A program made the position numbers and the translations under genes. The notes beneath the pieces were generated by a model. That model saw only the letters and a list, made by a program, of their open reading frames with translations, ran no database searches and was not told where the DNA came from. From positions 24,525-88,524 of the forward strand of contig CALVTL010000004.1 in assembly GCA_944362555.1 (NCBI GenBank): DNA of 64,000 nucleotides. Direction: 5' to 3'. The DNA comes from an uncultured Clostridia bacterium. GTDB lineage: Bacteria; Bacillota; Clostridia; Christensenellales; Borkfalkiaceae. Shown piece by piece: positions 1 to 64,000 of this stretch (within the stretch, counting starts at the first letter, position 1; each line of letters opens with the position of its first letter).

Positions 1-444
1 CTCTTTTCAATCGCAGACACCTCCCCTTGCACAGGGGAGGCGAGAGAAGAGGAAGGCTTCCCCTTGGGGGGAAGCTCCGCCGAAGGCGGTGATGAGGGGG
101 ACGGCAAAAGAACAGTCGCTCTGCTTGACCCCTCATCCGTCACTTCGTGACACCTGTCTCGGCGGCGCAAGGAGAACGCCGCCGGCGGTCACGGTTTTTG
201 CCCACAATGGCAAAAACCTTAGTTCGCCGCGCGCGCACACCACACCGTGGTGGTGCGCATAACGCGCGGCTCACCCCCGAGGGGGAAGGCATGAGACTCG
301 TTTACGGGTAACAAATAACAAATACATGACTGCCAGGTCGTCACAGGCGCGACTTGCGCGCTGCCCGTAATATGAGGGCTTACAGCCCGCCCCGCCTATG
401 GCGGCACGAGCCGCAGGCGAAGTAAAATGAAAAACCACCAGTGG
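1..444. repeat. Composite dispersed repeat, copy A (truncated by window start)
   Basis: Nearly the same sequence recurs at 43661-43985. Shared blocks are a CCTCCCC...GGGGAGG palindrome, a CTTCCCC...GGGGAAG palindrome, the TCACTTCGTGA palindrome, and a right end finishing in GAAAAACCACC. Relative to copy B, this copy carries about 118 extra bp at 156-273. That insert has its own inverted repeats, for example GTTTTTGCC/GGCAAAAAC and GCGCACCACC-type arms. No credible gene lies here. It may also act as a terminator for the aminopeptidase gene whose 3' end is at 478. Confidence 0.85.
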
Positions 445-477
445 ATGTTTATTCGTAATTTGCTTCAAAACGAGCGT

Positions 478-1722
478 TTATCGGATGACGGCGTTTTCCC
501 CGTCGATGTGCAGTTCACACTGCCAGAAGGCGCAAAGCCCCGCCTCGAGCGCCGCGTAGTCGGCGCAGGCGATGCTCTCCACGGCGGAGTGCATGGCGAG
601 CTGCGGAAGCCCGATGTCCACCGTCAGGATGCAGACCTGCCCGAGACTGATGGCGCCCAGCGTGGAGCCGCTGCGCGCGTCCGAGCGGTTGTAGAACACC
701 TGCAAAGGGGCGCTTGCAAGCGCGAACACCTTTTTGATGACGGCGGAGGAGAGGGCGTCCGTCGTGTACGCGCCGCCCGCGTGTCCCTTGATGGCGACGC
801 CTTTGCCGAGGTATGCCCGCTCCTGCGGATCGTACTTTTCCCCGTGGTTGGGGTGGAAGCCCTGCGCGTTGTCGAGGGAGATGCAAAAGGACGCCGCATA
901 GGCGCGCAGCAGCTCCTCCTCATCCATCCCCTGTGAGAGGGCGATGCGACGCAGCACGCAGGACAAAAAGTCGCCCGCCGCGCCCTGGCGGGTGCGGCTG
1001 CCCACTTCCTCGCTGTCGAGGCACGCCGCCACGCACACGCCGTTCGCGCCCTGCGCAAGCGTCGTGAGCGAAGCATAGACGCTCGCAAGGTTGTCGATGC
1101 GGGGCGCTGCGAGAAATTCATCGTTTTCTCCCCAAAGATAGGGCTCCTGCGCGCACGCCGCAAACAGGTCGTAAGAGAGCGCGTCGCCTGTGACGCCCGA
1201 AAAATCGGCTGCGCCGAGGGACAACAGCGGCAGATCCTTCTGCGCCTCGGGTGCGAACTTTTCGTTGGCGGTGCGGTTCAGGTGGATGGCGAGGGAGGGG
1301 AGCGTCACCAGAAATTTGCTTGCGAAGCTCTCGGAGACAAGCCCGTTCTCCCGCTCGCGCACGATGCGCCCCGCAAGGCGCAGCGGGCGGTCGAAGAAGG
1401 TGTACCACAGCCCGCCGCCGTAGGGCTCGGTGTTGAGGCGGGTGCAGTTGCCGTCCGAGAGGGCGGCATTTTCCTTTAACTTCAAGGCGGGGGAATCGGT
1501 GTGGCTCGCCACGATCTTGAATCCCTTGCGCGCGTCGCCCGCCGTAAAGGCGATGAGCGCGCTCCCGCCCCGCACGACGAAGTAGCGCTTTCCCGCTGCA
1601 AGCGTCCATTTTTCGCTCTCGCGCAGCTCTTCAAACCCCTCCTGAAGGAGCAGGGCGCGCGCGTTGTCCACCGCGTGATAGGCGGTGAACGAGGTGCCGA
1701 GATATTGCATGAGTTCTTTCAT
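478..1722 (-). CDS. M18 family aminopeptidase (aspartyl/DAP type)
   Basis: A 414-aa protein of normal length for M18 zinc aminopeptidases, cytosolic enzymes that remove N-terminal residues, often acidic ones. Visible signatures are the N-terminal SHTDSP motif with metal-binding His74 and Asp76, a DSEEVGS segment in the middle carrying the catalytic/metal Glu pair, and the C-terminal MHS motif. There is no signal peptide. The start at 1722 agrees with the family N-terminus. A sigma-A-like promoter lies just upstream, but the ribosome site is weak (GGAACA). It is transcribed away from the GH13 gene. Family assignment is firm; substrate preference is not. Confidence 0.93.
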   Translation of the reverse strand: MKELMQYLGTSFTAYHAVDNARALLLQEGFEELRESEKWTLAAGKRYFVVRGGSALIAFTAGDARKGFKIVASHTDSPALKLKENAALSDGNCTRLNTEPYGGGLWYTFFDRPLRLAGRIVRERENGLVSESFASKFLVTLPSLAIHLNRTANEKFAPEAQKDLPLLSLGAADFSGVTGDALSYDLFAACAQEPYLWGENDEFLAAPRIDNLASVYASLTTLAQGANGVCVAACLDSEEVGSRTRQGAAGDFLSCVLRRIALSQGMDEEELLRAYAASFCISLDNAQGFHPNHGEKYDPQERAYLGKGVAIKGHAGGAYTTDALSSAVIKKVFALASAPLQVFYNRSDARSGSTLGAISLGQVCILTVDIGLPQLAMHSAVESIACADYAALEAGLCAFWQCELHIDGENAVIR

Positions 1723-1749
1723 AGCTGTGTTCCGTTGTTTTTTTCTTCA

Positions 1750-1778
1750 ATTATAATGGTTCCGCCCCAAAAAATCAA
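1750..1778 (-). promoter_or_regulatory. Sigma-A-type promoter of the M18 gene
   Basis: On the minus strand: TTGATT, 17-bp spacer, TATAAT, about 27 nt before the start codon. Confidence 0.7.
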
Positions 1779-1830
1779 GCCGCATCCGCACATTCCATAC
1801 AAATTCCACAAATTTTTTTGCCTTTCCCCC

Positions 1831-1859
1831 TTGTCAAAACGCGCGCGGCGTGGTACAAT
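1831..1859 (+). promoter_or_regulatory. Sigma-A-type promoter of the GH13 gene
   Basis: TTGTCA, 17-bp spacer, TACAAT, followed by a 31-nt leader containing AAAGGAG before the ATG at 1891. Confidence 0.65.
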
Positions 1860-1890
1860 ATGTCGGTGAAGCAAAAGGAGATGCTACAAA

Positions 1891-3204
1891 ATGTGGTTCG
1901 ATGAAAGTGTATTCTATCAGATCTATCCGCTCGGGTTCTGCGGCGCGGAACGCGAGAACGATTTCGGCGAGACCCGCCACCGTCTCGGGCTCATCGAGGC
2001 GGAGATCCCCCGTCTGAAAGCGCTCGGCGTGGGCGCCGTGCTCTTCAACCCGCTCTTCGAGAGCGAGCGCCACGGCTACGATACGGTGGATTTTTACAAG
2101 GTGGACAGGCGTCTGGGCACCAACGAGGAGTTCGCGGCGCTCGTCAAAAAGCTGCACGAGGCGGGCATCCGCGTCGTGCTGGACGGCGTGTTCAATCACG
2201 TTGGCAGGGTGTTCCCGCCCTTTCGGGAGGTGCTCGAAAAGCGGGAAGGGACGGATTACCGCTTCTGGTTCAACATCAACTTTTGGGGAAATTCCCGCTA
2301 CAACGACGGGCTCGATTACGAAAATTGGGAGGGGCATCCCGAGCTCGTCAAGCTCCGCCTCGACAATCAGGACCTGCAGCGTTATCTCATGGACGCGGTG
2401 CGCTTCTGGATCGACGAGTTCGGCATCGACGGGCTGCGCCTCGACGTGAGCTATCTGCTGCCGCCGTGGTTCATGGAGATGCTCCGCCGCACCGTGCGCG
2501 AGAAGCGGGAGGACTTCTTCCTCGTCGGCGAGGTCATCCACAACAACAATTTTCAGCAGAATGTCTGCCCCGAGCGGCTGGATTCCATCACCAATTACGA
2601 GGGGTTCCGCTCCATGCTCTCGGCGTTCAATTCAGGTAACCTCTTTGAGATCGAGCACTCCATGTCCCGCCTGTTCGCCGATACGCCGTGGGCGCTCTTC
2701 AAGGGCAAGCACCTGTTGAACTTCGTTGACAATCACGATGTGGAGCGCGCCTGTACGGCGCTCAAAAACAGGGCGAACATCTTCAACCTGTATACGCTGC
2801 TCTTTACGATGCCCGGCATCCCCTGCCTCTATTACGGTTCGGAATTCGGCGCGGAGGGGGACAAATCGGACCTTGACTACAAGCTCCGCCCCTTCATCGG
2901 CGACATCGACAAGACCGCCCATCCCGAACTTGCCGCGCACATCCAAAAACTTGCCGCCATCCGCAGGTGCTGCCCTGCGCTCTCGTACGGAACGTACGCA
3001 AAGGCGACGTGCATGAACACCAACTTCTCCTTCGTGCGGGAGTGGGAGGGGGAAAAGATCATCGTCGCCGTCAACATCGGCGACGGCGACTGCACCATCC
3101 GCGTGGAGGAGGCGGAGGGCACCGACCTTCTCGGCGGGCAGGTGCGCAATCTCAACGACATCTATCTTCCGCCGCACACCGCGTCCGTCTATCGCCGCAA
3201 CTAA
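1891..3204 (+). CDS. GH13 alpha-amylase-family glycoside hydrolase
   Basis: A 437-aa cytosolic enzyme of the alpha-amylase superfamily. All four conserved regions are present: DGVFNHVG at 98-105, GLRLDVSY with nucleophile Asp185, FFLVGEVIHN with acid/base Glu214, and FVDNHDVER with Asp283. The barrel starts within ten residues of the N-terminus and there is no secretion signal. It probably acts on imported malto-oligosaccharides, like cyclomaltodextrinase or neopullulanase relatives, though the large N-terminal domain of those enzymes is absent. The start is set by AAAGGAG 11 nt upstream. It stands alone, convergent with the rnf operon. GH13 membership is secure; exact specificity is inferred. 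Confidence 0.92.
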   Translation: MWFDESVFYQIYPLGFCGAERENDFGETRHRLGLIEAEIPRLKALGVGAVLFNPLFESERHGYDTVDFYKVDRRLGTNEEFAALVKKLHEAGIRVVLDGVFNHVGRVFPPFREVLEKREGTDYRFWFNINFWGNSRYNDGLDYENWEGHPELVKLRLDNQDLQRYLMDAVRFWIDEFGIDGLRLDVSYLLPPWFMEMLRRTVREKREDFFLVGEVIHNNNFQQNVCPERLDSITNYEGFRSMLSAFNSGNLFEIEHSMSRLFADTPWALFKGKHLLNFVDNHDVERACTALKNRANIFNLYTLLFTMPGIPCLYYGSEFGAEGDKSDLDYKLRPFIGDIDKTAHPELAAHIQKLAAIRRCCPALSYGTYAKATCMNTNFSFVREWEGEKIIVAVNIGDGDCTIRVEEAEGTDLLGGQVRNLNDIYLPPHTASVYRRN

Positions 3205-3212
3205 CTTGAAAT

Positions 3213-3253
3213 GATGAAAAGCGCGCCCCCTGCCGTGATGGCAGGGGGCGCGC
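3213..3253 (-). terminator. Rho-independent terminator of the rnf operon
   Basis: A 14-bp GC-rich stem (3221-3234 with 3240-3253) with a 5-nt loop. On the minus strand it is followed by TTTTCATCATTT. It lies between the convergent GH13 gene and rnfB. Confidence 0.8.
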
Positions 3254-3266
3254 CGCATTCGCGATC

Positions 3267-4085
3267 TTAATAGCGCACTCTGATGGTGTGGCGGGGGCAC
3301 GCTTCGGCGCACTTTCCGCAGTTGACGCATACTTCATAGTCGATGACGGGCAGGTTGTCCTGCATCGTGATGGCGCCCGCGGGACAGGTGCGCGCGCACT
3401 TGCCGCAGGCGATGCAGCCGTTTTCGCACGCTTCCATCACGGCTTTCCCGCGCGCGTGCGAGGAGCAGGCGACGTACACCTTCGCGTCGGCGGGGATGCG
3501 TGCGAACAGCCCCTTGGGGCAGGCGTGGATGCACGCCCCGCACGAGATGCACTTGTCGGGATCGACGCTGGCGCACGCGTCGGGCAGAGAGATGGCGTTC
3601 TCGGGGCACACCCGCGTGCAGTTTCCCTCGCCCAGGCAGCCGTATTTGCATACCTTGTGCCCGCCCGCGAGCTTCTTCTCCTCGGCGCAGTCCTGCGCGC
3701 CGACATAGCGGTAGGCGTCCATGGCGTGCGTTCCGCCCGAACAGCGGCACACGCTGACGGTGGGCTTGGAGGCGGAGAAGGGCACACCCAGGACCTTTGC
3801 GATCTCCGCCTTCTCGCTCGTCTCCGTCACATGGCAGTCGGAGAGCTGCGCCTCGCCCCTGGCGAGTTTTTCGGCAAATCCCGCGCATCCCGTGCAGCCG
3901 CAGCCGCCGCAGTTGGCGCCCGCAAGGTGGGAGAGGATGTTCTCCACCTTCTCGTCGGCGTTGGTCTTGCAGAACCGCGCGACGAGCAGGATACAGACGG
4001 TGAGGAGCAGGGCAATGGCGGCGAACACGCCGAGCACGATGCCCACCTGCGCCCAGTTGACGGGCGCCAGAATCATGTTTTGCAT
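3267..4085 (-). CDS. rnfB: Rnf complex subunit B (ferredoxin-like)
   Basis: A 272-aa iron-sulfur subunit of the ion-pumping ferredoxin:NAD+ oxidoreductase. It has one N-terminal membrane helix (about residues 8-32), then a CGGCGCTGC-type cluster motif that holds a [4Fe-4S] centre, then several CxxCxxCxxxCP ferredoxin motifs. It passes electrons from reduced ferredoxin into the membrane complex. The start at 4085 is chosen because AAGGAGG sits 5 nt upstream; an upstream ATG in frame lies inside rnfA and has no such site. It is last in the operon, with a terminator beyond it. Confidence 0.95.
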   Translation of the reverse strand: MQNMILAPVNWAQVGIVLGVFAAIALLLTVCILLVARFCKTNADEKVENILSHLAGANCGGCGCTGCAGFAEKLARGEAQLSDCHVTETSEKAEIAKVLGVPFSASKPTVSVCRCSGGTHAMDAYRYVGAQDCAEEKKLAGGHKVCKYGCLGEGNCTRVCPENAISLPDACASVDPDKCISCGACIHACPKGLFARIPADAKVYVACSSHARGKAVMEACENGCIACGKCARTCPAGAITMQDNLPVIDYEVCVNCGKCAEACPRHTIRVRY

Positions 4086-4095
4086 ATCCGCCTCC

Positions 4096-4710
4096 TTACA
4101 AAAGGGCAAAGACGTAGAACGCCATTGCCATGAACGACGCCGCCACCATCGTGATGGGGAATCCCTTCATGCACTTTGCGACGGGGAGTTTCTCCATCTT
4201 CTCGCGCACGCCGCCCATCAGCACCATGGCGAGCGTAAAGCCGACGCCTGCGCACAGCGCATACAAAAGGGCGAACCCGAGATTCATGGAGATGCCCGCC
4301 TCCAGCCCCGGAACGACGCCCGAGAGGTCGCTCACGAGCAGCAGTTCCGCAACGCCTAAAATGGCGCAGTTGGTGGTGATGAGCGGAAGGTAGATGCCCA
4401 TCGAGCGGTAGAGGGCGGGGGAGAGCTTTTCGATGATCTTCTCAAGCATCTGAACGAGCGCCGCGATGACGAAGATGAAGAAGATGATCTCGAGGTATTC
4501 AATGCCGAGCGGCACCATGATATAGGTATAGAGCGGCCAGGTGACGAGGGTGGCGAGCACCATGACGAGCGTCACGGCGATGCCCATGGAGACGCCGCTC
4601 GAGACCTTTTTGGAGACGCCCAGAAAGGGACAGATCCCCAAAAATTTGACAAGGATGAAGTTCTGCGAAAAGACGGCGGAGATGACGATGAGAAGGATGG
4701 TCGCTGCCAT
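4096..4710 (-). CDS. rnfA: Rnf complex subunit A (integral membrane)
   Basis: A 204-aa, roughly six-helix membrane protein starting MAATILL, matching RnfA length. RnfA and RnfE are homologous and form the membrane core. The start at 4710 is backed by AGGAGG 9 nt upstream; the longer reading frame to 4797 is unsupported. The gene begins one base after the rnfE stop, and ten bases separate it from rnfB. Confidence 0.95.
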   Translation of the reverse strand: MAATILLIVISAVFSQNFILVKFLGICPFLGVSKKVSSGVSMGIAVTLVMVLATLVTWPLYTYIMVPLGIEYLEIIFFIFVIAALVQMLEKIIEKLSPALYRSMGIYLPLITTNCAILGVAELLLVSDLSGVVPGLEAGISMNLGFALLYALCAGVGFTLAMVLMGGVREKMEKLPVAKCMKGFPITMVAASFMAMAFYVFALL

Positions 4711-4711
4711 T

Positions 4712-5389
4712 TCAGTTTTCCTCCTTGCCGGGTTCGGGCAGAGGCTGCGCGCCGTCGGGGATGCGCAGCGTCCGCGCCTTCCCGGCACGCCGCGCAAGTT
4801 CCGCCCGATTGGTCACGAGCACAAAGAGCGCGATGCAGATGCCGTACACGAAGAACGCGCCCGCGGAATTGGTGAAGAACCCGATGGTGAAGTCCATCAC
4901 CTTGATGCCGAAGAAGCTCCCGCTGCCCAAAAATTCGCGGATGACGCCGATGAGCGTCAGGGCGAAAGTGAGCCCCAGCCCCGTCGCCACGCCGTCGATG
5001 GCGCTGTCTAAAACGGGGTTTTTGCTCGCAAACGCCTCCGCGCGTCCCAAAATGACGCAGTTGACGACGATGAGCGGCAAAAATACGCCCATGGCGTCAT
5101 ACAGATCGGGGATGTACTTTTCGAGCACCATGCGAAGCAGTGTGACCATCGTCGCGATGATGACGATGAACGCGGGGATGCGCACCGTGTTGGGGATGAC
5201 CTTGCGGAGAAGGGAGATGATGACGTTGCTCAATAAGAGCACCACGGTGACGGAGATGCCCATGCCGAAGCTGTTGACGGCGGAGGTGGACATTCCGAGT
5301 GTCGCGCAGGTGCCCAGAACGAGCTTGAAGGTCGCGTTGTTGGTGATGAGCCCGTCATAGGCGATCTTGCCGTATTTTTTTGCGTTCAT
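4712..5389 (-). CDS. rnfE: Rnf complex subunit E (integral membrane)
   Basis: A 225-aa polytopic protein of the RnfE/NqrD family with about six hydrophobic helices. It carries the family-like stretch LITNNATFKLVLGTC near the N-terminus and a charged cytosolic tail. The start at 5389 has GGAGG upstream and overlaps the rnfG stop in an ATGA arrangement, suggesting translational coupling. Confidence 0.95.
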   Translation of the reverse strand: MNAKKYGKIAYDGLITNNATFKLVLGTCATLGMSTSAVNSFGMGISVTVVLLLSNVIISLLRKVIPNTVRIPAFIVIIATMVTLLRMVLEKYIPDLYDAMGVFLPLIVVNCVILGRAEAFASKNPVLDSAIDGVATGLGLTFALTLIGVIREFLGSGSFFGIKVMDFTIGFFTNSAGAFFVYGICIALFVLVTNRAELARRAGKARTLRIPDGAQPLPEPGKEEN

Positions 5390-6006
5390 TGCGCACCTCC
5401 CGAAAGGACGGCTCTGAAATAGCACAGCGCCGTGTTCACGGCATTGCAGGCGGCGTTGGACGATTGGCTCGCGCCCGTCGCAATGTTGGTGAGATCGTCG
5501 GGGGCGTTCTTGTCCGCATTGAAGTACCCGCCCGCGGCGATGAGGTCGTTCTTCTGCGTGAACCCTTCATAGAAGGCACCGCTCAACGTGCTGATGTACG
5601 TCTGTCCCTCGTTGGATTCGTACACGACCTTCTCGATGCCCGTGAGCGCCTTGCCGCCCTCGCCCTCGGTGCAGGCGATGACCGTCCAAAGCGTCACGGT
5701 GCCCGCGCCGTCGCGGAAGCCGCCCTTTCCCGTCGTGTTCACAAGGTAGTTGCCGTCGTCGGTGATGAAGTAGATGCTGTTCACCGTTCCGTATTCGTTC
5801 TCGGCGTCCTCCGCGGAGACCTCCACGGGCTGCGCCGAGACGCTCTCCCCGTAAATTTTGGAGAGGGTGCGGTTGAGCCGTTCCTCGTCCGAGATATACA
5901 AAATATCGTTGAAGATGGCGAGCAGCGCGCCCGCGACGAGCACGATGGCGATGAGCACCGCAAGGCTCTTGAAGGCGTTGCTCTTAAAGAACTCTTTTAC
6001 GGTCAT
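5386..6006 (-). CDS. rnfG: Rnf complex subunit G (covalent FMN protein)
   Basis: A 206-aa protein with one N-terminal membrane helix (about 14-32) and an exported FMN-binding domain. The flavinylation motif near residue 180 reads TGASQSS, with Ser where Thr is usual at the FMN-accepting position; Ser is tolerated in the wider family. Attachment requires an ApbE flavin transferase, which is not in this window. ATGA overlaps link it to rnfD and rnfE. Confidence 0.94.
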   Translation of the reverse strand: MTVKEFFKSNAFKSLAVLIAIVLVAGALLAIFNDILYISDEERLNRTLSKIYGESVSAQPVEVSAEDAENEYGTVNSIYFITDDGNYLVNTTGKGGFRDGAGTVTLWTVIACTEGEGGKALTGIEKVVYESNEGQTYISTLSGAFYEGFTQKNDLIAAGGYFNADKNAPDDLTNIATGASQSSNAACNAVNTALCYFRAVLSGGAQ

Positions 6007-7058
6007 TTGTTCGCCTCCTTTTTCTTCCGCACATACCCGAAGGGGCGGGGCTTTATCGCAATGTCAAGGAGGAAGACGGCGAAGTTCATCAAAAGGATGC
6101 AGAAGGAGACGACCTCCAGCCCCGTCGCCTTCCTAAGCCCCGCCGTCAGCAGTCCGAGCGCCGTAAAGTAGATGAGGTTCCCGAGCGTCGATTTGGGGGT
6201 GGTCACATAGTCGGTCGCCATAAAGCACGCGCCGAGGATGAGCCCGCCCGAGAGGACGGAGGGAAGGAAGTAGTCAAAGTTGAATCCCTCGAGCGCCACG
6301 GCAAACAGCCCCGTAACGCCGATATAGAGGAGAGGGAGATACCACTTGATGACGCCGCGCACGCACAGATAGACGTATCCGATGAGCAGGGCGAGCTTGC
6401 ACGTCTCGCCGATGCACCCCGCAACGCCCGTCCCGAGAAAGAGGTCGAGGTTGGAGAGGATGGGCTTTTTGCCGAGCATATTCCCGAGCTGCGTCGCGCC
6501 CGTCGTGAGCGCGTCGCCCGCACCCGTGGGGCTGGTGGTGGCGCTCACCCAGGTGTTCGTCCACCAGATGTCGAGGTTCTGTTCCCCGATGGGGGCGAAG
6601 TTAGCGGCGGGGTACACCGTCATCAGAGCGAAGGAGATGAATAAAAATACGCGCCCCGCGATGGCGGGATTGACGATGTTCTTGCCCGTTCCGCCGAAGA
6701 GCATTTTGACGACGCCGACGGCAAAGATGCTCCCCAACAGGGGCATATACCAGCCCTCGATGTTGGCGGGAAGGCAGAGCGCGAGCAGCAGCCCCGTCAC
6801 AAGGGAGGTATAGTCGAACTGCTTCGCCCAGGCGCGCACCACGCCGCCGTCCCGCCACACCTTGTGCTCGATGAGGTACCACACAAATTCGGTGAGGACG
6901 GCGGAGGCGAGGGAGACGGCGATGAGGACCGCCGCCTGCCAGCCGAAGTAGACGATGCCTGCCGCGGTCGCAGGGAGGAGGGCGATGAGCACGTCGAGCA
7001 TGATGTGCTTTGTCGTGCGGCGCGTCTTGATGTGCGGCGCCGAAGAAAGGATCCTCAT
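6003..7058 (-). CDS. rnfD: Rnf complex subunit D (integral membrane, FMN)
   Basis: A 351-aa membrane subunit of the NqrB/RnfD family starting MRILSSAPHIKTRRTT. It has multiple helices and the GDALTTGATQLG segment containing the S/TGAT-type flavinylation site. The start at 7058 is set by AAGGAGG and by the ATGA overlap with rnfC; a longer upstream reading frame runs antiparallel to nothing and is simply the overlap with rnfC. Normal length. Confidence 0.95.
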   Translation of the reverse strand: MRILSSAPHIKTRRTTKHIMLDVLIALLPATAAGIVYFGWQAAVLIAVSLASAVLTEFVWYLIEHKVWRDGGVVRAWAKQFDYTSLVTGLLLALCLPANIEGWYMPLLGSIFAVGVVKMLFGGTGKNIVNPAIAGRVFLFISFALMTVYPAANFAPIGEQNLDIWWTNTWVSATTSPTGAGDALTTGATQLGNMLGKKPILSNLDLFLGTGVAGCIGETCKLALLIGYVYLCVRGVIKWYLPLLYIGVTGLFAVALEGFNFDYFLPSVLSGGLILGACFMATDYVTTPKSTLGNLIYFTALGLLTAGLRKATGLEVVSFCILLMNFAVFLLDIAIKPRPFGYVRKKKEANK

Positions 7059-8341
7059 GGCTTCCTCCTTAACTGTTCCTTCGCGGTCTTGATGGCTTGC
7101 GCGAGCGGCCTGCGGGCGGGGCAGATGTAGCTGCACGCGCCGCATTCGATGCAGGCGAGCACGCCGCCGTACTTTGCCGCGTTCTCGTATTGCTTGGCGT
7201 TCGTGTAAAATTCCGTCTGCATGGGCATGAGCTTCATGGGGCAGACGGAAGCGCACTTTGCGCAGTTGATGCAGGGAGTGGGCTCGTCCGTGTTGGTCTC
7301 GGCGGGGGTGAGGAACAAAAATCCGCCCGTCGTCTTGGTGACGACCGCCTCATACCCCGTGAGCGCCGCGCCCGTCATGGGCCCGCCCGCCACGAGTTTT
7401 ACGGCGTTTTCCTCGCCGCCGCACGCCTCGGCGAGCAGCGAGAGGGGGGTGCCGACGGGACAGATGAGGTTTTTGGGGGTGCGGATGCCGCCGCCCGTCA
7501 CGGTGACGACGCGTTCGATGAGCGGCTTGCCCTCCTCCACCGCCTCGCAGACGGCGAACGCCGTGGCGACGTTCTGCACGATGACCCCCGTATGCGCGGG
7601 GAGCTTGCCGAGCGGCACTTTGCGCCCCGTGCAGCAGTAGATGAGCTGTTTCTCCGCGCCCATCGGGTATTGCTTTTTCAGGGGGACGACGTCGAGCTCG
7701 GTCTCCGAGAACCGCGCGATGGCTTGCGGCTTATTCTTTTCAACGGCGATGAGGATGCGCGTGACGCCCAGCGCCTTCGCCATATACTTCGCTCCGCGCA
7801 CGATCTTCTCGCAGTTTCCGCGCATGAGCGCGTCGTCGCAGGTGAGGTAGGGCTCGCACTCCGCCCCGTTCAGGATGAGCGTATCGACGGGAACGGGGGG
7901 CGCAAGTTTGATGAAGGAGGGAAATCCCGCGCCGCCCATGCCGACGATGCCCGCCTCGCGGATGCGCTCCATGATCTCCTCCGCCGTGGGGGAGGAAAGG
8001 GGCGCAAGAAAGGCGTCCTCCTGCTCCCCGGATGCGGTGATGACGATGTATTCCGCCTCGCCGCCCCGTCCGTCGGGGCGCGTTTCGATCGCTTTCACCG
8101 TCCCTGCAACGCTCGCGTGGACGTTTGCGGAGACGCCGCCCGCGCACACGGCGATGCATTCGCCGCGCTTTACGGCCTGTCCCGCCTCCACCACGGGCAG
8201 GGCGGGCTTCCCCGCGTGCTGCAGCAGGGGAACGGCGACCTCCGCGGGCGTCGGGATGCGCTCGGGGGGGAGCTGTTCGGTGGGCGTCTTGTGCCCCGCG
8301 GGATGAACGCCGCGGAAAAACGCCTTGGGTCTTATGATCAC
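7055..8341 (-). CDS. rnfC: Rnf complex subunit C (NADH-binding)
   Basis: A 428-aa peripheral subunit that binds NAD(H) and FMN. It has an N-terminal barrel-sandwich region, a Complex I 51-kDa-like region with GMGGAGFPSF near residue 135, and two C-terminal ferredoxin motifs (CINCAKCASVCP and CIECGACSYICP). Translation begins at GTG (8341), preceded by GGAGGATAAAAC and overlapping the previous stop as GTGA. Confidence 0.95.
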   Translation of the reverse strand: MIIRPKAFFRGVHPAGHKTPTEQLPPERIPTPAEVAVPLLQHAGKPALPVVEAGQAVKRGECIAVCAGGVSANVHASVAGTVKAIETRPDGRGGEAEYIVITASGEQEDAFLAPLSSPTAEEIMERIREAGIVGMGGAGFPSFIKLAPPVPVDTLILNGAECEPYLTCDDALMRGNCEKIVRGAKYMAKALGVTRILIAVEKNKPQAIARFSETELDVVPLKKQYPMGAEKQLIYCCTGRKVPLGKLPAHTGVIVQNVATAFAVCEAVEEGKPLIERVVTVTGGGIRTPKNLICPVGTPLSLLAEACGGEENAVKLVAGGPMTGAALTGYEAVVTKTTGGFLFLTPAETNTDEPTPCINCAKCASVCPMKLMPMQTEFYTNAKQYENAAKYGGVLACIECGACSYICPARRPLAQAIKTAKEQLRRKP

Positions 8342-8892
8342 GTTTTATCCTCCTTGGAGATCGATTGCCGCAGGGCGGGGACCGCCCTTGCGGGGAGAGA
8401 CTTGCAAAGCATCGTCACGATGAGCCCGACGACGACGCCCGCCGCCGCGCCCATCAGCGTGAGATAGGGGGAATAGGCAAAGAGCAGCAGGGTGCCCGTC
8501 AGCGCGCAGTAGACAAAGAGCTGTGCGAGATTGTGCACCACGGCGCCCGCCACGCTCACCGCAAGAAAACTGATGTGCGGCAGAAGGCATAAAAGAAGGC
8601 GGGAGAGGGCGGCGGAAATGACGCCCGCCGTAAGCGAATAGAGCAGCATGGAGACGTTCCCCGCGAACAGGCTGCCGAGCACGGTGCGCACGAGCACCAC
8701 GGCGAGCGCCTCGGGAAGTCCGTAGAGAAGGAGCGCCGTCAAGGAGAAGATGTTGGCAAATCCCAACTTTGCGCCCGGGAGAAAGGGGATGGGGATGAGG
8801 CTTTCGAGCAAAAACGCGGCAAGTCCCAGCCCTGCAAGGATGCCGAGCACGGCGATCTTTTTTCCCGTCTGTCTTTTCCCCGATTTCTCCAT
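8338..8892 (-). CDS. Gx transporter family protein (heptaprenyl diphosphate synthase component I-like)
   Basis: A 184-aa membrane protein with about five or six helices and a central P-I-P-F-L-P-G-A-K-L-G-F-A-N type motif typical of the Hpre_diP_synt_I/Gx family. This family is often found beside rnf and apbE genes in Clostridia. The true transported substrate is unknown; an ion-related or flavin-related role is inferred from context only. It is the first gene of the rnf operon and overlaps rnfC by 4 nt. The ATG at 8892 lies 7 nt after a TATAAT -10 box with no ribosome site, so the mRNA is probably leaderless. Confidence 0.85.
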   Translation of the reverse strand: MEKSGKRQTGKKIAVLGILAGLGLAAFLLESLIPIPFLPGAKLGFANIFSLTALLLYGLPEALAVVLVRTVLGSLFAGNVSMLLYSLTAGVISAALSRLLLCLLPHISFLAVSVAGAVVHNLAQLFVYCALTGTLLLFAYSPYLTLMGAAAGVVVGLIVTMLCKSLPARAVPALRQSISKEDKT

Positions 8893-8899
8893 AACTATT

Positions 8900-8927
8900 A
8901 TTATAATACTGCCGCAAAAAAAGTCAA
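8900..8927 (-). promoter_or_regulatory. Promoter of the Gx-rnfCDGEAB operon
   Basis: Minus strand TTGACT, 16-bp spacer, TATAAT, then 7 nt to the ATG. The expected transcription start falls at or next to the start codon. Confidence 0.75.
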
Positions 8928-9004
8928 TCGACGGGCGGGAAAAAATGCGCATTTTGGCAGAAAAAGATGGGGCGGCGGCATTCATCACGGGGGAGCGGGC
9001 GCGC

Positions 9005-9034
9005 TTGACAACGACCCCGCAGGCGTGCTATACT
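9005..9034 (+). promoter_or_regulatory. Promoter of the thioredoxin reductase-like gene
   Basis: TTGACA, 18-bp spacer, TATACT, then 6 nt (CTTTCT) to the ATG at 9041. No ribosome-binding sequence can fit. Confidence 0.75.
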
Positions 9035-9040
9035 CTTTCT

Positions 9041-9898
9041 ATGGAAAAAATTTACGACTGCATCGTGGTGGGCGGCGGCATCGCGGGGTATTCCGCGGCG
9101 CTCACCTTAAAGAGCTTAAAGCGCGACGCCCTGTGGCTGGGCGCGGAGCTGTACGGTGAAAAGCTGCGCGCGGCGGAATATGTGCGCAACTATCCCGCCC
9201 TCGTGGGCGGCGGCGCGCTGTTCGCAGAGCGCCTCGAAGAACAACGAGAAAAAGAGGGCGTCCTCTTCACGCAGGGCAGGGCGGACGCCGTGTATGCGGG
9301 CGACGTGTTCACCGTCACGGCGGGGGAGAATGCCTACCTCGGGCGCACCGTCATTCTGGCGACGGGCGTCTCGCAGGCGGGCGCCGTCAAGGGGGAGGAG
9401 AACTTTCTCGGCAGGGGCGTGAGTTACTGCGCCGTGTGCGACGGCGCGCTCTACCGCGGGAAGGTCGTCGCCGCAGTCGTCGCCTCGGAAAAGTATGCGG
9501 AGGAGGTGGAATATCTCGCGGGGTTCGCCTCGTGCGTTCACGCCTTCTGCCTGTATCGGGACGCACGCTTTCACGCGCCCAACATTGTCCTCCATCGGGA
9601 AGTCCCGCGTGCCGTGGAGGGCGGGCTGCGCGTGGAGCGCCTCCTTTGCAAAGAGGGTGCGCTGGACGTTGCGGGCGTGTTCTTTCTGCGGGACGCCGCG
9701 CCGCCCTCGGCGCTCGTCGGCGGGCTGGAGACGGAGGGCGCGCAGGTCATAACGGGGCGGGACGGCTCCACCAACCTTGCGGGGCTGTTCGCCGCGGGCG
9801 ACGTGACGGGCAGACCCTATCAGTACGCCAAGGCGGCGGGGGAGGGGCTCGTCGCGGCGTATTCCGCGCACGCCTACCTGGCAAAGGAGCGGGCATGA
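9041..9898 (+). CDS. Thioredoxin reductase-like flavoprotein, NADPH motif degenerate
   Basis: A 285-aa protein with an N-terminal FAD-binding VVGGGIAGYSAA motif, a redox-active CAVC pair in SYCAVCDGALYRG (about 129-141), and a C-terminal FAD-contact FAAGDVTGRPYQ. The second Rossmann motif, normally VVGGGNSA, is replaced by VVASEKYA, and the HRR NADPH-phosphate motif is also missing. This resembles ferredoxin-dependent flavin thioredoxin reductases of clostridia, which cannot use NADPH. Reduction by ferredoxin is inferred. It overlaps the next gene by ATGA. The start is chosen because a promoter abuts it and homology begins there. Confidence 0.85.
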   Translation: MEKIYDCIVVGGGIAGYSAALTLKSLKRDALWLGAELYGEKLRAAEYVRNYPALVGGGALFAERLEEQREKEGVLFTQGRADAVYAGDVFTVTAGENAYLGRTVILATGVSQAGAVKGEENFLGRGVSYCAVCDGALYRGKVVAAVVASEKYAEEVEYLAGFASCVHAFCLYRDARFHAPNIVLHREVPRAVEGGLRVERLLCKEGALDVAGVFFLRDAAPPSALVGGLETEGAQVITGRDGSTNLAGLFAAGDVTGRPYQYAKAAGEGLVAAYSAHAYLAKERA

Positions 9899-10716
9899 TC
9901 AACGAGATCGAGCGCTCCATCATCAAAAAATTCCGCAAGGAGATCTGGTGTCCCTTCGTCAGGAGCGTCAAGCAGTACGAGCTGCTCTCCCCGGGGGATA
10001 AGATAGCCGTCTGCATCTCGGGCGGGAAGGACTCCTTTCTGCTCGCCAAGTGTATGCAGGAACTGTGCCGCCACGGACAGTATGCGTTCGGGCTGGAATT
10101 TCTCGTCATGGACCCGGGGTATGCTCCCGAAAACAGAAGACGTATCGAAGAAAACGCGGCAAGGCTGGAACTTCCCGTGCATATCTTTGAAAGCGACATC
10201 TTCTCGGTGGTGGACAGCGTGACGCAGGGCTCGGCGTGCTATCTGTGCGCGCGGATGCGGCGCGGCTACCTCTATGAGTTCGCCAAAAAGCTGGGCTGCA
10301 ACAAGATCGCCCTCGGGCATCACTTCGACGACGTCGTCTCCACAACGCTGCTCGGAATGTTCTACGGGGCGGAAGTCAAAACGATGATGCCCAAACTCAA
10401 ATCGACGAGCCACCCCGGGTTGGAACTCATCCGCCCGCTCTACGCCGTGCGCGAGCGCGACATCGTCGCGTGGGCGAACTATAACCATCTCTCCTTTTTA
10501 GGCTGCGCCTGCCGCTTTACGGAGCGCGTCGCGGGAAAAGAGGAGGAGAGCAAGCGCATGGAGATGAAACAGCTCCTCTCCGAGCTTGAAAAGGTCAATC
10601 CGGAGGCGGCGAACAACGTGTTCCGCAGTATGCACAACGTCGCGCTCGACTGCATCCCCGGCTGGCGGAAGGGGGGAGAAAAGCACTCCTTCCTCGAAGA
10701 ATACCGCAAAGAATAA
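9895..10716 (+). CDS. TtcA-like tRNA thiolation ATP-pyrophosphatase
   Basis: A 273-aa member of the TtcA/TtuA family, which adenylates and thiolates tRNA bases. It has the PP-loop SGGKDS at 42-47, a CYLC pair at Cys115/Cys118 that could ligate an Fe-S cluster, and a distal single-Cys region around LGCACRF. 2-thiocytidine at tRNA position 32 is the classic product, but the clostridial paralogues are diverse. It is translationally coupled to the thioredoxin reductase-like gene, which hints at a shared redox supply. Confidence 0.88.
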   Translation: MINEIERSIIKKFRKEIWCPFVRSVKQYELLSPGDKIAVCISGGKDSFLLAKCMQELCRHGQYAFGLEFLVMDPGYAPENRRRIEENAARLELPVHIFESDIFSVVDSVTQGSACYLCARMRRGYLYEFAKKLGCNKIALGHHFDDVVSTTLLGMFYGAEVKTMMPKLKSTSHPGLELIRPLYAVRERDIVAWANYNHLSFLGCACRFTERVAGKEEESKRMEMKQLLSELEKVNPEAANNVFRSMHNVALDCIPGWRKGGEKHSFLEEYRKE

Positions 10717-10755
10717 CATTTTTTCAGAAAATCTCATAATTTTTGCGGATGCCCC

Positions 10756-10784
10756 TTGCAAGAACGGAAAAAATCGTGTATAAT
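10756..10784 (+). promoter_or_regulatory. Promoter upstream of the Cys-rich protein gene
   Basis: TTGCAA, 17-bp spacer, TATAAT; about 39 nt leader with GGGAGA ahead of the ATG at 10824. Confidence 0.7.
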
Positions 10785-10823
10785 AGCGGAAAGGGCTTTT
10801 GAAAAGGCTCGGGAGATGGCACT

Positions 10824-11393
10824 ATGACATTCAGGCAGCTTCAGGAATATCTTGACGCGGTGAAGTGGGAGGACAGCGTGGCGCGCTCCTGCGATATGTG
10901 CGGGCGCTATGCGCGCTGCCGCTATTGCGTGCGCACGGAGGAATATCCCTGCGCCATGGCGCACAACCGCCTCGTCGCGGCGACGAATGCGCCCGTGCCC
11001 GACCATGTTCCCGACTGGCTGCTCCCCGAACCCGACGTCGAGGCAAAATTCGGCGCGCTCACGGCGACGGAGGAGACTGCACTCGCCGTTTCCGCGCCCG
11101 CCGCGCTCGCCGTAAAGGCGCCCGCGCCCCTCGTCGCGCAGCCAGCACAGGCAGCCGCCCCGTCCAAGGATTCCGTGTCCGAACCTGAAAAGGCGGGCAC
11201 CATGTCCGAGGAAGAAGGGGAAAAGGCGCCCTCCATGGGCACCATGTCCGAGGCAGAGCCCGTGGAAGGCGAAAATTCCGGGCGCCCCCGCCCGCACGTT
11301 CTTGTGCGTGGCACAAAGGGGAACGTGCGCCTTTGCACGCTCTCCCGCCGCCTTCCCACCGTCAGCTCCGAGCTCGGCGGCGAAGGGGAATAA
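10824..11393 (+). CDS. Unknown protein with N-terminal Cys cluster
   Basis: 189 aa, not recognised. Residues 20-41 contain five cysteines in a CDMC...CRYC...C arrangement that could bind zinc or an Fe-S cluster. Residues 65-150 are low-complexity, Ala/Pro/Glu-rich and contain two GTMSE repeats. A basic stretch closes the C-terminus. There is no signal peptide or membrane helix. It has its own promoter and a GGGAGA ribosome site. Base and codon use match neighbours. A small metal-binding regulator or adaptor is possible, but no function is claimed. Confidence 0.6.
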   Translation: MTFRQLQEYLDAVKWEDSVARSCDMCGRYARCRYCVRTEEYPCAMAHNRLVAATNAPVPDHVPDWLLPEPDVEAKFGALTATEETALAVSAPAALAVKAPAPLVAQPAQAAAPSKDSVSEPEKAGTMSEEEGEKAPSMGTMSEAEPVEGENSGRPRPHVLVRGTKGNVRLCTLSRRLPTVSSELGGEGE

Positions 11394-11444
11394 ACGTTGG
11401 TATTTGCGCGCCCCCTGCGTTGGGGAGCGCGGAGATATGATATC

Positions 11445-11500
11445 CTGTAATGGAATCCCTTACAGTGTGAGAAAGCGGGCAGAGCCCGTTTTTAAGGAGG
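11445..11500 (+). promoter_or_regulatory. Structured leader/attenuator before the CNNM genes
   Basis: Contains the hairpin CTGTAA/TTACAG (11445-11450 with 11460-11465). A terminator-like hairpin then follows, GCGGGC-AGA-GCCCGT at 11475-11489 with five Ts, and AAGGAGG comes immediately after it at 11494-11500. It could be the terminator of the upstream gene or an attenuator for the CNNM pair. Confidence 0.5.
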
Positions 11501-11520
11501 TATAAGGTAGTTTCCTATCT

Positions 11521-12555
11521 ATGGACAGTCGATGTATCGGACTGCTGATCGCACTTGTTGTGCTCGTCACCCTGTCGGGGCTTTTCAGCGCCACGGAGAC
11601 GGCATACACCGGCTTTTCGCTCGTTCGCATGAGGCGATTTGCCAAGAACAAAAAATCTGCGCGCATGGCGTTCCGCCTGAGCGCGGACTATAACAGGATC
11701 TTGACGACGCTGCTCATTGCGGACAACATCGTGAACATTGCGTCGGCGACCATCGGCACGCTCATCTTCACGTCGCTCATCGGCGCGGAATTTGGCCCGA
11801 CCGTCTCCACCGTCGTGCTCACCATCGTCCTGCTCATCTTCGGGGAGATCACCCCCAAGATCCTTGCAAAGCGCGTGCCCGAGACGTTTGCGTGCGTCGC
11901 CGCCTATCCGCTTTTGGTGTGTACATATCTTCTCCTGCCCCTTGTCTGGCTGTTCGGGGTGTGGAAGAAGTTTATTTTTTGCCTTTTCGGTCTCGGGAAG
12001 AAGCAGCCCAGGCTCACCGAGGAGGAATTTGAGATGCTCGTCTCCGACGTCGGAAAGGAGGGCGTGCTCAACGAAACGGAACAGGAGCTCATCCACAGGA
12101 CGCTCCGCTACGACGAGCTCACCGTCTCTGACTGCATGATCCCGCTCGAGCGGGTGGTCGCGGTGGACGTGCGCGAGAACGACCGCGTCGTGTATAAGCT
12201 GTTCCGTGAGACCAACTTTTCGCGCCTGCCCGTCTATAAAGGCGTCAAGCGCAACATCGAAGGCGTTCTCTACCGCGCGGATTTCTATGAGAATATGCTT
12301 GCGGGAAGGCGCGATTTCGACAACATCATCCGCCCCGTATCCTTTGTTTCGCCCGACGAAAAGGTCTCCGGCCTCATGGAGCGCCTCCGCACGATGCGCG
12401 AACATATGCTTGCGGTCGGTTCCGAGGACAACGCACTCGGCATCATCACGCGCGAGGATATGGTGGAAGAACTCATCGGCGACGTGGACGACAAGTACGA
12501 TCTGACGCCCGTTACGTCGCTGCCGACGCCCCCCGCGGCGCCGCAGCAGGCGTAA
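11521..12555 (+). CDS. CNNM/CorC (hemolysin C) family membrane protein, copy 1
   Basis: A 344-aa protein with an N-terminal CNNM transmembrane domain (about residues 1-150, three to four helices, containing LSGLFSATETAYTG and IFGEITPKILAK) and a CBS pair at about 195-325. The family is linked to magnesium or other cation efflux. It ends in a Pro/Ala-rich tail and lacks the usual CorC_HlyC C-terminal domain. The start matches the paralogue's N-terminus. The best ribosome site, AAGGAGG, is 20 nt upstream; a 6-bp hairpin in the spacer could shorten the effective distance. Confidence 0.9.
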   Translation: MDSRCIGLLIALVVLVTLSGLFSATETAYTGFSLVRMRRFAKNKKSARMAFRLSADYNRILTTLLIADNIVNIASATIGTLIFTSLIGAEFGPTVSTVVLTIVLLIFGEITPKILAKRVPETFACVAAYPLLVCTYLLLPLVWLFGVWKKFIFCLFGLGKKQPRLTEEEFEMLVSDVGKEGVLNETEQELIHRTLRYDELTVSDCMIPLERVVAVDVRENDRVVYKLFRETNFSRLPVYKGVKRNIEGVLYRADFYENMLAGRRDFDNIIRPVSFVSPDEKVSGLMERLRTMREHMLAVGSEDNALGIITREDMVEELIGDVDDKYDLTPVTSLPTPPAAPQQA

Positions 12556-12567
12556 GGAGGACGGGAT

Positions 12568-13629
12568 ATGAATGCAGCAACCATCACGGCGCTCATAATA
12601 ACGCTCGTCATCCTCATCACCTTATCCGGCTTTTTCAGCGCGACGGAGACCGCCTATACGGGCTACTCTCCCGTCAGGATGCGCCGCTTTGCCGCCAAAA
12701 AACGCACGGCGCGCGTGGCGTTAAAGCTCGGGGAAAACTACAACAAGATCTTAACGACGCTGCTCATCGGCAACAACATCGTCAACATCACGGCGTCCAC
12801 CATCGGCACGGTGCTCTTTGTGGCGGCGCTGGGCGAGAGCCTGGGCGCGACCATTTCCACCATCGTCATCACCGCCGTCGTGCTCATCTTCGGCGAGGTG
12901 ACGCCCAAGACGCTCGCAAAGGAATCGCCCGAGGCGTTCGCGTGCTTCGCCGCCTATCCGCTTCTCGTGCTCACCTACGTTCTCTGGCCGCTCAACTGGG
13001 TCTTCGGGCAGTGGGAGAGATTTGTCTTTTTCGTGTTCCGCCTCAACAAGGAGGCGCCCGCCTACACGGAGGCGGAGTTCAAAATGCTCGTCTCCGACGT
13101 CAAGGAGGACGGCGTCCTCAACGAAACGGAGCACGAGCTCATCCACCGCACGCTGCGCTTTGACGAGCTGCGCGTCGGAACGTGCATGATCCCGCTCTCC
13201 CGCGTGACCGCCGTCTCCGAACGCGAGAACGAGCGGCGCATCCTGCGCATCTTCCGCGAGACCAACTTCTCGCGCGTGCCCGTCTACCGCGGCGAGAAGG
13301 GGAACATCATCGGCATTCTTTACCGCGCCGATTTCTACGAGACGATGCTGGCGGGGAAGAAGGATTTTTCCTCCGTCATCCGTCCCGTTTCCGCCGCCTC
13401 GGAGGAGGAAAAGGTCTCGGCGCTCTTAAAGCGGATGCAGGCTGCGCGCGAGCACATGATGGTCGTGACGGACGAACAAGGCACGACGGGCATCATCACG
13501 CGCGAGGACATCATCGAAGAACTGTTGGGCGATCTGGACGACAAGTACGACTTGACGCCCGTCACGTCGCCCCTCAATCCCCTCGTTCCCGGACCGGAGG
13601 AAGGGGAGGAAGGCGAGCAAGAAGAATGA
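12568..13629 (+). CDS. CNNM/CorC family membrane protein, copy 2
   Basis: A 353-aa close paralogue of the preceding gene, aligned end to end without large gaps: the same CNNM domain, the same IFGEVTPKTLAK motif, the same CBS pair and an acidic tail. The two are a tandem duplication separated by 12 nt, with AAGGAGG ahead of this copy. They may form a heterodimer, as CNNM proteins work as dimers; this is inference. The last 4 nt overlap the methyltransferase start. Confidence 0.9.
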   Translation: MNAATITALIITLVILITLSGFFSATETAYTGYSPVRMRRFAAKKRTARVALKLGENYNKILTTLLIGNNIVNITASTIGTVLFVAALGESLGATISTIVITAVVLIFGEVTPKTLAKESPEAFACFAAYPLLVLTYVLWPLNWVFGQWERFVFFVFRLNKEAPAYTEAEFKMLVSDVKEDGVLNETEHELIHRTLRFDELRVGTCMIPLSRVTAVSERENERRILRIFRETNFSRVPVYRGEKGNIIGILYRADFYETMLAGKKDFSSVIRPVSAASEEEKVSALLKRMQAAREHMMVVTDEQGTTGIITREDIIEELLGDLDDKYDLTPVTSPLNPLVPGPEEGEEGEQEE

Positions 13630-14750
13630 AACTCTATATCCCTGTCGCCTCGGGCGTGGAAGCGTCCGTCAAGCGGCAATTAAGATCGCTCGGCTACGGC
13701 GAATGCCCCGCCATCCTCGGAAGAGTTGCGCTCGAAGGGGACTGGCAGGACGTCGCCCGCCTCAACGTCTTTCTGCGCGCGGGCGAACGCGTGCTCATCG
13801 GGGTGGGAAGTTTTCCCGCCCCTGATTTTGATGCGCTCTTTGAAGGCGTCTCGGCGCTCCCGTGGGAGGAATTTCTCTCCGCACACACGCATATCCTGAT
13901 GGACGGGAAATGCGTCAAAAGCGCGCTCATGGCGGTGAAGGCGACGGGCGGCGTCGTCAAAAAAGCCATCGCGGAGCGCCTCAAAGCGCGGCTCGGCGTC
14001 ACCTCCCTCGACGAGCGCGGGGAACGTGCCGTCGTCGGCGTGTACCTCTATGAGGACACGGCGTATCTCACGCTGGATACCTCGGGCGACGGGCTGCACA
14101 AGCGCGGCTACCGCGTGCGCACCTACGACGCGCCCCTGCGCGAGACGACGGCTGCCGCGCTGGTGGAGAGCTCCTTCTTCCACGCGGGCAAGCCGTTTGC
14201 CGACGTCTTTTGCGGGAGCGGCACCATTCCCATCGAGGCGGCGCTGTATATGCGCCGCATCGCCCCCGGGAAGGGGCGGGAGTTCGACTTTACGCGCTGG
14301 AAGTGCGTACCGCGCGGCGTGCTCGCGCGGGCGCGCGAGGAGGCGGAGGCGGGGGAGGTGCGCTCTCCCATGCCCAAACTCCTCGCCTCGGACATCTCCA
14401 AGGAGGCGGTGGAGCTCGCACGTTTCCATGCCCGCCGCGCGGGCGTGGAGGAGGACATCCTCTTTTCGGTGCGCGATATGCGCGATTTTTCCTCGCAGGA
14501 GAAAAACGGCGTGCTCATCTGCAATCCGCCCTACGGCGAACGGATGCAGGAGGCGCACCTCTTCGACCTCTACCGCGACTTCGGCAGAATGTTCCGCGCG
14601 CTGCCCGATTGGAGCTGCTACTTTCTCTCCTCCTTTGCGGGCGCGGAGCGCGCCTTCGGCAAGCGGGCGGACAAAAAGCGCCGTCTCCCCAACGCGCACC
14701 TCGACTGCACCCTCTATTCCTATTTCGGGAAACCTCCGTGTAAAAAATGA
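13626..14750 (+). CDS. THUMP-domain 23S rRNA (guanine-N2) methyltransferase, RlmL-like
   Basis: 374 aa. An N-terminal THUMP RNA-binding domain (about 1-155) is followed by a class I SAM methyltransferase with ADVFCGSGTIPIEAAL as the SAM loop and CNPPYGERM as the catalytic NPPY motif. It corresponds to the methyltransferase half of E. coli RlmL/RlmK. The ATGA overlap with the CNNM gene is probably just tight packing. The family is confident; the exact target base is inferred. Confidence 0.92.
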   Translation: MKLYIPVASGVEASVKRQLRSLGYGECPAILGRVALEGDWQDVARLNVFLRAGERVLIGVGSFPAPDFDALFEGVSALPWEEFLSAHTHILMDGKCVKSALMAVKATGGVVKKAIAERLKARLGVTSLDERGERAVVGVYLYEDTAYLTLDTSGDGLHKRGYRVRTYDAPLRETTAAALVESSFFHAGKPFADVFCGSGTIPIEAALYMRRIAPGKGREFDFTRWKCVPRGVLARAREEAEAGEVRSPMPKLLASDISKEAVELARFHARRAGVEEDILFSVRDMRDFSSQEKNGVLICNPPYGERMQEAHLFDLYRDFGRMFRALPDWSCYFLSSFAGAERAFGKRADKKRRLPNAHLDCTLYSYFGKPPCKK

Positions 14751-14788
14751 TAAACTGATGAATTCGGTCAAATTTTTTTGCGAGAGGG

Positions 14789-14857
14789 TTGACAAACAGG
14801 CGGACGCGGAGTATAATGAAGTCGGTAAATTGTTCAGGGGAGAACCTTCGATTTACC
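14789..14857 (+). promoter_or_regulatory. Promoter and candidate operator/leader hairpin of the MarR-ABC operon
   Basis: TTGACA (14789), 17-bp spacer, TATAAT (14812-14817). Directly downstream is a nested inverted repeat, GGTAAAT (14824-14830) with ATTTACC (14851-14857), and GTTC/GAAC inside it. Its position at the transcription start fits a MarR repressor site. Confidence 0.65.
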
Positions 14858-14897
14858 CTTAAATATCCGAAAAAGTTTTACAGGAGGAAGGTCACTT

Positions 14898-15365
14898 ATG
14901 GAAATCAACGAGTACCTTGTCAAAAGTTTTCAGCTCATGCGCAACATGGAGAACATCGACTTCTTCGCGGGCGCGCACAAGCTCTCGCGCACGGAGTTCC
15001 GCCTGCTGCGAGAAGTCATCCTGGAGGCGGAAAAGGGGAAGAACATCATCTCTTCCGAACTTGCGCGCCGCCTCGGCATCACGCGTTCCGCCGTCTCGCA
15101 GGTCGTGACCAAGATGGAGAAGGAGGGCATCGTCTCCCGCGTGGATTCTCCCACGGACAGAAAGATCGCCTACATCTGCCTCTCCAAGAACGCACGCGAC
15201 GTGTTTGAGGAACAGTGCAAGGAGGCGAACGCCACGATGGAGCGCATCATCGCGGAGGCGGGCGAGGCGCGCGTGAAAGCGTTCTTCGACCTCTACGACG
15301 AATTCAACAAAGCCATCGAAAAGGTGATGGGGAAGACCGATAAGAAGAAAGGTTCCGCCGACTGA
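14898..15365 (+). CDS. MarR family transcriptional regulator
   Basis: A 155-aa winged-helix regulator: helices, then the recognition segment ELARRLGITRSAVSQVVTKME (about 52-72), then a wing with VDSPTDRK. MarR proteins are dimeric repressors released by small ligands. It is followed 58 nt later by a large ABC exporter on the same strand, so the likely role is drug- or peptide-responsive control of that exporter and of itself. AGGAGG precedes the ATG. Confidence 0.9.
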   Translation: MEINEYLVKSFQLMRNMENIDFFAGAHKLSRTEFRLLREVILEAEKGKNIISSELARRLGITRSAVSQVVTKMEKEGIVSRVDSPTDRKIAYICLSKNARDVFEEQCKEANATMERIIAEAGEARVKAFFDLYDEFNKAIEKVMGKTDKKKGSAD

Positions 15366-15423
15366 CGTCCTTGTTCATGCGGCCACATTTACGCGGCGCT
15401 TCATTTTGCGATAAGAGGTTATC

Positions 15424-18237
15424 ATGCTAAAATTGACCGACATCCGGAAGGTCTACAAGGCTGCTTCCGGAGATGTTCACGCGCTCAAAGGCGTGAGCCT
15501 TGAATTCCGCGAGAATGAGTTCGTCTGCATTCTCGGCGCGTCGGGCTGCGGAAAGACCACCCTCCTCAACATCATCGGCGGACTTGACCATTACACTTCG
15601 GGCGACCTTGAGATTCAAGGTCGCTCGACCAAAGATTACAAGGACCGCGATTGGGACGTCTACCGCAACCACAGGATCGGCTTTATCTTCCAGACGTACA
15701 ATCTCATCCCGCACCAGACCGTGTTGGGGAACGTGGAACTCGCGCTCACCATCGCGGGCGTGGGCAGGGAGGAGCGCAGGCAGCGCGCCACGCAGGCGCT
15801 GGAGCGCGTGGGGCTGGGGGGAGAACTCAACAAAAAGCCCAACCAGCTCTCGGGCGGACAGATGCAGCGCGTCGCCATCGCGCGCGCCCTCGTCAACAAT
15901 CCCGACATCCTGCTCGCCGACGAGCCGACGGGCGCGCTTGACTCCGCCACGAGCGTGCAGATCATGGATCTCATCAAGGAGATCGCGGGCGAACGCCTCG
16001 TCATCATGGTCACGCACAATCCCGAGCTCGCTTATGAGTACGCGACGCGTATCGTCAAGCTCAAAGACGGCACGGTGGAGTCCGACTCCATGCCCTACGA
16101 TTCCGCCGCGGAACTCTCGGCAAGGGCGGAGCAGCCGCAATCGGCACCCGCGCCCGCTCCCGCCGCCAAAGAGGGGATGCGCGCCAAGCAAGAGGGCGCT
16201 CCCGTCATGTCCGACTACCCCGAAGGGGAGGGAAAGGGCAAAAAGAAGGAGAAGAAGCCGCGGGCGCGCATGAGCTTTCTCACGTCGCTCGCGTTGAGCG
16301 CCAAAAATCTGCTCACCAAAAAGGGGCGCACCATTTTAACGTCCGTTGCGGGCAGCATCGGCATCATCAGCGTCAGCCTCGTTCTGGCGCTCTCCTCGGG
16401 CTTTAACAACTACGTCAGAAAGACGGAGGAGGATATGCTCTCCTACTATCCCGTCACGGTGACGGAGAGCGCGTTCGACATGGCGTCCATCATGACGTCC
16501 TTTACATCCCCGCAGGATATGCCCGATCTGGAGCAGCTCGGCGACAAGGTGTATGTCGATTCCTTCCTGACGAGCCTTGCCGAGGGCATGACGCTCACCA
16601 ACAATATCACGGACGAATACCTCGACTATCTCTCCAAGATGGATAAAGAGTGGTATTCGGAGATCCAATACGGTTACGGCGTCTCCATCAGCGACAATCT
16701 CTTCACCCACGTCGATACGGCAAAAGACCCGTCTGCCGAACAGCTCGAAATGCAGACTTTGACGCGCTCATTGTCCAATCTGAAGGAGTATTATATCAGC
16801 GTCGTTTACCGCGTCGCACCCGACTATAAAGACCTCGTCGGATTTGCCGACTTCTTCGGCGACATTGTCAACGCCATGCCGGGGACGGGCGATATTTCTT
16901 CCGAAACATACGGGCAGTATGTTCAGTCGCAGTACGACATCGTGGCGGGCACCTTCCCCGAAAGCGAGAACGAAGTGGTGCTCGTCGTCGGCGCAAACAA
17001 TCAGGTGAGCGATCTGACGCTTGCGCAGCTTGGCTTTCTCAATGAGGAGAAGTTTGCGGCGCTCTTCCGCCAGGGGGAGAGCTCAACGGACGACGGCGCG
17101 ATCCCCGAGGAGTCCATCGTTGATTTTAATGAGATTATTGGAAAGCAGTACACGCTCTTTTACAACGGCGCCGTCTACGAGGAAAATCCCGACTATGTAA
17201 AGCCGACCATTTATTCGCCCAACCAAGATCACGCGTTCACCTATCAGGGAGAACGCGCGGAGGACGAACTCACGGCTCGGGAAGGGGAGGGCATCAACCT
17301 TACGGTCTCGGGCATCCTGCGCCTCAAAGACGGGCTCAATTACGGGTGTCTCACGAGCGGGCTCAACCTCACCGAGGCGCTCGTTGATACTTACATCGAG
17401 AACACCATCTCGGACGATACCTTCCTGCAATGGCTGAAAAACGATTCGACCATCACGCTGCCCATCCAGTCGGAGGACGGCGAGGCGGTCAGGATCTACC
17501 TCTCTCCCGCGGAAAATCTCGACGAATACTTCGACATCGAATCCGAGCTTTCCTACATTCTGGGGGACAGCGCGAGCGGCAGCCTTGGCGCCATCATTTC
17601 GCAACTCTCAAAATTAAACGCGTCCTTTGCGCCCGAGAGGGTCATTCGTCTGCTGGGCGGCGATCATACGGTGACTTCCATTTCGCTCTACGCCAATACC
17701 TTTGGCGGCAAGGAACTCATGCTCGACTACCTCGACCAGTGGAACACACTTCACGAGGACGACCCGTCCGTGCAGATCACCTATTCGGACACCGTGGGAA
17801 TGCTCATGAGCATGGTGCAGCAGATTTTGGACATCATCACCTACGTTCTGGTGGCGTTCACGTCCATCTCGCTCGTCGTGTCCTCCGTCATGATCGGCAT
17901 CATCACATACGTCTCGGTGGTGGAGCGCGTCAAGGAGATCGGCGTCTTGCGCTCGCTCGGCGCGCGAAAGCAGGACGTCAGAAATCTGTTCAACGCGGAG
18001 ACCTTCATCATCGGGCTCGCGGCGGGGCTCATCGGCATCGGGCTCGCCTACTTCCTGTCCGTCTTTATCAACCTCATCATCTATTCGCTCGCGGGCATTG
18101 CGGGCATCGCGGCGCTCCCCGTCGGCACGGCGTTCATCATGGTGCTCGTGAGCGTGGTGCTGACGCTCGTCTCGGGGCTCATCCCCGCGCAGTCGGCAGC
18201 GAAGAAAGATCCCGTCATCGCCCTGCGCACCGAATAA
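15424..18237 (+). CDS. MacB-type ABC transporter, ATPase fused to FtsX permease
   Basis: 937 aa. The N-terminal ATPase has Walker A GASGCGKT at 38-45, signature LSGGQ at 142-146, and Walker B DILLADEP followed by the TGALD D-loop. After a charged, low-complexity linker (about 225-280) there is a first membrane helix near 300-325, then a long extracytoplasmic domain of about 450 residues. Three helices follow in the FtsX domain (about 795-930). The architecture fits mechanotransmission exporters for peptides, antibiotics or lipoproteins. It is co-transcribed with the MarR gene. Confidence 0.93.
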
Positions 18238-18258
18238 TCTTTGCAAAAGCCGTCCATA

Positions 18259-18366
18259 ATGGTGGATAAACAAGACCAAAGGGGCGCGCCTATGGCAAAG
18301 AAGAAACTCAAAAAACTCACCGATGAAGAGTACGAACGCTATATCCGTTCGCTGCTTGACGAGTGA
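18259..18366 (+). CDS. Small basic/acidic protein, 35 aa
   Basis: A short reading frame between the ABC transporter and its terminator, ending in the sequence LTDEEYERYIRSLLDE. Translation may begin at 18259 (35 aa) or, more likely, at 18292 (24 aa), which has AAGGGG upstream. The amphipathic helix-like C-terminus and its place directly before a strong terminator make it a plausible real gene. Function unknown. Confidence 0.5.
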   Translation: MVDKQDQRGAPMAKKKLKKLTDEEYERYIRSLLDE

Positions 18367-18369
18367 AAG

Positions 18370-18400
18370 AATGCTCTCCCGCAAGAGGGGGAGCATTTTT
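18370..18400 (+). terminator. Terminator of the MarR-ABC operon
   Basis: ATGCTCTCCC / GGGGGAGCAT stem followed by TTTTT. Confidence 0.85.
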
Positions 18401-18489
18401 GTCATCATTAGAAACAAATCGACGGAAACCGCCAAAATATGCCGCCGCCCGCTGTGATATGATTTGTAAAAATGCGCGCGGGAGGGAAC

Positions 18490-19200
18490 ATGGCAAGAAA
18501 GATCGTGATAACGTCCGGGAAGGGCGGCGTCGGCAAGACGACACTCTGCTGCAATCTCGGCGTACAGCTTGCGCGCAGGGGATACCGCGTCATCGTATGC
18601 GATCTCGATTTCGGGCTCAACAATGCGGACGTGGTGCTGGGCGTCGAGAACCGCGCCCTCTACGATATTTCCGACGCCGTGGAAGGAAGGTGCCGTCCGC
18701 GGCAGGCGCTCGTGGCGCACCCGCGCTATCCGACGCTCTTTTCGCTCACCAGCAACCGCGTGCTCGAGCGCTACGTCTCGGCGCAGGCGGTGCGGCTCGT
18801 GCTGGAGGCGCTCTCTCCGCAGTTCGACTTTGTGCTCATCGACTCCCCCGCAGGCATCGAGGACGGCTTTCACCGCGCCGCCGCCTGTGCGGAGGAGGCG
18901 CTGCTCGTCACCACGCCGCACATCTCTGCGTTGCGCGACGCCGACCGCGTCGCGGGGATCTTAAAGAGTTACCGCTTTTACAGCGTGGGGCTCGTCGTCA
19001 ACTTTGCGCGGCGGGAGCGGCGGCGGGGCGGACTGCTGCTCTCCGAGGAGATCGCCGCCACGCTGCGCCTTCCGCTCGCGGGGATCGTTCCCGAGGAGGA
19101 GAAGGTGTTTTCGGAGAACATCGTCGAGCGCTCGCGCGCCTTCCGCCTGATCGCCGACCGCATTCTTGCCGCAGGCATTCCGATGAAGGGGGGAGCATGA
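18490..19200 (+). CDS. minD: Septum site-determining ATPase MinD
   Basis: 236 aa. The deviant Walker A KGGVGKTT is at 11-18, followed by a switch region with DLDFGLNNAD, Walker B FVLIDSPAG, and a short amphipathic C-terminus. MinD binds the membrane as an ATP dimer and places the division site with its partners. It is slightly short for the family, and the C-terminal membrane-targeting helix is brief. GGGAGGG precedes the ATG. The stop overlaps the next start. A MinE-like partner follows, and no MinC is seen here. Confidence 0.88.
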   Translation: MARKIVITSGKGGVGKTTLCCNLGVQLARRGYRVIVCDLDFGLNNADVVLGVENRALYDISDAVEGRCRPRQALVAHPRYPTLFSLTSNRVLERYVSAQAVRLVLEALSPQFDFVLIDSPAGIEDGFHRAAACAEEALLVTTPHISALRDADRVAGILKSYRFYSVGLVVNFARRERRRGGLLLSEEIAATLRLPLAGIVPEEEKVFSENIVERSRAFRLIADRILAAGIPMKGGA

Positions 19201-19424
19201 GAGGGGAGGAACTTCGCCGCCTTGAGGACCTGCTGCGCAGGGACAAGGCGATGATCTCGGAGGAGTGCGAGGCGGCTGCGGTGCGCGACTTCGCGCACGT
19301 TGCGCAGGAATATTTCGACCTCGACGGGCGCGTGGAATTTTCCCTGCGCGAGGAGAAGGGGGGCGGCGTCGTCACCATCTCTTTCCGCATCGTTCGTGTA
19401 AAAAATTTTACCGTTCTTTCCTGA
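19197..19424 (+). CDS. minE: MinE-like topological specificity factor
   Basis: 75 aa. The predicted fold is helix (about 20-40, containing AAAVRDFAHVAQEYF) then strands (VEFSLREE and VVTISFRI), matching the MinE C-terminal domain layout. Overall length is also right. Sequence similarity to MinE is weak and the N-terminal MinD-contact segment is shortened. The call leans on the ATGA overlap with minD. Confidence 0.65.
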   Translation: MRGEELRRLEDLLRRDKAMISEECEAAAVRDFAHVAQEYFDLDGRVEFSLREEKGGGVVTISFRIVRVKNFTVLS

Positions 19425-19439
19425 ACGCGCCCCAACCGT

Positions 19440-19468
19440 TTGACAAATTCGTTTCCTTTGTGTATAAT
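19440..19468 (+). promoter_or_regulatory. Promoter of the first DegV gene
   Basis: TTGACA, 17-bp spacer, TATAAT. Confidence 0.75.
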
Positions 19469-19502
19469 TTTCAAAAAATCAAACCGTTCAAGAGGGAGCG
19501 AC

Positions 19503-20375
19503 ATGACAAGAAAATTTGTTCTGATGACGGATACGGGCTGCGATCTGCCCGAAGAATATTACGCCCAGCACGACATTGTGCGCGTGCGGCTCGGCTTTAC
19601 GCTGGACGGCGTCACCTATGGCGGCGAGGACGGCGCGGAGATGGACGACAAGCACTTTTACGAACTGCTGCGCGGCGGCGCGATGCCCAAGACCTTCCAG
19701 ATCACGCCCGCGCAGGCGGAAGCGCAGATGGAGCCCTTCATGCAGGAGGGGAAGGACATCCTCATCCTCTCCTTCTCGTCGGGGCTCTCGGGCACGTTCG
19801 AGAGCTATCTCTCCGCCGCAAAGGAGCTCTCCGCGCGCTATCCCGCCGCAAAGGTGCGCGTCGTCGATTCGCTCTGCGCCTCGCTCGGGCAGGGGCTGCT
19901 CGTTGACTACGTCGTGAAGAAGGCGGACGAGGGCGCCTCGCTCGACGAGGCGGCGGACTACGCGGAGGACTTAAAGGGGCACATCTGCCACTTCTTCACG
20001 GTGGACGATCTCTTCCACTTAAAGCGCGGCGGCAGGGTGTCGGGCGCGACGGCGGTCGTCGGCAAGATGCTGGGCATCAAGCCCGTTCTGTATGTGGACG
20101 ACGCGGGGCATCTCATCGCCATCGGCAAGGCGATGGGGCGCAAGAAGTCGCTGGCGGCGCTCGTCGATAAGATGACGGAATTGCAGGAACTCGGAAAGGA
20201 CGACCCTGTCTTTATCAGCCACGGCGACTGCCAAGCGGACGTCGACTATCTCATCGGGCTCATCAAGAACCGTTTCGGTGCGCGCGAAATTTTCGTCAAC
20301 ATGATCGGCAGTGTCATCGGAACGCACTCGGGTGCGGGCACGGTCGCTCTCTTCTTCAAGGGACGCCACCGCTGA
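19503..20375 (+). CDS. DegV family fatty acid-binding protein, copy 1
   Basis: A 290-aa member of the DegV/FakB family, which binds a fatty acid and presents it to the kinase FakA. It has the start TDTGCDLP, SFSSGLSGTF in the first domain, VDDLFHLKRGGRV and a C-terminal IGSVIGTHSGAGT. These match the ligand-pocket Ser/Thr and the conserved His-x-G region. GAGGGAG precedes the ATG. Two further DegV genes lie in this window (21942 and 52270). Confidence 0.92.
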   Translation: MTRKFVLMTDTGCDLPEEYYAQHDIVRVRLGFTLDGVTYGGEDGAEMDDKHFYELLRGGAMPKTFQITPAQAEAQMEPFMQEGKDILILSFSSGLSGTFESYLSAAKELSARYPAAKVRVVDSLCASLGQGLLVDYVVKKADEGASLDEAADYAEDLKGHICHFFTVDDLFHLKRGGRVSGATAVVGKMLGIKPVLYVDDAGHLIAIGKAMGRKKSLAALVDKMTELQELGKDDPVFISHGDCQADVDYLIGLIKNRFGAREIFVNMIGSVIGTHSGAGTVALFFKGRHR

Positions 20376-20389
20376 ACAATGCAGGGAGG

Positions 20390-20415
20390 GGCGCGGGACA
20401 TCCCGCGCCTTTTTT
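20390..20415 (+). terminator. Terminator after the first DegV gene
   Basis: GGCGCGGGA-CA-TCCCGCGCC followed by TTTTTT. Confidence 0.9.
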
Positions 20416-20465
20416 GCTGTCAAAAATCCCCCGTCCGCGCATATACTGCGGGAGGGGGAAGGTGA

Positions 20466-21140
20466 ATGCGGGTAGAATTTGTGACCAACGGCACACTTGC
20501 ACAATTTGCGCAGCGCGGCGAAGCCGAACGGGCGGACGTCATCGTGTGCGGCTTTCAGGCGCTCGGCGAGGTGAGCTACGAACGAGAATTGAAGGGGGAG
20601 ACGGGGCTATTCTACGACGTCGCGCTCCTCTCGCGCGAGCGCGCCTGCACGGTGGTGAGCGGGTGCTTCACAGACGCGCGCGGCATGAAAAAGAAGTCGG
20701 TCGTCGTGGCGGAGCGCGGGCGGGTACTGGGCGTTTCGGATATGCTCAACCGTCTGGACGGCAGCCGGTTCTGCGCGGGCGCAGGTGTCAAGATCTTTGA
20801 AACGAATGCGGGAAAGCTCGGCATTGTCGTCGCGGAAGATCTGTATTTTTCGCGCGTCGTCGAGACGCTCTCCGTCTGCGGGGCGGACGCCGCCGTGTGC
20901 GTGTTTGAACAGTTCACGGAGGGGATGGAGCCCCTCCTCGCGCGTGCGCAGGCGTTTTTGTGCGGCATTCCCGTTTTATTGTGCGGCTACGGCTATGCGC
21001 TCATCGCCGACATCGCGGGCAAGGTGCGCTTTGCCTCCGCGCAGAGCCCCTGTCTTTTCGACCTCGAAAAGGAACAGGCGTATCATCTGGTGGAGACGCG
21101 CCGCCGCGGCATCTACCGCAGTGCGGGAAAAAAATTTTAA
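20466..21140 (+). CDS. Carbon-nitrogen hydrolase (nitrilase) family protein lacking the catalytic Cys
   Basis: 224 aa. The segment GKLGIVVAEDLYFSRVVETL and the following GADAAVCV match the nitrilase core G-x-x-I-C-x-D-x-x-F-P. The nucleophilic Cys is Ala123 and the flanking Asp125 remains. The catalytic Lys region normally before it is also unrecognisable (LGVSDMLNRLD). It therefore looks like a pseudoenzyme, perhaps a binding or scaffold protein. GGAGG precedes the ATG. Fold assignment is moderately certain; activity is doubtful. Confidence 0.65.
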   Translation: MRVEFVTNGTLAQFAQRGEAERADVIVCGFQALGEVSYERELKGETGLFYDVALLSRERACTVVSGCFTDARGMKKKSVVVAERGRVLGVSDMLNRLDGSRFCAGAGVKIFETNAGKLGIVVAEDLYFSRVVETLSVCGADAAVCVFEQFTEGMEPLLARAQAFLCGIPVLLCGYGYALIADIAGKVRFASAQSPCLFDLEKEQAYHLVETRRRGIYRSAGKKF

Positions 21141-21144
21141 GGTC

Positions 21145-21173
21145 TTGCAATCGGCTGAAAAATGTGGTATACT
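21145..21173 (+). promoter_or_regulatory. Promoter of the first HEPN-like/CBS gene
   Basis: TTGCAA, 17-bp spacer, TATACT, then 6 nt (CTTGCC) to the ATG; leaderless geometry. Confidence 0.7.
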
Positions 21174-21179
21174 CTTGCC

Positions 21180-21887
21180 ATGAGCAACGCCATCGACTTT
21201 ATTTCCGCCTATAACACCATTGATTCCAAGCTGCGCGCCATCTACCGCGGGCGCGGCAATCTGCAGTTTTCCGACCTCGTCCGCCGCTGCGCCGAATTCA
21301 ACAACACGGTGCGCAAGTATGAGGAGGATCTGCTGCTGTGCGCCAAGCTGCGCAACGTCATCGTGCACGACAGCAACAAGGACCGCATCATCGCCGAACC
21401 CTGCGACGATATGACGCAGCTCATCTGCCACGTCGCCGAGCTGTTGAGCCGCCCGCCCCGCCTCGCCGTCTTAAAGGATAAGAACGTCACGGGCATCGAC
21501 GGGGACGCCACGCTCGCCGACGCACTCGTGCGCATCGCGCAGACCAACTATTCCAATCTCCCCGTCTACCGTAAGGGCAGGATGCTGGGCATCCTCAACA
21601 ACCGCCGCCTCGTGCGCGTCATGGGGCAGGCGCTCGAGAAAGGGGAGGACATGGACGAATTCCTCACGACGCCCTGTTCGGACGTCCTGCGGGAGGAGGA
21701 CATGAACAGGTTCTACCGCGTGCTGGGCAAAAAGAACACGGTGCAGGAGGCGATCGATGCCTTTGAGGACAACCGCAAACTCCTCGCCGTCGTCGTCACG
21801 GAAAACGGCTATGCGGGGGACACCATCGTCAATCTCCTCACCAGTGCCGACATTCCCATGCTCATGCGCATTCTCGAAGAGGGGTAA
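21180..21887 (+). CDS. HEPN-like domain fused to CBS pair, copy 1
   Basis: 235 aa. Residues 1-95 are all-helical and contain KLRNVIVHD, a perfect Rx4H motif (Arg58, His63) as in HEPN ribonucleases. Residues 100-235 form two CBS motifs (SNLPVYRKGRMLGILNN and LAVVVTENGYAGDTIVNLLT), which usually bind adenine nucleotides. A paralogue at 27150-27890 has the same architecture and the same Arg/His. Function is not established; a nucleotide-gated RNA-binding or RNA-cutting protein is one inference. There is no ribosome site; the ATG is 6 nt after the -10 box. Confidence 0.75.
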   Translation: MSNAIDFISAYNTIDSKLRAIYRGRGNLQFSDLVRRCAEFNNTVRKYEEDLLLCAKLRNVIVHDSNKDRIIAEPCDDMTQLICHVAELLSRPPRLAVLKDKNVTGIDGDATLADALVRIAQTNYSNLPVYRKGRMLGILNNRRLVRVMGQALEKGEDMDEFLTTPCSDVLREEDMNRFYRVLGKKNTVQEAIDAFEDNRKLLAVVVTENGYAGDTIVNLLTSADIPMLMRILEEG

Positions 21888-21888
21888 G

Positions 21889-21918
21889 AAAAAAGCGGAC
21901 ATAAGTGTCCGCTTTTTT
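21889..21918. terminator. Bidirectional terminator between convergent genes
   Basis: AAAAAGCGGACA-TAAG-TGTCCGCTTTTTT. A/T runs flank the stem on both sides, serving the CBS gene on plus and DegV on minus. Confidence 0.9.
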
Positions 21919-21941
21919 GATGACGTTATGGATTTTTCGGG

Positions 21942-22811
21942 TCATTTGAGCGCGCGGGTCGCCGTGACGGCGAGCGCGCCCGGTCCGATGTGGCAGGACA
22001 CGGAGAGGGAGAGGGGGTCGACGTAGACGACGGAAAGGTCGGGAAAGACGGTCTCCAATTCCTGTTTGAAGAGCTCCGCCTCGGCGGCGCTGTCGGTATG
22101 CGCGATGGAGAGCGTCATTTCGCCCGCCGCACGCAGGGGCGCGAAGCGCGTTTCAAGGTCGTGCTTTACGGCGCCGATCATCTCCTGTTTCGCCTGCTTG
22201 AAGGAGAGCACCTTTTTGTAGGCGTCGAGCTTTTCGCCCTGGATCTGCAGAACGGGCTTGATGCGCAAAATGGAGCCGACGAGGGCTGCGGCGGGGGTGA
22301 GCCGTCCGCCCTTTTTCAGATATTTGAGGGTGTCGAGGGAGATATAGATGCTCGAATCGTGCGCGGTCTGTTCGAGATACTCCTTGATCTCCGCGGCGGA
22401 ACAGCCCTTTTCGGCGAGCTTCATTGCGTCGATCGCGCTCTGTTTGAGCGTGACGGAGATGCGCTGATTGTCCACGACCTGCACCCGTCCGCCATAGTCC
22501 TTTGCAAGGTTCTGCGCCGTGTGGCAGGTCTCCGAGAGGCCGCTCGACATGGGGATGTGCACGATCTCGTCGTACTCTTTGAGAAGTTCGTCCCAGAGCT
22601 CGGTGACCGCCGTGACGGAGGGCTGCGAGGTGGATACGGTCGCGTTTCCGCGCAGGTGCTCGTAGAACTCCTGCTGCGTGAGGTTGATGTCCTCGTAGTA
22701 CTCTTCGCCATCGATCAGAAAGGGCATCGGGATGACGGAAAGCCCCAGCTTTTTCGCCTCCGCCTGCGTGATGCCGCTGTTGGAATCGGTGACGACCCTG
22801 ATTTTCGACAT
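21942..22811 (-). CDS. DegV family fatty acid-binding protein, copy 2
   Basis: 289 aa. It starts MSKIRVVTDSNSG and has IPMSSGLSETCHTA, LKYLKKGGRL and a C-terminal SCHIGPGALAV, all DegV/FakB signatures. The start at 22811 has GGAG upstream; longer in-frame starts lack one. It is divergent from nfnAB, with face-to-face promoters. It is diverged from copy 1, so different lipid preferences are likely. Confidence 0.92.
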   Translation of the reverse strand: MSKIRVVTDSNSGITQAEAKKLGLSVIPMPFLIDGEEYYEDINLTQQEFYEHLRGNATVSTSQPSVTAVTELWDELLKEYDEIVHIPMSSGLSETCHTAQNLAKDYGGRVQVVDNQRISVTLKQSAIDAMKLAEKGCSAAEIKEYLEQTAHDSSIYISLDTLKYLKKGGRLTPAAALVGSILRIKPVLQIQGEKLDAYKKVLSFKQAKQEMIGAVKHDLETRFAPLRAAGEMTLSIAHTDSAAEAELFKQELETVFPDLSVVYVDPLSLSVSCHIGPGALAVTATRALK

Positions 22812-22853
22812 ATTGTTCTCCAATCTTTTTATTTCATTTATTGAACTAATTTC

Positions 22854-22882
22854 ATTATAGCCCATCGCGCGGGGAAAGTCAA
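22854..22882 (-). promoter_or_regulatory. Promoter of DegV copy 2
   Basis: Minus strand TTGACT, 17-bp spacer, TATAAT. Confidence 0.75.
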
Positions 22883-22926
22883 CAGAAATCGGCGGCGCGT
22901 TCTGCGAAAATTCCTCCTGTCTCACA

Positions 22927-22955
22927 TTGACATTTTTCGTGCCAAATAGTATAAT
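22927..22955 (+). promoter_or_regulatory. Promoter of nfnAB
   Basis: TTGACA, 17-bp spacer, TATAAT. About 30 nt leader follows, with GAAGGAG before the chosen ATG at 22991. Confidence 0.8.
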
Positions 22956-22990
22956 ATTTCATGCAAGCCAATTTGAAGGAGCAAAAGAGT

Positions 22991-23833
22991 ATGTTCGAGA
23001 TCGTCAGAAAGGAGGCGCTCAATCCCACCGTCATGCGGATGGACATCAAGGCGCCCCTTGTAGCCAAAAAGGCGAAGGCGGGGCAGTTCGTCATCCTGCG
23101 CGCCGACGAGCGCGGCGAGCGCATCCCGCTCACCGTTGCGGGGTGCGACAGGGAGGTGGGCACCGTTACCATCATCTTCCAGATCGTGGGCGGCGCGACG
23201 ATGACGCTTGCAACGCTCAAAGAGGGCGGCTGCGTTGCCGATTTTGTCGGCCCGCTCGGCACGCCAACCCACATCGAGGGATTGAAAAAGGTCGCCGTCG
23301 TCGGCGGCGGCGTGGGCTGCGCCATCGCGTTGCCCGTCGCAAGGGCGCTGCATGAACAGGGGTGCGAAGTCACTTCCATCGTCGGGTTCCGTAGCCGCGA
23401 CCTCGTCATTCTGGAGGACGAGTTCCGCGCGGTGAGCAAGCACTTTTATATGATGACGGACGACGGTTCGTACGGCGAGAAGGGCAACGTGTGCGTGCCC
23501 CTCGGAAAACTTCTTGCGGGCGGCGAACAGTTCGACGAAGTCATCACCATCGGACCGCTCGTTATGATGAAATTCGTCGCGGCGGCGACCAAGCCGTACG
23601 GCATCAAGACGGTCGCCAGCATGAACCCCATCATGATCGACGGAACTGGGATGTGCGGCTGCTGCCGCGTCACGGTGGGCGGCGAGATGAAGTTCGCCTG
23701 CGTGGACGGACCCGACTTCGACGCGCACCTCATCGACTTCGACGAGGCGATGAAGCGTTCGCGCACCTATGTCGAATTTGAGGCAAAGGCGCGCGAGAAA
23801 CACTGCAATCTGTTCAAAAAGGAGGTGGAGTGA
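22991..23833 (+). CDS. nfnA: NfnA-type NADH/ferredoxin:NADP+ oxidoreductase alpha subunit
   Basis: 280 aa. A ferredoxin-reductase-like FAD domain comes first, then an NAD-binding domain (VAVVGGGVGCAIALPVA). It ends in a CGCC...C cluster motif (GMCGCCRVTVGG) that ligates [2Fe-2S]. The same family includes dihydroorotate dehydrogenase electron-transfer subunits, but the immediate NfnB/GltD-like partner supports NfnA. In Nfn, this subunit handles NADH and the complex bifurcates electrons between NADP+, ferredoxin and NAD+. The start at 22991 is preferred over 22961, which sits 6 nt from the -10. Confidence 0.88.
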   Translation: MFEIVRKEALNPTVMRMDIKAPLVAKKAKAGQFVILRADERGERIPLTVAGCDREVGTVTIIFQIVGGATMTLATLKEGGCVADFVGPLGTPTHIEGLKKVAVVGGGVGCAIALPVARALHEQGCEVTSIVGFRSRDLVILEDEFRAVSKHFYMMTDDGSYGEKGNVCVPLGKLLAGGEQFDEVITIGPLVMMKFVAAATKPYGIKTVASMNPIMIDGTGMCGCCRVTVGGEMKFACVDGPDFDAHLIDFDEAMKRSRTYVEFEAKAREKHCNLFKKEVE

Positions 23834-23834
23834 G

Positions 23835-25229
23835 ATGCCCAAGTTCAACATGGACCCCAAAAAACATCCCATGCCTTCGCAGGAGCCCCTCGTCCGCAAT
23901 AAAAATTTCAAGGAGGTCGCCCTCGGCTATGACGAGGCGACCGCTGTGGAGGAGGCAAAGCGCTGCCTGAACTGCAAAAACAAGCCCTGCGTCGCGGGTT
24001 GTCCCGTGGCGGTGGACATCCCCGCCTTCATTGCGCTCGTCGCGGAGGGGAAGTTTGAGGAGGCGTATGAGGTCATCGCGCGCACGTCCTCCCTGCCCGC
24101 CGTCTGCGGCAGAGTCTGCCCGCAGGAGACGCAGTGCGAGGGCAAGTGCACGCGCGGCATCAAGGGCGAGCCTGTCGGCATCGGAAGGCTGGAGCGTTTC
24201 GTCGCCGACTATCACATGGCGCATTCCTCCGCGCCCGCCAAAAAGCCGCAGCCGAACGGGCACAAGGTCGCCGTAGTCGGCTCGGGCCCCGCGGGGCTCA
24301 CCTGCGCGGGCGATCTTGCCAAGCTCGGCTATGACGTCACCGTGTTCGAGGCGCTGCACGTCGCGGGCGGCGTCCTCGTGTACGGCATTCCCGAATTCCG
24401 TCTGCCCAAGGCGATCGTGCAAAAGGAAGTGGACGGCTTAAAGGCGCTCGGCGTGAAGATCGAGACGGATTCCGTCATCGGGCGCGTGCTCACCATTGAG
24501 GAGCTCAAAGAGGAATACGGCTTCGAGGCGGTGTTCCTCGGAACGGGCGCCGGGCTTCCCCGTTTCATGGGCATCCGGGGCGAGGGCGCCAAGGGGGTGT
24601 TCTCCGCCAATGAATATCTCACCCGCACCAATCTCATGAAGGCGTACGAGGAGGGGAGCGAAACGCCCATCCTGCACGCGAAGAAGGTGGCGGTCGTCGG
24701 CGGCGGGAATGTCGCGATGGACGCGGCGCGCTGCGCAAAGCGTTTGGGTGCGGAGACGGTGTACATCGTCTACCGCCGTTCGGAGGCGGAGCTGCCCGCC
24801 CGCCGTGAGGAGGTGGAGCACGCCAAGGAGGAGGAGATCGTCTTCCGCCTGCTCACCAATCCCGTGGAAATTCTGACGGATGCGGACGACAACGTGACGG
24901 GGCTGCGCTGCATCCGCATGGAGCTGGGCGAACCGGACGCCTCGGGGCGCCGCCGTCCCGTCGAAGTCGCGGGCAGTGAGTTCGAGATGGAGGTGGACTG
25001 CGTCATCATGGCGTTGGGCACGTCGCCCAATCCGCTCATCAAGCAGACGACGCCCGGACTTGCCACGCAGCGCCGCGGGGAGATCGTCGCCGACGAGAAC
25101 GGCAAGACGAGCCTTGACGGCGTCTATGCGGGCGGCGACGCCGTGACGGGCGCCGCGACCGTCATCCTTGCGATGGGCGCGGGCAAGACGGCTGCAAAAG
25201 CCATCGACGAATATCTCCGCAGCAAATAA
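23835..25229 (+). CDS. nfnB: NfnB-type / homotetrameric glutamate synthase-like NADPH subunit
   Basis: 464 aa. The N-terminal domain has two [4Fe-4S] cysteine sets (CLNCKNKPCVAGCP and CGRVCPQETQCEGKC). FAD-binding VVGSGPAGLTCAG and NADPH-binding VVGGGNVAMDAARCAKR motifs follow. The C-terminus is GGDAVTGAATVILAMGAGK. It is annotated elsewhere as GltA or GltD, but sitting one base after nfnA makes it the Nfn large subunit. With Rnf in the same window it completes a ferredoxin-NAD(H)-NADP(H) exchange route. Confidence 0.92.
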   Translation: MPKFNMDPKKHPMPSQEPLVRNKNFKEVALGYDEATAVEEAKRCLNCKNKPCVAGCPVAVDIPAFIALVAEGKFEEAYEVIARTSSLPAVCGRVCPQETQCEGKCTRGIKGEPVGIGRLERFVADYHMAHSSAPAKKPQPNGHKVAVVGSGPAGLTCAGDLAKLGYDVTVFEALHVAGGVLVYGIPEFRLPKAIVQKEVDGLKALGVKIETDSVIGRVLTIEELKEEYGFEAVFLGTGAGLPRFMGIRGEGAKGVFSANEYLTRTNLMKAYEEGSETPILHAKKVAVVGGGNVAMDAARCAKRLGAETVYIVYRRSEAELPARREEVEHAKEEEIVFRLLTNPVEILTDADDNVTGLRCIRMELGEPDASGRRRPVEVAGSEFEMEVDCVIMALGTSPNPLIKQTTPGLATQRRGEIVADENGKTSLDGVYAGGDAVTGAATVILAMGAGKTAAKAIDEYLRSK

Positions 25230-25304
25230 AGTTTGATTTGGAAAAGCGCCGGCGCTCCCGAAGGACGGCAGGGGATTTTCCGCAAAAACAGCATAACAAA
25301 AACA

Positions 25305-25348
25305 CAGCGCACGATATCTTGCGAGCAAGACAGTGCGCTGGTTTATTT
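25305..25348 (+). terminator. Likely terminator after nfnB
   Basis: CAGCGCAC / GTGCGCTG arms with an inner CTTGC/GCAAG hairpin, followed by GTTTATTTT. Confidence 0.65.
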
Positions 25349-25387
25349 TGTCGTTGCGATAAGAAAAACGGGGACGGGGGAGAAGAC

Positions 25388-25834
25388 ATGACGATAAAGG
25401 AAATCGGATATTCGGAACGCGTCGCGGTCCGGTTGATCGCGCTTTCGGAAGAATGGGAGCGGGAAAATTCCTGTTACGGTTATCGCAGAAACAGCGCGGA
25501 CGACCTCAAAGAGAAACGCATCTTTGTTGCCGAGGACAACGATCTGATCTGCGGATATTTGTTCGGTCATCGCACAACGACCGAGAAGGATACTTCAATT
25601 TATAAAGCGGGAACCTCGTGTTTTGAAATCGATGAGTTGTACGTCAAGGCGCAATATCGGAATCGCGGGGTCGGGAAAAAGCTGTTTCTTTACGCAGAAA
25701 AGGCGGTTTCGCCCGACGTTGACATGATCATGCTCACCGCAGCCGCCAAAAATTTCCGTGCGGTGCTGCATTTCTATATCGATGAGCTTGGAATGGATTT
25801 TTGGAGCGCGCGCCTTTTCAAAAGGATCGGATGA
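25388..25834 (+). CDS. GNAT family N-acetyltransferase
   Basis: 148 aa with the acetyl-CoA-binding motif A as VKAQYRNRGVGKKLFLYAE (about 80-98), preceded by the CFEIDELY strand and followed by LTAAAKN. The acceptor is unknown. The ATG is selected by a GGGGGAGAAG site. Adenine- and thymine-richer than its neighbours by eye. Confidence 0.85.
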   Translation: MTIKEIGYSERVAVRLIALSEEWERENSCYGYRRNSADDLKEKRIFVAEDNDLICGYLFGHRTTTEKDTSIYKAGTSCFEIDELYVKAQYRNRGVGKKLFLYAEKAVSPDVDMIMLTAAAKNFRAVLHFYIDELGMDFWSARLFKRIG

Positions 25835-25881
25835 ATTTTGCTCTTTATGGGGATCGCCGCCGCAAGCGCCGCTACATAAAA

Positions 25882-26370
25882 TCATTTCGGAAGCCGTTTT
25901 TTCAGATAGCAGCAGTCCGTTTCCATCCCGCAGCGCGCATAGAGCGCAAGCGCGCGTTGATTGTAGGCGGAAACGCAGAGCTGCATCCATTCGCAGCCCT
26001 GTTCTGTGAAGTAGCGCTCCGCGCGGGCAAGGAGCGCCGTTCCGATGCCCTTGCCGCGCAGGGCTGCGGTCACGACAAGGTCGCTGATAAAGCCGCATTT
26101 CGGACAGGCCGTCGTGAGTTTGCTCTCCTCGCCGCAGGTCGGGATGGTACAGATGACGACGCCGACGGGCGCGTCATCCTCCATCGCGAGAAAGATCTTC
26201 CCCGAATGCTTTTGCACGGCGTTCAATGCGTGCGCGAAGTACCCGTCGCGGTAGGTGTCGCGCAGGACGATGATGCGGTAGGGGTCGATCGACGCGAGAT
26301 GGCTCTGTAGTTCGACGAGCAGGTCTTTGACGGCGTCTTCATAGGCGGGCGTGTATTCGGCGATCTCCAT
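25882..26370 (-). CDS. GNAT family N-acetyltransferase
   Basis: 162 aa with ISDLVVTAALRGKGIGTALLARAERYF as the beta4/motif A segment (cofactor loop RGKGIG) and a C-terminal NQRALALYARCGM, typical of RimI-like enzymes. A CPKC pair near residue 90 is unusual. Upstream on the same strand is the ~600-nt non-coding region with a strong promoter, so this gene may either follow that RNA as a very long leader or have its own weak promoter. Acceptor unknown. Confidence 0.87.
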   Translation of the reverse strand: MEIAEYTPAYEDAVKDLLVELQSHLASIDPYRIIVLRDTYRDGYFAHALNAVQKHSGKIFLAMEDDAPVGVVICTIPTCGEESKLTTACPKCGFISDLVVTAALRGKGIGTALLARAERYFTEQGCEWMQLCVSAYNQRALALYARCGMETDCCYLKKRLPK

Positions 26371-26418
26371 GGGGCAGATGTTCTCCGTTGAGTAAATTTT
26401 TGAAATCGGACAAAGTAA

Positions 26419-26450
26419 GGGGCGTATCTTGCGATACGCCCCCGTTTTTT
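26419..26450. terminator. Strong hairpin, probable bidirectional terminator
   Basis: GGGGCGTATC / GATACGCCCC, 10 bp. On plus it is followed by CGTTTTTT. On minus its loop is GCAA (a GNRA tetraloop) and the tail is TTACTTT. It marks the 3' edge of the candidate RNA. Confidence 0.75.
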
Positions 26451-27008
26451 CATGGCGTTTATCATCATTTCGGTCGCTGATTCCGAAAAGTTCGATCTAA
26501 AGTCGTACTTACACTTTTCAACCTATCTTCCTTGCGTCTTGTTCGGTTGAACTCCTGGCTTTCGATCAGAAATTTCTTTCCCTTTTGCGCTCCGTTTTAC
26601 CTTCTGCCTTCCGATGGGGGATCGTTTTCACATTTTCCACTTATGCGACTTTGTGGAACCTGCTTCATCGGTCTTTCATCTTATTGCTTCCGGCGGATGT
26701 TAAACCCATGCAACGAATGGAATTTCCTTTGGTTTTTGGTTTCCCTGTCTGTTTCCGTACGCGAAACTTCTCGTCTGCGGGTGGAATCCTTTTTCGTCTC
26801 TCAATCCGTTCCTTTTCCGTTCCCTCGCTTTTACTTTGCCTGCATCTTTTCTTTTTACTCTCTCATCTCTTCCCGTACCGATCATACGATCGTCCCGCAG
26901 AGGATACGCTTTGAAATAAGATTTGAAAAGGAAATTTGCCTGCTTGGTTTGGCGTGTTCCCGTTCCATTCCTGTTTTGAGGAACTTCCTTGGGTCATTCC
27001 CTTGTTGT
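26419..27008 (-). ncRNA. Candidate large structured non-coding RNA (~590 nt)
   Basis: A 780-bp gap between genes holds a consensus promoter on the minus strand and ends at a GNRA-capped hairpin. The intervening transcript is strongly purine-rich and U-poor, unlike the GC-rich coding surroundings. It has no good reading frame, and local helices are visible: CGATC-GTAT-GATCG inside CGTA.CC/GGTACG, TTCCAC/GTGGAA, and GAAAAGT/ACTTTTC. I do not recognise a known class. It could instead be a very long leader of the GNAT gene. Confidence 0.5.
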
Positions 27009-27014
27009 GCCTTC

Positions 27015-27042
27015 ATTATAGCATGGATTTTTAGTTTGTCAA
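27015..27042 (-). promoter_or_regulatory. Promoter of the candidate large RNA
   Basis: Minus strand TTGACA, 16-bp spacer, TATAAT; the best promoter match in the gap, with no coding sequence behind it for over 600 nt. Confidence 0.8.
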
Positions 27043-27149
27043 TAGTTTTGGTGAAAATATTTTTACTTTTTTGCAACTTTTTTTCGTTTACCCGCATTTG
27101 CGCCGAAAATGGGCAAAATTGCCCCGAAAATGTGCCAAAAACGGGGAGA

Positions 27150-27890
27150 TCAGAACGTCTTGGCGTTGTAGCTTTCCAGAAAGCGGTTGATGCGGGGGAA
27201 GTCGGACGGGGTGACGATGGATAAAACCTTCTCGCCCAATACGCCGTTCTCGGTGACGATGACCGCAACGAGGTCCTTTCGCTCCTCAAAGGCAACGAAC
27301 ACTTCAAAGACGGTGGCGTCCTGACTCATGATGATGTATTTTTCCAGGTCGTAGTCGTGCAGGATGTCGCGGCAGAGGGTATGGTTGAAGAACTTTGCAA
27401 GGTCGTCGCCCGCCTTCACGCGCATCTCGATCTCCGAATACAGCCCGTAGCTGTTGATGACGCCCACCATCGTGCCGTGGTCGTAGACGATGAGCGTCTT
27501 CTGGCGGTGTTCGCGGAAGTTCTCTACGGCGGAGAGCACGGGCTTGTCGGCAAAGACAGAGGCGATTTTTTTGACTTTGATGGCGTCGATGAGGCGGGGC
27601 GGCTTGCACAGCAGCCCTTCGATGAACTCGATGTTCTGCACGACGTCGTCGCACGGAACGGCGATGACGGTCTCGTCCGCCGCGCCCGCCGCGCGGTGCA
27701 CGATGGCGTTGCGCAGCTTTCCGTAGTCGATGAGCTCCGAACAGTACCGCCGCACGGTGATGTCCTCATCGCTGCATTTTTTGACAAGGTCGGTGAAGTT
27801 CATGGCAGCCCGCGCGCCGTGGATGAGCTTGAGCTGTGCCTCGATGCGGTTATAACTTTGCAGAAACCGCGCTGCGTTGGATATATCCAT
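27150..27890 (-). CDS. HEPN-like domain fused to CBS pair, copy 2
   Basis: 246 aa, paralogous over its full length to the gene at 21180. The helical N-terminal domain keeps KLRNAIVHR, an Rx4H motif (Arg60, His65), and a following IAVPCDDVVQNI helix like IAEPCDDMTQLI in copy 1. CBS motifs follow from about residue 100 (TLIVYDHGTMVGVINS, VAVIVTENGVLGEKVLSIV). Unlike copy 1 it has a clear ribosome site, GGAGGTTGTT. Function unknown; ligand-controlled RNA binding or cleavage is inferred. Confidence 0.75.
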   Translation of the reverse strand: MDISNAARFLQSYNRIEAQLKLIHGARAAMNFTDLVKKCSDEDITVRRYCSELIDYGKLRNAIVHRAAGAADETVIAVPCDDVVQNIEFIEGLLCKPPRLIDAIKVKKIASVFADKPVLSAVENFREHRQKTLIVYDHGTMVGVINSYGLYSEIEMRVKAGDDLAKFFNHTLCRDILHDYDLEKYIIMSQDATVFEVFVAFEERKDLVAVIVTENGVLGEKVLSIVTPSDFPRINRFLESYNAKTF

Positions 27891-27906
27891 AACAACCTCC
27901 GCAAAC

Positions 27907-27935
27907 AGTATACCATATTTATGGTTGCTGCACAA
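27907..27935 (-). promoter_or_regulatory. Promoter of HEPN-like/CBS copy 2
   Basis: Minus strand TTGTGC, 17-bp spacer, TATACT, short leader with GGAGG. Confidence 0.65.
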
Positions 27936-28048
27936 GGGGGGAGGGGAAAATTCCTTGGAAAACGCGGTAGAATGCGGCATACTTCGCGCCCGTCCGACGC
28001 GTTCGGTCATGCTCCGCGCGCCGCAAACCTTTATAATGTCATAAGAAT

Positions 28049-29023
28049 ATGGTCGTCTATTGGGAGTACGCCTTTCTTGAAAACGCCGTGTTGGACGGCT
28101 TCCTGCTGCTGCTCGCTTTGAAGTGCGCGCGCATGAAGGTGCGCGCCCTGCGGCTTGCGGCAGCCGCCTGCGCGGGCGGGGCGTTCGCGGTCGCGTTCCC
28201 TCTGATGCGCCTTCCCGTGTGGGCGGCGTACGTCGTGAAGTTCGCGTTCGGCGGTGTTCTGTCGCTTCTGGCGGGGAGCGGAACGCGCGCGAAGAGGTAC
28301 GCTCTTCTCGCCGTCTGCTTTTTTGCCGTCACCTTTCTCTTCGGCGGCGCCTTGACGGCGCTCTATGCGTTCTTCGGCATAGAAACTGCTGACGGGACAG
28401 GGTTTTATTTGGAGCGCGTTCCCGTTGCGCTGCTTGTCGGCACGTTCGGGCTTCTGGGTGCGGGGGTGATCGCGGCGGCGAAGGCGTTCTTCCGCTTCCG
28501 CGCCGTCGAACGGAACCTCATCCCCTGCAAATTGGAAAACGCGGGAAAAACCCTGTCCTGCACGGGGTTTTATGACAGCGGAAACTGCCTCGCCTTTCAG
28601 GGAAAGCCCGTGTGCGTCATCTCCGCCGCGGGGGTGTTCGCCCTGTTCGGTGCCCATCCTTCGCCCGTCGGCAGGATGCGTATTACCACGGTGAACGCAA
28701 GCCGCTCCTCGCCCGTCTTTTGCTGCGAGCGCCTTGTGGCGGGCGGCGCCGCGTTTGAGCACGTTCTGCTGACGGTGGGGGACGTCGGGGAGCGCTTTCA
28801 GATCATATTCAATCCCGCACTATCGGAGGGGGTCGATGAAACTGCTTTATTTTCTCAAAAATTGGCTCATGCGCCTCAAATCGGGCGAAAACGTCGTGCA
28901 TTATCTGTGCGGAAGCGAGGCGCTCCCGCTGCCGCTCTCCCCGGAGGAGGAGGCGGAGCTGCTGAAAAAGCTGGAGGAGAACAGGGAGGCGGAGGAGGTC
29001 AAGGCGAAGCTCATCGAGCATAA
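28049..29023 (+). CDS. spoIIGA: Sigma-E processing peptidase SpoIIGA
   Basis: The N-terminal half has five hydrophobic helices. The C-terminal half has the aspartic-protease motif FYDSGN (Asp176). SpoIIGA cleaves pro-sigma-E in the mother cell after forespore signalling. The frame does not stop at the usual place: it runs on to 29023, 188 nt into sigE, adding about 63 residues of Gly/Ala-rich sequence dictated by sigE codons. The functional protein probably ends near [15 protein letters not shown] box ends 11 nt before the ATG; no convincing -35 or Spo0A box was found. Confidence 0.85.
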
Positions 29024-29546
29024 CCTGCGCCTTGTGGTGTATCTCTCGCGCAAGTTCGAGAACACGGGCGTCGACGCGGACGACCTCATCTCCATCGGCA
29101 CCATCGGGCTCATCAAAGCCATCAACTCCTTCCGCACCGATAAAAATATCAAACTTGCGACGTACGCCTCGCGCTGCATCGAGAACGAGATCTTAATGTA
29201 TCTGCGCCGCACGGTGAAGCTGAAGAGCGAAGTCTCCTTCGACGAGCCGCTCAACACCGATTTCGAGGGGAACGAGCTGCTCCTCTCCGATATTCTGGGC
29301 ACGGACAGCGAGGCGGTGTACGGCGGCGTGGAGGCGAACGTCGAGAAGGAGCTCTTAAAAGAGGCGCTGAAAAAGCTGCCCGAGCGCGAGCGCCGCATCA
29401 TGGATATGCGCTTCGGGTTGAGCGGAAGGGAGGAGATGACGCAAAAGGACGTCGCCGATGAGCTGGGCATTTCCCAGAGTTATATCTCCCGCCTGGAAAA
29501 AAAGATCATCGAGCGCCTCAAAAAAGAGATCTCCAAATTGGTGTGA
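28836..29546 (+). CDS. sigE: RNA polymerase sporulation sigma factor SigE
   Basis: 236 aa, normal for sigma-E. A short pro-sequence starting [14 protein letters not shown] is followed by region 2 ([26 protein letters not shown] and [21 protein letters not shown]) and region 4 with the helix-turn-helix [19 protein letters not shown]. It directs mother-cell gene expression. GGAGGGGGTCG precedes the ATG, and the gene starts inside the spoIIGA frame. In many relatives sigG follows at once; here it is 12 kb away. Confidence 0.96.
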
Positions 29547-29569
29547 CGGGAAAAGAAGGCGCGCGGGAA

Positions 29570-29725
29570 GGCGGCTTCCCCTCGGGAAGTGACAACAGGC
29601 GAGGGGATTCCTCACGCTCGCCTTCGGCTCGGTTCGGAATGACATAAGGAGTGTCATCCCGTCCGAACGCTCGCCTTCGGCTCGGTTCGGAATGACATAA
29701 GGGACGGCAGGCGGTGATGGGGGCG
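29570..29725. repeat. Dispersed repeat cluster at the left edge of the inserted region
   Basis: Two direct copies, 53 bp apart (29614-29649 and 29667-29702), of a CGCTCGCCTTCGGCTCGGTT-GGAATGAC unit. The same unit recurs at about 31920-31953, and related units lie at 41490 and 42870. No gene. Confidence 0.8.
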
Positions 29726-30040
29726 TTACGAATCGCTTTTTTCGATGCCGAGCAGACATAAAAGCGCCTGCCGCTTGTCGGGCGGGAGGGCGCGGTCGCG
29801 CTCCAGAAGCGCGGTCTCCTCCCTTGTCAAAAGCTGCGGCTCTTCCTCCTCGCGGAAGAACTGCGCAAGGGTCAGACCGAACGCATGGCAGAGCTGCTCC
29901 AGCACGTCGAGCTTGGGCGGCGTGTTGCGCTCATAGACGGATGCGAGCGTCGACTGCGGGATCAGAGCCTCCTGCGCAAGGCGGTAGTCCGTCCAGCCGC
30001 GCTCATTTTTGAGTTGTCTGATGCGTTCGATCACGTTCAT
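29726..30040 (-). CDS. XRE family helix-turn-helix regulator
   Basis: 104 aa. The HTH spans about residues 3-60 (RIRQLKNERGWTDYRLAQEA and IPQSTLASVYERNTPPKLD), followed by an acidic tail (FFREEEEPQLL) and LPPDKRQALLCLLG, a common layout in small clostridial regulators. No clear ribosome site precedes the ATG. A perfect 25-bp palindrome 45 nt upstream may be its operator. Adjacent to the surface-protein cluster, which it might control. Confidence 0.82.
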   Translation of the reverse strand: MNVIERIRQLKNERGWTDYRLAQEALIPQSTLASVYERNTPPKLDVLEQLCHAFGLTLAQFFREEEEPQLLTREETALLERDRALPPDKRQALLCLLGIEKSDS

Positions 30041-30084
30041 ATCAAATGAGAAAAAATAACAAACTGCCAAAAACGTGGGAAGGT

Positions 30085-30109
30085 GCGGGTGTCAGAATCT
30101 GACACCCGC
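30085..30109. promoter_or_regulatory. Perfect 25-bp palindrome, candidate operator
   Basis: Arms GCGGGTGTCAGA / TCTGACACCCGC around one central base. It lies just upstream of the divergent XRE gene. On plus it is followed by TTTCGCTTTAT, so a terminator is the alternative. Confidence 0.55.
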
Positions 30110-30180
30110 TTTCGCTTTATATCACCGCGCCCGCCGCCCTTCAAACAGCGCGCCCGCCGCAGGAACGTTCAACAAAGCGA

Positions 30181-30189
30181 GGGGGGGGG
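30181..30189 (+). repeat. G9 homopolymer followed by TATG
   Basis: Nine Gs in the 615-bp gap between the XRE gene and the first signal peptidase. A second G9 tract lies at 31594-31602. The rest of 30110-30330 shows nothing coding. Confidence 0.7.
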
Positions 30190-30330
30190 TATGTCTTTGA
30201 TGATGCGTTCGCCGTCGCGAACATAAAGCACGACCCGTATAGGGACGGGAGCAGAAATCGGCGGATCCCGGCAGGGAGTGCCGAGGAATATTATACCACG
30301 CCGCGGACTACAAAATATATCGCAGAAAAG

Positions 30331-30359
30331 TTGACAAAATATTGTTTTTGCGGTATAAT
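30331..30359 (+). promoter_or_regulatory. Promoter of the first SipW-type peptidase gene
   Basis: TTGACA, 17-bp spacer, TATAAT, with a leader of about 290 nt. The leader contains the stem-loop GTTCAC/GTGAAC (30544-30574, inner TTGTG/CACAA), then a run of seven Ts at 30587-30593. It may be a regulated leader. Confidence 0.75.
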
Positions 30360-30655
30360 GAGGTCGAAATCAAAAATGTTTTTTATGAATTTCACGCGCA
30401 TTTTGTGTTGATTGTTTTCAAACGGCGCACATACATATTTGCATAACGCACCCCGTTTTGCGCATACGTTGTACAAAAAACGGGTCAGATTACGCGAAGA
30501 TTTATAACCGAAAAGGGGCGTTTTTCGCTCCGCAGCCCACCAGGTTCACGTTTGTGGTGATACACAATGTGAACGGGTTTGTCGTCTTTTTTTGAAAAAA
30601 TTTTTTTCTGCGGTAAAAAAATTTTCCCCATTTTCCTTTTCATTACGGAGATACC

Positions 30656-31585
30656 ATGGACGTAAAACTCCCTTCTATGCAAGACGCGGACAGCGGCGAA
30701 ACGACAGAGCGCCTTATGCCGCAGCCCAATGAGAGTGCGCCGGAACACGCGGCGGAACAGTCCGCCGCGCCCAAAGAGCCTATTTTTTCGGAGCGCCCCG
30801 AATGCCCCGACGGTAATGAAAAAAATGAACAATCGGGCGGGGAGCAGGCGAAGGGCAAGCGCCGCACGGGCGACATCGTCGCCATCGTCATCATGGCGGT
30901 GCTCTCCGTTATCCTCATCCCCGTGCTTGCCGTCAACCTTTCCCTTATTATCAAAGGCAGCCTGCGGCAGGACGTTCCGCCCGATATTTTCGGTGTCGCG
31001 CCGCTTGCCGTCACGTCCGGTTCGATGGACGGCAGCGAGGAGGACAGCTTCCCCGAGGGCGCGCTCATCTTCGTCCGCATTTTCTCGGAGGAGGAAAAGC
31101 AGAGTCTGAAGATCGGGGACGTCGTCACCTTCCGCGCCGCCGATAACGCCTATGTCACGCACCGCATCGTGGATGTCACGACGGAGGGGGAGCAGATCGT
31201 CACGGTCACGACGCGCGGCGACGCGAACGCCGTGACGGACGGTGCCATCGCCATCGGGAACGTCATCGGCATCTGCACGGGGCACGTCAACGGGCTGGGC
31301 GATTTCTCCATCTTTTTGCAGACCCCGTCGGGCATTCTGGTGTTCATCGGCATTCCCGTGCTGCTCTTTATTGCTTACGACGTCACGCGCATCATATTAT
31401 ATAACCGCAGGGCGAAGCGGGAGGTTGTCGCGGAGGGCGGGGAACAGCTCGAACAGGCGCAGTCCGAACTTGACAGCGCGCGCAATGAACTGCGCGACAA
31501 AGAGGAGGAGCTCGCCCGTCTGCGCGCCCAACTCGCCGAACGCGTGAAACAGGCAAATTCCGACGAAAACAGCAAAACCTCTTGA
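30656..31585 (+). CDS. SipW-type (Ser/His) signal peptidase I with coiled-coil tail
   Basis: 309 aa. A long acidic cytosolic N-terminus (1-70) precedes one helix (72-100). The extracytoplasmic catalytic domain has the SGSM nucleophile (Ser123) and VTHRI with His169 in place of the bacterial Lys, the hallmark of the SipW/ER-type subgroup. A second helix lies near 218-240. A charged coiled coil at 250-300 (EEELARLRAQLAERV) is unusual for the family. It likely matures the T[FY][AS]RY[ST] proteins encoded downstream. The stop codon overlaps the next promoter's -35 box. Confidence 0.88.
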   Translation: MDVKLPSMQDADSGETTERLMPQPNESAPEHAAEQSAAPKEPIFSERPECPDGNEKNEQSGGEQAKGKRRTGDIVAIVIMAVLSVILIPVLAVNLSLIIKGSLRQDVPPDIFGVAPLAVTSGSMDGSEEDSFPEGALIFVRIFSEEEKQSLKIGDVVTFRAADNAYVTHRIVDVTTEGEQIVTVTTRGDANAVTDGAIAIGNVIGICTGHVNGLGDFSIFLQTPSGILVFIGIPVLLFIAYDVTRIILYNRRAKREVVAEGGEQLEQAQSELDSARNELRDKEEELARLRAQLAERVKQANSDENSKTS

Positions 31586-31608
31586 CAATTCTCGGGGGGG
31601 GGTATAAG
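31582..31608 (+). promoter_or_regulatory. Promoter with G9 tract in the spacer, possible phase-variable switch
   Basis: TTGACA (31582-31587), 15-bp spacer made of ATTCTC plus nine Gs, TATAAG (31603-31608). Two extra Gs would give the ideal 17-bp spacing. It would drive the TasA-like gene at 32067 through a repeat-filled leader. Confidence 0.55.
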
Positions 31609-31639
31609 TAGGAATAGACGAGGGCGCGGCAAAGAGCAG

Positions 31640-31975
31640 CGCTATGATAGTAGCTCCTTCAGTCACTGCGTGACAGCTCCCTCAAAGAGGGAGCCATCGG
31701 ACGAGGGTGCGGAGGAATCTGCCCTTGCCTCCCTCCGTGAGGGAGGTGCCGTCCGACGCAAGGAGGAATGTCCCGCTTGCGGGAGAATTCCGACGAAGCG
31801 GCGCACGAGCCCCAAGGGGGCGAAGTGGCGGAGCGAGGAATCCCTCGGACTCTCCCCACGTCATTCCGAGCGAAGCGAGGAATCCATTGGGAAGAGATAA
31901 AGAGCGAGGAGATTCCTCACACTCGCCTTCGGCTCGGTTCGGAATGACGTAAGGGGCGTCATTCCACCCCACACA
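31640..31975. repeat. Dispersed palindromic repeats in the 5' leader of the TasA-like gene
   Basis: At least three units: CTCCCTC/GAGGGAG with TCACTGCGTGA, CTCCCTCCGTGAGGGAG, and GTCATTCCGAGCGAAGCGAGG with its inverted partner ending GGAATGAC. No gene. Confidence 0.8.
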
Positions 31976-32066
31976 AGGCGGGAAAAATTACACCAAGGTA
32001 AAATCGGCGACTGTGCCACACGCGTTGCCGTTTTACATAAAAACAAATTGAAAGGAGTAGGAAAAA

Positions 32067-32810
32067 ATGACAAAGAAGAAGAGCATCATCACGAAGTTGT
32101 TTGTTGCGCTTGTCGCACTGACGCTCATCAGCTGCTGCTTCCTCGGCAGCACGTTCGCGCGCTACACCAGCGGCGGGAACGGAAGCGCTACGACGAACAT
32201 TGCACTGTGGGATGTCAGCCTTACCGGTGCAGGTTCGTCCGGGGCTTTCGATGTATCGCTTGCCGAGAAACTTACGCCCTCTGCGGAAGAGTATAGCGAC
32301 GCCAAAGATCGTACGAACACCACGGGTAAGGTTCTCGTTGCAACGATCAAGTACAACATTGAAGTCGCAGGCAACCTGACGATCACCGCATCCGATCTTT
32401 TGCCCGTGTTCAACACCGGTACTAATCAGGCGGGGACTGCTTATGCAACCGCACTTGGCTCGGGAATGTCCGTGGGCGAAGGTGCTGTTACGGGTACGCC
32501 TTCGCAGGATCAGTTCAACAAGGTGTTCGAGTTGAAACTGTATACGGGGACGGATCAAGGCGGAACAGGAAGCCAAGACTACACCAGCGGAAGCGAAATC
32601 ACGATGACGGTTGGTTCTGCGCAGACACTGTACGTCTTTGCGGAAGTGACTTGGACGTCGCTTGATACGGATGCAACGCTTTCCGGCACGAGTGAGACGC
32701 TTGCAGATGCCATCGACACTTGGTTTGGTGAAAATCTTGCATCTCTTTCGACGACGTTGACGTATAAGGCAGTTCAGAGCGCCCAGATCCCCGCAGCATC
32801 GGGTGACTGA
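32067..32810 (+). CDS. Secreted TasA/camelysin-like protein with SipW-type signal peptide
   Basis: 247 aa. The signal segment is residues 8-30, ending LGSTFARYTSGG. Mature-start features resemble the TasA/CalY family: small polar residues, then IALWDVSLTG and a beta-rich Thr/Ser/Gly body with SAQTLYVFAEVTW, typical of this Ig-like fold. TasA forms extracellular fibres in Bacillus biofilms. There is no sortase motif and no C-terminal helix. AAAGGAG precedes the ATG. Family placement is by signal motif and general fold; low sequence identity is expected. Confidence 0.75.
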   Translation: MTKKKSIITKLFVALVALTLISCCFLGSTFARYTSGGNGSATTNIALWDVSLTGAGSSGAFDVSLAEKLTPSAEEYSDAKDRTNTTGKVLVATIKYNIEVAGNLTITASDLLPVFNTGTNQAGTAYATALGSGMSVGEGAVTGTPSQDQFNKVFELKLYTGTDQGGTGSQDYTSGSEITMTVGSAQTLYVFAEVTWTSLDTDATLSGTSETLADAIDTWFGENLASLSTTLTYKAVQSAQIPAASGD

Positions 32811-33228
32811 TTTTTCAAAAATCAGAACGAACAATTTTTTTCCAGACTTCTAAAAAATAATTGCCGTGCCGCGTAGGTGTGGTATCGATGGCAGGGCGTA
32901 AACGCAGACATTCGTCGCATCGGCAAAAGGGCTTTTTGAAAAAAGTCCGCTCCCTTCGCGCACCTTAAAAAGGCGCACGCGTCCCTCCCTTTTGGGGGGT
33001 GCAGGAAGGGTCGTCGAAGGTGGCGAGAGGTCTGCAAGCGGGGAAAAATTTCCCGTGCGTCCGCTGTGTACGCTTTCCGCTATGCGGTCAAAGCGTACAC
33101 AGAGCTCACGGGCGAAGAAAAAATGGGGAAAGGATGAGACCATTTTAGCCTCTTCTATAAGGGGGGCAGTCGCATTGCCGCACGTTTTGAACGGGTGCAG
33201 TATTGCAGGATAGCATAATGGAGACATT
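32811..33228 (+). other. Non-coding gap with a long perfect hairpin
   Basis: 418 bp without a gene. At 33066-33100 GTGTACGCTTT pairs with AAAGCGTACAC, and CCGC/GCGG stacks inside. A CCCTCCCTTTTGGGGGG element lies near 32983-32999. The last bases supply GGAGACATT as ribosome site for the next gene. Confidence 0.7.
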
Positions 33229-35316
33229 ATGAGCGAACAGGATAAGGAAAACAAAATCGTCCCCGACGAAGAACGGGAGAATGCCGCCTCCGTGCAGGAG
33301 GAGCTTTCCGCTGCCGCGAACGACGCCGACGGGGTGCAGGTAGAGGGCGGCGAAGGCACGCAGGAAGAGGGCTTCCCCTTGGGGGGAAGCTGTCCCAAAG
33401 GGACTGATGAGGGGAACGGCACTGTTTCTCGTCATCCCGAGGAGCCGCAGAGCGGCGACGAGGGATCCCATGGGGCAGCGACAGAGAGTGAGGGGATTCC
33501 TCAATCGGCTGCGCCTCATGACGGAATGACGGAAAAAGAAGGCAGTGAAGGCGCGGACGACGATGCTCTTGCCTCCCCTGTGCAAGGGGAGGTGGACGAC
33601 GCGGATGCGTCGGACGGAAGGGTTGTAGAAGGCAGCGAGGGCGGGATGCCCGTTCTGCCGCCGATGGAGAAGCGGGAGCGGCTGACGTTCGCCGAGAAGA
33701 TGTCGGAGGCGGGCTATGTCGTAGGCCGCCGTTACGACGCGGTGAAAAACGCCTTTTTGAGCTACAAATCGACGTTAAAGCGCCCCAAACCGCTGCATTG
33801 CCGGTTCTCCACCAACAGCGAGACGTTCACCGTCGGGAAGAAACTCCTCGCCAAGCTGGTCTTGGTGAGCGGTTATCTGCGCCTTTTTGTGGCGCTCGAT
33901 CCCAAGGCATACAACGAACAAAAATACCATCATAAGGATTATACCGAGGTCGCCCGTTACGAAAAGACCCCGCTTATGATCAAGCTCTCGTCCGACAGGC
34001 AGGAAAAGTACGCCGTCGAGCTCATCGACGATCTGATGCGCGCCAATAACTTTGAGCCGGACGAGAACTATGTGCCGACCGACCAGGCGGACGTGTTCAT
34101 GACCGCCGCCCGCACGCGCAAAAAGACCAAGGTGGTCTATGTGCCCGTGCCCGTCGGCGGCGCGGGAGGGGACGCCGCCGCAGAAACCGCCGCGGCGCAA
34201 GACGGCGCGCAAAAAGAGGGCTTCCCCTTGGGGGGAAGCTGTCCCGAAGGGACTGATGAGGGGGACGGCGCGCAGGAAACGAGCGAAGCCCCTCATCCGT
34301 CTGCTGCGCAGACACCTTCCCCCGAGGGGGAAGGCAGCGAGGCGGCGCTTTCCGAAACGGAAGAGCTCACCCCCGAGGGGGAAGGCGGCGAAGGCACGCA
34401 GGACGACGATGCTCTTGCCTCCCCTGTGCAAGGGGAGGTGGACGACGCGGATGCGTCGGACGGAAGGGTTTCCGAAGGCAGCGAGGGCGAACCCGCAGCG
34501 CCCGAACGGGAGAGCAGCGAAGAACGGGCGCTCGTTCCTGCGCCCGACGCCATCGACGTCAAGCTGCCCCGCCGCGGGCGCGTCCGCAACAAGAAGGGCG
34601 AGCGGTGCGGCAAGATCCGCCGCAGCGTCTGGTACTCCGAAGAGGGCGACACGCGCGGCGAGTTCCGCAAAGAGGAGCGCAACGTCTTCCTCTACTCCGA
34701 CAAAGAGCGCAGGTGCTACGTCGATAAGAACAACAACATTTTAGCGCTCGACCACACCTATGTTGCCACCATCCATCGCACGTCGTGGCTGCCCATCCTC
34801 ATCATCGTGATCATCCTCGCCATCGCGACGGTTTTGTCGGTGGTGCTCGGCGCATACTTCTTAAATCGCAGCGTTGATTACGCGCCCGTGCTGTTCATCG
34901 CGCATGAGGACGGAACGCAGTGGCAGGACGAGGAAGATCTGCCCGTCTTTGTCAACGAGACCTTCGGCGACGCCAAAGTCGCCCCGGGCATGGAGGGCAG
35001 TTACCGCTTCTCCCTGCGCAACGATAACGACGACGCGCTCGTATTCTCCCTTCTCTTTGAGGAGGAGAATGAATACGGCATCGGGCTTGTCTACAAATTA
35101 AAGCGTGACGGCGTGTATGTTTCGGGCGCGGAAGGTCACCTTTCGCCCGGGGAGCTGGGCGTCACCGAGATGACCATCGAAGCCCGCTCCACCACGGTAT
35201 TCGAGATCGAGTGGTATTGGGCGCACAACGACGAGGCAGACACCGCCGCGGGCGAAGCTGCCGCCGACTACACCCTGCATATCGCGTTCAGCGCCTATGT
35301 GAGCGATCGGGCGTGA
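33229..35316 (+). CDS. Membrane protein with repeat-derived disordered segments and exported camelysin-like domain
   Basis: 695 aa, type II topology. A cytosolic N-terminus (1-145) and a linker (329-420) are disordered; both are largely translations of intergenic repeats. Between them (about 145-290) is a folded domain with LALDPKAYNE-like FVALDPKAY and KYHHKD motifs, recurrent in clostridial proteins of unknown role. A positively charged region (445-515) precedes one helix at about 519-546. The exported C-terminus has VAPGMEGSYRFSLRNDN, like TasA/CalY Ig-like folds. It may anchor or assemble the fibre, as TapA does in Bacillus; this is inference. Confidence 0.75.
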   Translation: MSEQDKENKIVPDEERENAASVQEELSAAANDADGVQVEGGEGTQEEGFPLGGSCPKGTDEGNGTVSRHPEEPQSGDEGSHGAATESEGIPQSAAPHDGMTEKEGSEGADDDALASPVQGEVDDADASDGRVVEGSEGGMPVLPPMEKRERLTFAEKMSEAGYVVGRRYDAVKNAFLSYKSTLKRPKPLHCRFSTNSETFTVGKKLLAKLVLVSGYLRLFVALDPKAYNEQKYHHKDYTEVARYEKTPLMIKLSSDRQEKYAVELIDDLMRANNFEPDENYVPTDQADVFMTAARTRKKTKVVYVPVPVGGAGGDAAAETAAAQDGAQKEGFPLGGSCPEGTDEGDGAQETSEAPHPSAAQTPSPEGEGSEAALSETEELTPEGEGGEGTQDDDALASPVQGEVDDADASDGRVSEGSEGEPAAPERESSEERALVPAPDAIDVKLPRRGRVRNKKGERCGKIRRSVWYSEEGDTRGEFRKEERNVFLYSDKERRCYVDKNNNILALDHTYVATIHRTSWLPILIIVIILAIATVLSVVLGAYFLNRSVDYAPVLFIAHEDGTQWQDEEDLPVFVNETFGDAKVAPGMEGSYRFSLRNDNDDALVFSLLFEEENEYGIGLVYKLKRDGVYVSGAEGHLSPGELGVTEMTIEARSTTVFEIEWYWAHNDEADTAAGEAAADYTLHIAFSAYVSDRA
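33365..33624 (+). repeat. Intergenic-type repeats embedded in coding sequence, block 1
   Basis: Contains the CTTCCCCTTGGGGGGAAG unit, a TCATCCCGAGGAG...GGAATGACGG unit and a CCTCCCCTGTGCAAGGGGAGG unit, all read in one frame. Residues about 46-132 of the 695-aa protein. The last 70 bp (33555-33624) recur identically at 34401-34470. Confidence 0.85.
34214..34470 (+). repeat. Intergenic-type repeats embedded in coding sequence, block 2
   Basis: The same units as block 1 plus a CCTTCCCCCGAGGGGGAAGG unit and its CCTCATCCGTC neighbour; residues about 329-414. The block-to-block spacing of 846 bp is a multiple of three. Confidence 0.85.
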
Positions 35317-35317
35317 T

Positions 35318-35848
35318 ATGCGCAGAACGGTCCGTATCATCAAAGGCGTGATAAAGGGCGTACTTCTCGCCATCGTCGGCGTCCTCGCCCTTTACAGCGT
35401 GTATATGCTCATTGCGCGCTACGCCTTTCACAACGAAATGCCCTCCTTTTTCGGGCTCTCGTTCGCCGTTGTGGCGACGGGCAGCATGGAGCCTGCCATC
35501 TCGGCGGGGGATGTCATCGTCGTCTGCGCGCAGGAGACGTATGAAGAGGGCGACATTGTCACCTATTATTCCGAAGATTTTCAAGGCTATGTCACGCACC
35601 GCATCGTGAGCAAGACGGGGAACGCCGTCATCACGCAGGGAGACGCCAACAACACGCAGGACTCGCCCATCACCGAGGGCGACATCGTGGGCAAGGTCGT
35701 CTCCGTATGGCGCGGGTTCGGCAGCGTCGTCAACTTTTTGCAGACGCCGCTCGGGCTGTTCAGCGTACTTGCGGGCGGTGTGGTGCTGTGGCTTCTGACC
35801 GATCTTCTGACGGGAGCATTTGGGAAAAAAGATGAACAGGAAGATTAA
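35318..35848 (+). CDS. SipW-type (Ser/His) signal peptidase I, second copy
   Basis: 176 aa, close to standard SipW size. An N-terminal helix (10-32) is followed by nucleophile Ser56 in VVATGSMEP, VTHRI with His94, the box GDANNTQDSPI, and a C-terminal helix (about 144-166). It lacks the N-terminal extension and coiled coil of the first copy. It begins one base after the 695-aa gene and overlaps the 531-aa gene, so it belongs to the structural operon and probably matures its products. Confidence 0.92.
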   Translation: MRRTVRIIKGVIKGVLLAIVGVLALYSVYMLIARYAFHNEMPSFFGLSFAVVATGSMEPAISAGDVIVVCAQETYEEGDIVTYYSEDFQGYVTHRIVSKTGNAVITQGDANNTQDSPITEGDIVGKVVSVWRGFGSVVNFLQTPLGLFSVLAGGVVLWLLTDLLTGAFGKKDEQED

Positions 35849-37427
35849 GAAAAAAAAGATCCCCATTCTTTCCTATCTTTGCTATCTTCTCGTCGTGAGC
35901 GTGCTGTTCACGGGCGTCACTTTTTCGCGCTATTCCACCGCCACGAGCGGCGATCTGGGCGCGAATGTCTCGCCGTTCATTGCGTCGTACCGCATCGACA
36001 ATCTCTCTTCCAACACCTACACCAACGCAAATTTCTGGCTGGAAAACAACACGCAGCAGGGCGTGTCGCGCTATGTGCGCTTTACGGTCGCAAACCATCG
36101 CCCCGCGTCGGAGGCGGCGGGCGCGACAGAACTCACCAGCGACGTCGATCTCTCCTCCAAGATCCGTTTTTATCTCCCCGCCGAGTTTGCCGACAATCTC
36201 GCCATTCAGCTTTTGGGGGAGGACGGCAATGCGGTGATGCCGCAGATCGTCCTCGGCAATCTGATTTATCAGATAACGGAAGATCCGGTAAAACATACCC
36301 ATACAGAAGGCGACATCACGACCGATCTGGGCGAGTATTATGATTATGTTTTAAATAGTTCGAACAAGAAGCAGTTTGTAGATTATACCACAAATCCGAG
36401 AACCATTGAAACGAGCGGCTTCCGCGATTATGCGGCTGCCGCCTGCACCGACGCCACCCTTACCATGAGCGGCGGGCTGGATACAGACGGCGGCACCATC
36501 ACCGCAAAGTGGAATACCACCAACACGCTTACCATCACGGCGTCAAAGACCATGCAGACGTATTCCGTCGGCTTCCGCCGTGTCGAAGGCGCGGGCGACA
36601 ACAAAAACGAAAACGCGATCATGCCGCAGCTCTTTCTCGATCTGGAAAAGGAGATGACGTTCTACACCGTCGAGCTGGATATTCCCACCGTCATGCAGTT
36701 GACGGGCGGCACGCAGCAGGAGCACACCTTCGATCTCTACCTCGCCCTCACCGACAACATTCAGAGCGACGACCTCGACGTCAATTGGACGGAGGACCAC
36801 GATTCCCTTCTTACCAATGGCGGCACATTCAACGGCGCGACGGTCACGGGCTATCACTTCGACTACGACGCAGCCATTTATAAGAAAGTGGACGGAAAGT
36901 GGCAGGAGAGCGGCACCACGCAGATCCGCGTGCAAAAGACGTTTGCAAGAGATAAAGAGCCCGAAAAACTCACCTTCCACCATGTCGCGCCCATCAGCGA
37001 AACAACGGTGAGCTACGTCCATCCCATCGAAGATTTTTATACATTTGCAGATAACAAATTTAAGCAATTTATGGAAAACGACGCGCCCGCGAAGCCCGCG
37101 GACATTGCCGCTGCGCAGACCCTCTTCGGGCTGTGCTCGCAGTTCCAGGCGACGCGCGATCAGAACGTAGATCCCGAATACTATATTTCCTTTGCGGGCG
37201 TCCCCGACGACCCGTTCTACCTCGATTATGCAGGGCAAACGGGAGAAACAGGAGCAACGGGAGAGACCGGCGCAACGGGAGAAACGGAGCAAACGGGGGA
37301 GGCGGCTCCCAAACAGACGACCATCTTAATGTCGTTGAGTAAGAGTTTTTACACAAGTCTGACGGTGGTATTCACGCAGACGTCATTGCCGCGCACGCAG
37401 GGCGGTGCGGAAGGAGGCAGCGTATGA
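35832..37427 (+). CDS. Secreted SipW-substrate protein with collagen-like GXT triplets
   Basis: 531 aa. A basic start MNRKIKKKK leads into a helix (11-28), then GVTFSRYSTATSG, the same motif type as the other two substrates. The body is beta-rich, with a segment of repeated Thr/Ser/Asp-rich strands. Near the C-terminus (about 465-495) are GQTGETGATGETGATGET triplets from an 18-bp DNA repeat. There is no sortase signal. ATG at 35832 follows GGGAAAAAAG; an upstream TTG is possible. It overlaps the next gene by ATGA. Confidence 0.75.
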   Translation: MNRKIKKKKIPILSYLCYLLVVSVLFTGVTFSRYSTATSGDLGANVSPFIASYRIDNLSSNTYTNANFWLENNTQQGVSRYVRFTVANHRPASEAAGATELTSDVDLSSKIRFYLPAEFADNLAIQLLGEDGNAVMPQIVLGNLIYQITEDPVKHTHTEGDITTDLGEYYDYVLNSSNKKQFVDYTTNPRTIETSGFRDYAAAACTDATLTMSGGLDTDGGTITAKWNTTNTLTITASKTMQTYSVGFRRVEGAGDNKNENAIMPQLFLDLEKEMTFYTVELDIPTVMQLTGGTQQEHTFDLYLALTDNIQSDDLDVNWTEDHDSLLTNGGTFNGATVTGYHFDYDAAIYKKVDGKWQESGTTQIRVQKTFARDKEPEKLTFHHVAPISETTVSYVHPIEDFYTFADNKFKQFMENDAPAKPADIAAAQTLFGLCSQFQATRDQNVDPEYYISFAGVPDDPFYLDYAGQTGETGATGETGATGETEQTGEAAPKQTTILMSLSKSFYTSLTVVFTQTSLPRTQGGAEGGSV

Positions 37428-40400
37428 CGAACAAGCGCAATCTCGTGATGGGGATCTTTTTGTCCCTGCTCATTATCACGCTCATGACGTTTTCCTTGAC
37501 CTACGCGCGCTACACCGACGAATTGCAGTCGGACGGCGAGATCAGCGGGGACATCGAGTACATCGTCTCCAACCAGATCGAGGTGGATTCCGTCAATTCC
37601 TTCATTTCCGCCATCGAGAACGGCTACACGAACATTAAAATTTCCGACGACGTTGACAATCCGCTCGTCATCACGGGCGGCGTTTCCGACGTCAACTCCG
37701 ATCTTACCATCGACCTCAACGGGCACGAATTGCAGCGCAACAACCGCGACCCCGTGCTCAACGTCACGGACGGCGTCCGCCTCACCATCAAGGACTCCAA
37801 GGGGGGCGGGTGCTTCTATAACCCCGTCGGCAGCGCGCTGCGCGTTTCGGGCGGCACGCTCACGGTGACGAGCGGCATCTTCGAGAGCGGTCCCCGCACG
37901 GGATATGAGTATCCAGAGAACGGCGACGGCTTTATCGACGCCAATTACCGCTATGCGGGCGAATATGTCGAAGGGAATGAGAGCCAAGCAGGGGCGACCA
38001 TCGGCAGCGCAGAAGCCGTCACCTATTATACGCCGGACGGCAGCGGGGGATACAGTGGAACTCCCTCAAAAATGCCCATCATCACGCCGAAAGTGCTGGA
38101 TACGGGCAAAACGACAGAGGATAAAGAGAAGCGCTTCCGCATCAACGGGAATATGTATTTTGAAAACGATTATTCCGCGCAGATCCCCGCCGACACCTAC
38201 CTGTATTACACCATTTCGGGCGCCAATGTCGAGAACACCAACATGGCGGCGACCGATAAGAGCGCCAATTTCTACTATACCTATTATGTCAAGTATGTCA
38301 AGCAGGAAGCGGACGACACAGTCTCTTATGAGGGCACAACGGAGGGCGAAGACACCCTCCTCGTCACCATTTACGGCTACACGAACGTAAAGGGCGGTGC
38401 GACCGATTCTGCCAACTTTGCCGCCATTCAGATGGAGGACGGCTATCTCGACGTGCAGGGCGGCAGATATACCGCCTATTTCGGCAAGGGCGAGACCAAC
38501 TGCGTCTACGCCTCGGGCGGCGAGATGACCGTGCAGAACGGCGCGTTCGAGGCGCTTCAATCGGGCGTCTGCGTGCGCATGGCGTCGCAGAGCACCTCGG
38601 CTGCGGCGGGGAAACTTGCCGTCAGAAGCGGCTCGTTCTATTCCCAGGAGGGTGACACCATCTTCGTCACGGGCGGCAATATGTCCGTCACGGGCGGAAC
38701 ATTTATAAAAGTAGCAGAGACATCGCAGATGGTGCCGGGCGCAAACAACGCCGCCATCCACGTCAGCGGCGGCAAGCTCGTCATGACGGGCGCAGGCGAG
38801 GATAATCGTATCACATTCAGCCTCACGGGCTCCCACCTGTACGGCATCAACGTGGAGCACGGCGAGGCGTCCACCCTTGCCGAGGGCGACATGGCGGAAA
38901 TTTCCTATGCCGCCTTCACCTTTGAGGGCGTCGGCAACAACAATTACGCCATCAATTCCGCGAACGCAGCCGTTTCGGTCAAAAATACAAATTTCACGTT
39001 CGGCGGCGCGAGCACTTCCAACCGCTGTATCTCCGTTTCGGGCGGGAACGCAAAGGCGAGCGTATCGTCCGCCACCTTCACCTACAACGGCGGCAGCAGC
39101 AATTATGCCGTCTATTCGGAGGGCGGAACTGTCACGGGCGCCGACCTCTCCTTCGCGTTCAACGGGGACGGCTCCTCCAACACGGGCATTTACACCACGG
39201 GCGGCACGGTCACAGTCGAGAACGGCGAATTTAAATTTTTGGGCACGCCAGGCAGTTCCAGCGATAACTTCGGAATTTATTCCGAAAAGGGGCCGGACGG
39301 CGATGCGGGCACTATTATCTGCGACGATTCCACGTTCGTCATCAACGGCTCTTATTCCGCAGGCATCCTCGCCTTCGGCGGCACCGTCACGCTGAGCGGC
39401 AAATTTTATTGCAAAGTGGTGGACGGGCGCCCTTCGCTCGATGGTCAAAATAACGTTCTTTCCAGCACGGCGATCAGCGTCGAGGGCGGCATCGTCAATT
39501 TGGATTTGGATAAAGATAAAGAAAACCCGAGCACCATCACGACCAACGGCTTGGGTATCACCTCGCTGCCCGGGGACGGTGCAAATTCCAAAATCAACAT
39601 CAATGGAAATCTGACGCTTGTGCCCGAGACGGGTGGGGACAACGGCACCGCCATCTATCTGAACGGCGGCACGCTCAAAATTGAAGCAGGCGCCAAAGTC
39701 GATATTACCTGTAACCTGGCAAAGAGTGGCACGAAGGCGCTCCTCTGGGCAGATGCACCCAAAGGCACGTCGCATACCGTCGCGAAGACCGACCCCAACA
39801 ACGGCATTTACGTCAACGGCGGCTCCCTTATTTCCTATGGCACCCTCAACGTCACCCACACCGGGGTGCAGAACGATCGGTATGAAAATCAGACTGAAAA
39901 TACAGGAAATTATGCGTTCTTAAATCAGCAGATCAAGAGCTATGCGGTGCGCGTTGAAAGTTCGGGTGAGGCACAACCCAAAGTCACCATCGAAAAGGGT
40001 AATATCCAAAATTCCGTCGGCGGTGGGGTCTATGTTTCAAGCGGCACTGTCAAACTTGGAGCTTCGGAAAACGCTTCGGAAAACGCGGGGACTTCGCAAA
40101 ACACTTTGAACATAGCCACTACGGGTAAGGATTTATATACTAACGGATATTATGACGGAAATTATTATGACGGAAATTATATTGGGACTTCGGGTACTTG
40201 GACTTATAATCAAAGCCAAACGGGCGGTCATGCCGTGGAAGTCGGCGGCGGACGGCTTACCATTTTGGGCGGGAGCTATAAAGCCGCCCACGGCAACGGC
40301 ATCCTTGTCCGCAATATGGGCACCTCGACGGACAACACCGTCAATATTTCGGGCGGAACGTTTATCGGCGGCTACAACAAGACAGACGGCGGCAGGCAAG

Positions 40401-41362
40401 TCGGTCCCGGTGCCTCGTACGGGCTGTATGTGATGAGCGGGAATATCACGGTCAATATTTCCGGCGGGACGTTTGGATCGACAGCGAGTTCAACCAAAGT
40501 GGTGGAGAATGTTTCGATCGGTAACAACAGTGCCGCGGCATTCATGGGAACGACGTCGGGCAACGCTGAAGTGCACATCACAGGCGGGAATTTCTATGCC
40601 TATAACGGCGACGCGATGAGTGTGTTCCGCTTTGCGGATGTGACTTTTGGCTCAGAATCGGAGCCGTTGGATGGTGATGAGAATCGTGTTGAGATTGGTA
40701 CGGAACAGACTTCCGTCGATGTTGCCGGTATTTCGGTTCAAGATGATTTATTGTTTACGGGAGAAAGAAATAGGGGTTCCAATCTTACGATTTATTCAGA
40801 GAACGACAACGGCTTCAAAATCGATTCGCAGGGTTATGCGATCTACTACGGTGGCTCGCAGGACAAAGTTGCCATTTACGGCGGAACGTTTACGGGAACA
40901 GATAGTGGTAGTGGGATCCAAATTTCCGCTGGTTTGGGCACGACGCACGCTATGGTGATCAAGGGCGGCACGTTCAATGGGGGGAATGCGTTCTACTATG
41001 GCGCCAGTGCAAGTGTGGACGACGGTCTGCTCATCGAAGGCGGAACGTTTACAGGAACCAACTACGGATTCTATTTTAATGCAAACCCTTACTCGAATTC
41101 CGCAGGGACAACAAATAATGTAGCCATCATCGGTGGTGTTTTCTCGGGCGATTCAAGGGCATTTTATGCCACTGATCACTCGATTAAGGTTGGGGACGTA
41201 TTTACCGAGCATAATCAATCGCCCAATCGATACGCAACGTTTGATAAAGGTGGTCATGTAGGGAATGTCGGAGGAGGAAAAGGAGATCGCATAACAGGGG
41301 ACTGGAGTTATCAATCGCAATTAAATGAAAAAGAGTATAGGCTCACAATTACAAATCCGTAG
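37424..41362 (+). CDS. Giant secreted beta-helix protein with SipW-type signal peptide
   Basis: 1312 aa. The signal segment (8-27) ends SLTYARYTDELQ. From about residue 75 on, the protein is a series of short Gly/Thr-rich turns such as DLTIDLNGHEL, VSGGTLTVTSGIF and KGGTFNGGNAFYYG. These recur every 20-30 residues, as in right-handed parallel beta-helix adhesins and carbohydrate-binding proteins. There is no C-terminal anchor. The last third (from about 40020) is visibly richer in A and T and in simple repeats, hinting at separate origin. GGAGG precedes the ATG. A surface adhesin or fibre component is inferred. Confidence 0.8.
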   Translation: MTNKRNLVMGIFLSLLIITLMTFSLTYARYTDELQSDGEISGDIEYIVSNQIEVDSVNSFISAIENGYTNIKISDDVDNPLVITGGVSDVNSDLTIDLNGHELQRNNRDPVLNVTDGVRLTIKDSKGGGCFYNPVGSALRVSGGTLTVTSGIFESGPRTGYEYPENGDGFIDANYRYAGEYVEGNESQAGATIGSAEAVTYYTPDGSGGYSGTPSKMPIITPKVLDTGKTTEDKEKRFRINGNMYFENDYSAQIPADTYLYYTISGANVENTNMAATDKSANFYYTYYVKYVKQEADDTVSYEGTTEGEDTLLVTIYGYTNVKGGATDSANFAAIQMEDGYLDVQGGRYTAYFGKGETNCVYASGGEMTVQNGAFEALQSGVCVRMASQSTSAAAGKLAVRSGSFYSQEGDTIFVTGGNMSVTGGTFIKVAETSQMVPGANNAAIHVSGGKLVMTGAGEDNRITFSLTGSHLYGINVEHGEASTLAEGDMAEISYAAFTFEGVGNNNYAINSANAAVSVKNTNFTFGGASTSNRCISVSGGNAKASVSSATFTYNGGSSNYAVYSEGGTVTGADLSFAFNGDGSSNTGIYTTGGTVTVENGEFKFLGTPGSSSDNFGIYSEKGPDGDAGTIICDDSTFVINGSYSAGILAFGGTVTLSGKFYCKVVDGRPSLDGQNNVLSSTAISVEGGIVNLDLDKDKENPSTITTNGLGITSLPGDGANSKININGNLTLVPETGGDNGTAIYLNGGTLKIEAGAKVDITCNLAKSGTKALLWADAPKGTSHTVAKTDPNNGIYVNGGSLISYGTLNVTHTGVQNDRYENQTENTGNYAFLNQQIKSYAVRVESSGEAQPKVTIEKGNIQNSVGGGVYVSSGTVKLGASENASENAGTSQNTLNIATTGKDLYTNGYYDGNYYDGNYIGTSGTWTYNQSQTGGHAVEVGGGRLTILGGSYKAAHGNGILVRNMGTSTDNTVNISGGTFIGGYNKTDGGRQVGPGASYGLYVMSGNITVNISGGTFGSTASSTKVVENVSIGNNSAAAFMGTTSGNAEVHITGGNFYAYNGDAMSVFRFADVTFGSESEPLDGDENRVEIGTEQTSVDVAGISVQDDLLFTGERNRGSNLTIYSENDNGFKIDSQGYAIYYGGSQDKVAIYGGTFTGTDSGSGIQISAGLGTTHAMVIKGGTFNGGNAFYYGASASVDDGLLIEGGTFTGTNYGFYFNANPYSNSAGTTNNVAIIGGVFSGDSRAFYATDHSIKVGDVFTEHNQSPNRYATFDKGGHVGNVGGGKGDRITGDWSYQSQLNEKEYRLTITNP

Positions 41363-41381
41363 TAAATTGAAACACATATTT

Positions 41382-41410
41382 AAAAGGGCGCACGGGTGTG
41401 CGCCCTTTTT
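41382..41410 (+). terminator. Terminator of the surface-protein operon
   Basis: AAAAGGGCGCAC-GGGT-GTGCGCCCTTTTT. Confidence 0.9.
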
Positions 41411-41439
41411 CCGCGCTCTCGCTCCAACCCGTTATACCG

Positions 41440-41640
41440 CCGTCCCTGTGCCCCAACCCGTCATCCCGCCCGACCCCAATCGTCATCCCGAACGTATGTG
41501 AGGGATCTCCCCGCATTTGCATTTTGTCCCTTGCCACGGGATTCCTCCGCTCCACCTTGTTCCGCGTTCGGAATGACAGGGAGGGGAGGAGCCTTCCCCC
41601 ACGGGGGAAGGTGTCACGAAGTGACGGATGAGGGGTCATG
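41440..41640. repeat. Dispersed repeats at the right edge of the inserted region
   Basis: Several CGTCATCCCG units, a GGAATGACAGG unit, and CCTTCCCCCACGGGGGAAGG joined to TCACGAAGTGACGGATGAGGGG, the same modules as at 1-444. The stretch 41641-41820 carries CGCCTTCGGCGG and CGGCGCGGGAGTCCCCCCGCGCCG hairpins but no gene I can support. Confidence 0.8.
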
Positions 41641-41820
41641 CCAGGAACTTTTTTCTTTGCTGTCCTCCTCATCACCGCCTTCGGCGGAGCCGTCTCGGCG
41701 GCGCGGGAGTCCCCCCGCGCCGCGCATCATTTCATCAATATGGAACGCCCGTATAAAATGCGGCTCGTTCGCGCATACTTCCCTTGTACAACATGGCATT
41801 TTCATGCCAAAGGAGGGGGT

Positions 41821-42591
41821 ATGCTGCAAAAGGTCAACATCTGCGGCGTGGATACCGCAGGGCTTCCCAAGCTCTCCCACAAGGAGAACGAGGAGCTGAT
41901 GCGCCGCTTAAAATCGGGCGATAAAGCCGCGCGGGACAGGTTTATCATCGGAAATATGCGCCTTGTGCTCTCGCTCGTCAAGCGCTTCTGGGCAAAGAAC
42001 GCCAACGCGGACGACGTCTTTCAGGCGGGCTGCGTGGGGCTTATCAAGGCAATCGACGGCTTCGACCTTTCTTTCAACGTCAAATTTTCCACTTACGCCG
42101 TTCCGATGATCCTGGGTGAGATCAAGCGCTATCTGCGCGACGGGAACTCGCTGCGCGTCTCCCGCTCCATCCGCGACGCCGCCTATCGCATCTTAAAGGT
42201 GCGCGAAAGTCTGGAGGAGCACGACGAGGAGGCAACCATCGAACGCATTGCCGAGGTCATGCAGGTGCAGCAGCGCGAGGTCGTCTATGCGCTCGACGCC
42301 ATCTCCGACCCCGTTTCGCTCTACGAGCCCGTTTACAATAAATCGGGCGACACGCTGCAGCTCCTGGACCAGCTCTTTGACGAAACGCAGAGCGAGGAAC
42401 GCTGGACGGAGCGCGTCGCCTTAAAGGACGCCATCGCCCGCCTTGCCGAGCGTGAACGCAAGATCCTCACCCTGCGCTATTACGAGGGCAAGACGCAGAC
42501 GGAAATCTCCGAGGAAGTGGGCATTTCGCAGGCGCAGGTCTCCCGCCTCGAAAAAAACGCCATCGGCACCCTCCGTAAAGAGATCGGCTGA
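41821..42591 (+). CDS. sigG: RNA polymerase sporulation sigma factor SigG
   Basis: 256 aa. The N-terminus MLQKVNICGVDTAGLPKL matches the sigma-G-specific start. Region 2 (NMRLVLSLVKRFW, VGLIKAIDGFDLSFNVKFSTYAVPMI) and region 4 with HTH TQTEISEEVGISQAQVSRLEK are intact. It controls late forespore genes. GGAGGGGGT precedes the ATG; an upstream in-frame extension is not supported. Normally next to sigE, here displaced by the surface-protein cluster. Confidence 0.96.
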   Translation: MLQKVNICGVDTAGLPKLSHKENEELMRRLKSGDKAARDRFIIGNMRLVLSLVKRFWAKNANADDVFQAGCVGLIKAIDGFDLSFNVKFSTYAVPMILGEIKRYLRDGNSLRVSRSIRDAAYRILKVRESLEEHDEEATIERIAEVMQVQQREVVYALDAISDPVSLYEPVYNKSGDTLQLLDQLFDETQSEERWTERVALKDAIARLAERERKILTLRYYEGKTQTEISEEVGISQAQVSRLEKNAIGTLRKEIG

Positions 42592-42609
42592 ACGTCCGAA
42601 TTTTACTTT

Positions 42610-42813
42610 GTGTCATCCGAAAATTTCTCAATGTCGTTCCGGGGATTTATCAATGTCATTCCGAGGAATTTTTCAACGACATTCTGAAGCATTTCTCGAC
42701 GTCATTCTGAAGCATTTCTCGACGTCATTCCGAAGCATTTCTCAACGTCATTCCGAAGCATTTCTTAACGTCATTCCGAAGCATTTCTTAACGTCATTCC
42801 GAGGAATGAAATG
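42610..42813. repeat. Tandem ~23-bp repeats
   Basis: About nine units with starts at 42610, 42631, 42653, 42676, 42699, 42722, 42745, 42768 and 42791. The consensus is ACGTCATTCCGAAGCATTTC plus three bases. The three central units (42722-42790) are nearly identical. The unit resembles the dispersed GTCATTCCGAGGAAT repeat, from which it may have expanded. It follows sigG. Confidence 0.9.
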
Positions 42814-43015
42814 ACGAGGAATCCCCTTGAAAGTGACAAAGAGGACGGGGGCAAATTTTTCAATATGTCATCCCGAACCGAGCAAAAGCGAGTGTGAGGG
42901 ATCTCCTCATAAGTGACAAAGAGGAAGGGGATTCCTCACAGGCAAGGGCGCGCGTCGAAAGACGCGCGCCCTTGCCGTTCGGAATGACGGGAAAGAGCGT
43001 CATCCCGCGTCGGTT
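42814..43015. repeat. Dispersed GTCATTCC-type repeats
   Basis: Further single units of the same family in both orientations, plus a GGGCGCGCGTC/GACGCGCGCCC hairpin near 42948-42971. No gene. Confidence 0.75.
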
Positions 43016-43051
43016 GTCACGAATATAAGTTTTCGCGCATATACTGTTGGT

Positions 43052-43381
43052 ATGGAGACGAGTTACTGCGAACTGCACCGCAAGGAGGCGGTCAATTTAA
43101 CGGACGGAAAACGCCTCGGACGGGTGAGCGACGTGGTGTTCACTTATCCCGAGGGGCGGGTGCAGGGCATCGTCGTGCCCGGGGGAAGGGGCTTTCGCTG
43201 GGGGCGCGCGGAGATCTTCATCGATTTGAAGTGCATCAAAAAAATCGGGGTGGACGTCATCCTCGTGGACATCCGTTCCGCGCCGAAGCCCGAAAAGCGC
43301 GGGAATAAGTGGGGGAACTCCTGTTCGCGTGAGGCGCAATTCTCCCCGCCCGACCGCCGCGATTACGGCGATTACGAGTGA
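43052..43381 (+). CDS. YlmC/YmxH family sporulation-associated protein (PRC-barrel)
   Basis: 109 aa. A PRC-barrel-like core, LTDGKRLGRVSDVVFTYPEGRVQGIVVPG, with VDVILVDI at the end, matches the YlmC/YmxH family, which often follows sigG. Its role is unclear. A C-terminal charged extension adds about 25 residues beyond the usual domain. The ATG is 6 nt after TATACT and has no ribosome site; a consensus -35 at proper spacing is not evident. Confidence 0.85.
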   Translation: METSYCELHRKEAVNLTDGKRLGRVSDVVFTYPEGRVQGIVVPGGRGFRWGRAEIFIDLKCIKKIGVDVILVDIRSAPKPEKRGNKWGNSCSREAQFSPPDRRDYGDYE

Positions 43382-43440
43382 TTTTCGCCAGATTACATAG
43401 TATTATGTCACGCATAATACATCGTTTTGCCGTCAAATAA

Positions 43441-43470
43441 CCCCCGTTCGCAGCGCGGACGGGGGCGTCT
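43441..43470 (+). terminator. Probable terminator of the YlmC-type gene
   Basis: CCCCCGT / ACGGGGG arms at 43441-43447 and 43459-43465, weak T tail. Confidence 0.5.
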
Positions 43471-43485
43471 TGTTGTATAAACGAA

Positions 43486-43508
43486 AACCCCGCGATAGTC
43501 GCGGGGTT
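43486..43508 (-). terminator. Terminator for leftward transcription
   Basis: AACCCCGCGA-TAG-TCGCGGGGTT; on minus followed by TTCGTTTATA. It would end the DnaD-type transcript after reading through repeat copy B. Confidence 0.7.
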
Positions 43509-43560
43509 CAAGAGAGGCTTTGCCGATGAGCAAAACTGAATTGGGGGCGCATTATAATAT

Positions 43561-43985
43561 CTATCCCTTGCCCTCCCTGTGTAAGGGAGGGTGCCGAGCG
43601 AAGCGAGGCGGGAGGGTTGTAAAGGTTTGTGTCGCGCGTGCATGACAACCCTTCCGTCTGCTCTTTTCAATCGCAGACACCTCCCCTTGCACAGGGGAGG
43701 CGAGAGAGGAGGAAGGCTTCCCCTTGGGGGGAAGCTCCGCCGAAGGCGGTGATGAGGGGGACGGCAAAGGAACAGTCGCTCTGCTTGACCCCTCATCCGT
43801 CACTTCGTGACACCTTCCCCCGAGGGGGAAGGCATGAGACCCGTTTACGGGTAACAAGTAACAAATGCGTGACTGCCAGGTCGTCACAGGCGCGACTTGC
43901 GCGCTGCCCGTAATATGAGGCTTACAGCCCGTCCCACCTATGGGGCACGAGCCGCAGGCGAAGTGAAATGAAAAACCACCGGCGG
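43561..43985. repeat. Composite dispersed repeat, copy B
   Basis: 43661-43985 matches 1-444 apart from scattered changes and the missing 118-bp insert. To the left (43561-43660) it adds a CCCTCCC...GGGAGGG palindrome and an ACAACCC element. It abuts the 3' end of the DnaD-type gene. Confidence 0.88.
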
Positions 43986-44018
43986 AAATTATTTTCAGGA
44001 AAAATTCTGTCGGACTGT

Positions 44019-45731
44019 TTAACGATTGTCGTAGCAGTCGCACATCGTGCCGTCGGGCAGAAATCCCGTGTCCGAGCACTTTGTGCAGGCATAGCGGGGA
44101 ACGAAGTCGGCGTCCGAAAGCCCCAGCCGCGCGAGCGCGGCGGCGCGCGCCTTTTTGGCGGCGTTCACCTTTTCGCGCAGGGCGGGGAGCGTCTCGGGGG
44201 AGAAGATCTCTGCGCGGGCAAGTTCTATCTCACCCTTTTTGACGGCGCTCTCCGCGCGTGCAAACGCCGCGTCCTTCTGTGCCCTTGCGTTCGCCTGTTC
44301 CGCATGGGAGAGTGCCGCGCGCCTGCGGGCGGCATACCAGCGTTCGCGCTCGCTGCGGGCGTCGGCGGAGATCGCCGCCTCCGATTTGATCTCCGTGCGT
44401 GCCGCCTTGTGTTCCGTCTGCGCGGGGATCGCCTCGGGCGTCATTGCGCCCACGCGCTTCCATTCGGCGAGCAGCTTGTTCATATAGGGCAGGGGGGCGG
44501 ACGCGCTCGATGCGCGCTTTGCCGCCTCCATGATCATCGCGTCGGGGAAATTCCAGCTCCGCCACGTTTCGATCATATCGAGCGCGGAGCGCGTCTTGCG
44601 GATGACGCCGCACTCCGTCTGGATCTTTTGCAGAAGGCGAAGCTGCTTTTCGCGCGCGGCGCAATAGGCATTGACGCTGCCCTCGTCCACGACGCCCTGC
44701 GCATACAGTTCTTCGAGCAGTTCGTCAAATTCGGGAAAGCCGTAGGAGAACTTCATCGCAAGCGCCGCGAGAGGGGCGAGGCTGTTTTCGTCGTAGCCGC
44801 GTTCCAGCCACTTTTCGGCGTACTCCTCGCAGAACGCGCGCGGATTGCCCACCTTGACGCCCAGCTTTTTGCCGACGAGAAAGACGATGTCCGCCTCCTC
44901 CCTGCGCCGCGCAAGGTATTCCTTTGCCTCCTGTTCGCCGTGCACGCCCTTTTCGTGCAGTTCGGAAACGAGCACGTCGAGCGTTGCGAGCGTGCCCTTG
45001 CCGAGCGCCTGCGCACAGGCGAGTACCGCGCCTTCCTCCATGCCTGCCTGCGTCCACTTTTCGAGATAGGAATAGTCGCTCTCCTGCGCCTTTTTGGTGA
45101 TGCCCAGCGCCTGATGAAGCCGCGCAAGTTCCTTTTCGCGCAGATGGAAGTCGGCAAGGTCCGCCTCCACCTGGTCATAAGTATACTTGTGCTCGCGCAC
45201 GAGCTTGGCGGCTTTGTTGAGAATGTGCGCGCAGGACAGCTTTTCGCCGTCCTTTTTGGCGCAATATTCGGCGATCAGCAAAAACGCCTGCTGTTCCATG
45301 GGATTATTTTCGAGAAATTCGAGCACGCGCTGCATCTCGTAGGGCTTGAAGTCCTTTTTGGCGCGCTGCAAGATCTGGAAAAATTCGCGGTTGAAGGCGG
45401 CGTATTTTTCGGGACGGATGGTCTTGGGGCGCCCGACTGCCGCGTTCACGGGGAGATACTCGACATAGAGGGGGCTGCGCGAGAGGATGCGCACGAGGTC
45501 ACACTCCTCCCAGAAGGAAAAAATTTCCAGCAGCTTCTCCTCGGAGAGCTTCAAAAGTTTTGCGCAGGTGGCGCTGTCGAGCTCCGCCGACACCTGGCAC
45601 AGATACAGCCCGTAGAGATAGACGCGCACGGCGTCGCCGTCCGCCTGCGGCAGATATTTCGTGATGAACTGGTTCTCCACGCTCGTGAACATATTCGCGC
45701 TGAAATCTTTGGAAAATGCGGCGAAGGACAT
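44019..45731 (-). CDS. DnaD-domain replication initiation protein with C-terminal Cys cluster
   Basis: 570 aa. An N-terminal winged-helix-like region (1-130) is followed by two DnaD/DnaB-type domains (about 185-255 and 330-390). A coiled-coil basic region (about 470-540) ends in CTKC...CDC. The terminal part, LGLSDADFVPRYACTKC onward, looks like the start of clostridial DnaC/DnaI helicase-loader ATPases, but no ATPase follows; the frame stops and a repeat begins. The start at 45731 has GGGAG. Likely role: loading of the DnaB helicase encoded at 57090. Confidence 0.82.
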   Translation of the reverse strand: MSFAAFSKDFSANMFTSVENQFITKYLPQADGDAVRVYLYGLYLCQVSAELDSATCAKLLKLSEEKLLEIFSFWEECDLVRILSRSPLYVEYLPVNAAVGRPKTIRPEKYAAFNREFFQILQRAKKDFKPYEMQRVLEFLENNPMEQQAFLLIAEYCAKKDGEKLSCAHILNKAAKLVREHKYTYDQVEADLADFHLREKELARLHQALGITKKAQESDYSYLEKWTQAGMEEGAVLACAQALGKGTLATLDVLVSELHEKGVHGEQEAKEYLARRREEADIVFLVGKKLGVKVGNPRAFCEEYAEKWLERGYDENSLAPLAALAMKFSYGFPEFDELLEELYAQGVVDEGSVNAYCAAREKQLRLLQKIQTECGVIRKTRSALDMIETWRSWNFPDAMIMEAAKRASSASAPLPYMNKLLAEWKRVGAMTPEAIPAQTEHKAARTEIKSEAAISADARSERERWYAARRRAALSHAEQANARAQKDAAFARAESAVKKGEIELARAEIFSPETLPALREKVNAAKKARAAALARLGLSDADFVPRYACTKCSDTGFLPDGTMCDCYDNR

Positions 45732-45782
45732 AAATTTTCTCCCGTGTTTTTGCGTTGCGGCTGCCGAATGTCGGGTGAACGC

Positions 45783-45811
45783 TTGCTTTTTTTTCAAAGG
45801 CGTTGTATAAT
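45783..45811 (+). promoter_or_regulatory. Candidate promoter of sbcDC
   Basis: TTGCTT, 17-bp spacer, TATAAT; leader about 150 nt. Confidence 0.55.
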
Positions 45812-45967
45812 GGTCATGTTTCATATTGCGGGACTTTGCGCCCTGCGGGGCGCGTTCCGCGCATTCGCCTTTTCCTGCAAAAGGATATTGAACACAGTAT
45901 ATCACAAACGGCGGGCAAACGCAATATGTTTTCCGCCCGCCGCACACTTTTTCCGACGCGTGAGAGC

Positions 45968-47116
45968 ATGAATATTTTACACACTTCCGATTGGCATATC
46001 GGCAAACGCCTGATGGATCGCGAACGGCTGCCCGAGCAGGAGCAGGCGCTCGAGGAGATCGCCCGCATCTGCGAGGAACGCTCCGTCGAGCTCGTTCTCG
46101 TCGCGGGGGACGTCTTTGATACCTATATGCCCTCCGCCGAGGCGGAGGAGGTGTTTTTCCGCGCCGTCAAGCGCATCGCGGGCGGGGAGCGCGCCGTGGT
46201 CATCGTGAGCGGCAATCACGACGACGGCGTCCGCCTTGCCGCCTCCGCGCCCCTTGCCGCCGAGGAGGGCATCTACCTCTTCGGGAACGGGGGAAGTGCG
46301 GCTTTTTCGGGCGGAGACCGCCCCGTGCGCGCCGTCGAGGCGGGGGAAGGGTACCTTGTCATGGAGAATGCCCGCGGGGAGCGGGTCTATCTCAACCTTT
46401 TGCCCTACCCCAACGAGGCGCGCCTCAAAGAGGAAAAGACGGAAGAGGGGTATGCGGACAAGCTGCGCCGCTGGCTGGAACGCGGCGAGGCGGGCTACCG
46501 CGGCGGGATGGCGCATATTCTTTTGTCCCATCTCTTCGTGACGGGCGGAAAGGTGAGCGAGAGCGAGCGCGACATCGACCTCGGCGGGGCGCGCGCGGTG
46601 CCGCTCTCCCTGTTTGCGCCCTTTGATTACGTCGCCCTCGGGCACCTGCATAAACCGCAGAAATTGGGCGAACGGGTGCGCTACTCCGGCTCCATTTTGC
46701 AGTATTCCTTCGACGAGAGCGAAAAAAAGCAGGTCGTCTTACTGCACACCGACGGGCAGAACATCACGGCGGAGGACATTCCACTTTCGGCGGGAAAACG
46801 GCTCGTCCGCCTCGAGGAGCGCGACGTTACACGCGCCGTGCAGCTTTTGAAGGCGTATGAGGGCGCGTTCATCGAACTCACCCTGCACCTTGCGGCGCCG
46901 CTCACCTCGGCAGAAACACAGCAGCTCCGCGCCGCCAACGAGGGCCTCGTCTCCCTCATCGTGCGCACGCGGGGCGCGGCAACTGCCACGGTCGTCAGCC
47001 GCAGCACACTCTCTCCCGGGGAGCTGTTCGCGCAGTACTACCGCTCCGTCTACGGCGACGACCCCGCCTCGGACCTCACGCAGGCGTTCCTGGAACTGTT
47101 GGAGGAGGGCGCATGA
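45968..47116 (+). CDS. sbcD: Exonuclease subunit SbcD (Mre11-type)
   Basis: 382 aa. Metallophosphoesterase motifs are in order: HTSDWHIGK (6-13), AGDVFDTY, SGNHDDGVRL, LSHLFV and LGHLHKPQ. With SbcC it cleaves hairpins and protein-blocked DNA ends, a sensible partner in a genome rich in palindromic repeats. The start at 45968 is chosen because the DWHIGK motif begins close after it; the ribosome site is weak (GAGAG). It overlaps sbcC by ATGA. Confidence 0.95.
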   Translation: MNILHTSDWHIGKRLMDRERLPEQEQALEEIARICEERSVELVLVAGDVFDTYMPSAEAEEVFFRAVKRIAGGERAVVIVSGNHDDGVRLAASAPLAAEEGIYLFGNGGSAAFSGGDRPVRAVEAGEGYLVMENARGERVYLNLLPYPNEARLKEEKTEEGYADKLRRWLERGEAGYRGGMAHILLSHLFVTGGKVSESERDIDLGGARAVPLSLFAPFDYVALGHLHKPQKLGERVRYSGSILQYSFDESEKKQVVLLHTDGQNITAEDIPLSAGKRLVRLEERDVTRAVQLLKAYEGAFIELTLHLAAPLTSAETQQLRAANEGLVSLIVRTRGAATATVVSRSTLSPGELFAQYYRSVYGDDPASDLTQAFLELLEEGA

Positions 47117-49686
47117 AACCCGTCAGTCTTTCATTTTGCGGCATCAACTCCTTCTCCGAGCCCGCGACCATCGATTTTGAAAAGTTGCTCGAATTCGGTA
47201 TCTTCGGCATCTTCGGGGATACGGGCTCGGGCAAGAGCACCATTCTGGACTGCATCGGCTTTGCCCTCTACGGGAACGTGGCGCGTTCGCGTTCGGGGAG
47301 CATTGCGGAGATCCTGCACTATTCCCTCGACAAGGGGTATGTGCACTTCGTCTTTGAGATCGTCTTTGAGGGCGCGCGCAGGACGTTCCGCGTCGAGCGG
47401 GAATTGAAGCGCAAGAACGCCGCGCAGACGCTCAAAGTGTACGAAAAGAAAGGGGATTCCCTCCTCGTCCTCGCCGACGGCGTCAGGGAGGGGAACGCGC
47501 TTCTGGAGCGCATCATAGGGCTCGAACAGCGCGACTTTGAAAAGTGCATCGCGCTCCCGCAGGGGGAATTTGCCCAATTTGTCAGATCGGCGCGCGCGGA
47601 CAGACTGAAGCTCGTCTCCCGCCTCTTTGATCTGGAGGCTTACGGCGAGGGGCTCGTCAAGCGTGCGGGCGCGAAGATGGCGGAGGCGCGCGAGGAGCTC
47701 CGCGTGACGGAGGCAAAACTCGCGCAGTTTGAAGGCTACACCAAGGAGTCCCACGCCGCCTTAAAAGAAAAGGAACGCGCATCCGTTGCGGAGGACGCGG
47801 CGCTGCGTGCGGAACTCACCACACTGCGCGCGGAGGAGAAGGCGCTCACTTCGCGCGTGCAGCTTCGCAGGGAATACGACGAAAAACAGGCGAAGTTTGC
47901 GCGGCTCGAGGCGCAGAAGGAGGGGATGCGCGCCCTCAACGAGGAGCTGGAGCGGCTGGACAGGGCGTCTGCCGCCCTGCGCGACGCAGACGAAGCGGAG
48001 CGCGACGAGAAAAGCGCAGCCTCCTGCGCCGCGGCGCTTACCTCCGCCAAAGAGGCGCGGGAGCGGGCGCAGAAGGCGCACGACGAGGCGCTTTTGTGGG
48101 ATATGCCCCGCGCGGAAGAGGAGGAGCATCGGCTCTCCGACCGCTACGCCCGCGCCAAGAGCGATGAGGTGCGCAGAACGCAGCTTATCAAGGCGCAGAA
48201 GAAGCATGAGGAATTGCAGGCGCGCTTCTCCGCGGAACGGGACGCGTTCAAGGACTTTGACTACGAGCGTGAAAGGGCGCGCCTGGAACAGGAGGAGGCG
48301 GCGCTCGGCAGCGGCGATTTTCTTGCATTTGCGGAGAAGAACGGCAAGGCGGAGCTCCTGCACGCCGAATACGCCGTATTCGCGGACGAGCTTACCGTCC
48401 TCACCCGAAAACATCCCGCGATCGAGGCGGACAGCCGTCCGCTCATCCAAAAATACACGGCGCTCTCCGCGGGCGGCACGACCGACCTCGCCCGCCTGCG
48501 CAAAGAGTACGAGGAACAGGATCGCGACCGCGAGAAGCTGCGTAAGGAGCGGCTTGCGCTGGAAGCGGCGAAGGGGGCGTACGAGAGGCATCTCGCCGCG
48601 TTGCAGTCGCTCTCCGAGCAGCTCGCCGAAACAAAGGAGCTCATCCGCTCGCTCGGTGAGGGGGAGGAGGGGCTTCCCCCCGCGTCGGAACTTTTTGACC
48701 GGCTCACCGCCCTGCGCCGCGAATTGCAGCGCAGGAAGAACGCGCGGGAGGAGGCACAGAAGGCGCTCTCCGAAGCCTGCGCCGCTTATGCCGCGACGGA
48801 GGCGCGCGAAAAGGCCGCCTCGGAGCGGGCGGCATCCTCCAGGGAGCGGCTTGTGCGCACCCTCTCGGAGGGAAAGTTCTCCTCCGTGCAGGAAGCGAAG
48901 GCGCTGTGCGAACGCTACGGCGATCCCCGCGTCGCGCGCGAGCGCGTGGAGGCATACCGCGAGGAGTACGGCGCGCTGCGCGCACGGCTCAAAGAATTGC
49001 AGAAAGAGGACATTTCGGATGCCACGCAGGAGGCGCTCTCCGCCTTGCAGGCAAAGATCTCCGGAAAGCAGGCGCGTGCGGAGGCGTGTTCCGCCGAAAG
49101 CGCGCTCCTTCGGAGCGAGCTTGCCCGCAGCGAGGAGGGGCTGCGCCGCAAGGCGGAGCTGGAAAAGGAGCATTCCGCGCTCGGGCAGACGTTTGCACGC
49201 TACGAGCGGCTGCGGAAGCTCCTCGAGGGCAATAAATTCATGGAGTACGTCGCCGAGGAGTATTTGCAGACGGTGGCGGAAAACGCGAGCGGGAGATTGC
49301 TGTCGCTCACGGACGGCAGATATTTTCTGCGCTATGAGGGCGGGTTCTTCGTCGGAGACAACTTCAACGGCGGGGCGCTGCGCGGGGTGTATACGCTCTC
49401 GGGCGGGGAGACCTTCCTCGTTTCCCTCTCTCTGGCGCTCGCGTTGAGCGCGGAGATCTGCGCGCGCTCGCTGCGGCCCATCGAATTTTTCTTCCTCGAC
49501 GAGGGATTCGGCACATTGGACGAGCACCTTATCGACGTCGTGATGGACAGCCTCGAACGCCTGCGCGGCGAGCACTTCTCCATCGGCATCATCTCGCACG
49601 TCGAGGAGTTAAAGCACAGGATCGAGCGCAAACTGCTCGTAAAAAAGGCGACCGAGAGGCACGGTTCGCAAATCGAAATGGAGTGA
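47113..49686 (+). CDS. sbcC: Exonuclease subunit SbcC (Rad50-type) without zinc hook
   Basis: 857 aa. Walker A GDTGSGKST (35-43), Q-loop LPQGEFAQF, a long coiled coil (about 180-690), signature TLSGGETFLVSLSLALALS, and Walker B EFFFLDEGFGTLDE. The protein is shorter than typical SbcC (over 1000 aa). I find no CxxC anywhere in the coiled coil, so the zinc hook that usually joins two molecules is missing. SbcD partner upstream. Confidence 0.94.
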   Translation: MKPVSLSFCGINSFSEPATIDFEKLLEFGIFGIFGDTGSGKSTILDCIGFALYGNVARSRSGSIAEILHYSLDKGYVHFVFEIVFEGARRTFRVERELKRKNAAQTLKVYEKKGDSLLVLADGVREGNALLERIIGLEQRDFEKCIALPQGEFAQFVRSARADRLKLVSRLFDLEAYGEGLVKRAGAKMAEAREELRVTEAKLAQFEGYTKESHAALKEKERASVAEDAALRAELTTLRAEEKALTSRVQLRREYDEKQAKFARLEAQKEGMRALNEELERLDRASAALRDADEAERDEKSAASCAAALTSAKEARERAQKAHDEALLWDMPRAEEEEHRLSDRYARAKSDEVRRTQLIKAQKKHEELQARFSAERDAFKDFDYERERARLEQEEAALGSGDFLAFAEKNGKAELLHAEYAVFADELTVLTRKHPAIEADSRPLIQKYTALSAGGTTDLARLRKEYEEQDRDREKLRKERLALEAAKGAYERHLAALQSLSEQLAETKELIRSLGEGEEGLPPASELFDRLTALRRELQRRKNAREEAQKALSEACAAYAATEAREKAASERAASSRERLVRTLSEGKFSSVQEAKALCERYGDPRVARERVEAYREEYGALRARLKELQKEDISDATQEALSALQAKISGKQARAEACSAESALLRSELARSEEGLRRKAELEKEHSALGQTFARYERLRKLLEGNKFMEYVAEEYLQTVAENASGRLLSLTDGRYFLRYEGGFFVGDNFNGGALRGVYTLSGGETFLVSLSLALALSAEICARSLRPIEFFFLDEGFGTLDEHLIDVVMDSLERLRGEHFSIGIISHVEELKHRIERKLLVKKATERHGSQIEME

Positions 49687-49694
49687 GGTGGCAT

Positions 49695-51377
49695 TTGGCT
49701 AGCACATTTCTGACGCCCGTAACGCTATGGAAGGACTTTGACGACACGCTCCCCTTGGAAACGGAACTGCTTTCCGAACGCAAGGCGGAGGGCGCCGTCT
49801 GCCGCGAGATCTGTTTTCTCGGGCGAAAAGCCGGCACCGAACGGGTGAAAATTTATGCGCAGTACTTCCTGCCTGCGGGGGAGGAGCGCTTTCCCGTCGT
49901 CCTCGTTCTGTTTGAGGCGGGCTGTCCCTTCGACGCCGCGTTCGTGCGCCGCTTCACTTCGCGCGGGTACGGCGTGCTGTGCGTGGACTACTGCGGCGAG
50001 AACGGCTCGGCGGAGCACACCGTCTATCCCGCCGCCATTGACTATGCAAACTATGTGCGCGCGGGCAGCCATCTGGAGAGCGCGTCGCCCTCCGCAAGGG
50101 AGACGAGCTGGTATGAATGGGCGTGCGTGGCGCGCTATGCGGCAAAATTTCTCTCCTCCCGCCCCGAGGTCACGCGCTTCGGCGCCGTCGGGCTGCGCAC
50201 GGGCGGCGAAGTGCTCTTCAAGATCGCGCCCTATGCGCCGCTCTCCTGCCTCATCTCCGTGTGCGCGGCGGGCTGGCTCGCCTACCGCGGCATGGCGAAG
50301 TTCTCGGAGGGGGAGAAGAAGGTGTTCGACGAGGACCATCACCGCTTTATCGCGGGCATCGATTCGCAGAGCTACGCGCCCTACGTCAAGTGCCCCGTCC
50401 TGCTCCTCTCCGCCGTCAACGATAAAAAGCATGATTACGACCGCGTCTACGATACCTTCCAGCTCCTGCCGGAGAGTACGGAAAAGGCGTTTCTCTATTC
50501 CTCGCACGGGAACGGGCTCATCGGGATGCACTCGCTCGCCGACCTCGACCTCTTCCTTGACAAGTATCTGAAGGCGCGCTCCGTGTTCGTGAGCGATCCC
50601 ATCGCGCTCTCCGTCGAGGAGGAGGACGGCAGGCTCGTCGCCCGCGCGCAGTTCGACGAGGAAGGGGAGCTGCACGAATACGGCATCTTCTACACCGAGC
50701 GCATCACGGGCTCGCACGCGCGCGACTGGACGCGCGTGATGGGCGTTCCCGCCAACCTCAAGGGGAACGTGGGCACCTTCCCGCTCGATCTGTATGAAAA
50801 GAGCGACCGCGCCCTCGTCTACGCCTTCGCCAATTATTCCAACAACTTCTCCGTGACTTCCAAAATTCAGGAAGTCGTCGTCAGAAAGCCCTATCGGAAC
50901 GTCTGCGTCAAGAGCCGCATCGTCTATTCCTCCGAGCGGGACGGGCTCAACGGCATCTCGGGCTTCCGCCGCCGTGCGCGCTCCGTCGCCGACTGCTTTG
51001 CGGACGGGAAGGGGGTGGACGCCAAGCTGCTCGCGGGCTACGGGGGAATCCTCGGCGCGACGGCGGAGGCGGGCGTCGTCTCCTACCGCGTCAACGAACC
51101 GCGCTATTCTGCGCCCGAGGGCGCCTCGCTGCGCCTCGACGCCTACTGTGCGGAGGACGCCACGTTGAAGATCACCTTCTACTTTGACGAGGATGAGGAG
51201 AACGGCTACAGCGCCGAAGTGCACGTCGCGGGGGGCGGCAAGTGGAAGAGCATCCTCCTCGACCCCGCCGATTTCAAATCCTCTACGGGCGCCCATCCCG
51301 AGACGTTTGCGGGCGCGCTCTCCCTCGTGTTCGTGGGCAGCGCGCAGGTGCTCATCAACAACGTGTTATGGATCTGA
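49695..51377 (+). CDS. Alpha/beta hydrolase-fold protein, nucleophile apparently lost
   Basis: 560 aa. Residues about 60-330 follow the alpha/beta hydrolase pattern (FPVVLVLFEAGCP, YGVLCVDYCG, FGAVGLRTGGEVLFKIAPY, CPVLLLSAVNDKKHDYD). It resembles acetyl-xylan-esterase/dienelactone-hydrolase-like proteins. At the nucleophile elbow G-x-S-x-G the sequence is GLRTG, with Arg where Ser should be. A late His (SSHGNGLIGMHS) and Asp are present. The C-terminal 230 residues form a beta-rich extra domain. Start uncertain: TTG at 49695 or GTG at 49683. Confidence 0.75.
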   Translation: MASTFLTPVTLWKDFDDTLPLETELLSERKAEGAVCREICFLGRKAGTERVKIYAQYFLPAGEERFPVVLVLFEAGCPFDAAFVRRFTSRGYGVLCVDYCGENGSAEHTVYPAAIDYANYVRAGSHLESASPSARETSWYEWACVARYAAKFLSSRPEVTRFGAVGLRTGGEVLFKIAPYAPLSCLISVCAAGWLAYRGMAKFSEGEKKVFDEDHHRFIAGIDSQSYAPYVKCPVLLLSAVNDKKHDYDRVYDTFQLLPESTEKAFLYSSHGNGLIGMHSLADLDLFLDKYLKARSVFVSDPIALSVEEEDGRLVARAQFDEEGELHEYGIFYTERITGSHARDWTRVMGVPANLKGNVGTFPLDLYEKSDRALVYAFANYSNNFSVTSKIQEVVVRKPYRNVCVKSRIVYSSERDGLNGISGFRRRARSVADCFADGKGVDAKLLAGYGGILGATAEAGVVSYRVNEPRYSAPEGASLRLDAYCAEDATLKITFYFDEDEENGYSAEVHVAGGGKWKSILLDPADFKSSTGAHPETFAGALSLVFVGSAQVLINNVLWI

Positions 51378-51583
51378 CATCGCTTTGCCTGCACACCGTC
51401 GTCGAGACGAGAAAACCGCACCCCTGCGGGGGAAAACTGTGGGAAATCGTCCGCACGGGCGCAGATTACAAAATAAAGTGCCTCACCTGCGGAAGGGTGG
51501 TGATGCTCTCGCCCGACGAACTCAAAAAGCGGGTGCGGCGCATCGCGCAGCCCGCGCAGGGCGGCGCGGAGGGGGGCGAATGA
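51368..51583 (+). CDS. DUF951 family protein
   Basis: 71 aa. The KPHPCGGKLWEIVRTGADYKIKC-x2-CG core with the Cys set C...CLTCG and VMLSPDEL is the DUF951 signature, a small zinc-binding-type protein of unknown role common in Firmicutes. The gene overlaps the preceding stop region by 10 nt and the next gene by ATGA. Confidence 0.92.
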   Translation: MDLTSLCLHTVVETRKPHPCGGKLWEIVRTGADYKIKCLTCGRVVMLSPDELKKRVRRIAQPAQGGAEGGE

Positions 51584-52248
51584 GGCGTTTGAGCCGTCCC
51601 GCCATGCTGAACGAGCGGCGCGGGGGGCGCGCGGCGGACGTACTTTTATGGGTGCTCTTTTGCGTCGTTCTGCTCGTTCTTATCTTTGACATCGTGCGCG
51701 CAAGCAGCTTTCTCATCGTCGAGGTCAAGGGCAATTCCATGCTCGATACCCTCTACGGCGGCGAGCGCGTCGGGTTCGATTACCGCGGGGGCGACATCGT
51801 GTATGCCGTGCGCGGCAACGACGCCGACCGCGGGGAGATCGTCATCCTCGATACGACGTCGTCGGACGCCTTTGACGCGGGCGGGGGCGCCGTCTTTACG
51901 GCGCCGGTCATCATCAAGCGGCTCATTGCAGCCGAGGGTGACTGCGTTAAATGCGAGAAGGGCATCGTCTACCGCAAGTGCGCGGGGGGCGAATACGCCC
52001 CGCTCGACGAGCCGTACGCCAAGGGCAGGACGCCCGACTTTGCGGAAGTCAGGGTCGGGAAAAATCAGATCTTCTTTTTGGGCGATAACCGTGCGAACAG
52101 CGCGGATTCCGAGGATATCGTAAACAAGGGCTATGCGCTCCTCACGGCGGACGCCATCGTCGGCGTCGTGCACGGCTGGGCGCTCGCCGTCAAGGGCGCG
52201 ACGACGTGGCTGGAAAACGCGCGCGCCGCCATTCTCGGGCTATTCTGA
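51580..52248 (+). CDS. lepB: Signal peptidase I (Ser/Lys type)
   Basis: 222 aa. A membrane helix (about 21-45) precedes VKGNSMLDTL with nucleophile Ser, IIKRLIAAEGD with the general-base Lys, and FFLGDNRANSADSE near the end. This is the housekeeping S26A type, in contrast to the two Ser/His SipW-type enzymes at 30656 and 35318. It is coupled to DUF951 by an ATGA overlap. Confidence 0.95.
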   Translation: MRRLSRPAMLNERRGGRAADVLLWVLFCVVLLVLIFDIVRASSFLIVEVKGNSMLDTLYGGERVGFDYRGGDIVYAVRGNDADRGEIVILDTTSSDAFDAGGGAVFTAPVIIKRLIAAEGDCVKCEKGIVYRKCAGGEYAPLDEPYAKGRTPDFAEVRVGKNQIFFLGDNRANSADSEDIVNKGYALLTADAIVGVVHGWALAVKGATTWLENARAAILGLF

Positions 52249-52269
52249 AATTTACGGGAGGACTTCTTT

Positions 52270-53118
52270 ATGATCCAGATCACCGCCGACAGCACCTGCG
52301 ACCTCGGCAAGAGCATCGCACAGCGCAACATCGGCATCATGCCGCTCTCCGTCATTCTGGGCGAAACGCCCCACTCTGACGGCGTGGACATCGTTCCGCA
52401 GGACATCTTCGACTATGTCGAGCGAACGGGGCAGCTCCCCAAGACGGCTGCGCCGAGCATCGGCGACTACGAGGACTATTTCCGCCCCTATGTGGAGGCG
52501 GGCAACACCGTCATCCATTTCAGCATCTCCTCCAAGGCGTCCTCCTCCTGCTCCTATGCGCAGGCGGCGGCAAAGGCGTTCGGCGGGAAGGTGTTCGTCG
52601 TGGACAGCAAGGCGCTCTCCACGGGACAGGGGCTGCTCATCCTGAAGGCGGCGGACCTGCGCGACAAGGGCGCCTCCGCGGAGGAGATCGTGGAAACGGT
52701 CAACGCGCTGCGCCCCCTCGTCAATACCTCCTTCGTGCCCGACCGCCTCGACTACCTCTACAAGGGGGGCAGGTGCTCGCGCATGGCGTTCTATGGCGCA
52801 AACCTTTTGAAGATCCATCCGCTCATCGAGATGAACGACGGGCAGCTCGTCGCGGGGAAGAAGTACCGCGGGAGCATGGTCAAGTGCATCGAGCAGTATG
52901 TCGACGACCTCGCCGTCAAATATCCGAAGTATGAAAAGACGCGCTGCTTCATCACGCACAGCATGGCGGACGAGGCGGTGGTGGAGACGGCGAGAAAGAA
53001 GGTCGCCGAGAAATTCGCCTTCGACGAGGTGCTTGAAACGGTGGCGGGTTCCGTCATCACGGGGCACTGCGGCAGGAACACGCTGGGCGTGCTGTTCATC
53101 GCGGAGGAGAACGCATGA
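52270..53118 (+). CDS. DegV family fatty acid-binding protein, copy 3
   Basis: 282 aa with ITADSTCDLG, ISSKASSSCSYAQ, LYKGGRCSRM and a C-terminal TGHCGRNTLGVLF. It is the most diverged of the three DegV copies here. GGGAGG precedes the ATG. Overlaps the next gene by 4 nt. Confidence 0.92.
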   Translation: MIQITADSTCDLGKSIAQRNIGIMPLSVILGETPHSDGVDIVPQDIFDYVERTGQLPKTAAPSIGDYEDYFRPYVEAGNTVIHFSISSKASSSCSYAQAAAKAFGGKVFVVDSKALSTGQGLLILKAADLRDKGASAEEIVETVNALRPLVNTSFVPDRLDYLYKGGRCSRMAFYGANLLKIHPLIEMNDGQLVAGKKYRGSMVKCIEQYVDDLAVKYPKYEKTRCFITHSMADEAVVETARKKVAEKFAFDEVLETVAGSVITGHCGRNTLGVLFIAEENA

Positions 53119-53651
53119 CCGGGCTTTACTCGGACGCCGACCTCTGGGACGCACACCGCCAGCGCAGCCGCATCCTGGGCGGCTTCTACGCGGTGACGGG
53201 CGTCTATCTTGCGGCGTTCATCGCGCTGTTCGTCTACTTCGTCATGCTGCCGTACGACGACCCCAACCAGGATTGGGTCATCGCCGTGGAGTGCGTTCTC
53301 ACGGCACTCTACATCATCTTTCTCTTTCCCTACATGGGCATCTCCTTCAAGCGCTGCAACGCCTATTTCAAGATGCTCAAATTTATCTCGGTGGGGCTGA
53401 AAGAGTATTCCGTTGCGCCCTTTACGGGCATCGACGACTGGACAACGCGCGACGGTGTGGACGTCAACGTCGCCCTGTTCAAAGTGCACAACTATAAGCG
53501 GGACGAGGACATGATCCGTCAGATCTATGTGGACGGAGAAAAGGACTTCCCGCCCTTTGAAGAGGGGCAGAGGGTGCGGTTTATTTCGCAGGGCAATCTG
53601 CTCATCGAATACGAGATCATCAAGGAGAACGAACAATGCGGGCAGTCTTAA
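53115..53651 (+). CDS. Unknown two-helix membrane protein
   Basis: 178 aa, not recognised. Two hydrophobic helices (about 25-47 and 58-78) are followed by a cytosolic or extracytoplasmic basic/acidic domain of about 95 residues with a beta-rich feel. Located in a tight operon between DegV and an ACT protein. No function proposed. Confidence 0.8.
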   Translation: MTGLYSDADLWDAHRQRSRILGGFYAVTGVYLAAFIALFVYFVMLPYDDPNQDWVIAVECVLTALYIIFLFPYMGISFKRCNAYFKMLKFISVGLKEYSVAPFTGIDDWTTRDGVDVNVALFKVHNYKRDEDMIRQIYVDGEKDFPPFEEGQRVRFISQGNLLIEYEIIKENEQCGQS

Positions 53652-53905
53652 CGGTCACGGGCTCCGACCGCTGCGGCATCATCGCCACGGTCAGCGTCTA
53701 TCTCTATGAACACAAGGTAAACATCGAGGACATCTCCCAGACCATTCTGGGCGATCAGTTCGCCATGATCATGATGGTGGACACCTCCAGGAGCACGGTG
53801 GAATTCGACCGTCTCGGCAAGGAACTCTCCGAACTCGGCGAGAATATCGGCATGACGGTGCGTCTGCAGCACGCGGACATCTTCGACGCCATGCACAACG
53901 TATAA
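53636..53905 (+). CDS. ACT domain protein (UPF0237 type)
   Basis: 89 aa, a single ACT domain: LTVTGSDRCGIIATVSVYLYEHKVNIEDISQ is the conserved first half. The family binds amino acids or similar small ligands. It is regularly paired with a PFL/UPF0210 protein, as here, 12 nt downstream. AAGGAG is upstream of the ATG inside the previous gene. Confidence 0.93.
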   Translation: MRAVLTVTGSDRCGIIATVSVYLYEHKVNIEDISQTILGDQFAMIMMVDTSRSTVEFDRLGKELSELGENIGMTVRLQHADIFDAMHNV

Positions 53906-53917
53906 AAGAAGTAAGGT

Positions 53918-55273
53918 ATGTTCAGTAAATTTGACGTCATTGAAACCATCGAAATGATCGAAAAGGAGCACCTCGACATCCGCACGGTGACGATGGGAAT
54001 TTCGCTCCTTCCCTGCATCCGCGCGAGCGCCAAGGAGACGGCGCAGGCGGTCTACGACCTCGTGTGCCGCAAGGCGGAAAAGCTCGTTCCCACGGCGAAC
54101 GCGCTCTCGGCGGAGTACGGTATCCCCATCGTCAACAAGCGCGTGTCGGTGACGCCCGTCTCCCTCATCACGGCGGCGTTCCCCGGGGAGAGCGCCAAGG
54201 TGGGCGAGGCGCTCGACAGGGCGGCAGGACAGCTCGGCATCGACTTTTTAGGCGGATATTCGGCGCTCGTTCATAAGGGCACGGCGGACTATGAACAGGC
54301 GTTTTTGTACACCATTCCCGAGGTGCTCGCCAATACACAGCGGCTGTGCTCGTCGGTGAACGTCGGCTCGTCCAAGTCGGGCATCAACATGGACGCCGTC
54401 CGCACGATGGGCGAGATCGTCTTAAAGACGGCGCAGCTCACAAAGGATAAGGACGGGCTGGGGTGCGCCAAGCTCGTCGTGTTCTGCAACGCGGTGGAGG
54501 ACAACCCCTTCATGGCGGGGGCGTTCCACGGCGTGGGCGAAGGGGACACCGTCATCAACGTCGGCGTGTCCGGTCCCGGCGTCGTGCAGCACGCGTTGAA
54601 GTTCGTCCCCGACGCCGACCTCACGGACGCGGCGGAGGTCATCAAGCGTACGGCGTTCAAAATTACGCGCGCCGGGCAGCTCATTGCAAAAGAGGCGGCA
54701 AAGCGCCTCTCCGCCCGCTTCGGCATCGTCGACCTTTCGCTCGCGCCCACGCCCGCGCGCGGGGATTCCGTCGCGCACATTCTGGAAGAGCTGGGGCTGG
54801 AAGTGGTGGGCTGCCACGGCACCACGGCGGCGCTCGCCATGCTCAACGACGCGGTGAAGAAGGGCGGCGTCATGGCGTCCTCCCGCGTGGGCGGACTCTC
54901 GGGCGCGTTCATTCCCGTCTCCGAGGACATCGGCATGATCGAATCGGCAGCGGCGGGGCGCATCTCCCTCGACAAATTGGAGGCGATGACGTGCGTCTGC
55001 TCGGTGGGGCTGGATATGATCGCCATCCCGGGCGACACGCCCGCCGAGACCATCTCCGCCATCATCGCGGACGAGGCGGCGATCGGCATGGTCAACAACA
55101 AGACGACGGCGGTGCGCGTCATCCCCGCGCCCGGCAAACAGGTGGGGGAGGAAGTGAGCTTCGGCGGACTTCTGGGGCGCGCGCCCGTCATGCCCGTTCA
55201 TACGGGGGACGCGGGCAAGTTCATTCGCCGCGGCGGGCTCATTCCCGCACCCATCCACAGTTTCAAGAACTAA
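53918..55273 (+). CDS. PFL family protein (UPF0210/DUF711)
   Basis: 451 aa, the expected size. Conserved stretches include [50 protein letters not shown] and a long C-terminal region with [13 protein letters not shown]. It resembles pyruvate-formate-lyase-like folds by family name, but no glycyl-radical motif is seen. The function is unknown; the ACT partner suggests regulation by a small metabolite. Confidence 0.93.
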
Positions 55274-55289
55274 ATAAGGAGCTTTTCTC

Positions 55290-57059
55290 ATGGAACGCAA
55301 CAATGTAGAGACCAAATACCGCTGGAAGATGGAGGACGTCTTCCCCTCCGACGAAGCGTGGGAGAAGGCGTATTCCGAGCTGGAGACCCTGCCCGATTTT
55401 GCCGCCTTCCGCGGAACGCTCGGCGATGCGGAGAACGTCGCCGCCTTCTTTGCGGCGACCGCCGAATATGAAAAGAAGCTCATGCTCGTCTATCTCTATG
55501 CCCATTCGCGGCACGACGAGGATCTGCGCGTCACCAAATACAATTCCTATATGGCGAAGGTCATGAGCCTGTTCACAAAGTACGGCGCGGCGACGGCGTT
55601 CGCCGAGCCCGAGCTCATTTCCCTTCCCGAGGAGAAGCTCGCCGCCTTTGTAAAGGACGAGCGCCTCAAAGATCACGACTACGCGCTCTCCCGCATGATC
55701 GCGCGCAAACAGCACGTCCTCTCCGAGAAGGAGGAGGCGCTGCTCGCGCAGGCTGCGGAGCCGCTCGGCGTCTCCTCCGACGTGTTCGATATGCTCGACG
55801 ACGCCGAGCTCAATCTTCCTTATATCACCTATCAGGGCAAGCGCGTCAGGCTCTCGCACGGGCTGTATTCCGTCATTTTGAGCGGAAAGGACAGGGCTGC
55901 GCGCGCGAACGTCTTCAAAAAGTACTACGCCGCGTATGAACGCATCGTCAACACGCTTGCGACCACCTACTTCGGCAACGTCAAAAAGGACATCTTCTAT
56001 AAGAACGCACGCGGCTATCAAAGCTGCCTTGAGATGGCGCTCTCCGAGGAGGACGTCACGCGCGACGTCTATGAAAACCTCATTTCTGCCGTGCACGATG
56101 GAGCGCCCGTCATGCACCGCTATATGCAGGTGCGCAAGCAGGCGCTGGGGCTTGCAGCCATGCACATGTACGACATCTATATCCCGCTTGTCGAGGACGC
56201 CGAGCTGCGCCTTTCCTACGAGGACGCCTACGAGCTCGTCTTAAAGGGGCTTGCGCCGCTCGGAGAGGAGTACATCTCCCTTCTGAAAAAGGGCAGGGAC
56301 GAGCGCTGGATCGACGTGTGCGAGACGGAGGGCAAGGCGAGCGGCGCCTATTCCATCGGCGTCTACGGAACGCACCCCTTTGTGCTTCTGAACTATCAGC
56401 AGACGACGCACGACGTCTTTACCATCGCGCACGAGATGGGGCATTCGCTGCATTCGTGGTACTCCAACAAGACGCAGCCGTACGCCAAATCCGACTATAA
56501 GATTTTCGTTGCGGAAGTGGCGAGCACTGTCAACGAAGTGCTGCTCTTAAAGTACCTTCTGCGCACGTCGGAGGATAAGAACCTGCGCAAGTATCTTCTG
56601 AACTACTTCATGGATATGATCCGCACGACGCTCTTCCGTCAGACGCAGTTTGCCGAGTTCGAGCAGGAGGCGCACGCCATGGCGGAGCGCGGCGAGCCGC
56701 TCAACAAGGACAATCTCTCCGAGCTCTACTATTCGCTCAACAAAAAGTATTACGGAAAGGCGCTCACGCACGACAAGCAGATCGCCATCGAGTGGGCGCG
56801 CATCCCGCACTTCTATCGCTCCTTCTACGTCTATAAGTACGCGACGGGCATCACGGCAGCCATCGCCATTGCCGACAAGATCCTCACCGAGGGCGCGCCC
56901 GCCGTCGAGCGCTATCTCAACTTCTTAAAGGGCGGCTGCTCCACCGACCCCGTGACGCTCTTAAAGGGCGCGGGCGCCGATCTCACCAAAAAGGAGACGT
57001 TCGCCGCCGCCATGAAGGAGTTCACCGACGCGCTCGCGGAATTCGAGGCGCTTGCATAA
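55290..57059 (+). CDS. pepF: Oligoendopeptidase F (M3 family)
   Basis: 589 aa. Zinc motif HEMGH in VFTIAHEMGHSLHSWYS (about 378-394), with downstream Glu in VAEVASTVNEVL. Cleaves short peptides in the cytosol. AAGGAG precedes the ATG. Length is usual. Confidence 0.95.
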   Translation: MERNNVETKYRWKMEDVFPSDEAWEKAYSELETLPDFAAFRGTLGDAENVAAFFAATAEYEKKLMLVYLYAHSRHDEDLRVTKYNSYMAKVMSLFTKYGAATAFAEPELISLPEEKLAAFVKDERLKDHDYALSRMIARKQHVLSEKEEALLAQAAEPLGVSSDVFDMLDDAELNLPYITYQGKRVRLSHGLYSVILSGKDRAARANVFKKYYAAYERIVNTLATTYFGNVKKDIFYKNARGYQSCLEMALSEEDVTRDVYENLISAVHDGAPVMHRYMQVRKQALGLAAMHMYDIYIPLVEDAELRLSYEDAYELVLKGLAPLGEEYISLLKKGRDERWIDVCETEGKASGAYSIGVYGTHPFVLLNYQQTTHDVFTIAHEMGHSLHSWYSNKTQPYAKSDYKIFVAEVASTVNEVLLLKYLLRTSEDKNLRKYLLNYFMDMIRTTLFRQTQFAEFEQEAHAMAERGEPLNKDNLSELYYSLNKKYYGKALTHDKQIAIEWARIPHFYRSFYVYKYATGITAAIAIADKILTEGAPAVERYLNFLKGGCSTDPVTLLKGAGADLTKKETFAAAMKEFTDALAEFEALA

Positions 57060-57089
57060 GACTTGCATAAAACATAAGAGGCAGGGGAT

Positions 57090-58541
57090 ATGTCGAACAA
57101 TCAGATGCCGCACAACCTCGAAGCGGAGGCGGCGCTCCTCGGGTGCATCATCATCGACGGGGACATCCAATCCGAACTATTAGAGACGCTGCGCGGGGAG
57201 GACTTCTATCAGGAGTCCAATCAGCTCATGCTGGACGCCATGCAGAAGGTGTACGCCGCGCACAAGCCCATCGACGTCGTCACGCTCACCGATATGCTGG
57301 AGCGCGAGGGCACGCTGGAGCGCGCGGGCGGCTTGCAGCGCGTCACGGAGCTTGCCGAAGTCACCCCTTCGGCAGCCAATTTCAAGCAGTATTTTGAGAT
57401 CGTCCGCCGCGACGCCATCCGCCGCAGCCTCATCCGCGCGGCAAAAAAGATCATCGAAACGAGCACCAACGGCACGAGCGCGCGCGAGGCGGTGTCTTTT
57501 GCGGAAAAGCAGGTGTACGACATCTCCAAGCAGGAGGACAACAGCCAGCTCGCGGGACTCTCGGACGGCGTCGTCATCCGTCAGGTGCTGGGCAAGTTCG
57601 AGGACATCCAATCCGACCCCAATGCCTTCCGCGGTCTGGAGACGGGCTTCAAGCACCTCGACCGCATCACCAACGGGCTGCAAAAGTCCGACCTCATCGT
57701 GCTTGCGGCGCGCCCCGGCATGGGCAAGACGTCGCTCGCCATGAACATCGTGGAGAACGTCTGCCTCAACAAGGGCAGGACGGCTGCCGTATTTTCCCTC
57801 GAAATGCCCCGTTCGCAGATCGTGCAGCGCCTTCTGTGCGCGCACGCGGGCGTGAGCATGGAGAAGGCGCTCTCGGGCAAGCTCGTGCAGAAGGAGTGGA
57901 AGAACCTCATGATCGCGAGCGACAAATTGCAGCGCAGCAAGCTGTTCATCGACGATTCCTCCCGCGTGACGCCCGCGGAAATTTTGTCGAAGTGCCGCCG
58001 CCTCTCCGCCGCCGTCGGCTCGCTCGATCTCGTGATGATCGACTATATCCAGCTCATGGGGGGCGCGGGCGGAAAAAAGGGGGACGGCTCTTTTGAAAAC
58101 CGTCAGCAGGAGATCGCCTCCATCACGCGCGATCTGAAGATCATGGCGAAGGAGCTGGACGTGCCCGTCATCGCGCTCTCGCAGCTCCGCCGCATCCAGA
58201 CCAAAGAACCGCAGCTCTCCGACCTGCGTGAATCGGGCGCCATTGAGCAGGACGCCGACATCGTCATGTTCATCAACCGCCCCGACGTCACCGCCACGGC
58301 GGAGGAACTCGCCAAAAAGACGGTCGTCAAAGGCGCGGCGGAACTCATTCTCGCCAAGCACCGCAACGGCGCTCTGGGGCGCGTGCAGCTCCGCTTCATC
58401 GGCGAGAGCACCAAGTTCGTCGACGTGGACGAGCAAAACCTGCCCGAGGAGGAACCCGAGTACTACGTCGCCCCGCCCGAGGGTTACCCCGAGGAATATC
58501 CCGGCGAGGGCTTCCCGGACGACGGGGAGTTCCCCGCATGA
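57090..58541 (+). CDS. dnaB: Replicative DNA helicase DnaB
   Basis: 483 aa. The N-terminal domain begins NQMPHNLEAEAALLGCI. A linker and RecA-like domain follow, with Walker A ARPGMGKTS (about 208-216), Walker B DLVMIDYIQLM and the RLRE-like SDLRESGAIEQDAD. It has no intein. The acidic C-terminal tail (Glu/Pro/Gly-rich) is typical. The DnaD-type gene at 44019 could help load it. Confidence 0.96.
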   Translation: MSNNQMPHNLEAEAALLGCIIIDGDIQSELLETLRGEDFYQESNQLMLDAMQKVYAAHKPIDVVTLTDMLEREGTLERAGGLQRVTELAEVTPSAANFKQYFEIVRRDAIRRSLIRAAKKIIETSTNGTSAREAVSFAEKQVYDISKQEDNSQLAGLSDGVVIRQVLGKFEDIQSDPNAFRGLETGFKHLDRITNGLQKSDLIVLAARPGMGKTSLAMNIVENVCLNKGRTAAVFSLEMPRSQIVQRLLCAHAGVSMEKALSGKLVQKEWKNLMIASDKLQRSKLFIDDSSRVTPAEILSKCRRLSAAVGSLDLVMIDYIQLMGGAGGKKGDGSFENRQQEIASITRDLKIMAKELDVPVIALSQLRRIQTKEPQLSDLRESGAIEQDADIVMFINRPDVTATAEELAKKTVVKGAAELILAKHRNGALGRVQLRFIGESTKFVDVDEQNLPEEEPEYYVAPPEGYPEEYPGEGFPDDGEFPA

Positions 58542-59554
58542 CCACGCGCATCCTGCCCGTCACGCCGCAGTCGCTCGCGTATGCAAAAGAGCTCATCGAC
58601 GCGGGCGAAGTCGTCGCCTTTCACACGGAGACCGTCTACGGGCTCGGCGCGGACGCGACGAACGACGAGGCAGTCAGAAAGATCTTCGCCTTAAAGGGGC
58701 GCCCTGCGGACAATCCGCTCATAGCGCACGTCCACGAGGGGTACGATATTTCTTCTCTCGTGGAGACGCCCGCCTGGACAAAACGGCTGCGGGACAGGTT
58801 TTTACCCGGTCCGCTCACCATGGTATACCCCTCCAAGGGAAAGGTGAGCGCGTATGTTTCGAGCGGGCTTCCCACGCTCTCCATCCGCGTTCCGTCCTCG
58901 CCCGCGGCGCAGGCTTTTTTGCGCGCGGTGGACCGTCCCATCGCCGCGCCCAGCGCCAACCGTTCCAAACACGTCTCGCCCGTCACGGCGCAGCACGTCT
59001 ACGACGACTTCGCGGGGGACATCCCGCTCATCCTGGACGGCGGCGCGTCGCAGGGAGGCATCGAGAGCACCGTGCTCGACTGCACGGGCGCGGTCCCGCT
59101 CATCCTGCGTGCGGGGCTCGTCACGCGCGAGATGATCGTCGCAGAGGTGGGCGCGTGCGAAAATTATGTCTTACAAGAGGGCGAAAAGCCCAAGAGCCCG
59201 GGCATGGCGTACAAGCACTACGCGCCCGCCTGCGCTACGAAGTTTTTCGGCGCGCAGGAGCTCTCCGCCGCCGTGCAGTGCTACCAGAACGAGGAGGCGG
59301 CAGGGGGCGCGCCCTGCCTTTTGTGCGAGCACGCCGTCTGCGGGCAATATCCTGCCCTGCGTGCGCTCGATCTGGGGCGCACGCCCGAGGAGATGGCGGC
59401 AAACTTATATGCGCATCTGCGCACGGGCGAACGGCAGGCGACGCTGCTCATCGGCGTCGAGCCGCGCGCACGGGGCGGCGTGATGGACGGCGTCCTCAAC
59501 CGGATGCTGCGCGCGTTCGGTCAGGACGCAAAGGAGCGCCGCCATGACGGTTAA
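58538..59554 (+). CDS. L-threonylcarbamoyladenylate synthase (Sua5 type)
   Basis: 338 aa. The YrdC-like domain has FHTETVYGLGADA, KGRPADNPL and a SANRS motif, and a C-terminal Sua5 domain completes it. It makes the precursor of tRNA t6A. Order here (Sua5, YwlE-like phosphatase, RpiB) matches ywlC-ywlE-ywlF of Bacillus, lacking ywlD. Overlaps dnaB by ATGA. Confidence 0.94.
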   Translation: MTTRILPVTPQSLAYAKELIDAGEVVAFHTETVYGLGADATNDEAVRKIFALKGRPADNPLIAHVHEGYDISSLVETPAWTKRLRDRFLPGPLTMVYPSKGKVSAYVSSGLPTLSIRVPSSPAAQAFLRAVDRPIAAPSANRSKHVSPVTAQHVYDDFAGDIPLILDGGASQGGIESTVLDCTGAVPLILRAGLVTREMIVAEVGACENYVLQEGEKPKSPGMAYKHYAPACATKFFGAQELSAAVQCYQNEEAAGGAPCLLCEHAVCGQYPALRALDLGRTPEEMAANLYAHLRTGERQATLLIGVEPRARGGVMDGVLNRMLRAFGQDAKERRHDG

Positions 59555-60074
59555 AAAGACCAAGACGGATAAGACCGTGACGGTCAAGAAAGGCAACACA
59601 AAACAGGCGGCTGCCGCGCACAAGGCGGGAAAAACGTACAAAAAGATCGTGTTTGTCTGCACGGGCAACACCTGCCGCTCGCCCATGGCGGAGGCGGCAC
59701 TGCGCGCCGAATTGAAGCGCCGCAAGATCCGCTGGTACTCCGTTACTTCAGCGGGGCTGGCGGCGCAGAAGGGCGCGCCGATGGCGGAGAATGCACGAGC
59801 CGTCCTCACGGAGGCGGGCATCCCGTATTCCCAAACCTTTCACGCCAAGCCCCTGACGCCCGCCATGGTGAAGGACGCCTACGCCGTCATCTGCATGACG
59901 CGCGAGCAGGCGGCGCGCATCGGCGGGGACAACGTCTGCGCCATCTCCATGTTCGCGGGAAAGGACATTCCCGACCCGTACGGGCAGGGGATGGAGGTAT
60001 ACCGCGCCACATTGCAGGCGATCGGAAGCTGCCTTCCGCAGCTCATCGCCATTCTCAATATCGGAAACGAATAA
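59544..60074 (+). CDS. Low-molecular-weight phosphatase, protein-arginine phosphatase (YwlE-like)
   Basis: 176 aa. P-loop CTGNTCRS (about 39-46) with Thr after the Asn, the residue reported to favour phospho-arginine over phospho-tyrosine in YwlE; DPYGQ carries the general-acid Asp. A basic 34-residue N-terminal extension (VKKTKTDKTVTVKKG) is unusual. It overlaps the Sua5 gene by 11 nt. Confidence 0.88.
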   Translation: MTVKKTKTDKTVTVKKGNTKQAAAAHKAGKTYKKIVFVCTGNTCRSPMAEAALRAELKRRKIRWYSVTSAGLAAQKGAPMAENARAVLTEAGIPYSQTFHAKPLTPAMVKDAYAVICMTREQAARIGGDNVCAISMFAGKDIPDPYGQGMEVYRATLQAIGSCLPQLIAILNIGNE

Positions 60075-60095
60075 ATTATGAAGGGGGAACACCTT

Positions 60096-60548
60096 ATGAA
60101 AATTGCACTCGGATGCGACCATGGCGGACTTGCGCTCAAAAACGCGGTCAAGGAATGGCTGAAAGCGAACGGCTATGAGGCCGTGGACTTCGGAACGGAC
60201 AGCTTTGCGTCCTGCGACTATCCCGAATTCGCGCAGAACGCGGCGGAGGCGGTCGCAAAGGGGGAATGCGAAAAGGGCATCCTCGTCTGCACGACGGGCA
60301 TCGGCATCTCCATCGCCGCCAACAAGGTGCGCGGCATCCGCTGCGCGCTGTGCTCGGAGCCGCTCTCCGCAAAAATGACGCGCCTGCACAACGACGCCAA
60401 TATGCTCGCGCTCGGCGGCGGGATGATCGGCGTCAATCTCGGGCTGGAGATCGCAAAGACCTTTTTGGAGACGCCCTTTTCGGGGGAGGAAAAGCACGCG
60501 CGCCGCATCGCAAAGATCGCGGCGATCGAGGAGAAATACTGCAAGTAA
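60096..60548 (+). CDS. rpiB: Ribose-5-phosphate isomerase B
   Basis: 150 aa. GCDHGGLALK near the N-terminus, CTTGIGISIAANKVRGIRCALC with the catalytic Cys, and HNDANMLALGG are all RpiB landmarks. Interconverts ribose-5-P and ribulose-5-P. ATG at 60096 has AAGGGGG upstream; an ATG at 60078 is less likely. Confidence 0.96.
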   Translation: MKIALGCDHGGLALKNAVKEWLKANGYEAVDFGTDSFASCDYPEFAQNAAEAVAKGECEKGILVCTTGIGISIAANKVRGIRCALCSEPLSAKMTRLHNDANMLALGGGMIGVNLGLEIAKTFLETPFSGEEKHARRIAKIAAIEEKYCK

Positions 60549-60563
60549 CGGGAGGTGCCGCCG

Positions 60564-62090
60564 ATGAAGGCGCTGCGTGACAAAATCGTCGAATCGCTGA
60601 CGTCCATCCTGCCCATCGCGCTCATCGTGCTCGTTCTGAGCGTGGCGTTCGTGCCGATGGACACGGGTACCTTTGTGCTCTTTCTCGTAGGCGTCGTGCT
60701 GCTCATCGTGGGGCTCGGCTGCTTTATGCTGGGCGCGGATATGTCCATGCTCGTCATCGGCGAGAAGATCGGTACCACCATGACGCGCTCGCGCAAGATC
60801 TGGCTCATCGCGCTCCTGTCCTTCGTCATCGGCATCATCGTGACGATCGCCGAGCCCGATCTGCAGATCCTTGCGGAGCAGGTGCCCGCCATTGCGCAAA
60901 AGACGCCGCTCGGGAACTATCTGCTCATTTTGACGGTGGCGGTGGGCGTCGGCATCTTTTTAACGGTCGGGATGCTGCGCATCGTCCTGCGCATCCCGCT
61001 GCACTATCTGCTCATCGGCTTTTATGTTATCGCCTTTGTCTTGAGCATCTTCGTCTCTCCCGACTTTTGGGCGGTCTCCTTCGACTCGGGCGGGGTGACG
61101 ACGGGTCCCATGACGGTGCCCTTCATCATGTCGCTCGGCGTCGGCGTCGCGTCCATCCGCAGCGGAAAGGGGAGCAAGAACGATTCCTTCGGTCTCGTCG
61201 CCTTTTCGAGCGTGGGCCCCATCATCGCCGTGCTGGTGCTCGGCATCATCTTCCGCATCAGCGACGTGGAGTACGTTCTGGAAGACTTGAAGGTCGTGGA
61301 GGATACGCGCGGCGTGTTCTTCACCTATCTCGAAGGATTCGGGCACTACGCGCAGGAAGTCGCCATCGCCATTTCGCCCATCCTCGTCTTTTTCGTGCTC
61401 TTCCAGCTTTCCGCCCGCGTCTTCCGCAAGCGCCAGCTCGTGCGCATCCTCGTCGGATTTTTGTACACCTTTGTGGGGCTCACCGTCTTTTTGTCGGGTG
61501 CGAACGTCGGGTTCATGCCCGTCGGACGGCTCGTGGGACAGGGACTTGCCTCGCTCTGGGGCGGGTGGCTGCTCATTCCCGTCGGCATGGTCATCGGGTA
61601 CTTCGTGGTCGCGGCAGAACCTGCCGTCCACGTTCTCAACAAGCAGGTGGAGCGCATGAGTGCGGGCGCCATCTCCTCTTCCGCCATGATGAAGGGGATG
61701 TGCATCGGCGTGTGCGCCTCGCTGGGGCTCGCCATGATGCGCATTCTGACGGGCGTCAACATCATGTATATCCTCATCCCGGGGTATGTCATCGCGCTCG
61801 TCCTCACCTTCTTCACGCCGCCTCTTTTTACGGGTATCGCCTTTGACTCGGGCGGCGTGGCGAGCGGTGCGATGGTCTCCTCCTTCGTTCTGCCCATGGC
61901 GATCGGGGCGTGCAGCGTGCTCGACCCAACGGCGATCATGACGCAGGCGTTCGGCTGCGTGGCGTTCGTCGCGCTCACGCCGCTCATCACCATCCAACTC
62001 CTCGGCATCATGTACCGCCGCAAGACGAGCAAGATCAAGCGCAATTTCCTGAGCGTCGAGGACAGGGTGCTCGAATACGAGGTGTACTGA
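60564..62090 (+). CDS. DUF1538 family membrane protein
   Basis: 508 aa with about 12 helices in two similar halves. Each half has a SFDSGGVTTGPMTVPFIMSLG-like signature (the second reads AFDSGGVASGAMVSSFVLPM), consistent with an inverted or tandem repeat transporter. The substrate is unknown. It is directly followed, after one base, by a PII-like protein, so ion or ammonium-linked regulation is plausible. GGAGG precedes the ATG at 60564; GTG at 60555 is the alternative. Confidence 0.88.
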   Translation: MKALRDKIVESLTSILPIALIVLVLSVAFVPMDTGTFVLFLVGVVLLIVGLGCFMLGADMSMLVIGEKIGTTMTRSRKIWLIALLSFVIGIIVTIAEPDLQILAEQVPAIAQKTPLGNYLLILTVAVGVGIFLTVGMLRIVLRIPLHYLLIGFYVIAFVLSIFVSPDFWAVSFDSGGVTTGPMTVPFIMSLGVGVASIRSGKGSKNDSFGLVAFSSVGPIIAVLVLGIIFRISDVEYVLEDLKVVEDTRGVFFTYLEGFGHYAQEVAIAISPILVFFVLFQLSARVFRKRQLVRILVGFLYTFVGLTVFLSGANVGFMPVGRLVGQGLASLWGGWLLIPVGMVIGYFVVAAEPAVHVLNKQVERMSAGAISSSAMMKGMCIGVCASLGLAMMRILTGVNIMYILIPGYVIALVLTFFTPPLFTGIAFDSGGVASGAMVSSFVLPMAIGACSVLDPTAIMTQAFGCVAFVALTPLITIQLLGIMYRRKTSKIKRNFLSVEDRVLEYEVY

Positions 62091-62091
62091 A

Positions 62092-62913
62092 ATGGAAAAA
62101 GTGGAAAAGGGCCGCAAAGACGCGGCGCGCAGGGAGAACGTGCTCGATGCACTCGCCAAGGCGGGGGAGGCGCTCGGCAGCAAGCTGGGCGTGCGTTCCG
62201 CCCCCAAACATCCCAACCGCACCAAGCTGCTCATAAGCATCGTCAACACGCGCGACGAGGCGGCGCTCAAAGAGGCGATCGACGACTTTTCCGTCTCCCT
62301 CTCCGTCGCGTTCGCGGGATTGGGAACGGCGCACTCGCAGGTGCTCGACTATCTCGGCATCGGCGAAACGGAGAAGGTCGTCGTGCTCTCCCTCATCCCG
62401 GAGGGCGATGAAGAGGCGATCATGCGCAGCATCCGCACAAAAATATCGCTCTATCTTGTGGGACGGGGCATTTCCTTTACCGTTCCGCTGACGGCGATCT
62501 CGGAGATCGTGGCAAACGGCATCGCAAGTGCCGCCTCGGAAAAATCGGTAGACGGGAGCAAGATCATGACATCGGAAACCAGAAAATATGACCTCATCGT
62601 GGCATCTCTCGCCGCAGGCTTCGCCGAGGAGGCGATGGAAGCGGCGCGTCAGGCGGGCGCGGCGGGCGGCACCATCATCCACGCGCACGCCATGAACAAC
62701 GCAAAGGCGGAGCAGTTCATCGGCGTCTCCATCATGGAGGAGCGCGACATTCTGCTCATCCTCTGCAAGCGGGACGGCAAACTTCCCGTCATGCAGGCGC
62801 TGTTCGAGAAGGTGGGCTTAAAGACGCAGGCGAACGGCATCATCTTTTCGCTTCCCGTCGACCGCACGGCGGGCATCTCTGCCGCGGACGAAGCGGCGGA
62901 AGAGCACGCATGA
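62092..62913 (+). CDS. Tandem PII-like regulatory protein, partner of DUF1538
   Basis: 273 aa with two ferredoxin-like halves: KLLISIVNTRDEAALKEAI...GTAHSQVLDYLGIG and KYDLIVASLAAGFAEEAMEA...AGAAGGTIIHAHA. The second half has the GAxGGTIxxA turn typical of the PII-like superfamily. The T-loop Tyr seen in GlnB is absent. It probably binds a nucleotide and gates the DUF1538 membrane protein next door. Confidence 0.8.
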   Translation: MEKVEKGRKDAARRENVLDALAKAGEALGSKLGVRSAPKHPNRTKLLISIVNTRDEAALKEAIDDFSVSLSVAFAGLGTAHSQVLDYLGIGETEKVVVLSLIPEGDEEAIMRSIRTKISLYLVGRGISFTVPLTAISEIVANGIASAASEKSVDGSKIMTSETRKYDLIVASLAAGFAEEAMEAARQAGAAGGTIIHAHAMNNAKAEQFIGVSIMEERDILLILCKRDGKLPVMQALFEKVGLKTQANGIIFSLPVDRTAGISAADEAAEEHA

Positions 62914-63605
62914 GCCGCGTCATCGCCATCGGCGGCGGCGAGATCAAGAACCGCGAGACGCTGCTCATCGACGAATATCTCGCCAATGAGGCGAAGAAGG
63001 CGGCGGGGGACAGGCGCGCGTGCGCCCTGTTCCTGCCCACCGCCAGCCACGACTGTATGCCCTATTATAACACCTTCCATAAGGTGTATACGGGCATCTT
63101 CGGCTTGAAGACGGACGTCGCCCTGTGCGTGCGCGGCGCCTTCGACCGCGAGAAGATGCATTCCAAGTTTGAGAAGGCGGATCTTATCTATGTCGGCGGC
63201 GGCAATACCGTGTTCATGCTCGAAACATGGCGGCAGACGGGGCTTCTTGAAGAGATCCGCGCGGCGTATGAGCGCGGCGTTCTCTTCGCGGGGCTGTCCG
63301 CAGGCGCCATCTGCTGGTTCGAGGAGATGTACTCCGATTCCGTCGTCGAGGGGGAATACGCCCTCCATGCGGGACTTGGCTGGATAAAAGGAAAAATTTC
63401 TCCGCATTACAACGAAAGAACGCTTGACTTTGACGAAACGGTGTTGTATAATAGATTTCGCGCTTGGGGCGTGGAGAACAACGCCGCCGTGGAATTTGTG
63501 AACGGCGAGCCCGTTCGGAAGATCGGCAGCGGCAGGGTGTTTGTTCTCGACGGCACCGACGGCGTGTCCGTCAAAAAGACGGAATGGAACGCGGATCAGA
63601 CGTAA
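62910..63605 (+). CDS. Peptidase S51 (dipeptidase E/cyanophycinase-like)
   Basis: 231 aa. IYVGGGNTVFML and GLSAGAICWF with the nucleophile Ser are S51 hallmarks; a HYNERTLDFD segment supplies the His region. It is an Asp-dipeptidase-like or related peptidase; exact substrate not determined. The gene overlaps the PII-like gene by ATGA and is the last gene before tRNA-Leu. Confidence 0.9.
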   Translation: MSRVIAIGGGEIKNRETLLIDEYLANEAKKAAGDRRACALFLPTASHDCMPYYNTFHKVYTGIFGLKTDVALCVRGAFDREKMHSKFEKADLIYVGGGNTVFMLETWRQTGLLEEIRAAYERGVLFAGLSAGAICWFEEMYSDSVVEGEYALHAGLGWIKGKISPHYNERTLDFDETVLYNRFRAWGVENNAAVEFVNGEPVRKIGSGRVFVLDGTDGVSVKKTEWNADQT

Positions 63606-63648
63606 TGTCCCGCTGCGGTGCTCCCGCCGCATGAAAAACGGGGAATAT

Positions 63649-63731
63649 GCGGACGTGGCGAAATTGGCAGACGCGCAGGTTTCAGGTTCCTGTGGGAGAC
63701 CATGGGGGTTCAAGTCCCTTCGTCCGCACCA
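63649..63731 (+). tRNA. tRNA-Leu (anticodon CAG), CCA encoded
   Basis: 83 nt including CCA. Acceptor arm GCGGACG with CGTCCGC, D-arm GGCGAAATTGGCAGACGC, anticodon loop TTCAGGT (CAG), a long variable arm, and T-loop TTCAAGT. This matches a class II tRNA-Leu. The closing pair of the anticodon stem is a T-T mismatch. Confidence 0.95.
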
Positions 63732-63767
63732 AAAGAGAGACGGCGCTTTTGCTCCGTCTCTCTTTTA
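63732..63767 (+). terminator. Terminator after tRNA-Leu
   Basis: AAAAGAGAGACGG / CCGTCTCTCTTTT, 13 bp. Confidence 0.9.
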
Positions 63768-63780
63768 ATATAGAAAAACA

Positions 63781-63919
63781 CGAAGGGACTTGAGGGGGGA
63801 GGCGTTTGCGGGAGCAAACGGTTTGCGCGGGAAGTAATGCAGTGGATCAGCAGTGGCGCAAACTGAACAGCGCGGTGCGCTGTTCACCGGGGCGCGCCGC
63901 AAAGGCGCAAGTCCCTTCG
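63781..63919. repeat. Multi-branched inverted-repeat element
   Basis: Outer arms CGAAGGGACTTG (63781) and CAAGTCCCTTCG (63908) pair perfectly over 12 bp. Inside are CGTTTGC-GGGA-GCAAACG (63803-63820), GTTTGCGC with GCGCAAAC (63821-63828/63856-63863), and GAACAGCGC-GGT-GCGCTGTTC (63865-63885). It looks like a cloverleaf RNA or a small mobile or attachment element. Confidence 0.8.
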
Positions 63920-63924
63920 TCCGC
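63908..63924. repeat. 17-bp duplication of the tRNA-Leu 3' end
   Basis: CAAGTCCCTTCGTCCGC is identical to tRNA positions 63711-63727. Such copies usually mark integration by a site-specific recombinase. Beyond it, 63939-63955 holds the small hairpin CTAAGTG-CAA-CACTTAG, then nothing recognisable to the window end. Confidence 0.8.
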
Positions 63925-64000
63925 GATGAATTGTCAAACTAAGTGCAACACTTAGCGAGATTTTCTTGGAACAAATCTTGCGGTGTTCGGAAATGCAAAA

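Follow-up and report, generated by a model that had tools for sequence, protein, structure and literature searches.

A widespread six-gene SipW operon with exchangeable candidate switches, located between sigE and sigG in an uncultured Clostridia bacterium

We analysed a 64-kb stretch of DNA from an uncultured Clostridia bacterium, hereafter the window, in which the 12.3 kb between the end of sigE (29546) and the start of sigG (41821) hold an operon that is a widespread, conserved unit with exchangeable, predicted on/off switches. Its gene order (SipW1, fibre-like protein, membrane anchor, SipW2, Sec530, giant repeat protein) was unchanged in all 37 loci, 30 of them complete, and SipW1 preceded the fibre-like gene at every locus carrying both. 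Among the seven incomplete loci, L135, L138, L148 and L153 were interrupted at contig ends, L128 and L133 lacked the first one or three genes despite upstream DNA being present, and L145 gave no match for the anchor. The contents of the sigE-sigG junction differ between relatives, and the genes at the head of the operon are exchanged. The original prediction contained neither the conserved unit nor its switches, and the interchangeable switches at the operon head are what is new. This six-gene version of a SipW operon extends over several genera of gut Clostridia, all uncultured, and four of its proteins went unnamed by the libraries searched. The explanation that we consider probable as a whole is that a self-contained surface-export operon entered the junction in a single insertion, is expressed all-or-none from two promoters, P1 and P2, and has had its switches exchanged among lineages.

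The operon and its products

The XRE-family regulator of the insert (29726..30070, minus strand; HTH_3) is divergent from SipW1 and belongs to the inserted unit. Its homologues adjoin the operon in L120, L121, L125 and L131, and weakly (29%) in L139; among its PDB matches SinR (E 0.009-0.015) ranked behind DdrO (E 0.002). SipW1 (30656..31585, plus strand) and SipW2 (35318..35848, plus strand) matched TIGR02228 at 69.9 and 77.5 bits (cut-off 51.85), and scored 78.6 and 64.2 bits with the Bacillus SipW equivalog NF046067, under its cut-off of 190. We take the motif of SipW/archaeal-type signal peptidases to be a catalytic Ser in SGSM or TGSM and a His in THR, and the translations contain it, as TSGSMDG..THRIV in SipW1 and ATGSMEP..THRIV in SipW2. 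The THR part is encoded by 22 identical nucleotides in the two genes.

Three proteins, starting at 32067, 35832 and 37424, have an N-terminal hydrophobic stretch that ends in TFARY, TFSRY or TYARY. The fibre-like secreted protein (32067..32810, plus strand; 247 aa, signal ...CCFLGSTFARY) is TasA-like by context only, and its TFARY-type signal recurs with slight variants throughout 15 aligned members. The 893-nt tract around its gene (31995..32887) is 97.4% identical to G071, as against 65-86% for the other matching stretches. The membrane anchor (33229..35316, plus strand) comprises an N-terminal domain, one hydrophobic stretch recognised by eye, and a conserved ectodomain with the motif EWYW...DT.AGE. 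Sec530 (35832..37427, plus strand) is a large, mostly beta secreted protein (AF2 pLDDT 85). Its N-terminal region is similar to the corresponding region of the fibre-like protein (hhalign 96%, E 2e-9 across 87 columns, the signal included). The giant repeat protein (37424..41362, plus strand; 1312 aa), also secreted, has GGxF repeats, appears beta-helix-like by eye, and is probably a tip or adhesin. Homologues at a threshold of E 1e-5 occurred in 14 of the 103 congeneric genomes, the window genome counted, with G061, whose contig stops within the operon, placed among the 89 lacking a match. This content agrees with the XRE regulator, two SipW-type peptidases, three secreted proteins and one membrane protein that had been predicted for the insert.

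In the mechanism that we propose, the two SipW-type peptidases would cleave the three proteins at their TF(A/S)RY-type signals, the single-pass membrane protein would anchor the assembly, and the repeat protein would be displayed as adhesin or tip. Judged from sequence, export, signal cleavage and fibre assembly, like XRE binding and switching, are expected of the window strain. The original prediction of an extracellular fibre or matrix module held up as regards export to the surface, to which the two peptidases and three matching signals point; the fibre or matrix itself is plausible, and no family or fold match accompanied it. Neither Pfam nor NCBIfam gave a match for the anchor or for any of the three secreted proteins, the fibre-like protein and its 15-member alignment had no Pfam match, and PF12389 (TasA/CalY, Peptidase_M73) matched nowhere in the genome. 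The TapA model TIGR04087 did not match the window protein and matched 7 of 30 homologues weakly (best E 0.0011). Against PDB sequences, neither the fibre-like profile nor the giant protein gave a match, and the anchor ectodomain gave one proteasome chain at E 0.77. In PDB fold searches, neither the fibre-like model (pLDDT 72.5) nor that of Sec530 had a match at E 0.001; for the former, the archaeal bundling pilus 7ueg ranked ninth (E 0.018), and TasA was absent among the best 50 of 1151 fold matches. A likeness between the anchor ectodomain and the fibre-like protein, covering only 24 columns in hhalign at 43% probability, was not used.

In the Bacillus subtilis operon tapA-sipW-tasA, a SipW-type peptidase is encoded beside the fibre protein, and the small XRE-type repressor SinR controls expression. 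The window operon is alike in having a small XRE-type regulator. It is also alike in pairing a dedicated SipW-type peptidase with an exported protein. SipW-dependent fibres occur in Bacilli (PMC10151520, PMC9674648) and in C. perfringens (PMC7395162). Unlike the B. subtilis operon, the one described here has two SipW genes among six, an anchored ectodomain protein, Sec530 and a giant repeat protein; it shows no TasA or TapA family match over cut-off, and its regulator and promoter type vary among relatives. In C. perfringens sipW-bsaABCRSD, according to the part of the report available, sipW is followed by a polymerising secreted protein, and expression is bimodal under two-component control (PMC7395162). 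In four of the relatives studied here, the operon is likewise headed by a response regulator. That part of the report describes one sipW and no Sec530 or giant protein; in it, bimodality requires the two-component system and no DNA switch is described.

Control at the operon head

In the 31 named loci that include SipW1, the operon was headed by an XRE gene in nine, a response regulator in four and a serine recombinase in four (with a short frame of 144 aa in L142). Seven had a poly-G tract in the SipW1 promoter spacer, one of these together with a response regulator, two had a G13 tract farther upstream, and six had no recognised switch. At the head of the window's operon no recombinase was found, and the XRE gene stands there instead. 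Between the sister genomes G141 and G140 one promoter is inverted: the flanks are 92% and 88% identical, while the inner segment is 79% identical when flipped and 51% when left unflipped, and the recombinase, the inverted repeats and both orientations are all present. The flipped promoter of G140 scores 10.0 and the best promoter facing SipW1 scores 9.5, so the OFF state of this genome is not certain. The length of G tracts also differs between sister genomes, with G10 in L155 and G9 in L156 in the same promoter.

The relatives share inverted repeats, a promoter, a recombinase gene and both orientations with the invertible promoters of the C. difficile flagellar switch and of Bacteroidales, as far as the excerpts of that literature go, although this is not the window's own type of switch. 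With the poly-G/C phase variation of Campylobacter, Neisseria and Bordetella, similarly in excerpt, they share a homopolymeric G tract and one-unit length differences between relatives; here, by contrast, the tracts occur in Clostridia, in promoter spacers, and in most members of one genus. Among the matches listed from the literature on invertible promoters none named sipW, and among those listed from a second such search none named tasA; the matches listed from open-licence work on phase variation held no account of this operon. Poly-G promoters were present in 88 of 103 congeners and in 17 of 289 other Clostridia. Half of the 16 poly-G runs of at least 8 lay within operon heads, which make up 18.6 of 631 kb (p 6e-9, with region and threshold set after looking and some loci closely related). 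The 79 poly-G promoter sites that we compared were the first part of a longer list, with one hand-picked match per site. In related lineages the operon would be switched through poly-G in the SipW1 promoter or through an invertible promoter that has a serine recombinase of its own, and in some of them a two-component system perhaps does so. Exchangeable switches suggest that producing the structure sometimes carries a cost and that random switching serves as a hedge, much as it does for pili and capsules in other systems.

In the window, the XRE-SipW1 intergenic region contains a G9 tract (30181..30189, plus strand), and a near-perfect, terminator-like palindrome of 25 nt lies at 30085..30109 (plus strand). 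P1 (30331..30359, plus strand) is a sigma-A promoter, TTGACA-17-TATAAT, that matches the consensus in 12 of 12 positions and is surrounded by the half-site-like ATATCGCA/ATACCGCA. The half-site count is only suggestive of XRE binding because the motif was picked after looking, and the statistics of the dyad score in the promoter spacer are weak (p 0.04 and 0.057 in two of 11 promoters). P2 (31582..31608, plus strand; TTGACA-15-TATAAG) lies between SipW1 and the fibre-like gene, with its -35 element overlapping the stop codon of SipW1 and its spacer consisting mostly of a second G9 tract (31594-31602). It was looked for after poly-G promoters were known from relatives, and is a candidate for a switch that acts by slippage on the genes downstream. 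We propose that P1, beside XRE, would drive SipW1 and P2 the fibre-like gene and later genes, that changes in the number of Gs would bring the P2 spacer, at present 15, closer to the optimum of 17 or farther from it, and that expression of the operon would be all-or-none.

Both the switching at P2 and the fibre admit other readings. If XRE alone controlled the operon, with the poly-G tracts of the window decayed or due to chance, then a -10 hexamer matching in 5 of 6 positions, a spacer off the optimum, and the short interval that separates SipW1 from the fibre-like gene in G077 and G061, which at ~60 nt or less leaves no space for P2, would all be accounted for. We nevertheless find this doubtful, as G/C runs of at least 7 number only three in the whole window and two of them are the G9 tracts of the operon, G071 has a G8 version of P2 with TATAAT in the same interval, and most congeners have poly-G promoters, with the reversed pattern in one. 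The products might instead be displayed without polymerising, as an adhesin or S-layer-like system, a possibility that we rate somewhat higher but still tentatively: the lack of a TasA/CalY family or fold match agrees with it, as does the nature of the two largest products, one a repeat protein and the other unusual and mostly beta. Against it, a small secreted protein directly behind SipW repeats the arrangement of one known SipW-dependent filament operon, and the gene order is unchanged at all loci.

A broader reading, toward which we lean slightly, combines a genus-wide phasome of poly-G promoters with a mobile operon whose control was re-invented several times, swaps of the fibre-like gene between species, and P2 slippage that is independent of sporulation even though the switched genes break up the sigE-sigG locus. 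By phasome we mean a set of randomly switching promoters, and the genus consists of gut Clostridia that carry sporulation genes. The control re-invented at the same spot would take the form of a repressor, a two-component system, an invertible promoter or G-tract slippage. Metagenome reads that already exist would allow a test of the poly-G promoters.

The sigE-sigG junction

The left border of the insertion is sigE (28836..29546, plus strand; matching PRK08301 and TIGR02835 above their NCBIfam cut-offs), preceded by a spoIIGA-like gene (28049..29023, plus strand) that matches PF03419 at 1.2e-29 and scores below the TIGR02854 cut-off. The right border, sigG (41821..42591, plus strand), lies above the cut-off of PRK08215 and under that of TIGR02850 (356 vs 457 bits), and is followed by a gene starting at 43052 that was named YlmC-type in the original prediction. 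The separation of sigE and sigG by an insert was borne out. An element ATACT...TACATA upstream of sigG, which we infer to be its own promoter, is full in 30 of 38 sequences; the window has only the partial form GCATACT...TACAAC (41773..41792, plus strand). Sporulation may tolerate insertions at the junction because sigG mostly has this upstream element.

Across 49 congeners, the junction turns out to be a site of repeated insertion and inversion. It was intact in 22, with sigE-sigG spacings of 64-147 bp; an alpha-galactosidase-like gene lay inside the gap in 14 (Pfam was applied to the G012 copy, and the remaining copies are alike by eye); XRE and the operon followed sigE in the window genome and three sisters; and G004 and G015 had XRE alone plus a decayed operon promoter. 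Six genomes had no readable sigG downstream, and contigs stopped short of sigG in G036 and G109 (alpha-galactosidase) and in G077 and G061 (operon). The midpoint-rooted species tree separated G000, G077, G071, G061, G004, G015 and G072 from all others with a support of 100; G017 was retained, with a branch distorted by its unusual sigG frame (411 aa, of which about 148 match). Since XRE and a decayed promoter remain in two genomes, one old insertion with later losses is the best fit, and the operon probably entered the junction once, with its divergent XRE regulator, in an ancestor of the seven-species group. The intact junctions of related genomes, which the original prediction had named as a sign favouring insertion, together with the species tree and the promoter relics, argue for the predicted insertion into a conserved sporulation locus.

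The operon also adjoins sigE in L123 and L137, two genomes of another genus, which may point to a favoured site or to one older than we infer. If the position beside sigE were ancestral in the family and lost by most species, no insertion would have occurred in the window; the shared spoIIGA-sigE-operon order fits this, and the operon tree puts L123 and L137 in the group closest to the clade of the window, a group with weak internal support (60). We consider it unlikely, because the intact junction is the commonest state within the genus, 12 of the 20 genomes from other genera that carry the operon have a further sigma gene, presumably sigG, beginning at most ~340 bp from sigE, no XRE was found at L123 and L137, where the presumed sigG sits on a different contig, and promoter relics, where sought, were found in G004 and G015 only. 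The same placement behind spoIIGA-sigE, in the window and in L123 and L137, and a sigK-like gene ~9 kb from the operon in three congeners (G001, G039, G062), could suggest a sigma-E-expressed module of the spore or mother-cell surface that coats or decorates spores, in line with the spore-related role first suggested. This is very improbable. P1 is a full-consensus sigma-A promoter, many of the other loci likewise have a promoter of the sigma-A type ahead of SipW1, and the minus-strand XRE gene separates sigE from SipW1. The operon lies behind sigE in just four of the 37 named loci and in four of the 15 congeners that carry it, and spoIIGA-sigE was not found near it in 33 of the 37, several of which end at contig ends. 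A full sigE (E 1e-100) was present in 92 of 103 congeners, whereas 89 of 103 lacked a match to the giant protein. A sigma-E-driven or spore-coat module was rejected on promoter type, XRE placement and locus distribution; the operon is not sporulation-specific, and a single insertion remains our preferred account of its position.

The dispersed repeats that had been predicted to flank the insert are present at its borders, but they are not confined to them. The same families occur within the insert at 31650-31970, one border family is also present at position 56, at the start of the window, and repeats were accordingly set aside as cause or marker of the insertion. Two repeat insertions of these families lie inside the membrane anchor gene, at 33352-33643 and 34201-34489, both in frame.

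The sigE-sigG junction

Translations together with Pfam and NCBIfam searches confirmed the predicted gene content of the locus, that is sigE (ending at 29546), sigG (starting at 41821), spoIIGA and the intervening genes, in a source genome (G000) of 60 contigs and 1.8 Mb. Between sigE and sigG lie a divergent XRE regulator gene (29726-30070, minus strand) and an operon encoding the peptidase SipW1, a 247-aa secreted fibre-like protein (32067-32810), a membrane anchor (33229-35316), SipW2, the secreted protein Sec530 (35832-37427) and a giant repeat protein of 1312 aa. Both peptidases exceeded the TIGR02228 cut-off; the anchor and the three secreted proteins belong to no family in Pfam or NCBIfam. 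A 23-bp tandem repeat (42622-42805) lies immediately 3' of sigG.

From the 103 genus genomes we took 49, mostly those closest by sigE plus some others, and surveyed the stretch that follows sigE. The junction was intact in 22 of these, with a spacing of 64-147 bp. XRE and operon follow sigE in four (G000, G077, G071 and G061), two of whose contigs stop before sigG, and XRE alone occupies the junction in G004 and G015. The only change in G072 (locus L112) is an inversion of sigG in place, 44 bp from sigE, with the direction of ylmC kept. An alpha-galactosidase-like gene, assigned to Melibiase_2 (PF16499) by a Pfam run on the G012 copy only, fills the gap in 14 genomes (loci L072-L075, L176-L183, L186 and L187), with sigG reversed in six of them. 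The remaining six junctions were of other kinds or unreadable. The ylmC-sigG block is inverted in G113, and the sigG frame of L079 (G017) spans 411 aa with only ~148 aa matching, an assembly error or an altered gene. Insertion into a conserved junction, as originally predicted, was borne out by the 22 intact congeners and appears to be the right reading of the sequence; the spore-related role proposed alongside it was not supported.

In a midpoint-rooted tree of spoIIGA, sigE and sigG, the four operon carriers, G004, G015 and G072 stand apart from all others with support of 100, some inner branches among these seven being weak. A broken yet recognisable operon promoter still lies beside the XRE gene in G004 and G015. 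The simplest history would be a single gain of XRE and operon, with three species later shedding either the operon alone or the whole insert. Of 38 sequences, 30 have an ATACT...TACATA element upstream of sigG, and these include junctions of the intact, XRE-only, operon (G071) and alpha-galactosidase types; the element is partial in the window (GCATACT...TACAAC) and incomplete also in G003, G032, G069, G072, G096, G098 and G110. We infer that this element is the sigG promoter, and if so, the locus may tolerate insertions because sigG has a promoter of its own.

A conserved operon and its products

The 1312-aa protein as query gave matches in 14 of the 103 genus genomes, and the operon start is present on a cut contig in G061. 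A scan of named genomes with the Sec530 alignment recovered 37 loci in Gallimonas, Scatosoma, Coproplasma, Borkfalkia and other Clostridia or Firmicutes. The gene order is constant in all 37, 30 of which are complete, and the flanking genes vary between groups. One operon (L104 3713-6491, G075; the same as L152) holds three consecutive fibre-like genes.

In a tree of the concatenated operon genes, the window clusters with G071, G077 and G061 (support 100). Nearest to this cluster are L122, L123, L125, L131, L132 and L137 (joint support 91, own grouping 60), of which L122, L123, L125 and L137 belong to the genus of G141. The operons of nine other congeners (L145-L147, L151-L156) fall in a distant group including L150, and those of G069 and G034 lie elsewhere again. 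This scattered placement of congeners implies that the operon was transferred between lineages or repeatedly lost. In L123 and L137 the operon also lies behind sigE, with no recognised XRE and the presumed sigG on a separate contig. We favour the interpretation that the operon reached a preferred site a second time, although the position may be older and shared. An 893-nt tract holding the fibre-like gene (window 31995-32887; locus L101 12285-13177) is 97.4% identical to G071, compared with 65-86% for the remaining matching stretches, and looks like a recent interspecies exchange of the subunit gene. A chimeric assembly could possibly produce such a tract, but would be expected to lie closer to 100% identity. 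Two dispersed repeats, for their part, have in-frame copies within the anchor gene (33352-33643 and 34201-34489) and behave as coding insertions; the anchor has 695 aa in the window versus 531 aa (open frame) in G071.

In all three secreted proteins the N-terminal hydrophobic stretch ends in TFARY, TFSRY or TYARY, and the homologues examined begin with signals of this type. Over 87 N-terminal columns, signal included, the fibre-like protein can be aligned with Sec530 (hhalign 96%, E 2e-9). Their AF2 models (pLDDT 72.5 and 85, respectively) gave no PDB fold match at E 0.001; a weak lead for the fibre-like protein is its ninth match, the archaeal bundling pilus 7ueg (E 0.018), which the literature relates to TasA. 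For this reason we do not claim TasA membership; the layout would work like that of a SipW-dependent fibre operon. The anchor ectodomain has 32 invariant positions across 11 members; only some lineages have the N-terminal domain of the anchor in full. Among the described relatives consulted here, the C. perfringens sipW-bsaABCRSD operon is closest in layout, and its expression is bimodal (PMC7395162).

Putative switches at the operon head

Judged from sequence, the locus is of interest for a set of putative, exchangeable switches at the head of a single conserved fibre-type operon, and for poly-G promoters across the genus. We compared the heads of the 31 scanned loci that include SipW1. Nine carry an XRE regulator, of two kinds. 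In the window, a perfect sigma-A promoter (P1, 30331-30359) lies between the divergent XRE and SipW1, and P1-like promoters precede SipW1 in 7/7 examined heads with the window's kind of XRE; the second kind (four loci, two of them Coproplasma) has the palindrome TGTACTTGACAAGTRCA on the -35. Response regulators head L126, L127, L129 and L130, each with a further large minus-strand frame beyond the regulator (a kinase only putatively), and recall bsaRS of C. perfringens. Serine recombinases head four loci. A G7-G10 tract lies within the -35/-10 spacer of seven heads, including L129 with its response regulator, and a G13 lies farther upstream in two (L147, L154). No recognised switch was found at six of the 31 heads (L123, L124, L137, L141, L150, L151).

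Between the recombinase gene and SipW1 of G141 (locus L140) lies a promoter bounded by a perfect inverted repeat of 20 nt. The segment was matched in five of 40 genomes of that genus, and the close relative G140 matches in both orientations. Aligned piecewise, the flanks of G141 and G140 are 92% and 88% identical, and the inner 128-130 nt are 79% identical with one copy flipped versus 51% unflipped. The top-scoring promoter points toward SipW1 in G141 and away in G140, where a near-equal promoter faces SipW1 (9.5 versus 10.0 for the outward-facing best). The best promoter within the repeats of L122 likewise points away.

Eight of the 16 G/C runs of at least 8 in 631 kb (37 loci) fall within the operon's 600-nt head region (p 6e-9, with region and threshold picked after looking and loci not all independent). 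The SipW1 promoter tract is G10 in L155 and G9 in its sister genome (L156); an otherwise identical promoter has G8 in G001 and G9 in G075, its position before SipW1 being confirmed in G075 only. The window holds three runs of at least 7, two of them G9 (30181 and 31594). Downstream of SipW1 and ahead of the fibre-like gene, the latter falls in the spacer of a predicted promoter, P2 (31582-31608, TTGACA-15-TATAAG), and G071 has TTGACA-15-TATAAT with G8 in the same interval. Further poly-G promoters of G000 lie on other contigs (C2:72690, C8:47450, C31:5773). A 32-C run 3' of the operon in L149 (16162) is a possible assembly artefact.

The pattern TTGACA-G7+-TANNNT occurs in 88 of 103 genus genomes and its reverse in one; a class sample had it in 19 of 291 (two from this genus; other Clostridia 17/289) and the reverse in five. 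G300, of the same order, has six poly-G promoters of G11-G14. Among 79 sites hand-copied from the genus-wide match list, 74 have spacers of 15-20 though the pattern permitted about 8-28, and only eight have exactly 17. A first downstream gene was found for 28 of 30 sites examined; classed by eye, 12 are lipoprotein-like or secreted, six ABC-transporter, three SipW1, one pilin-like and six others.
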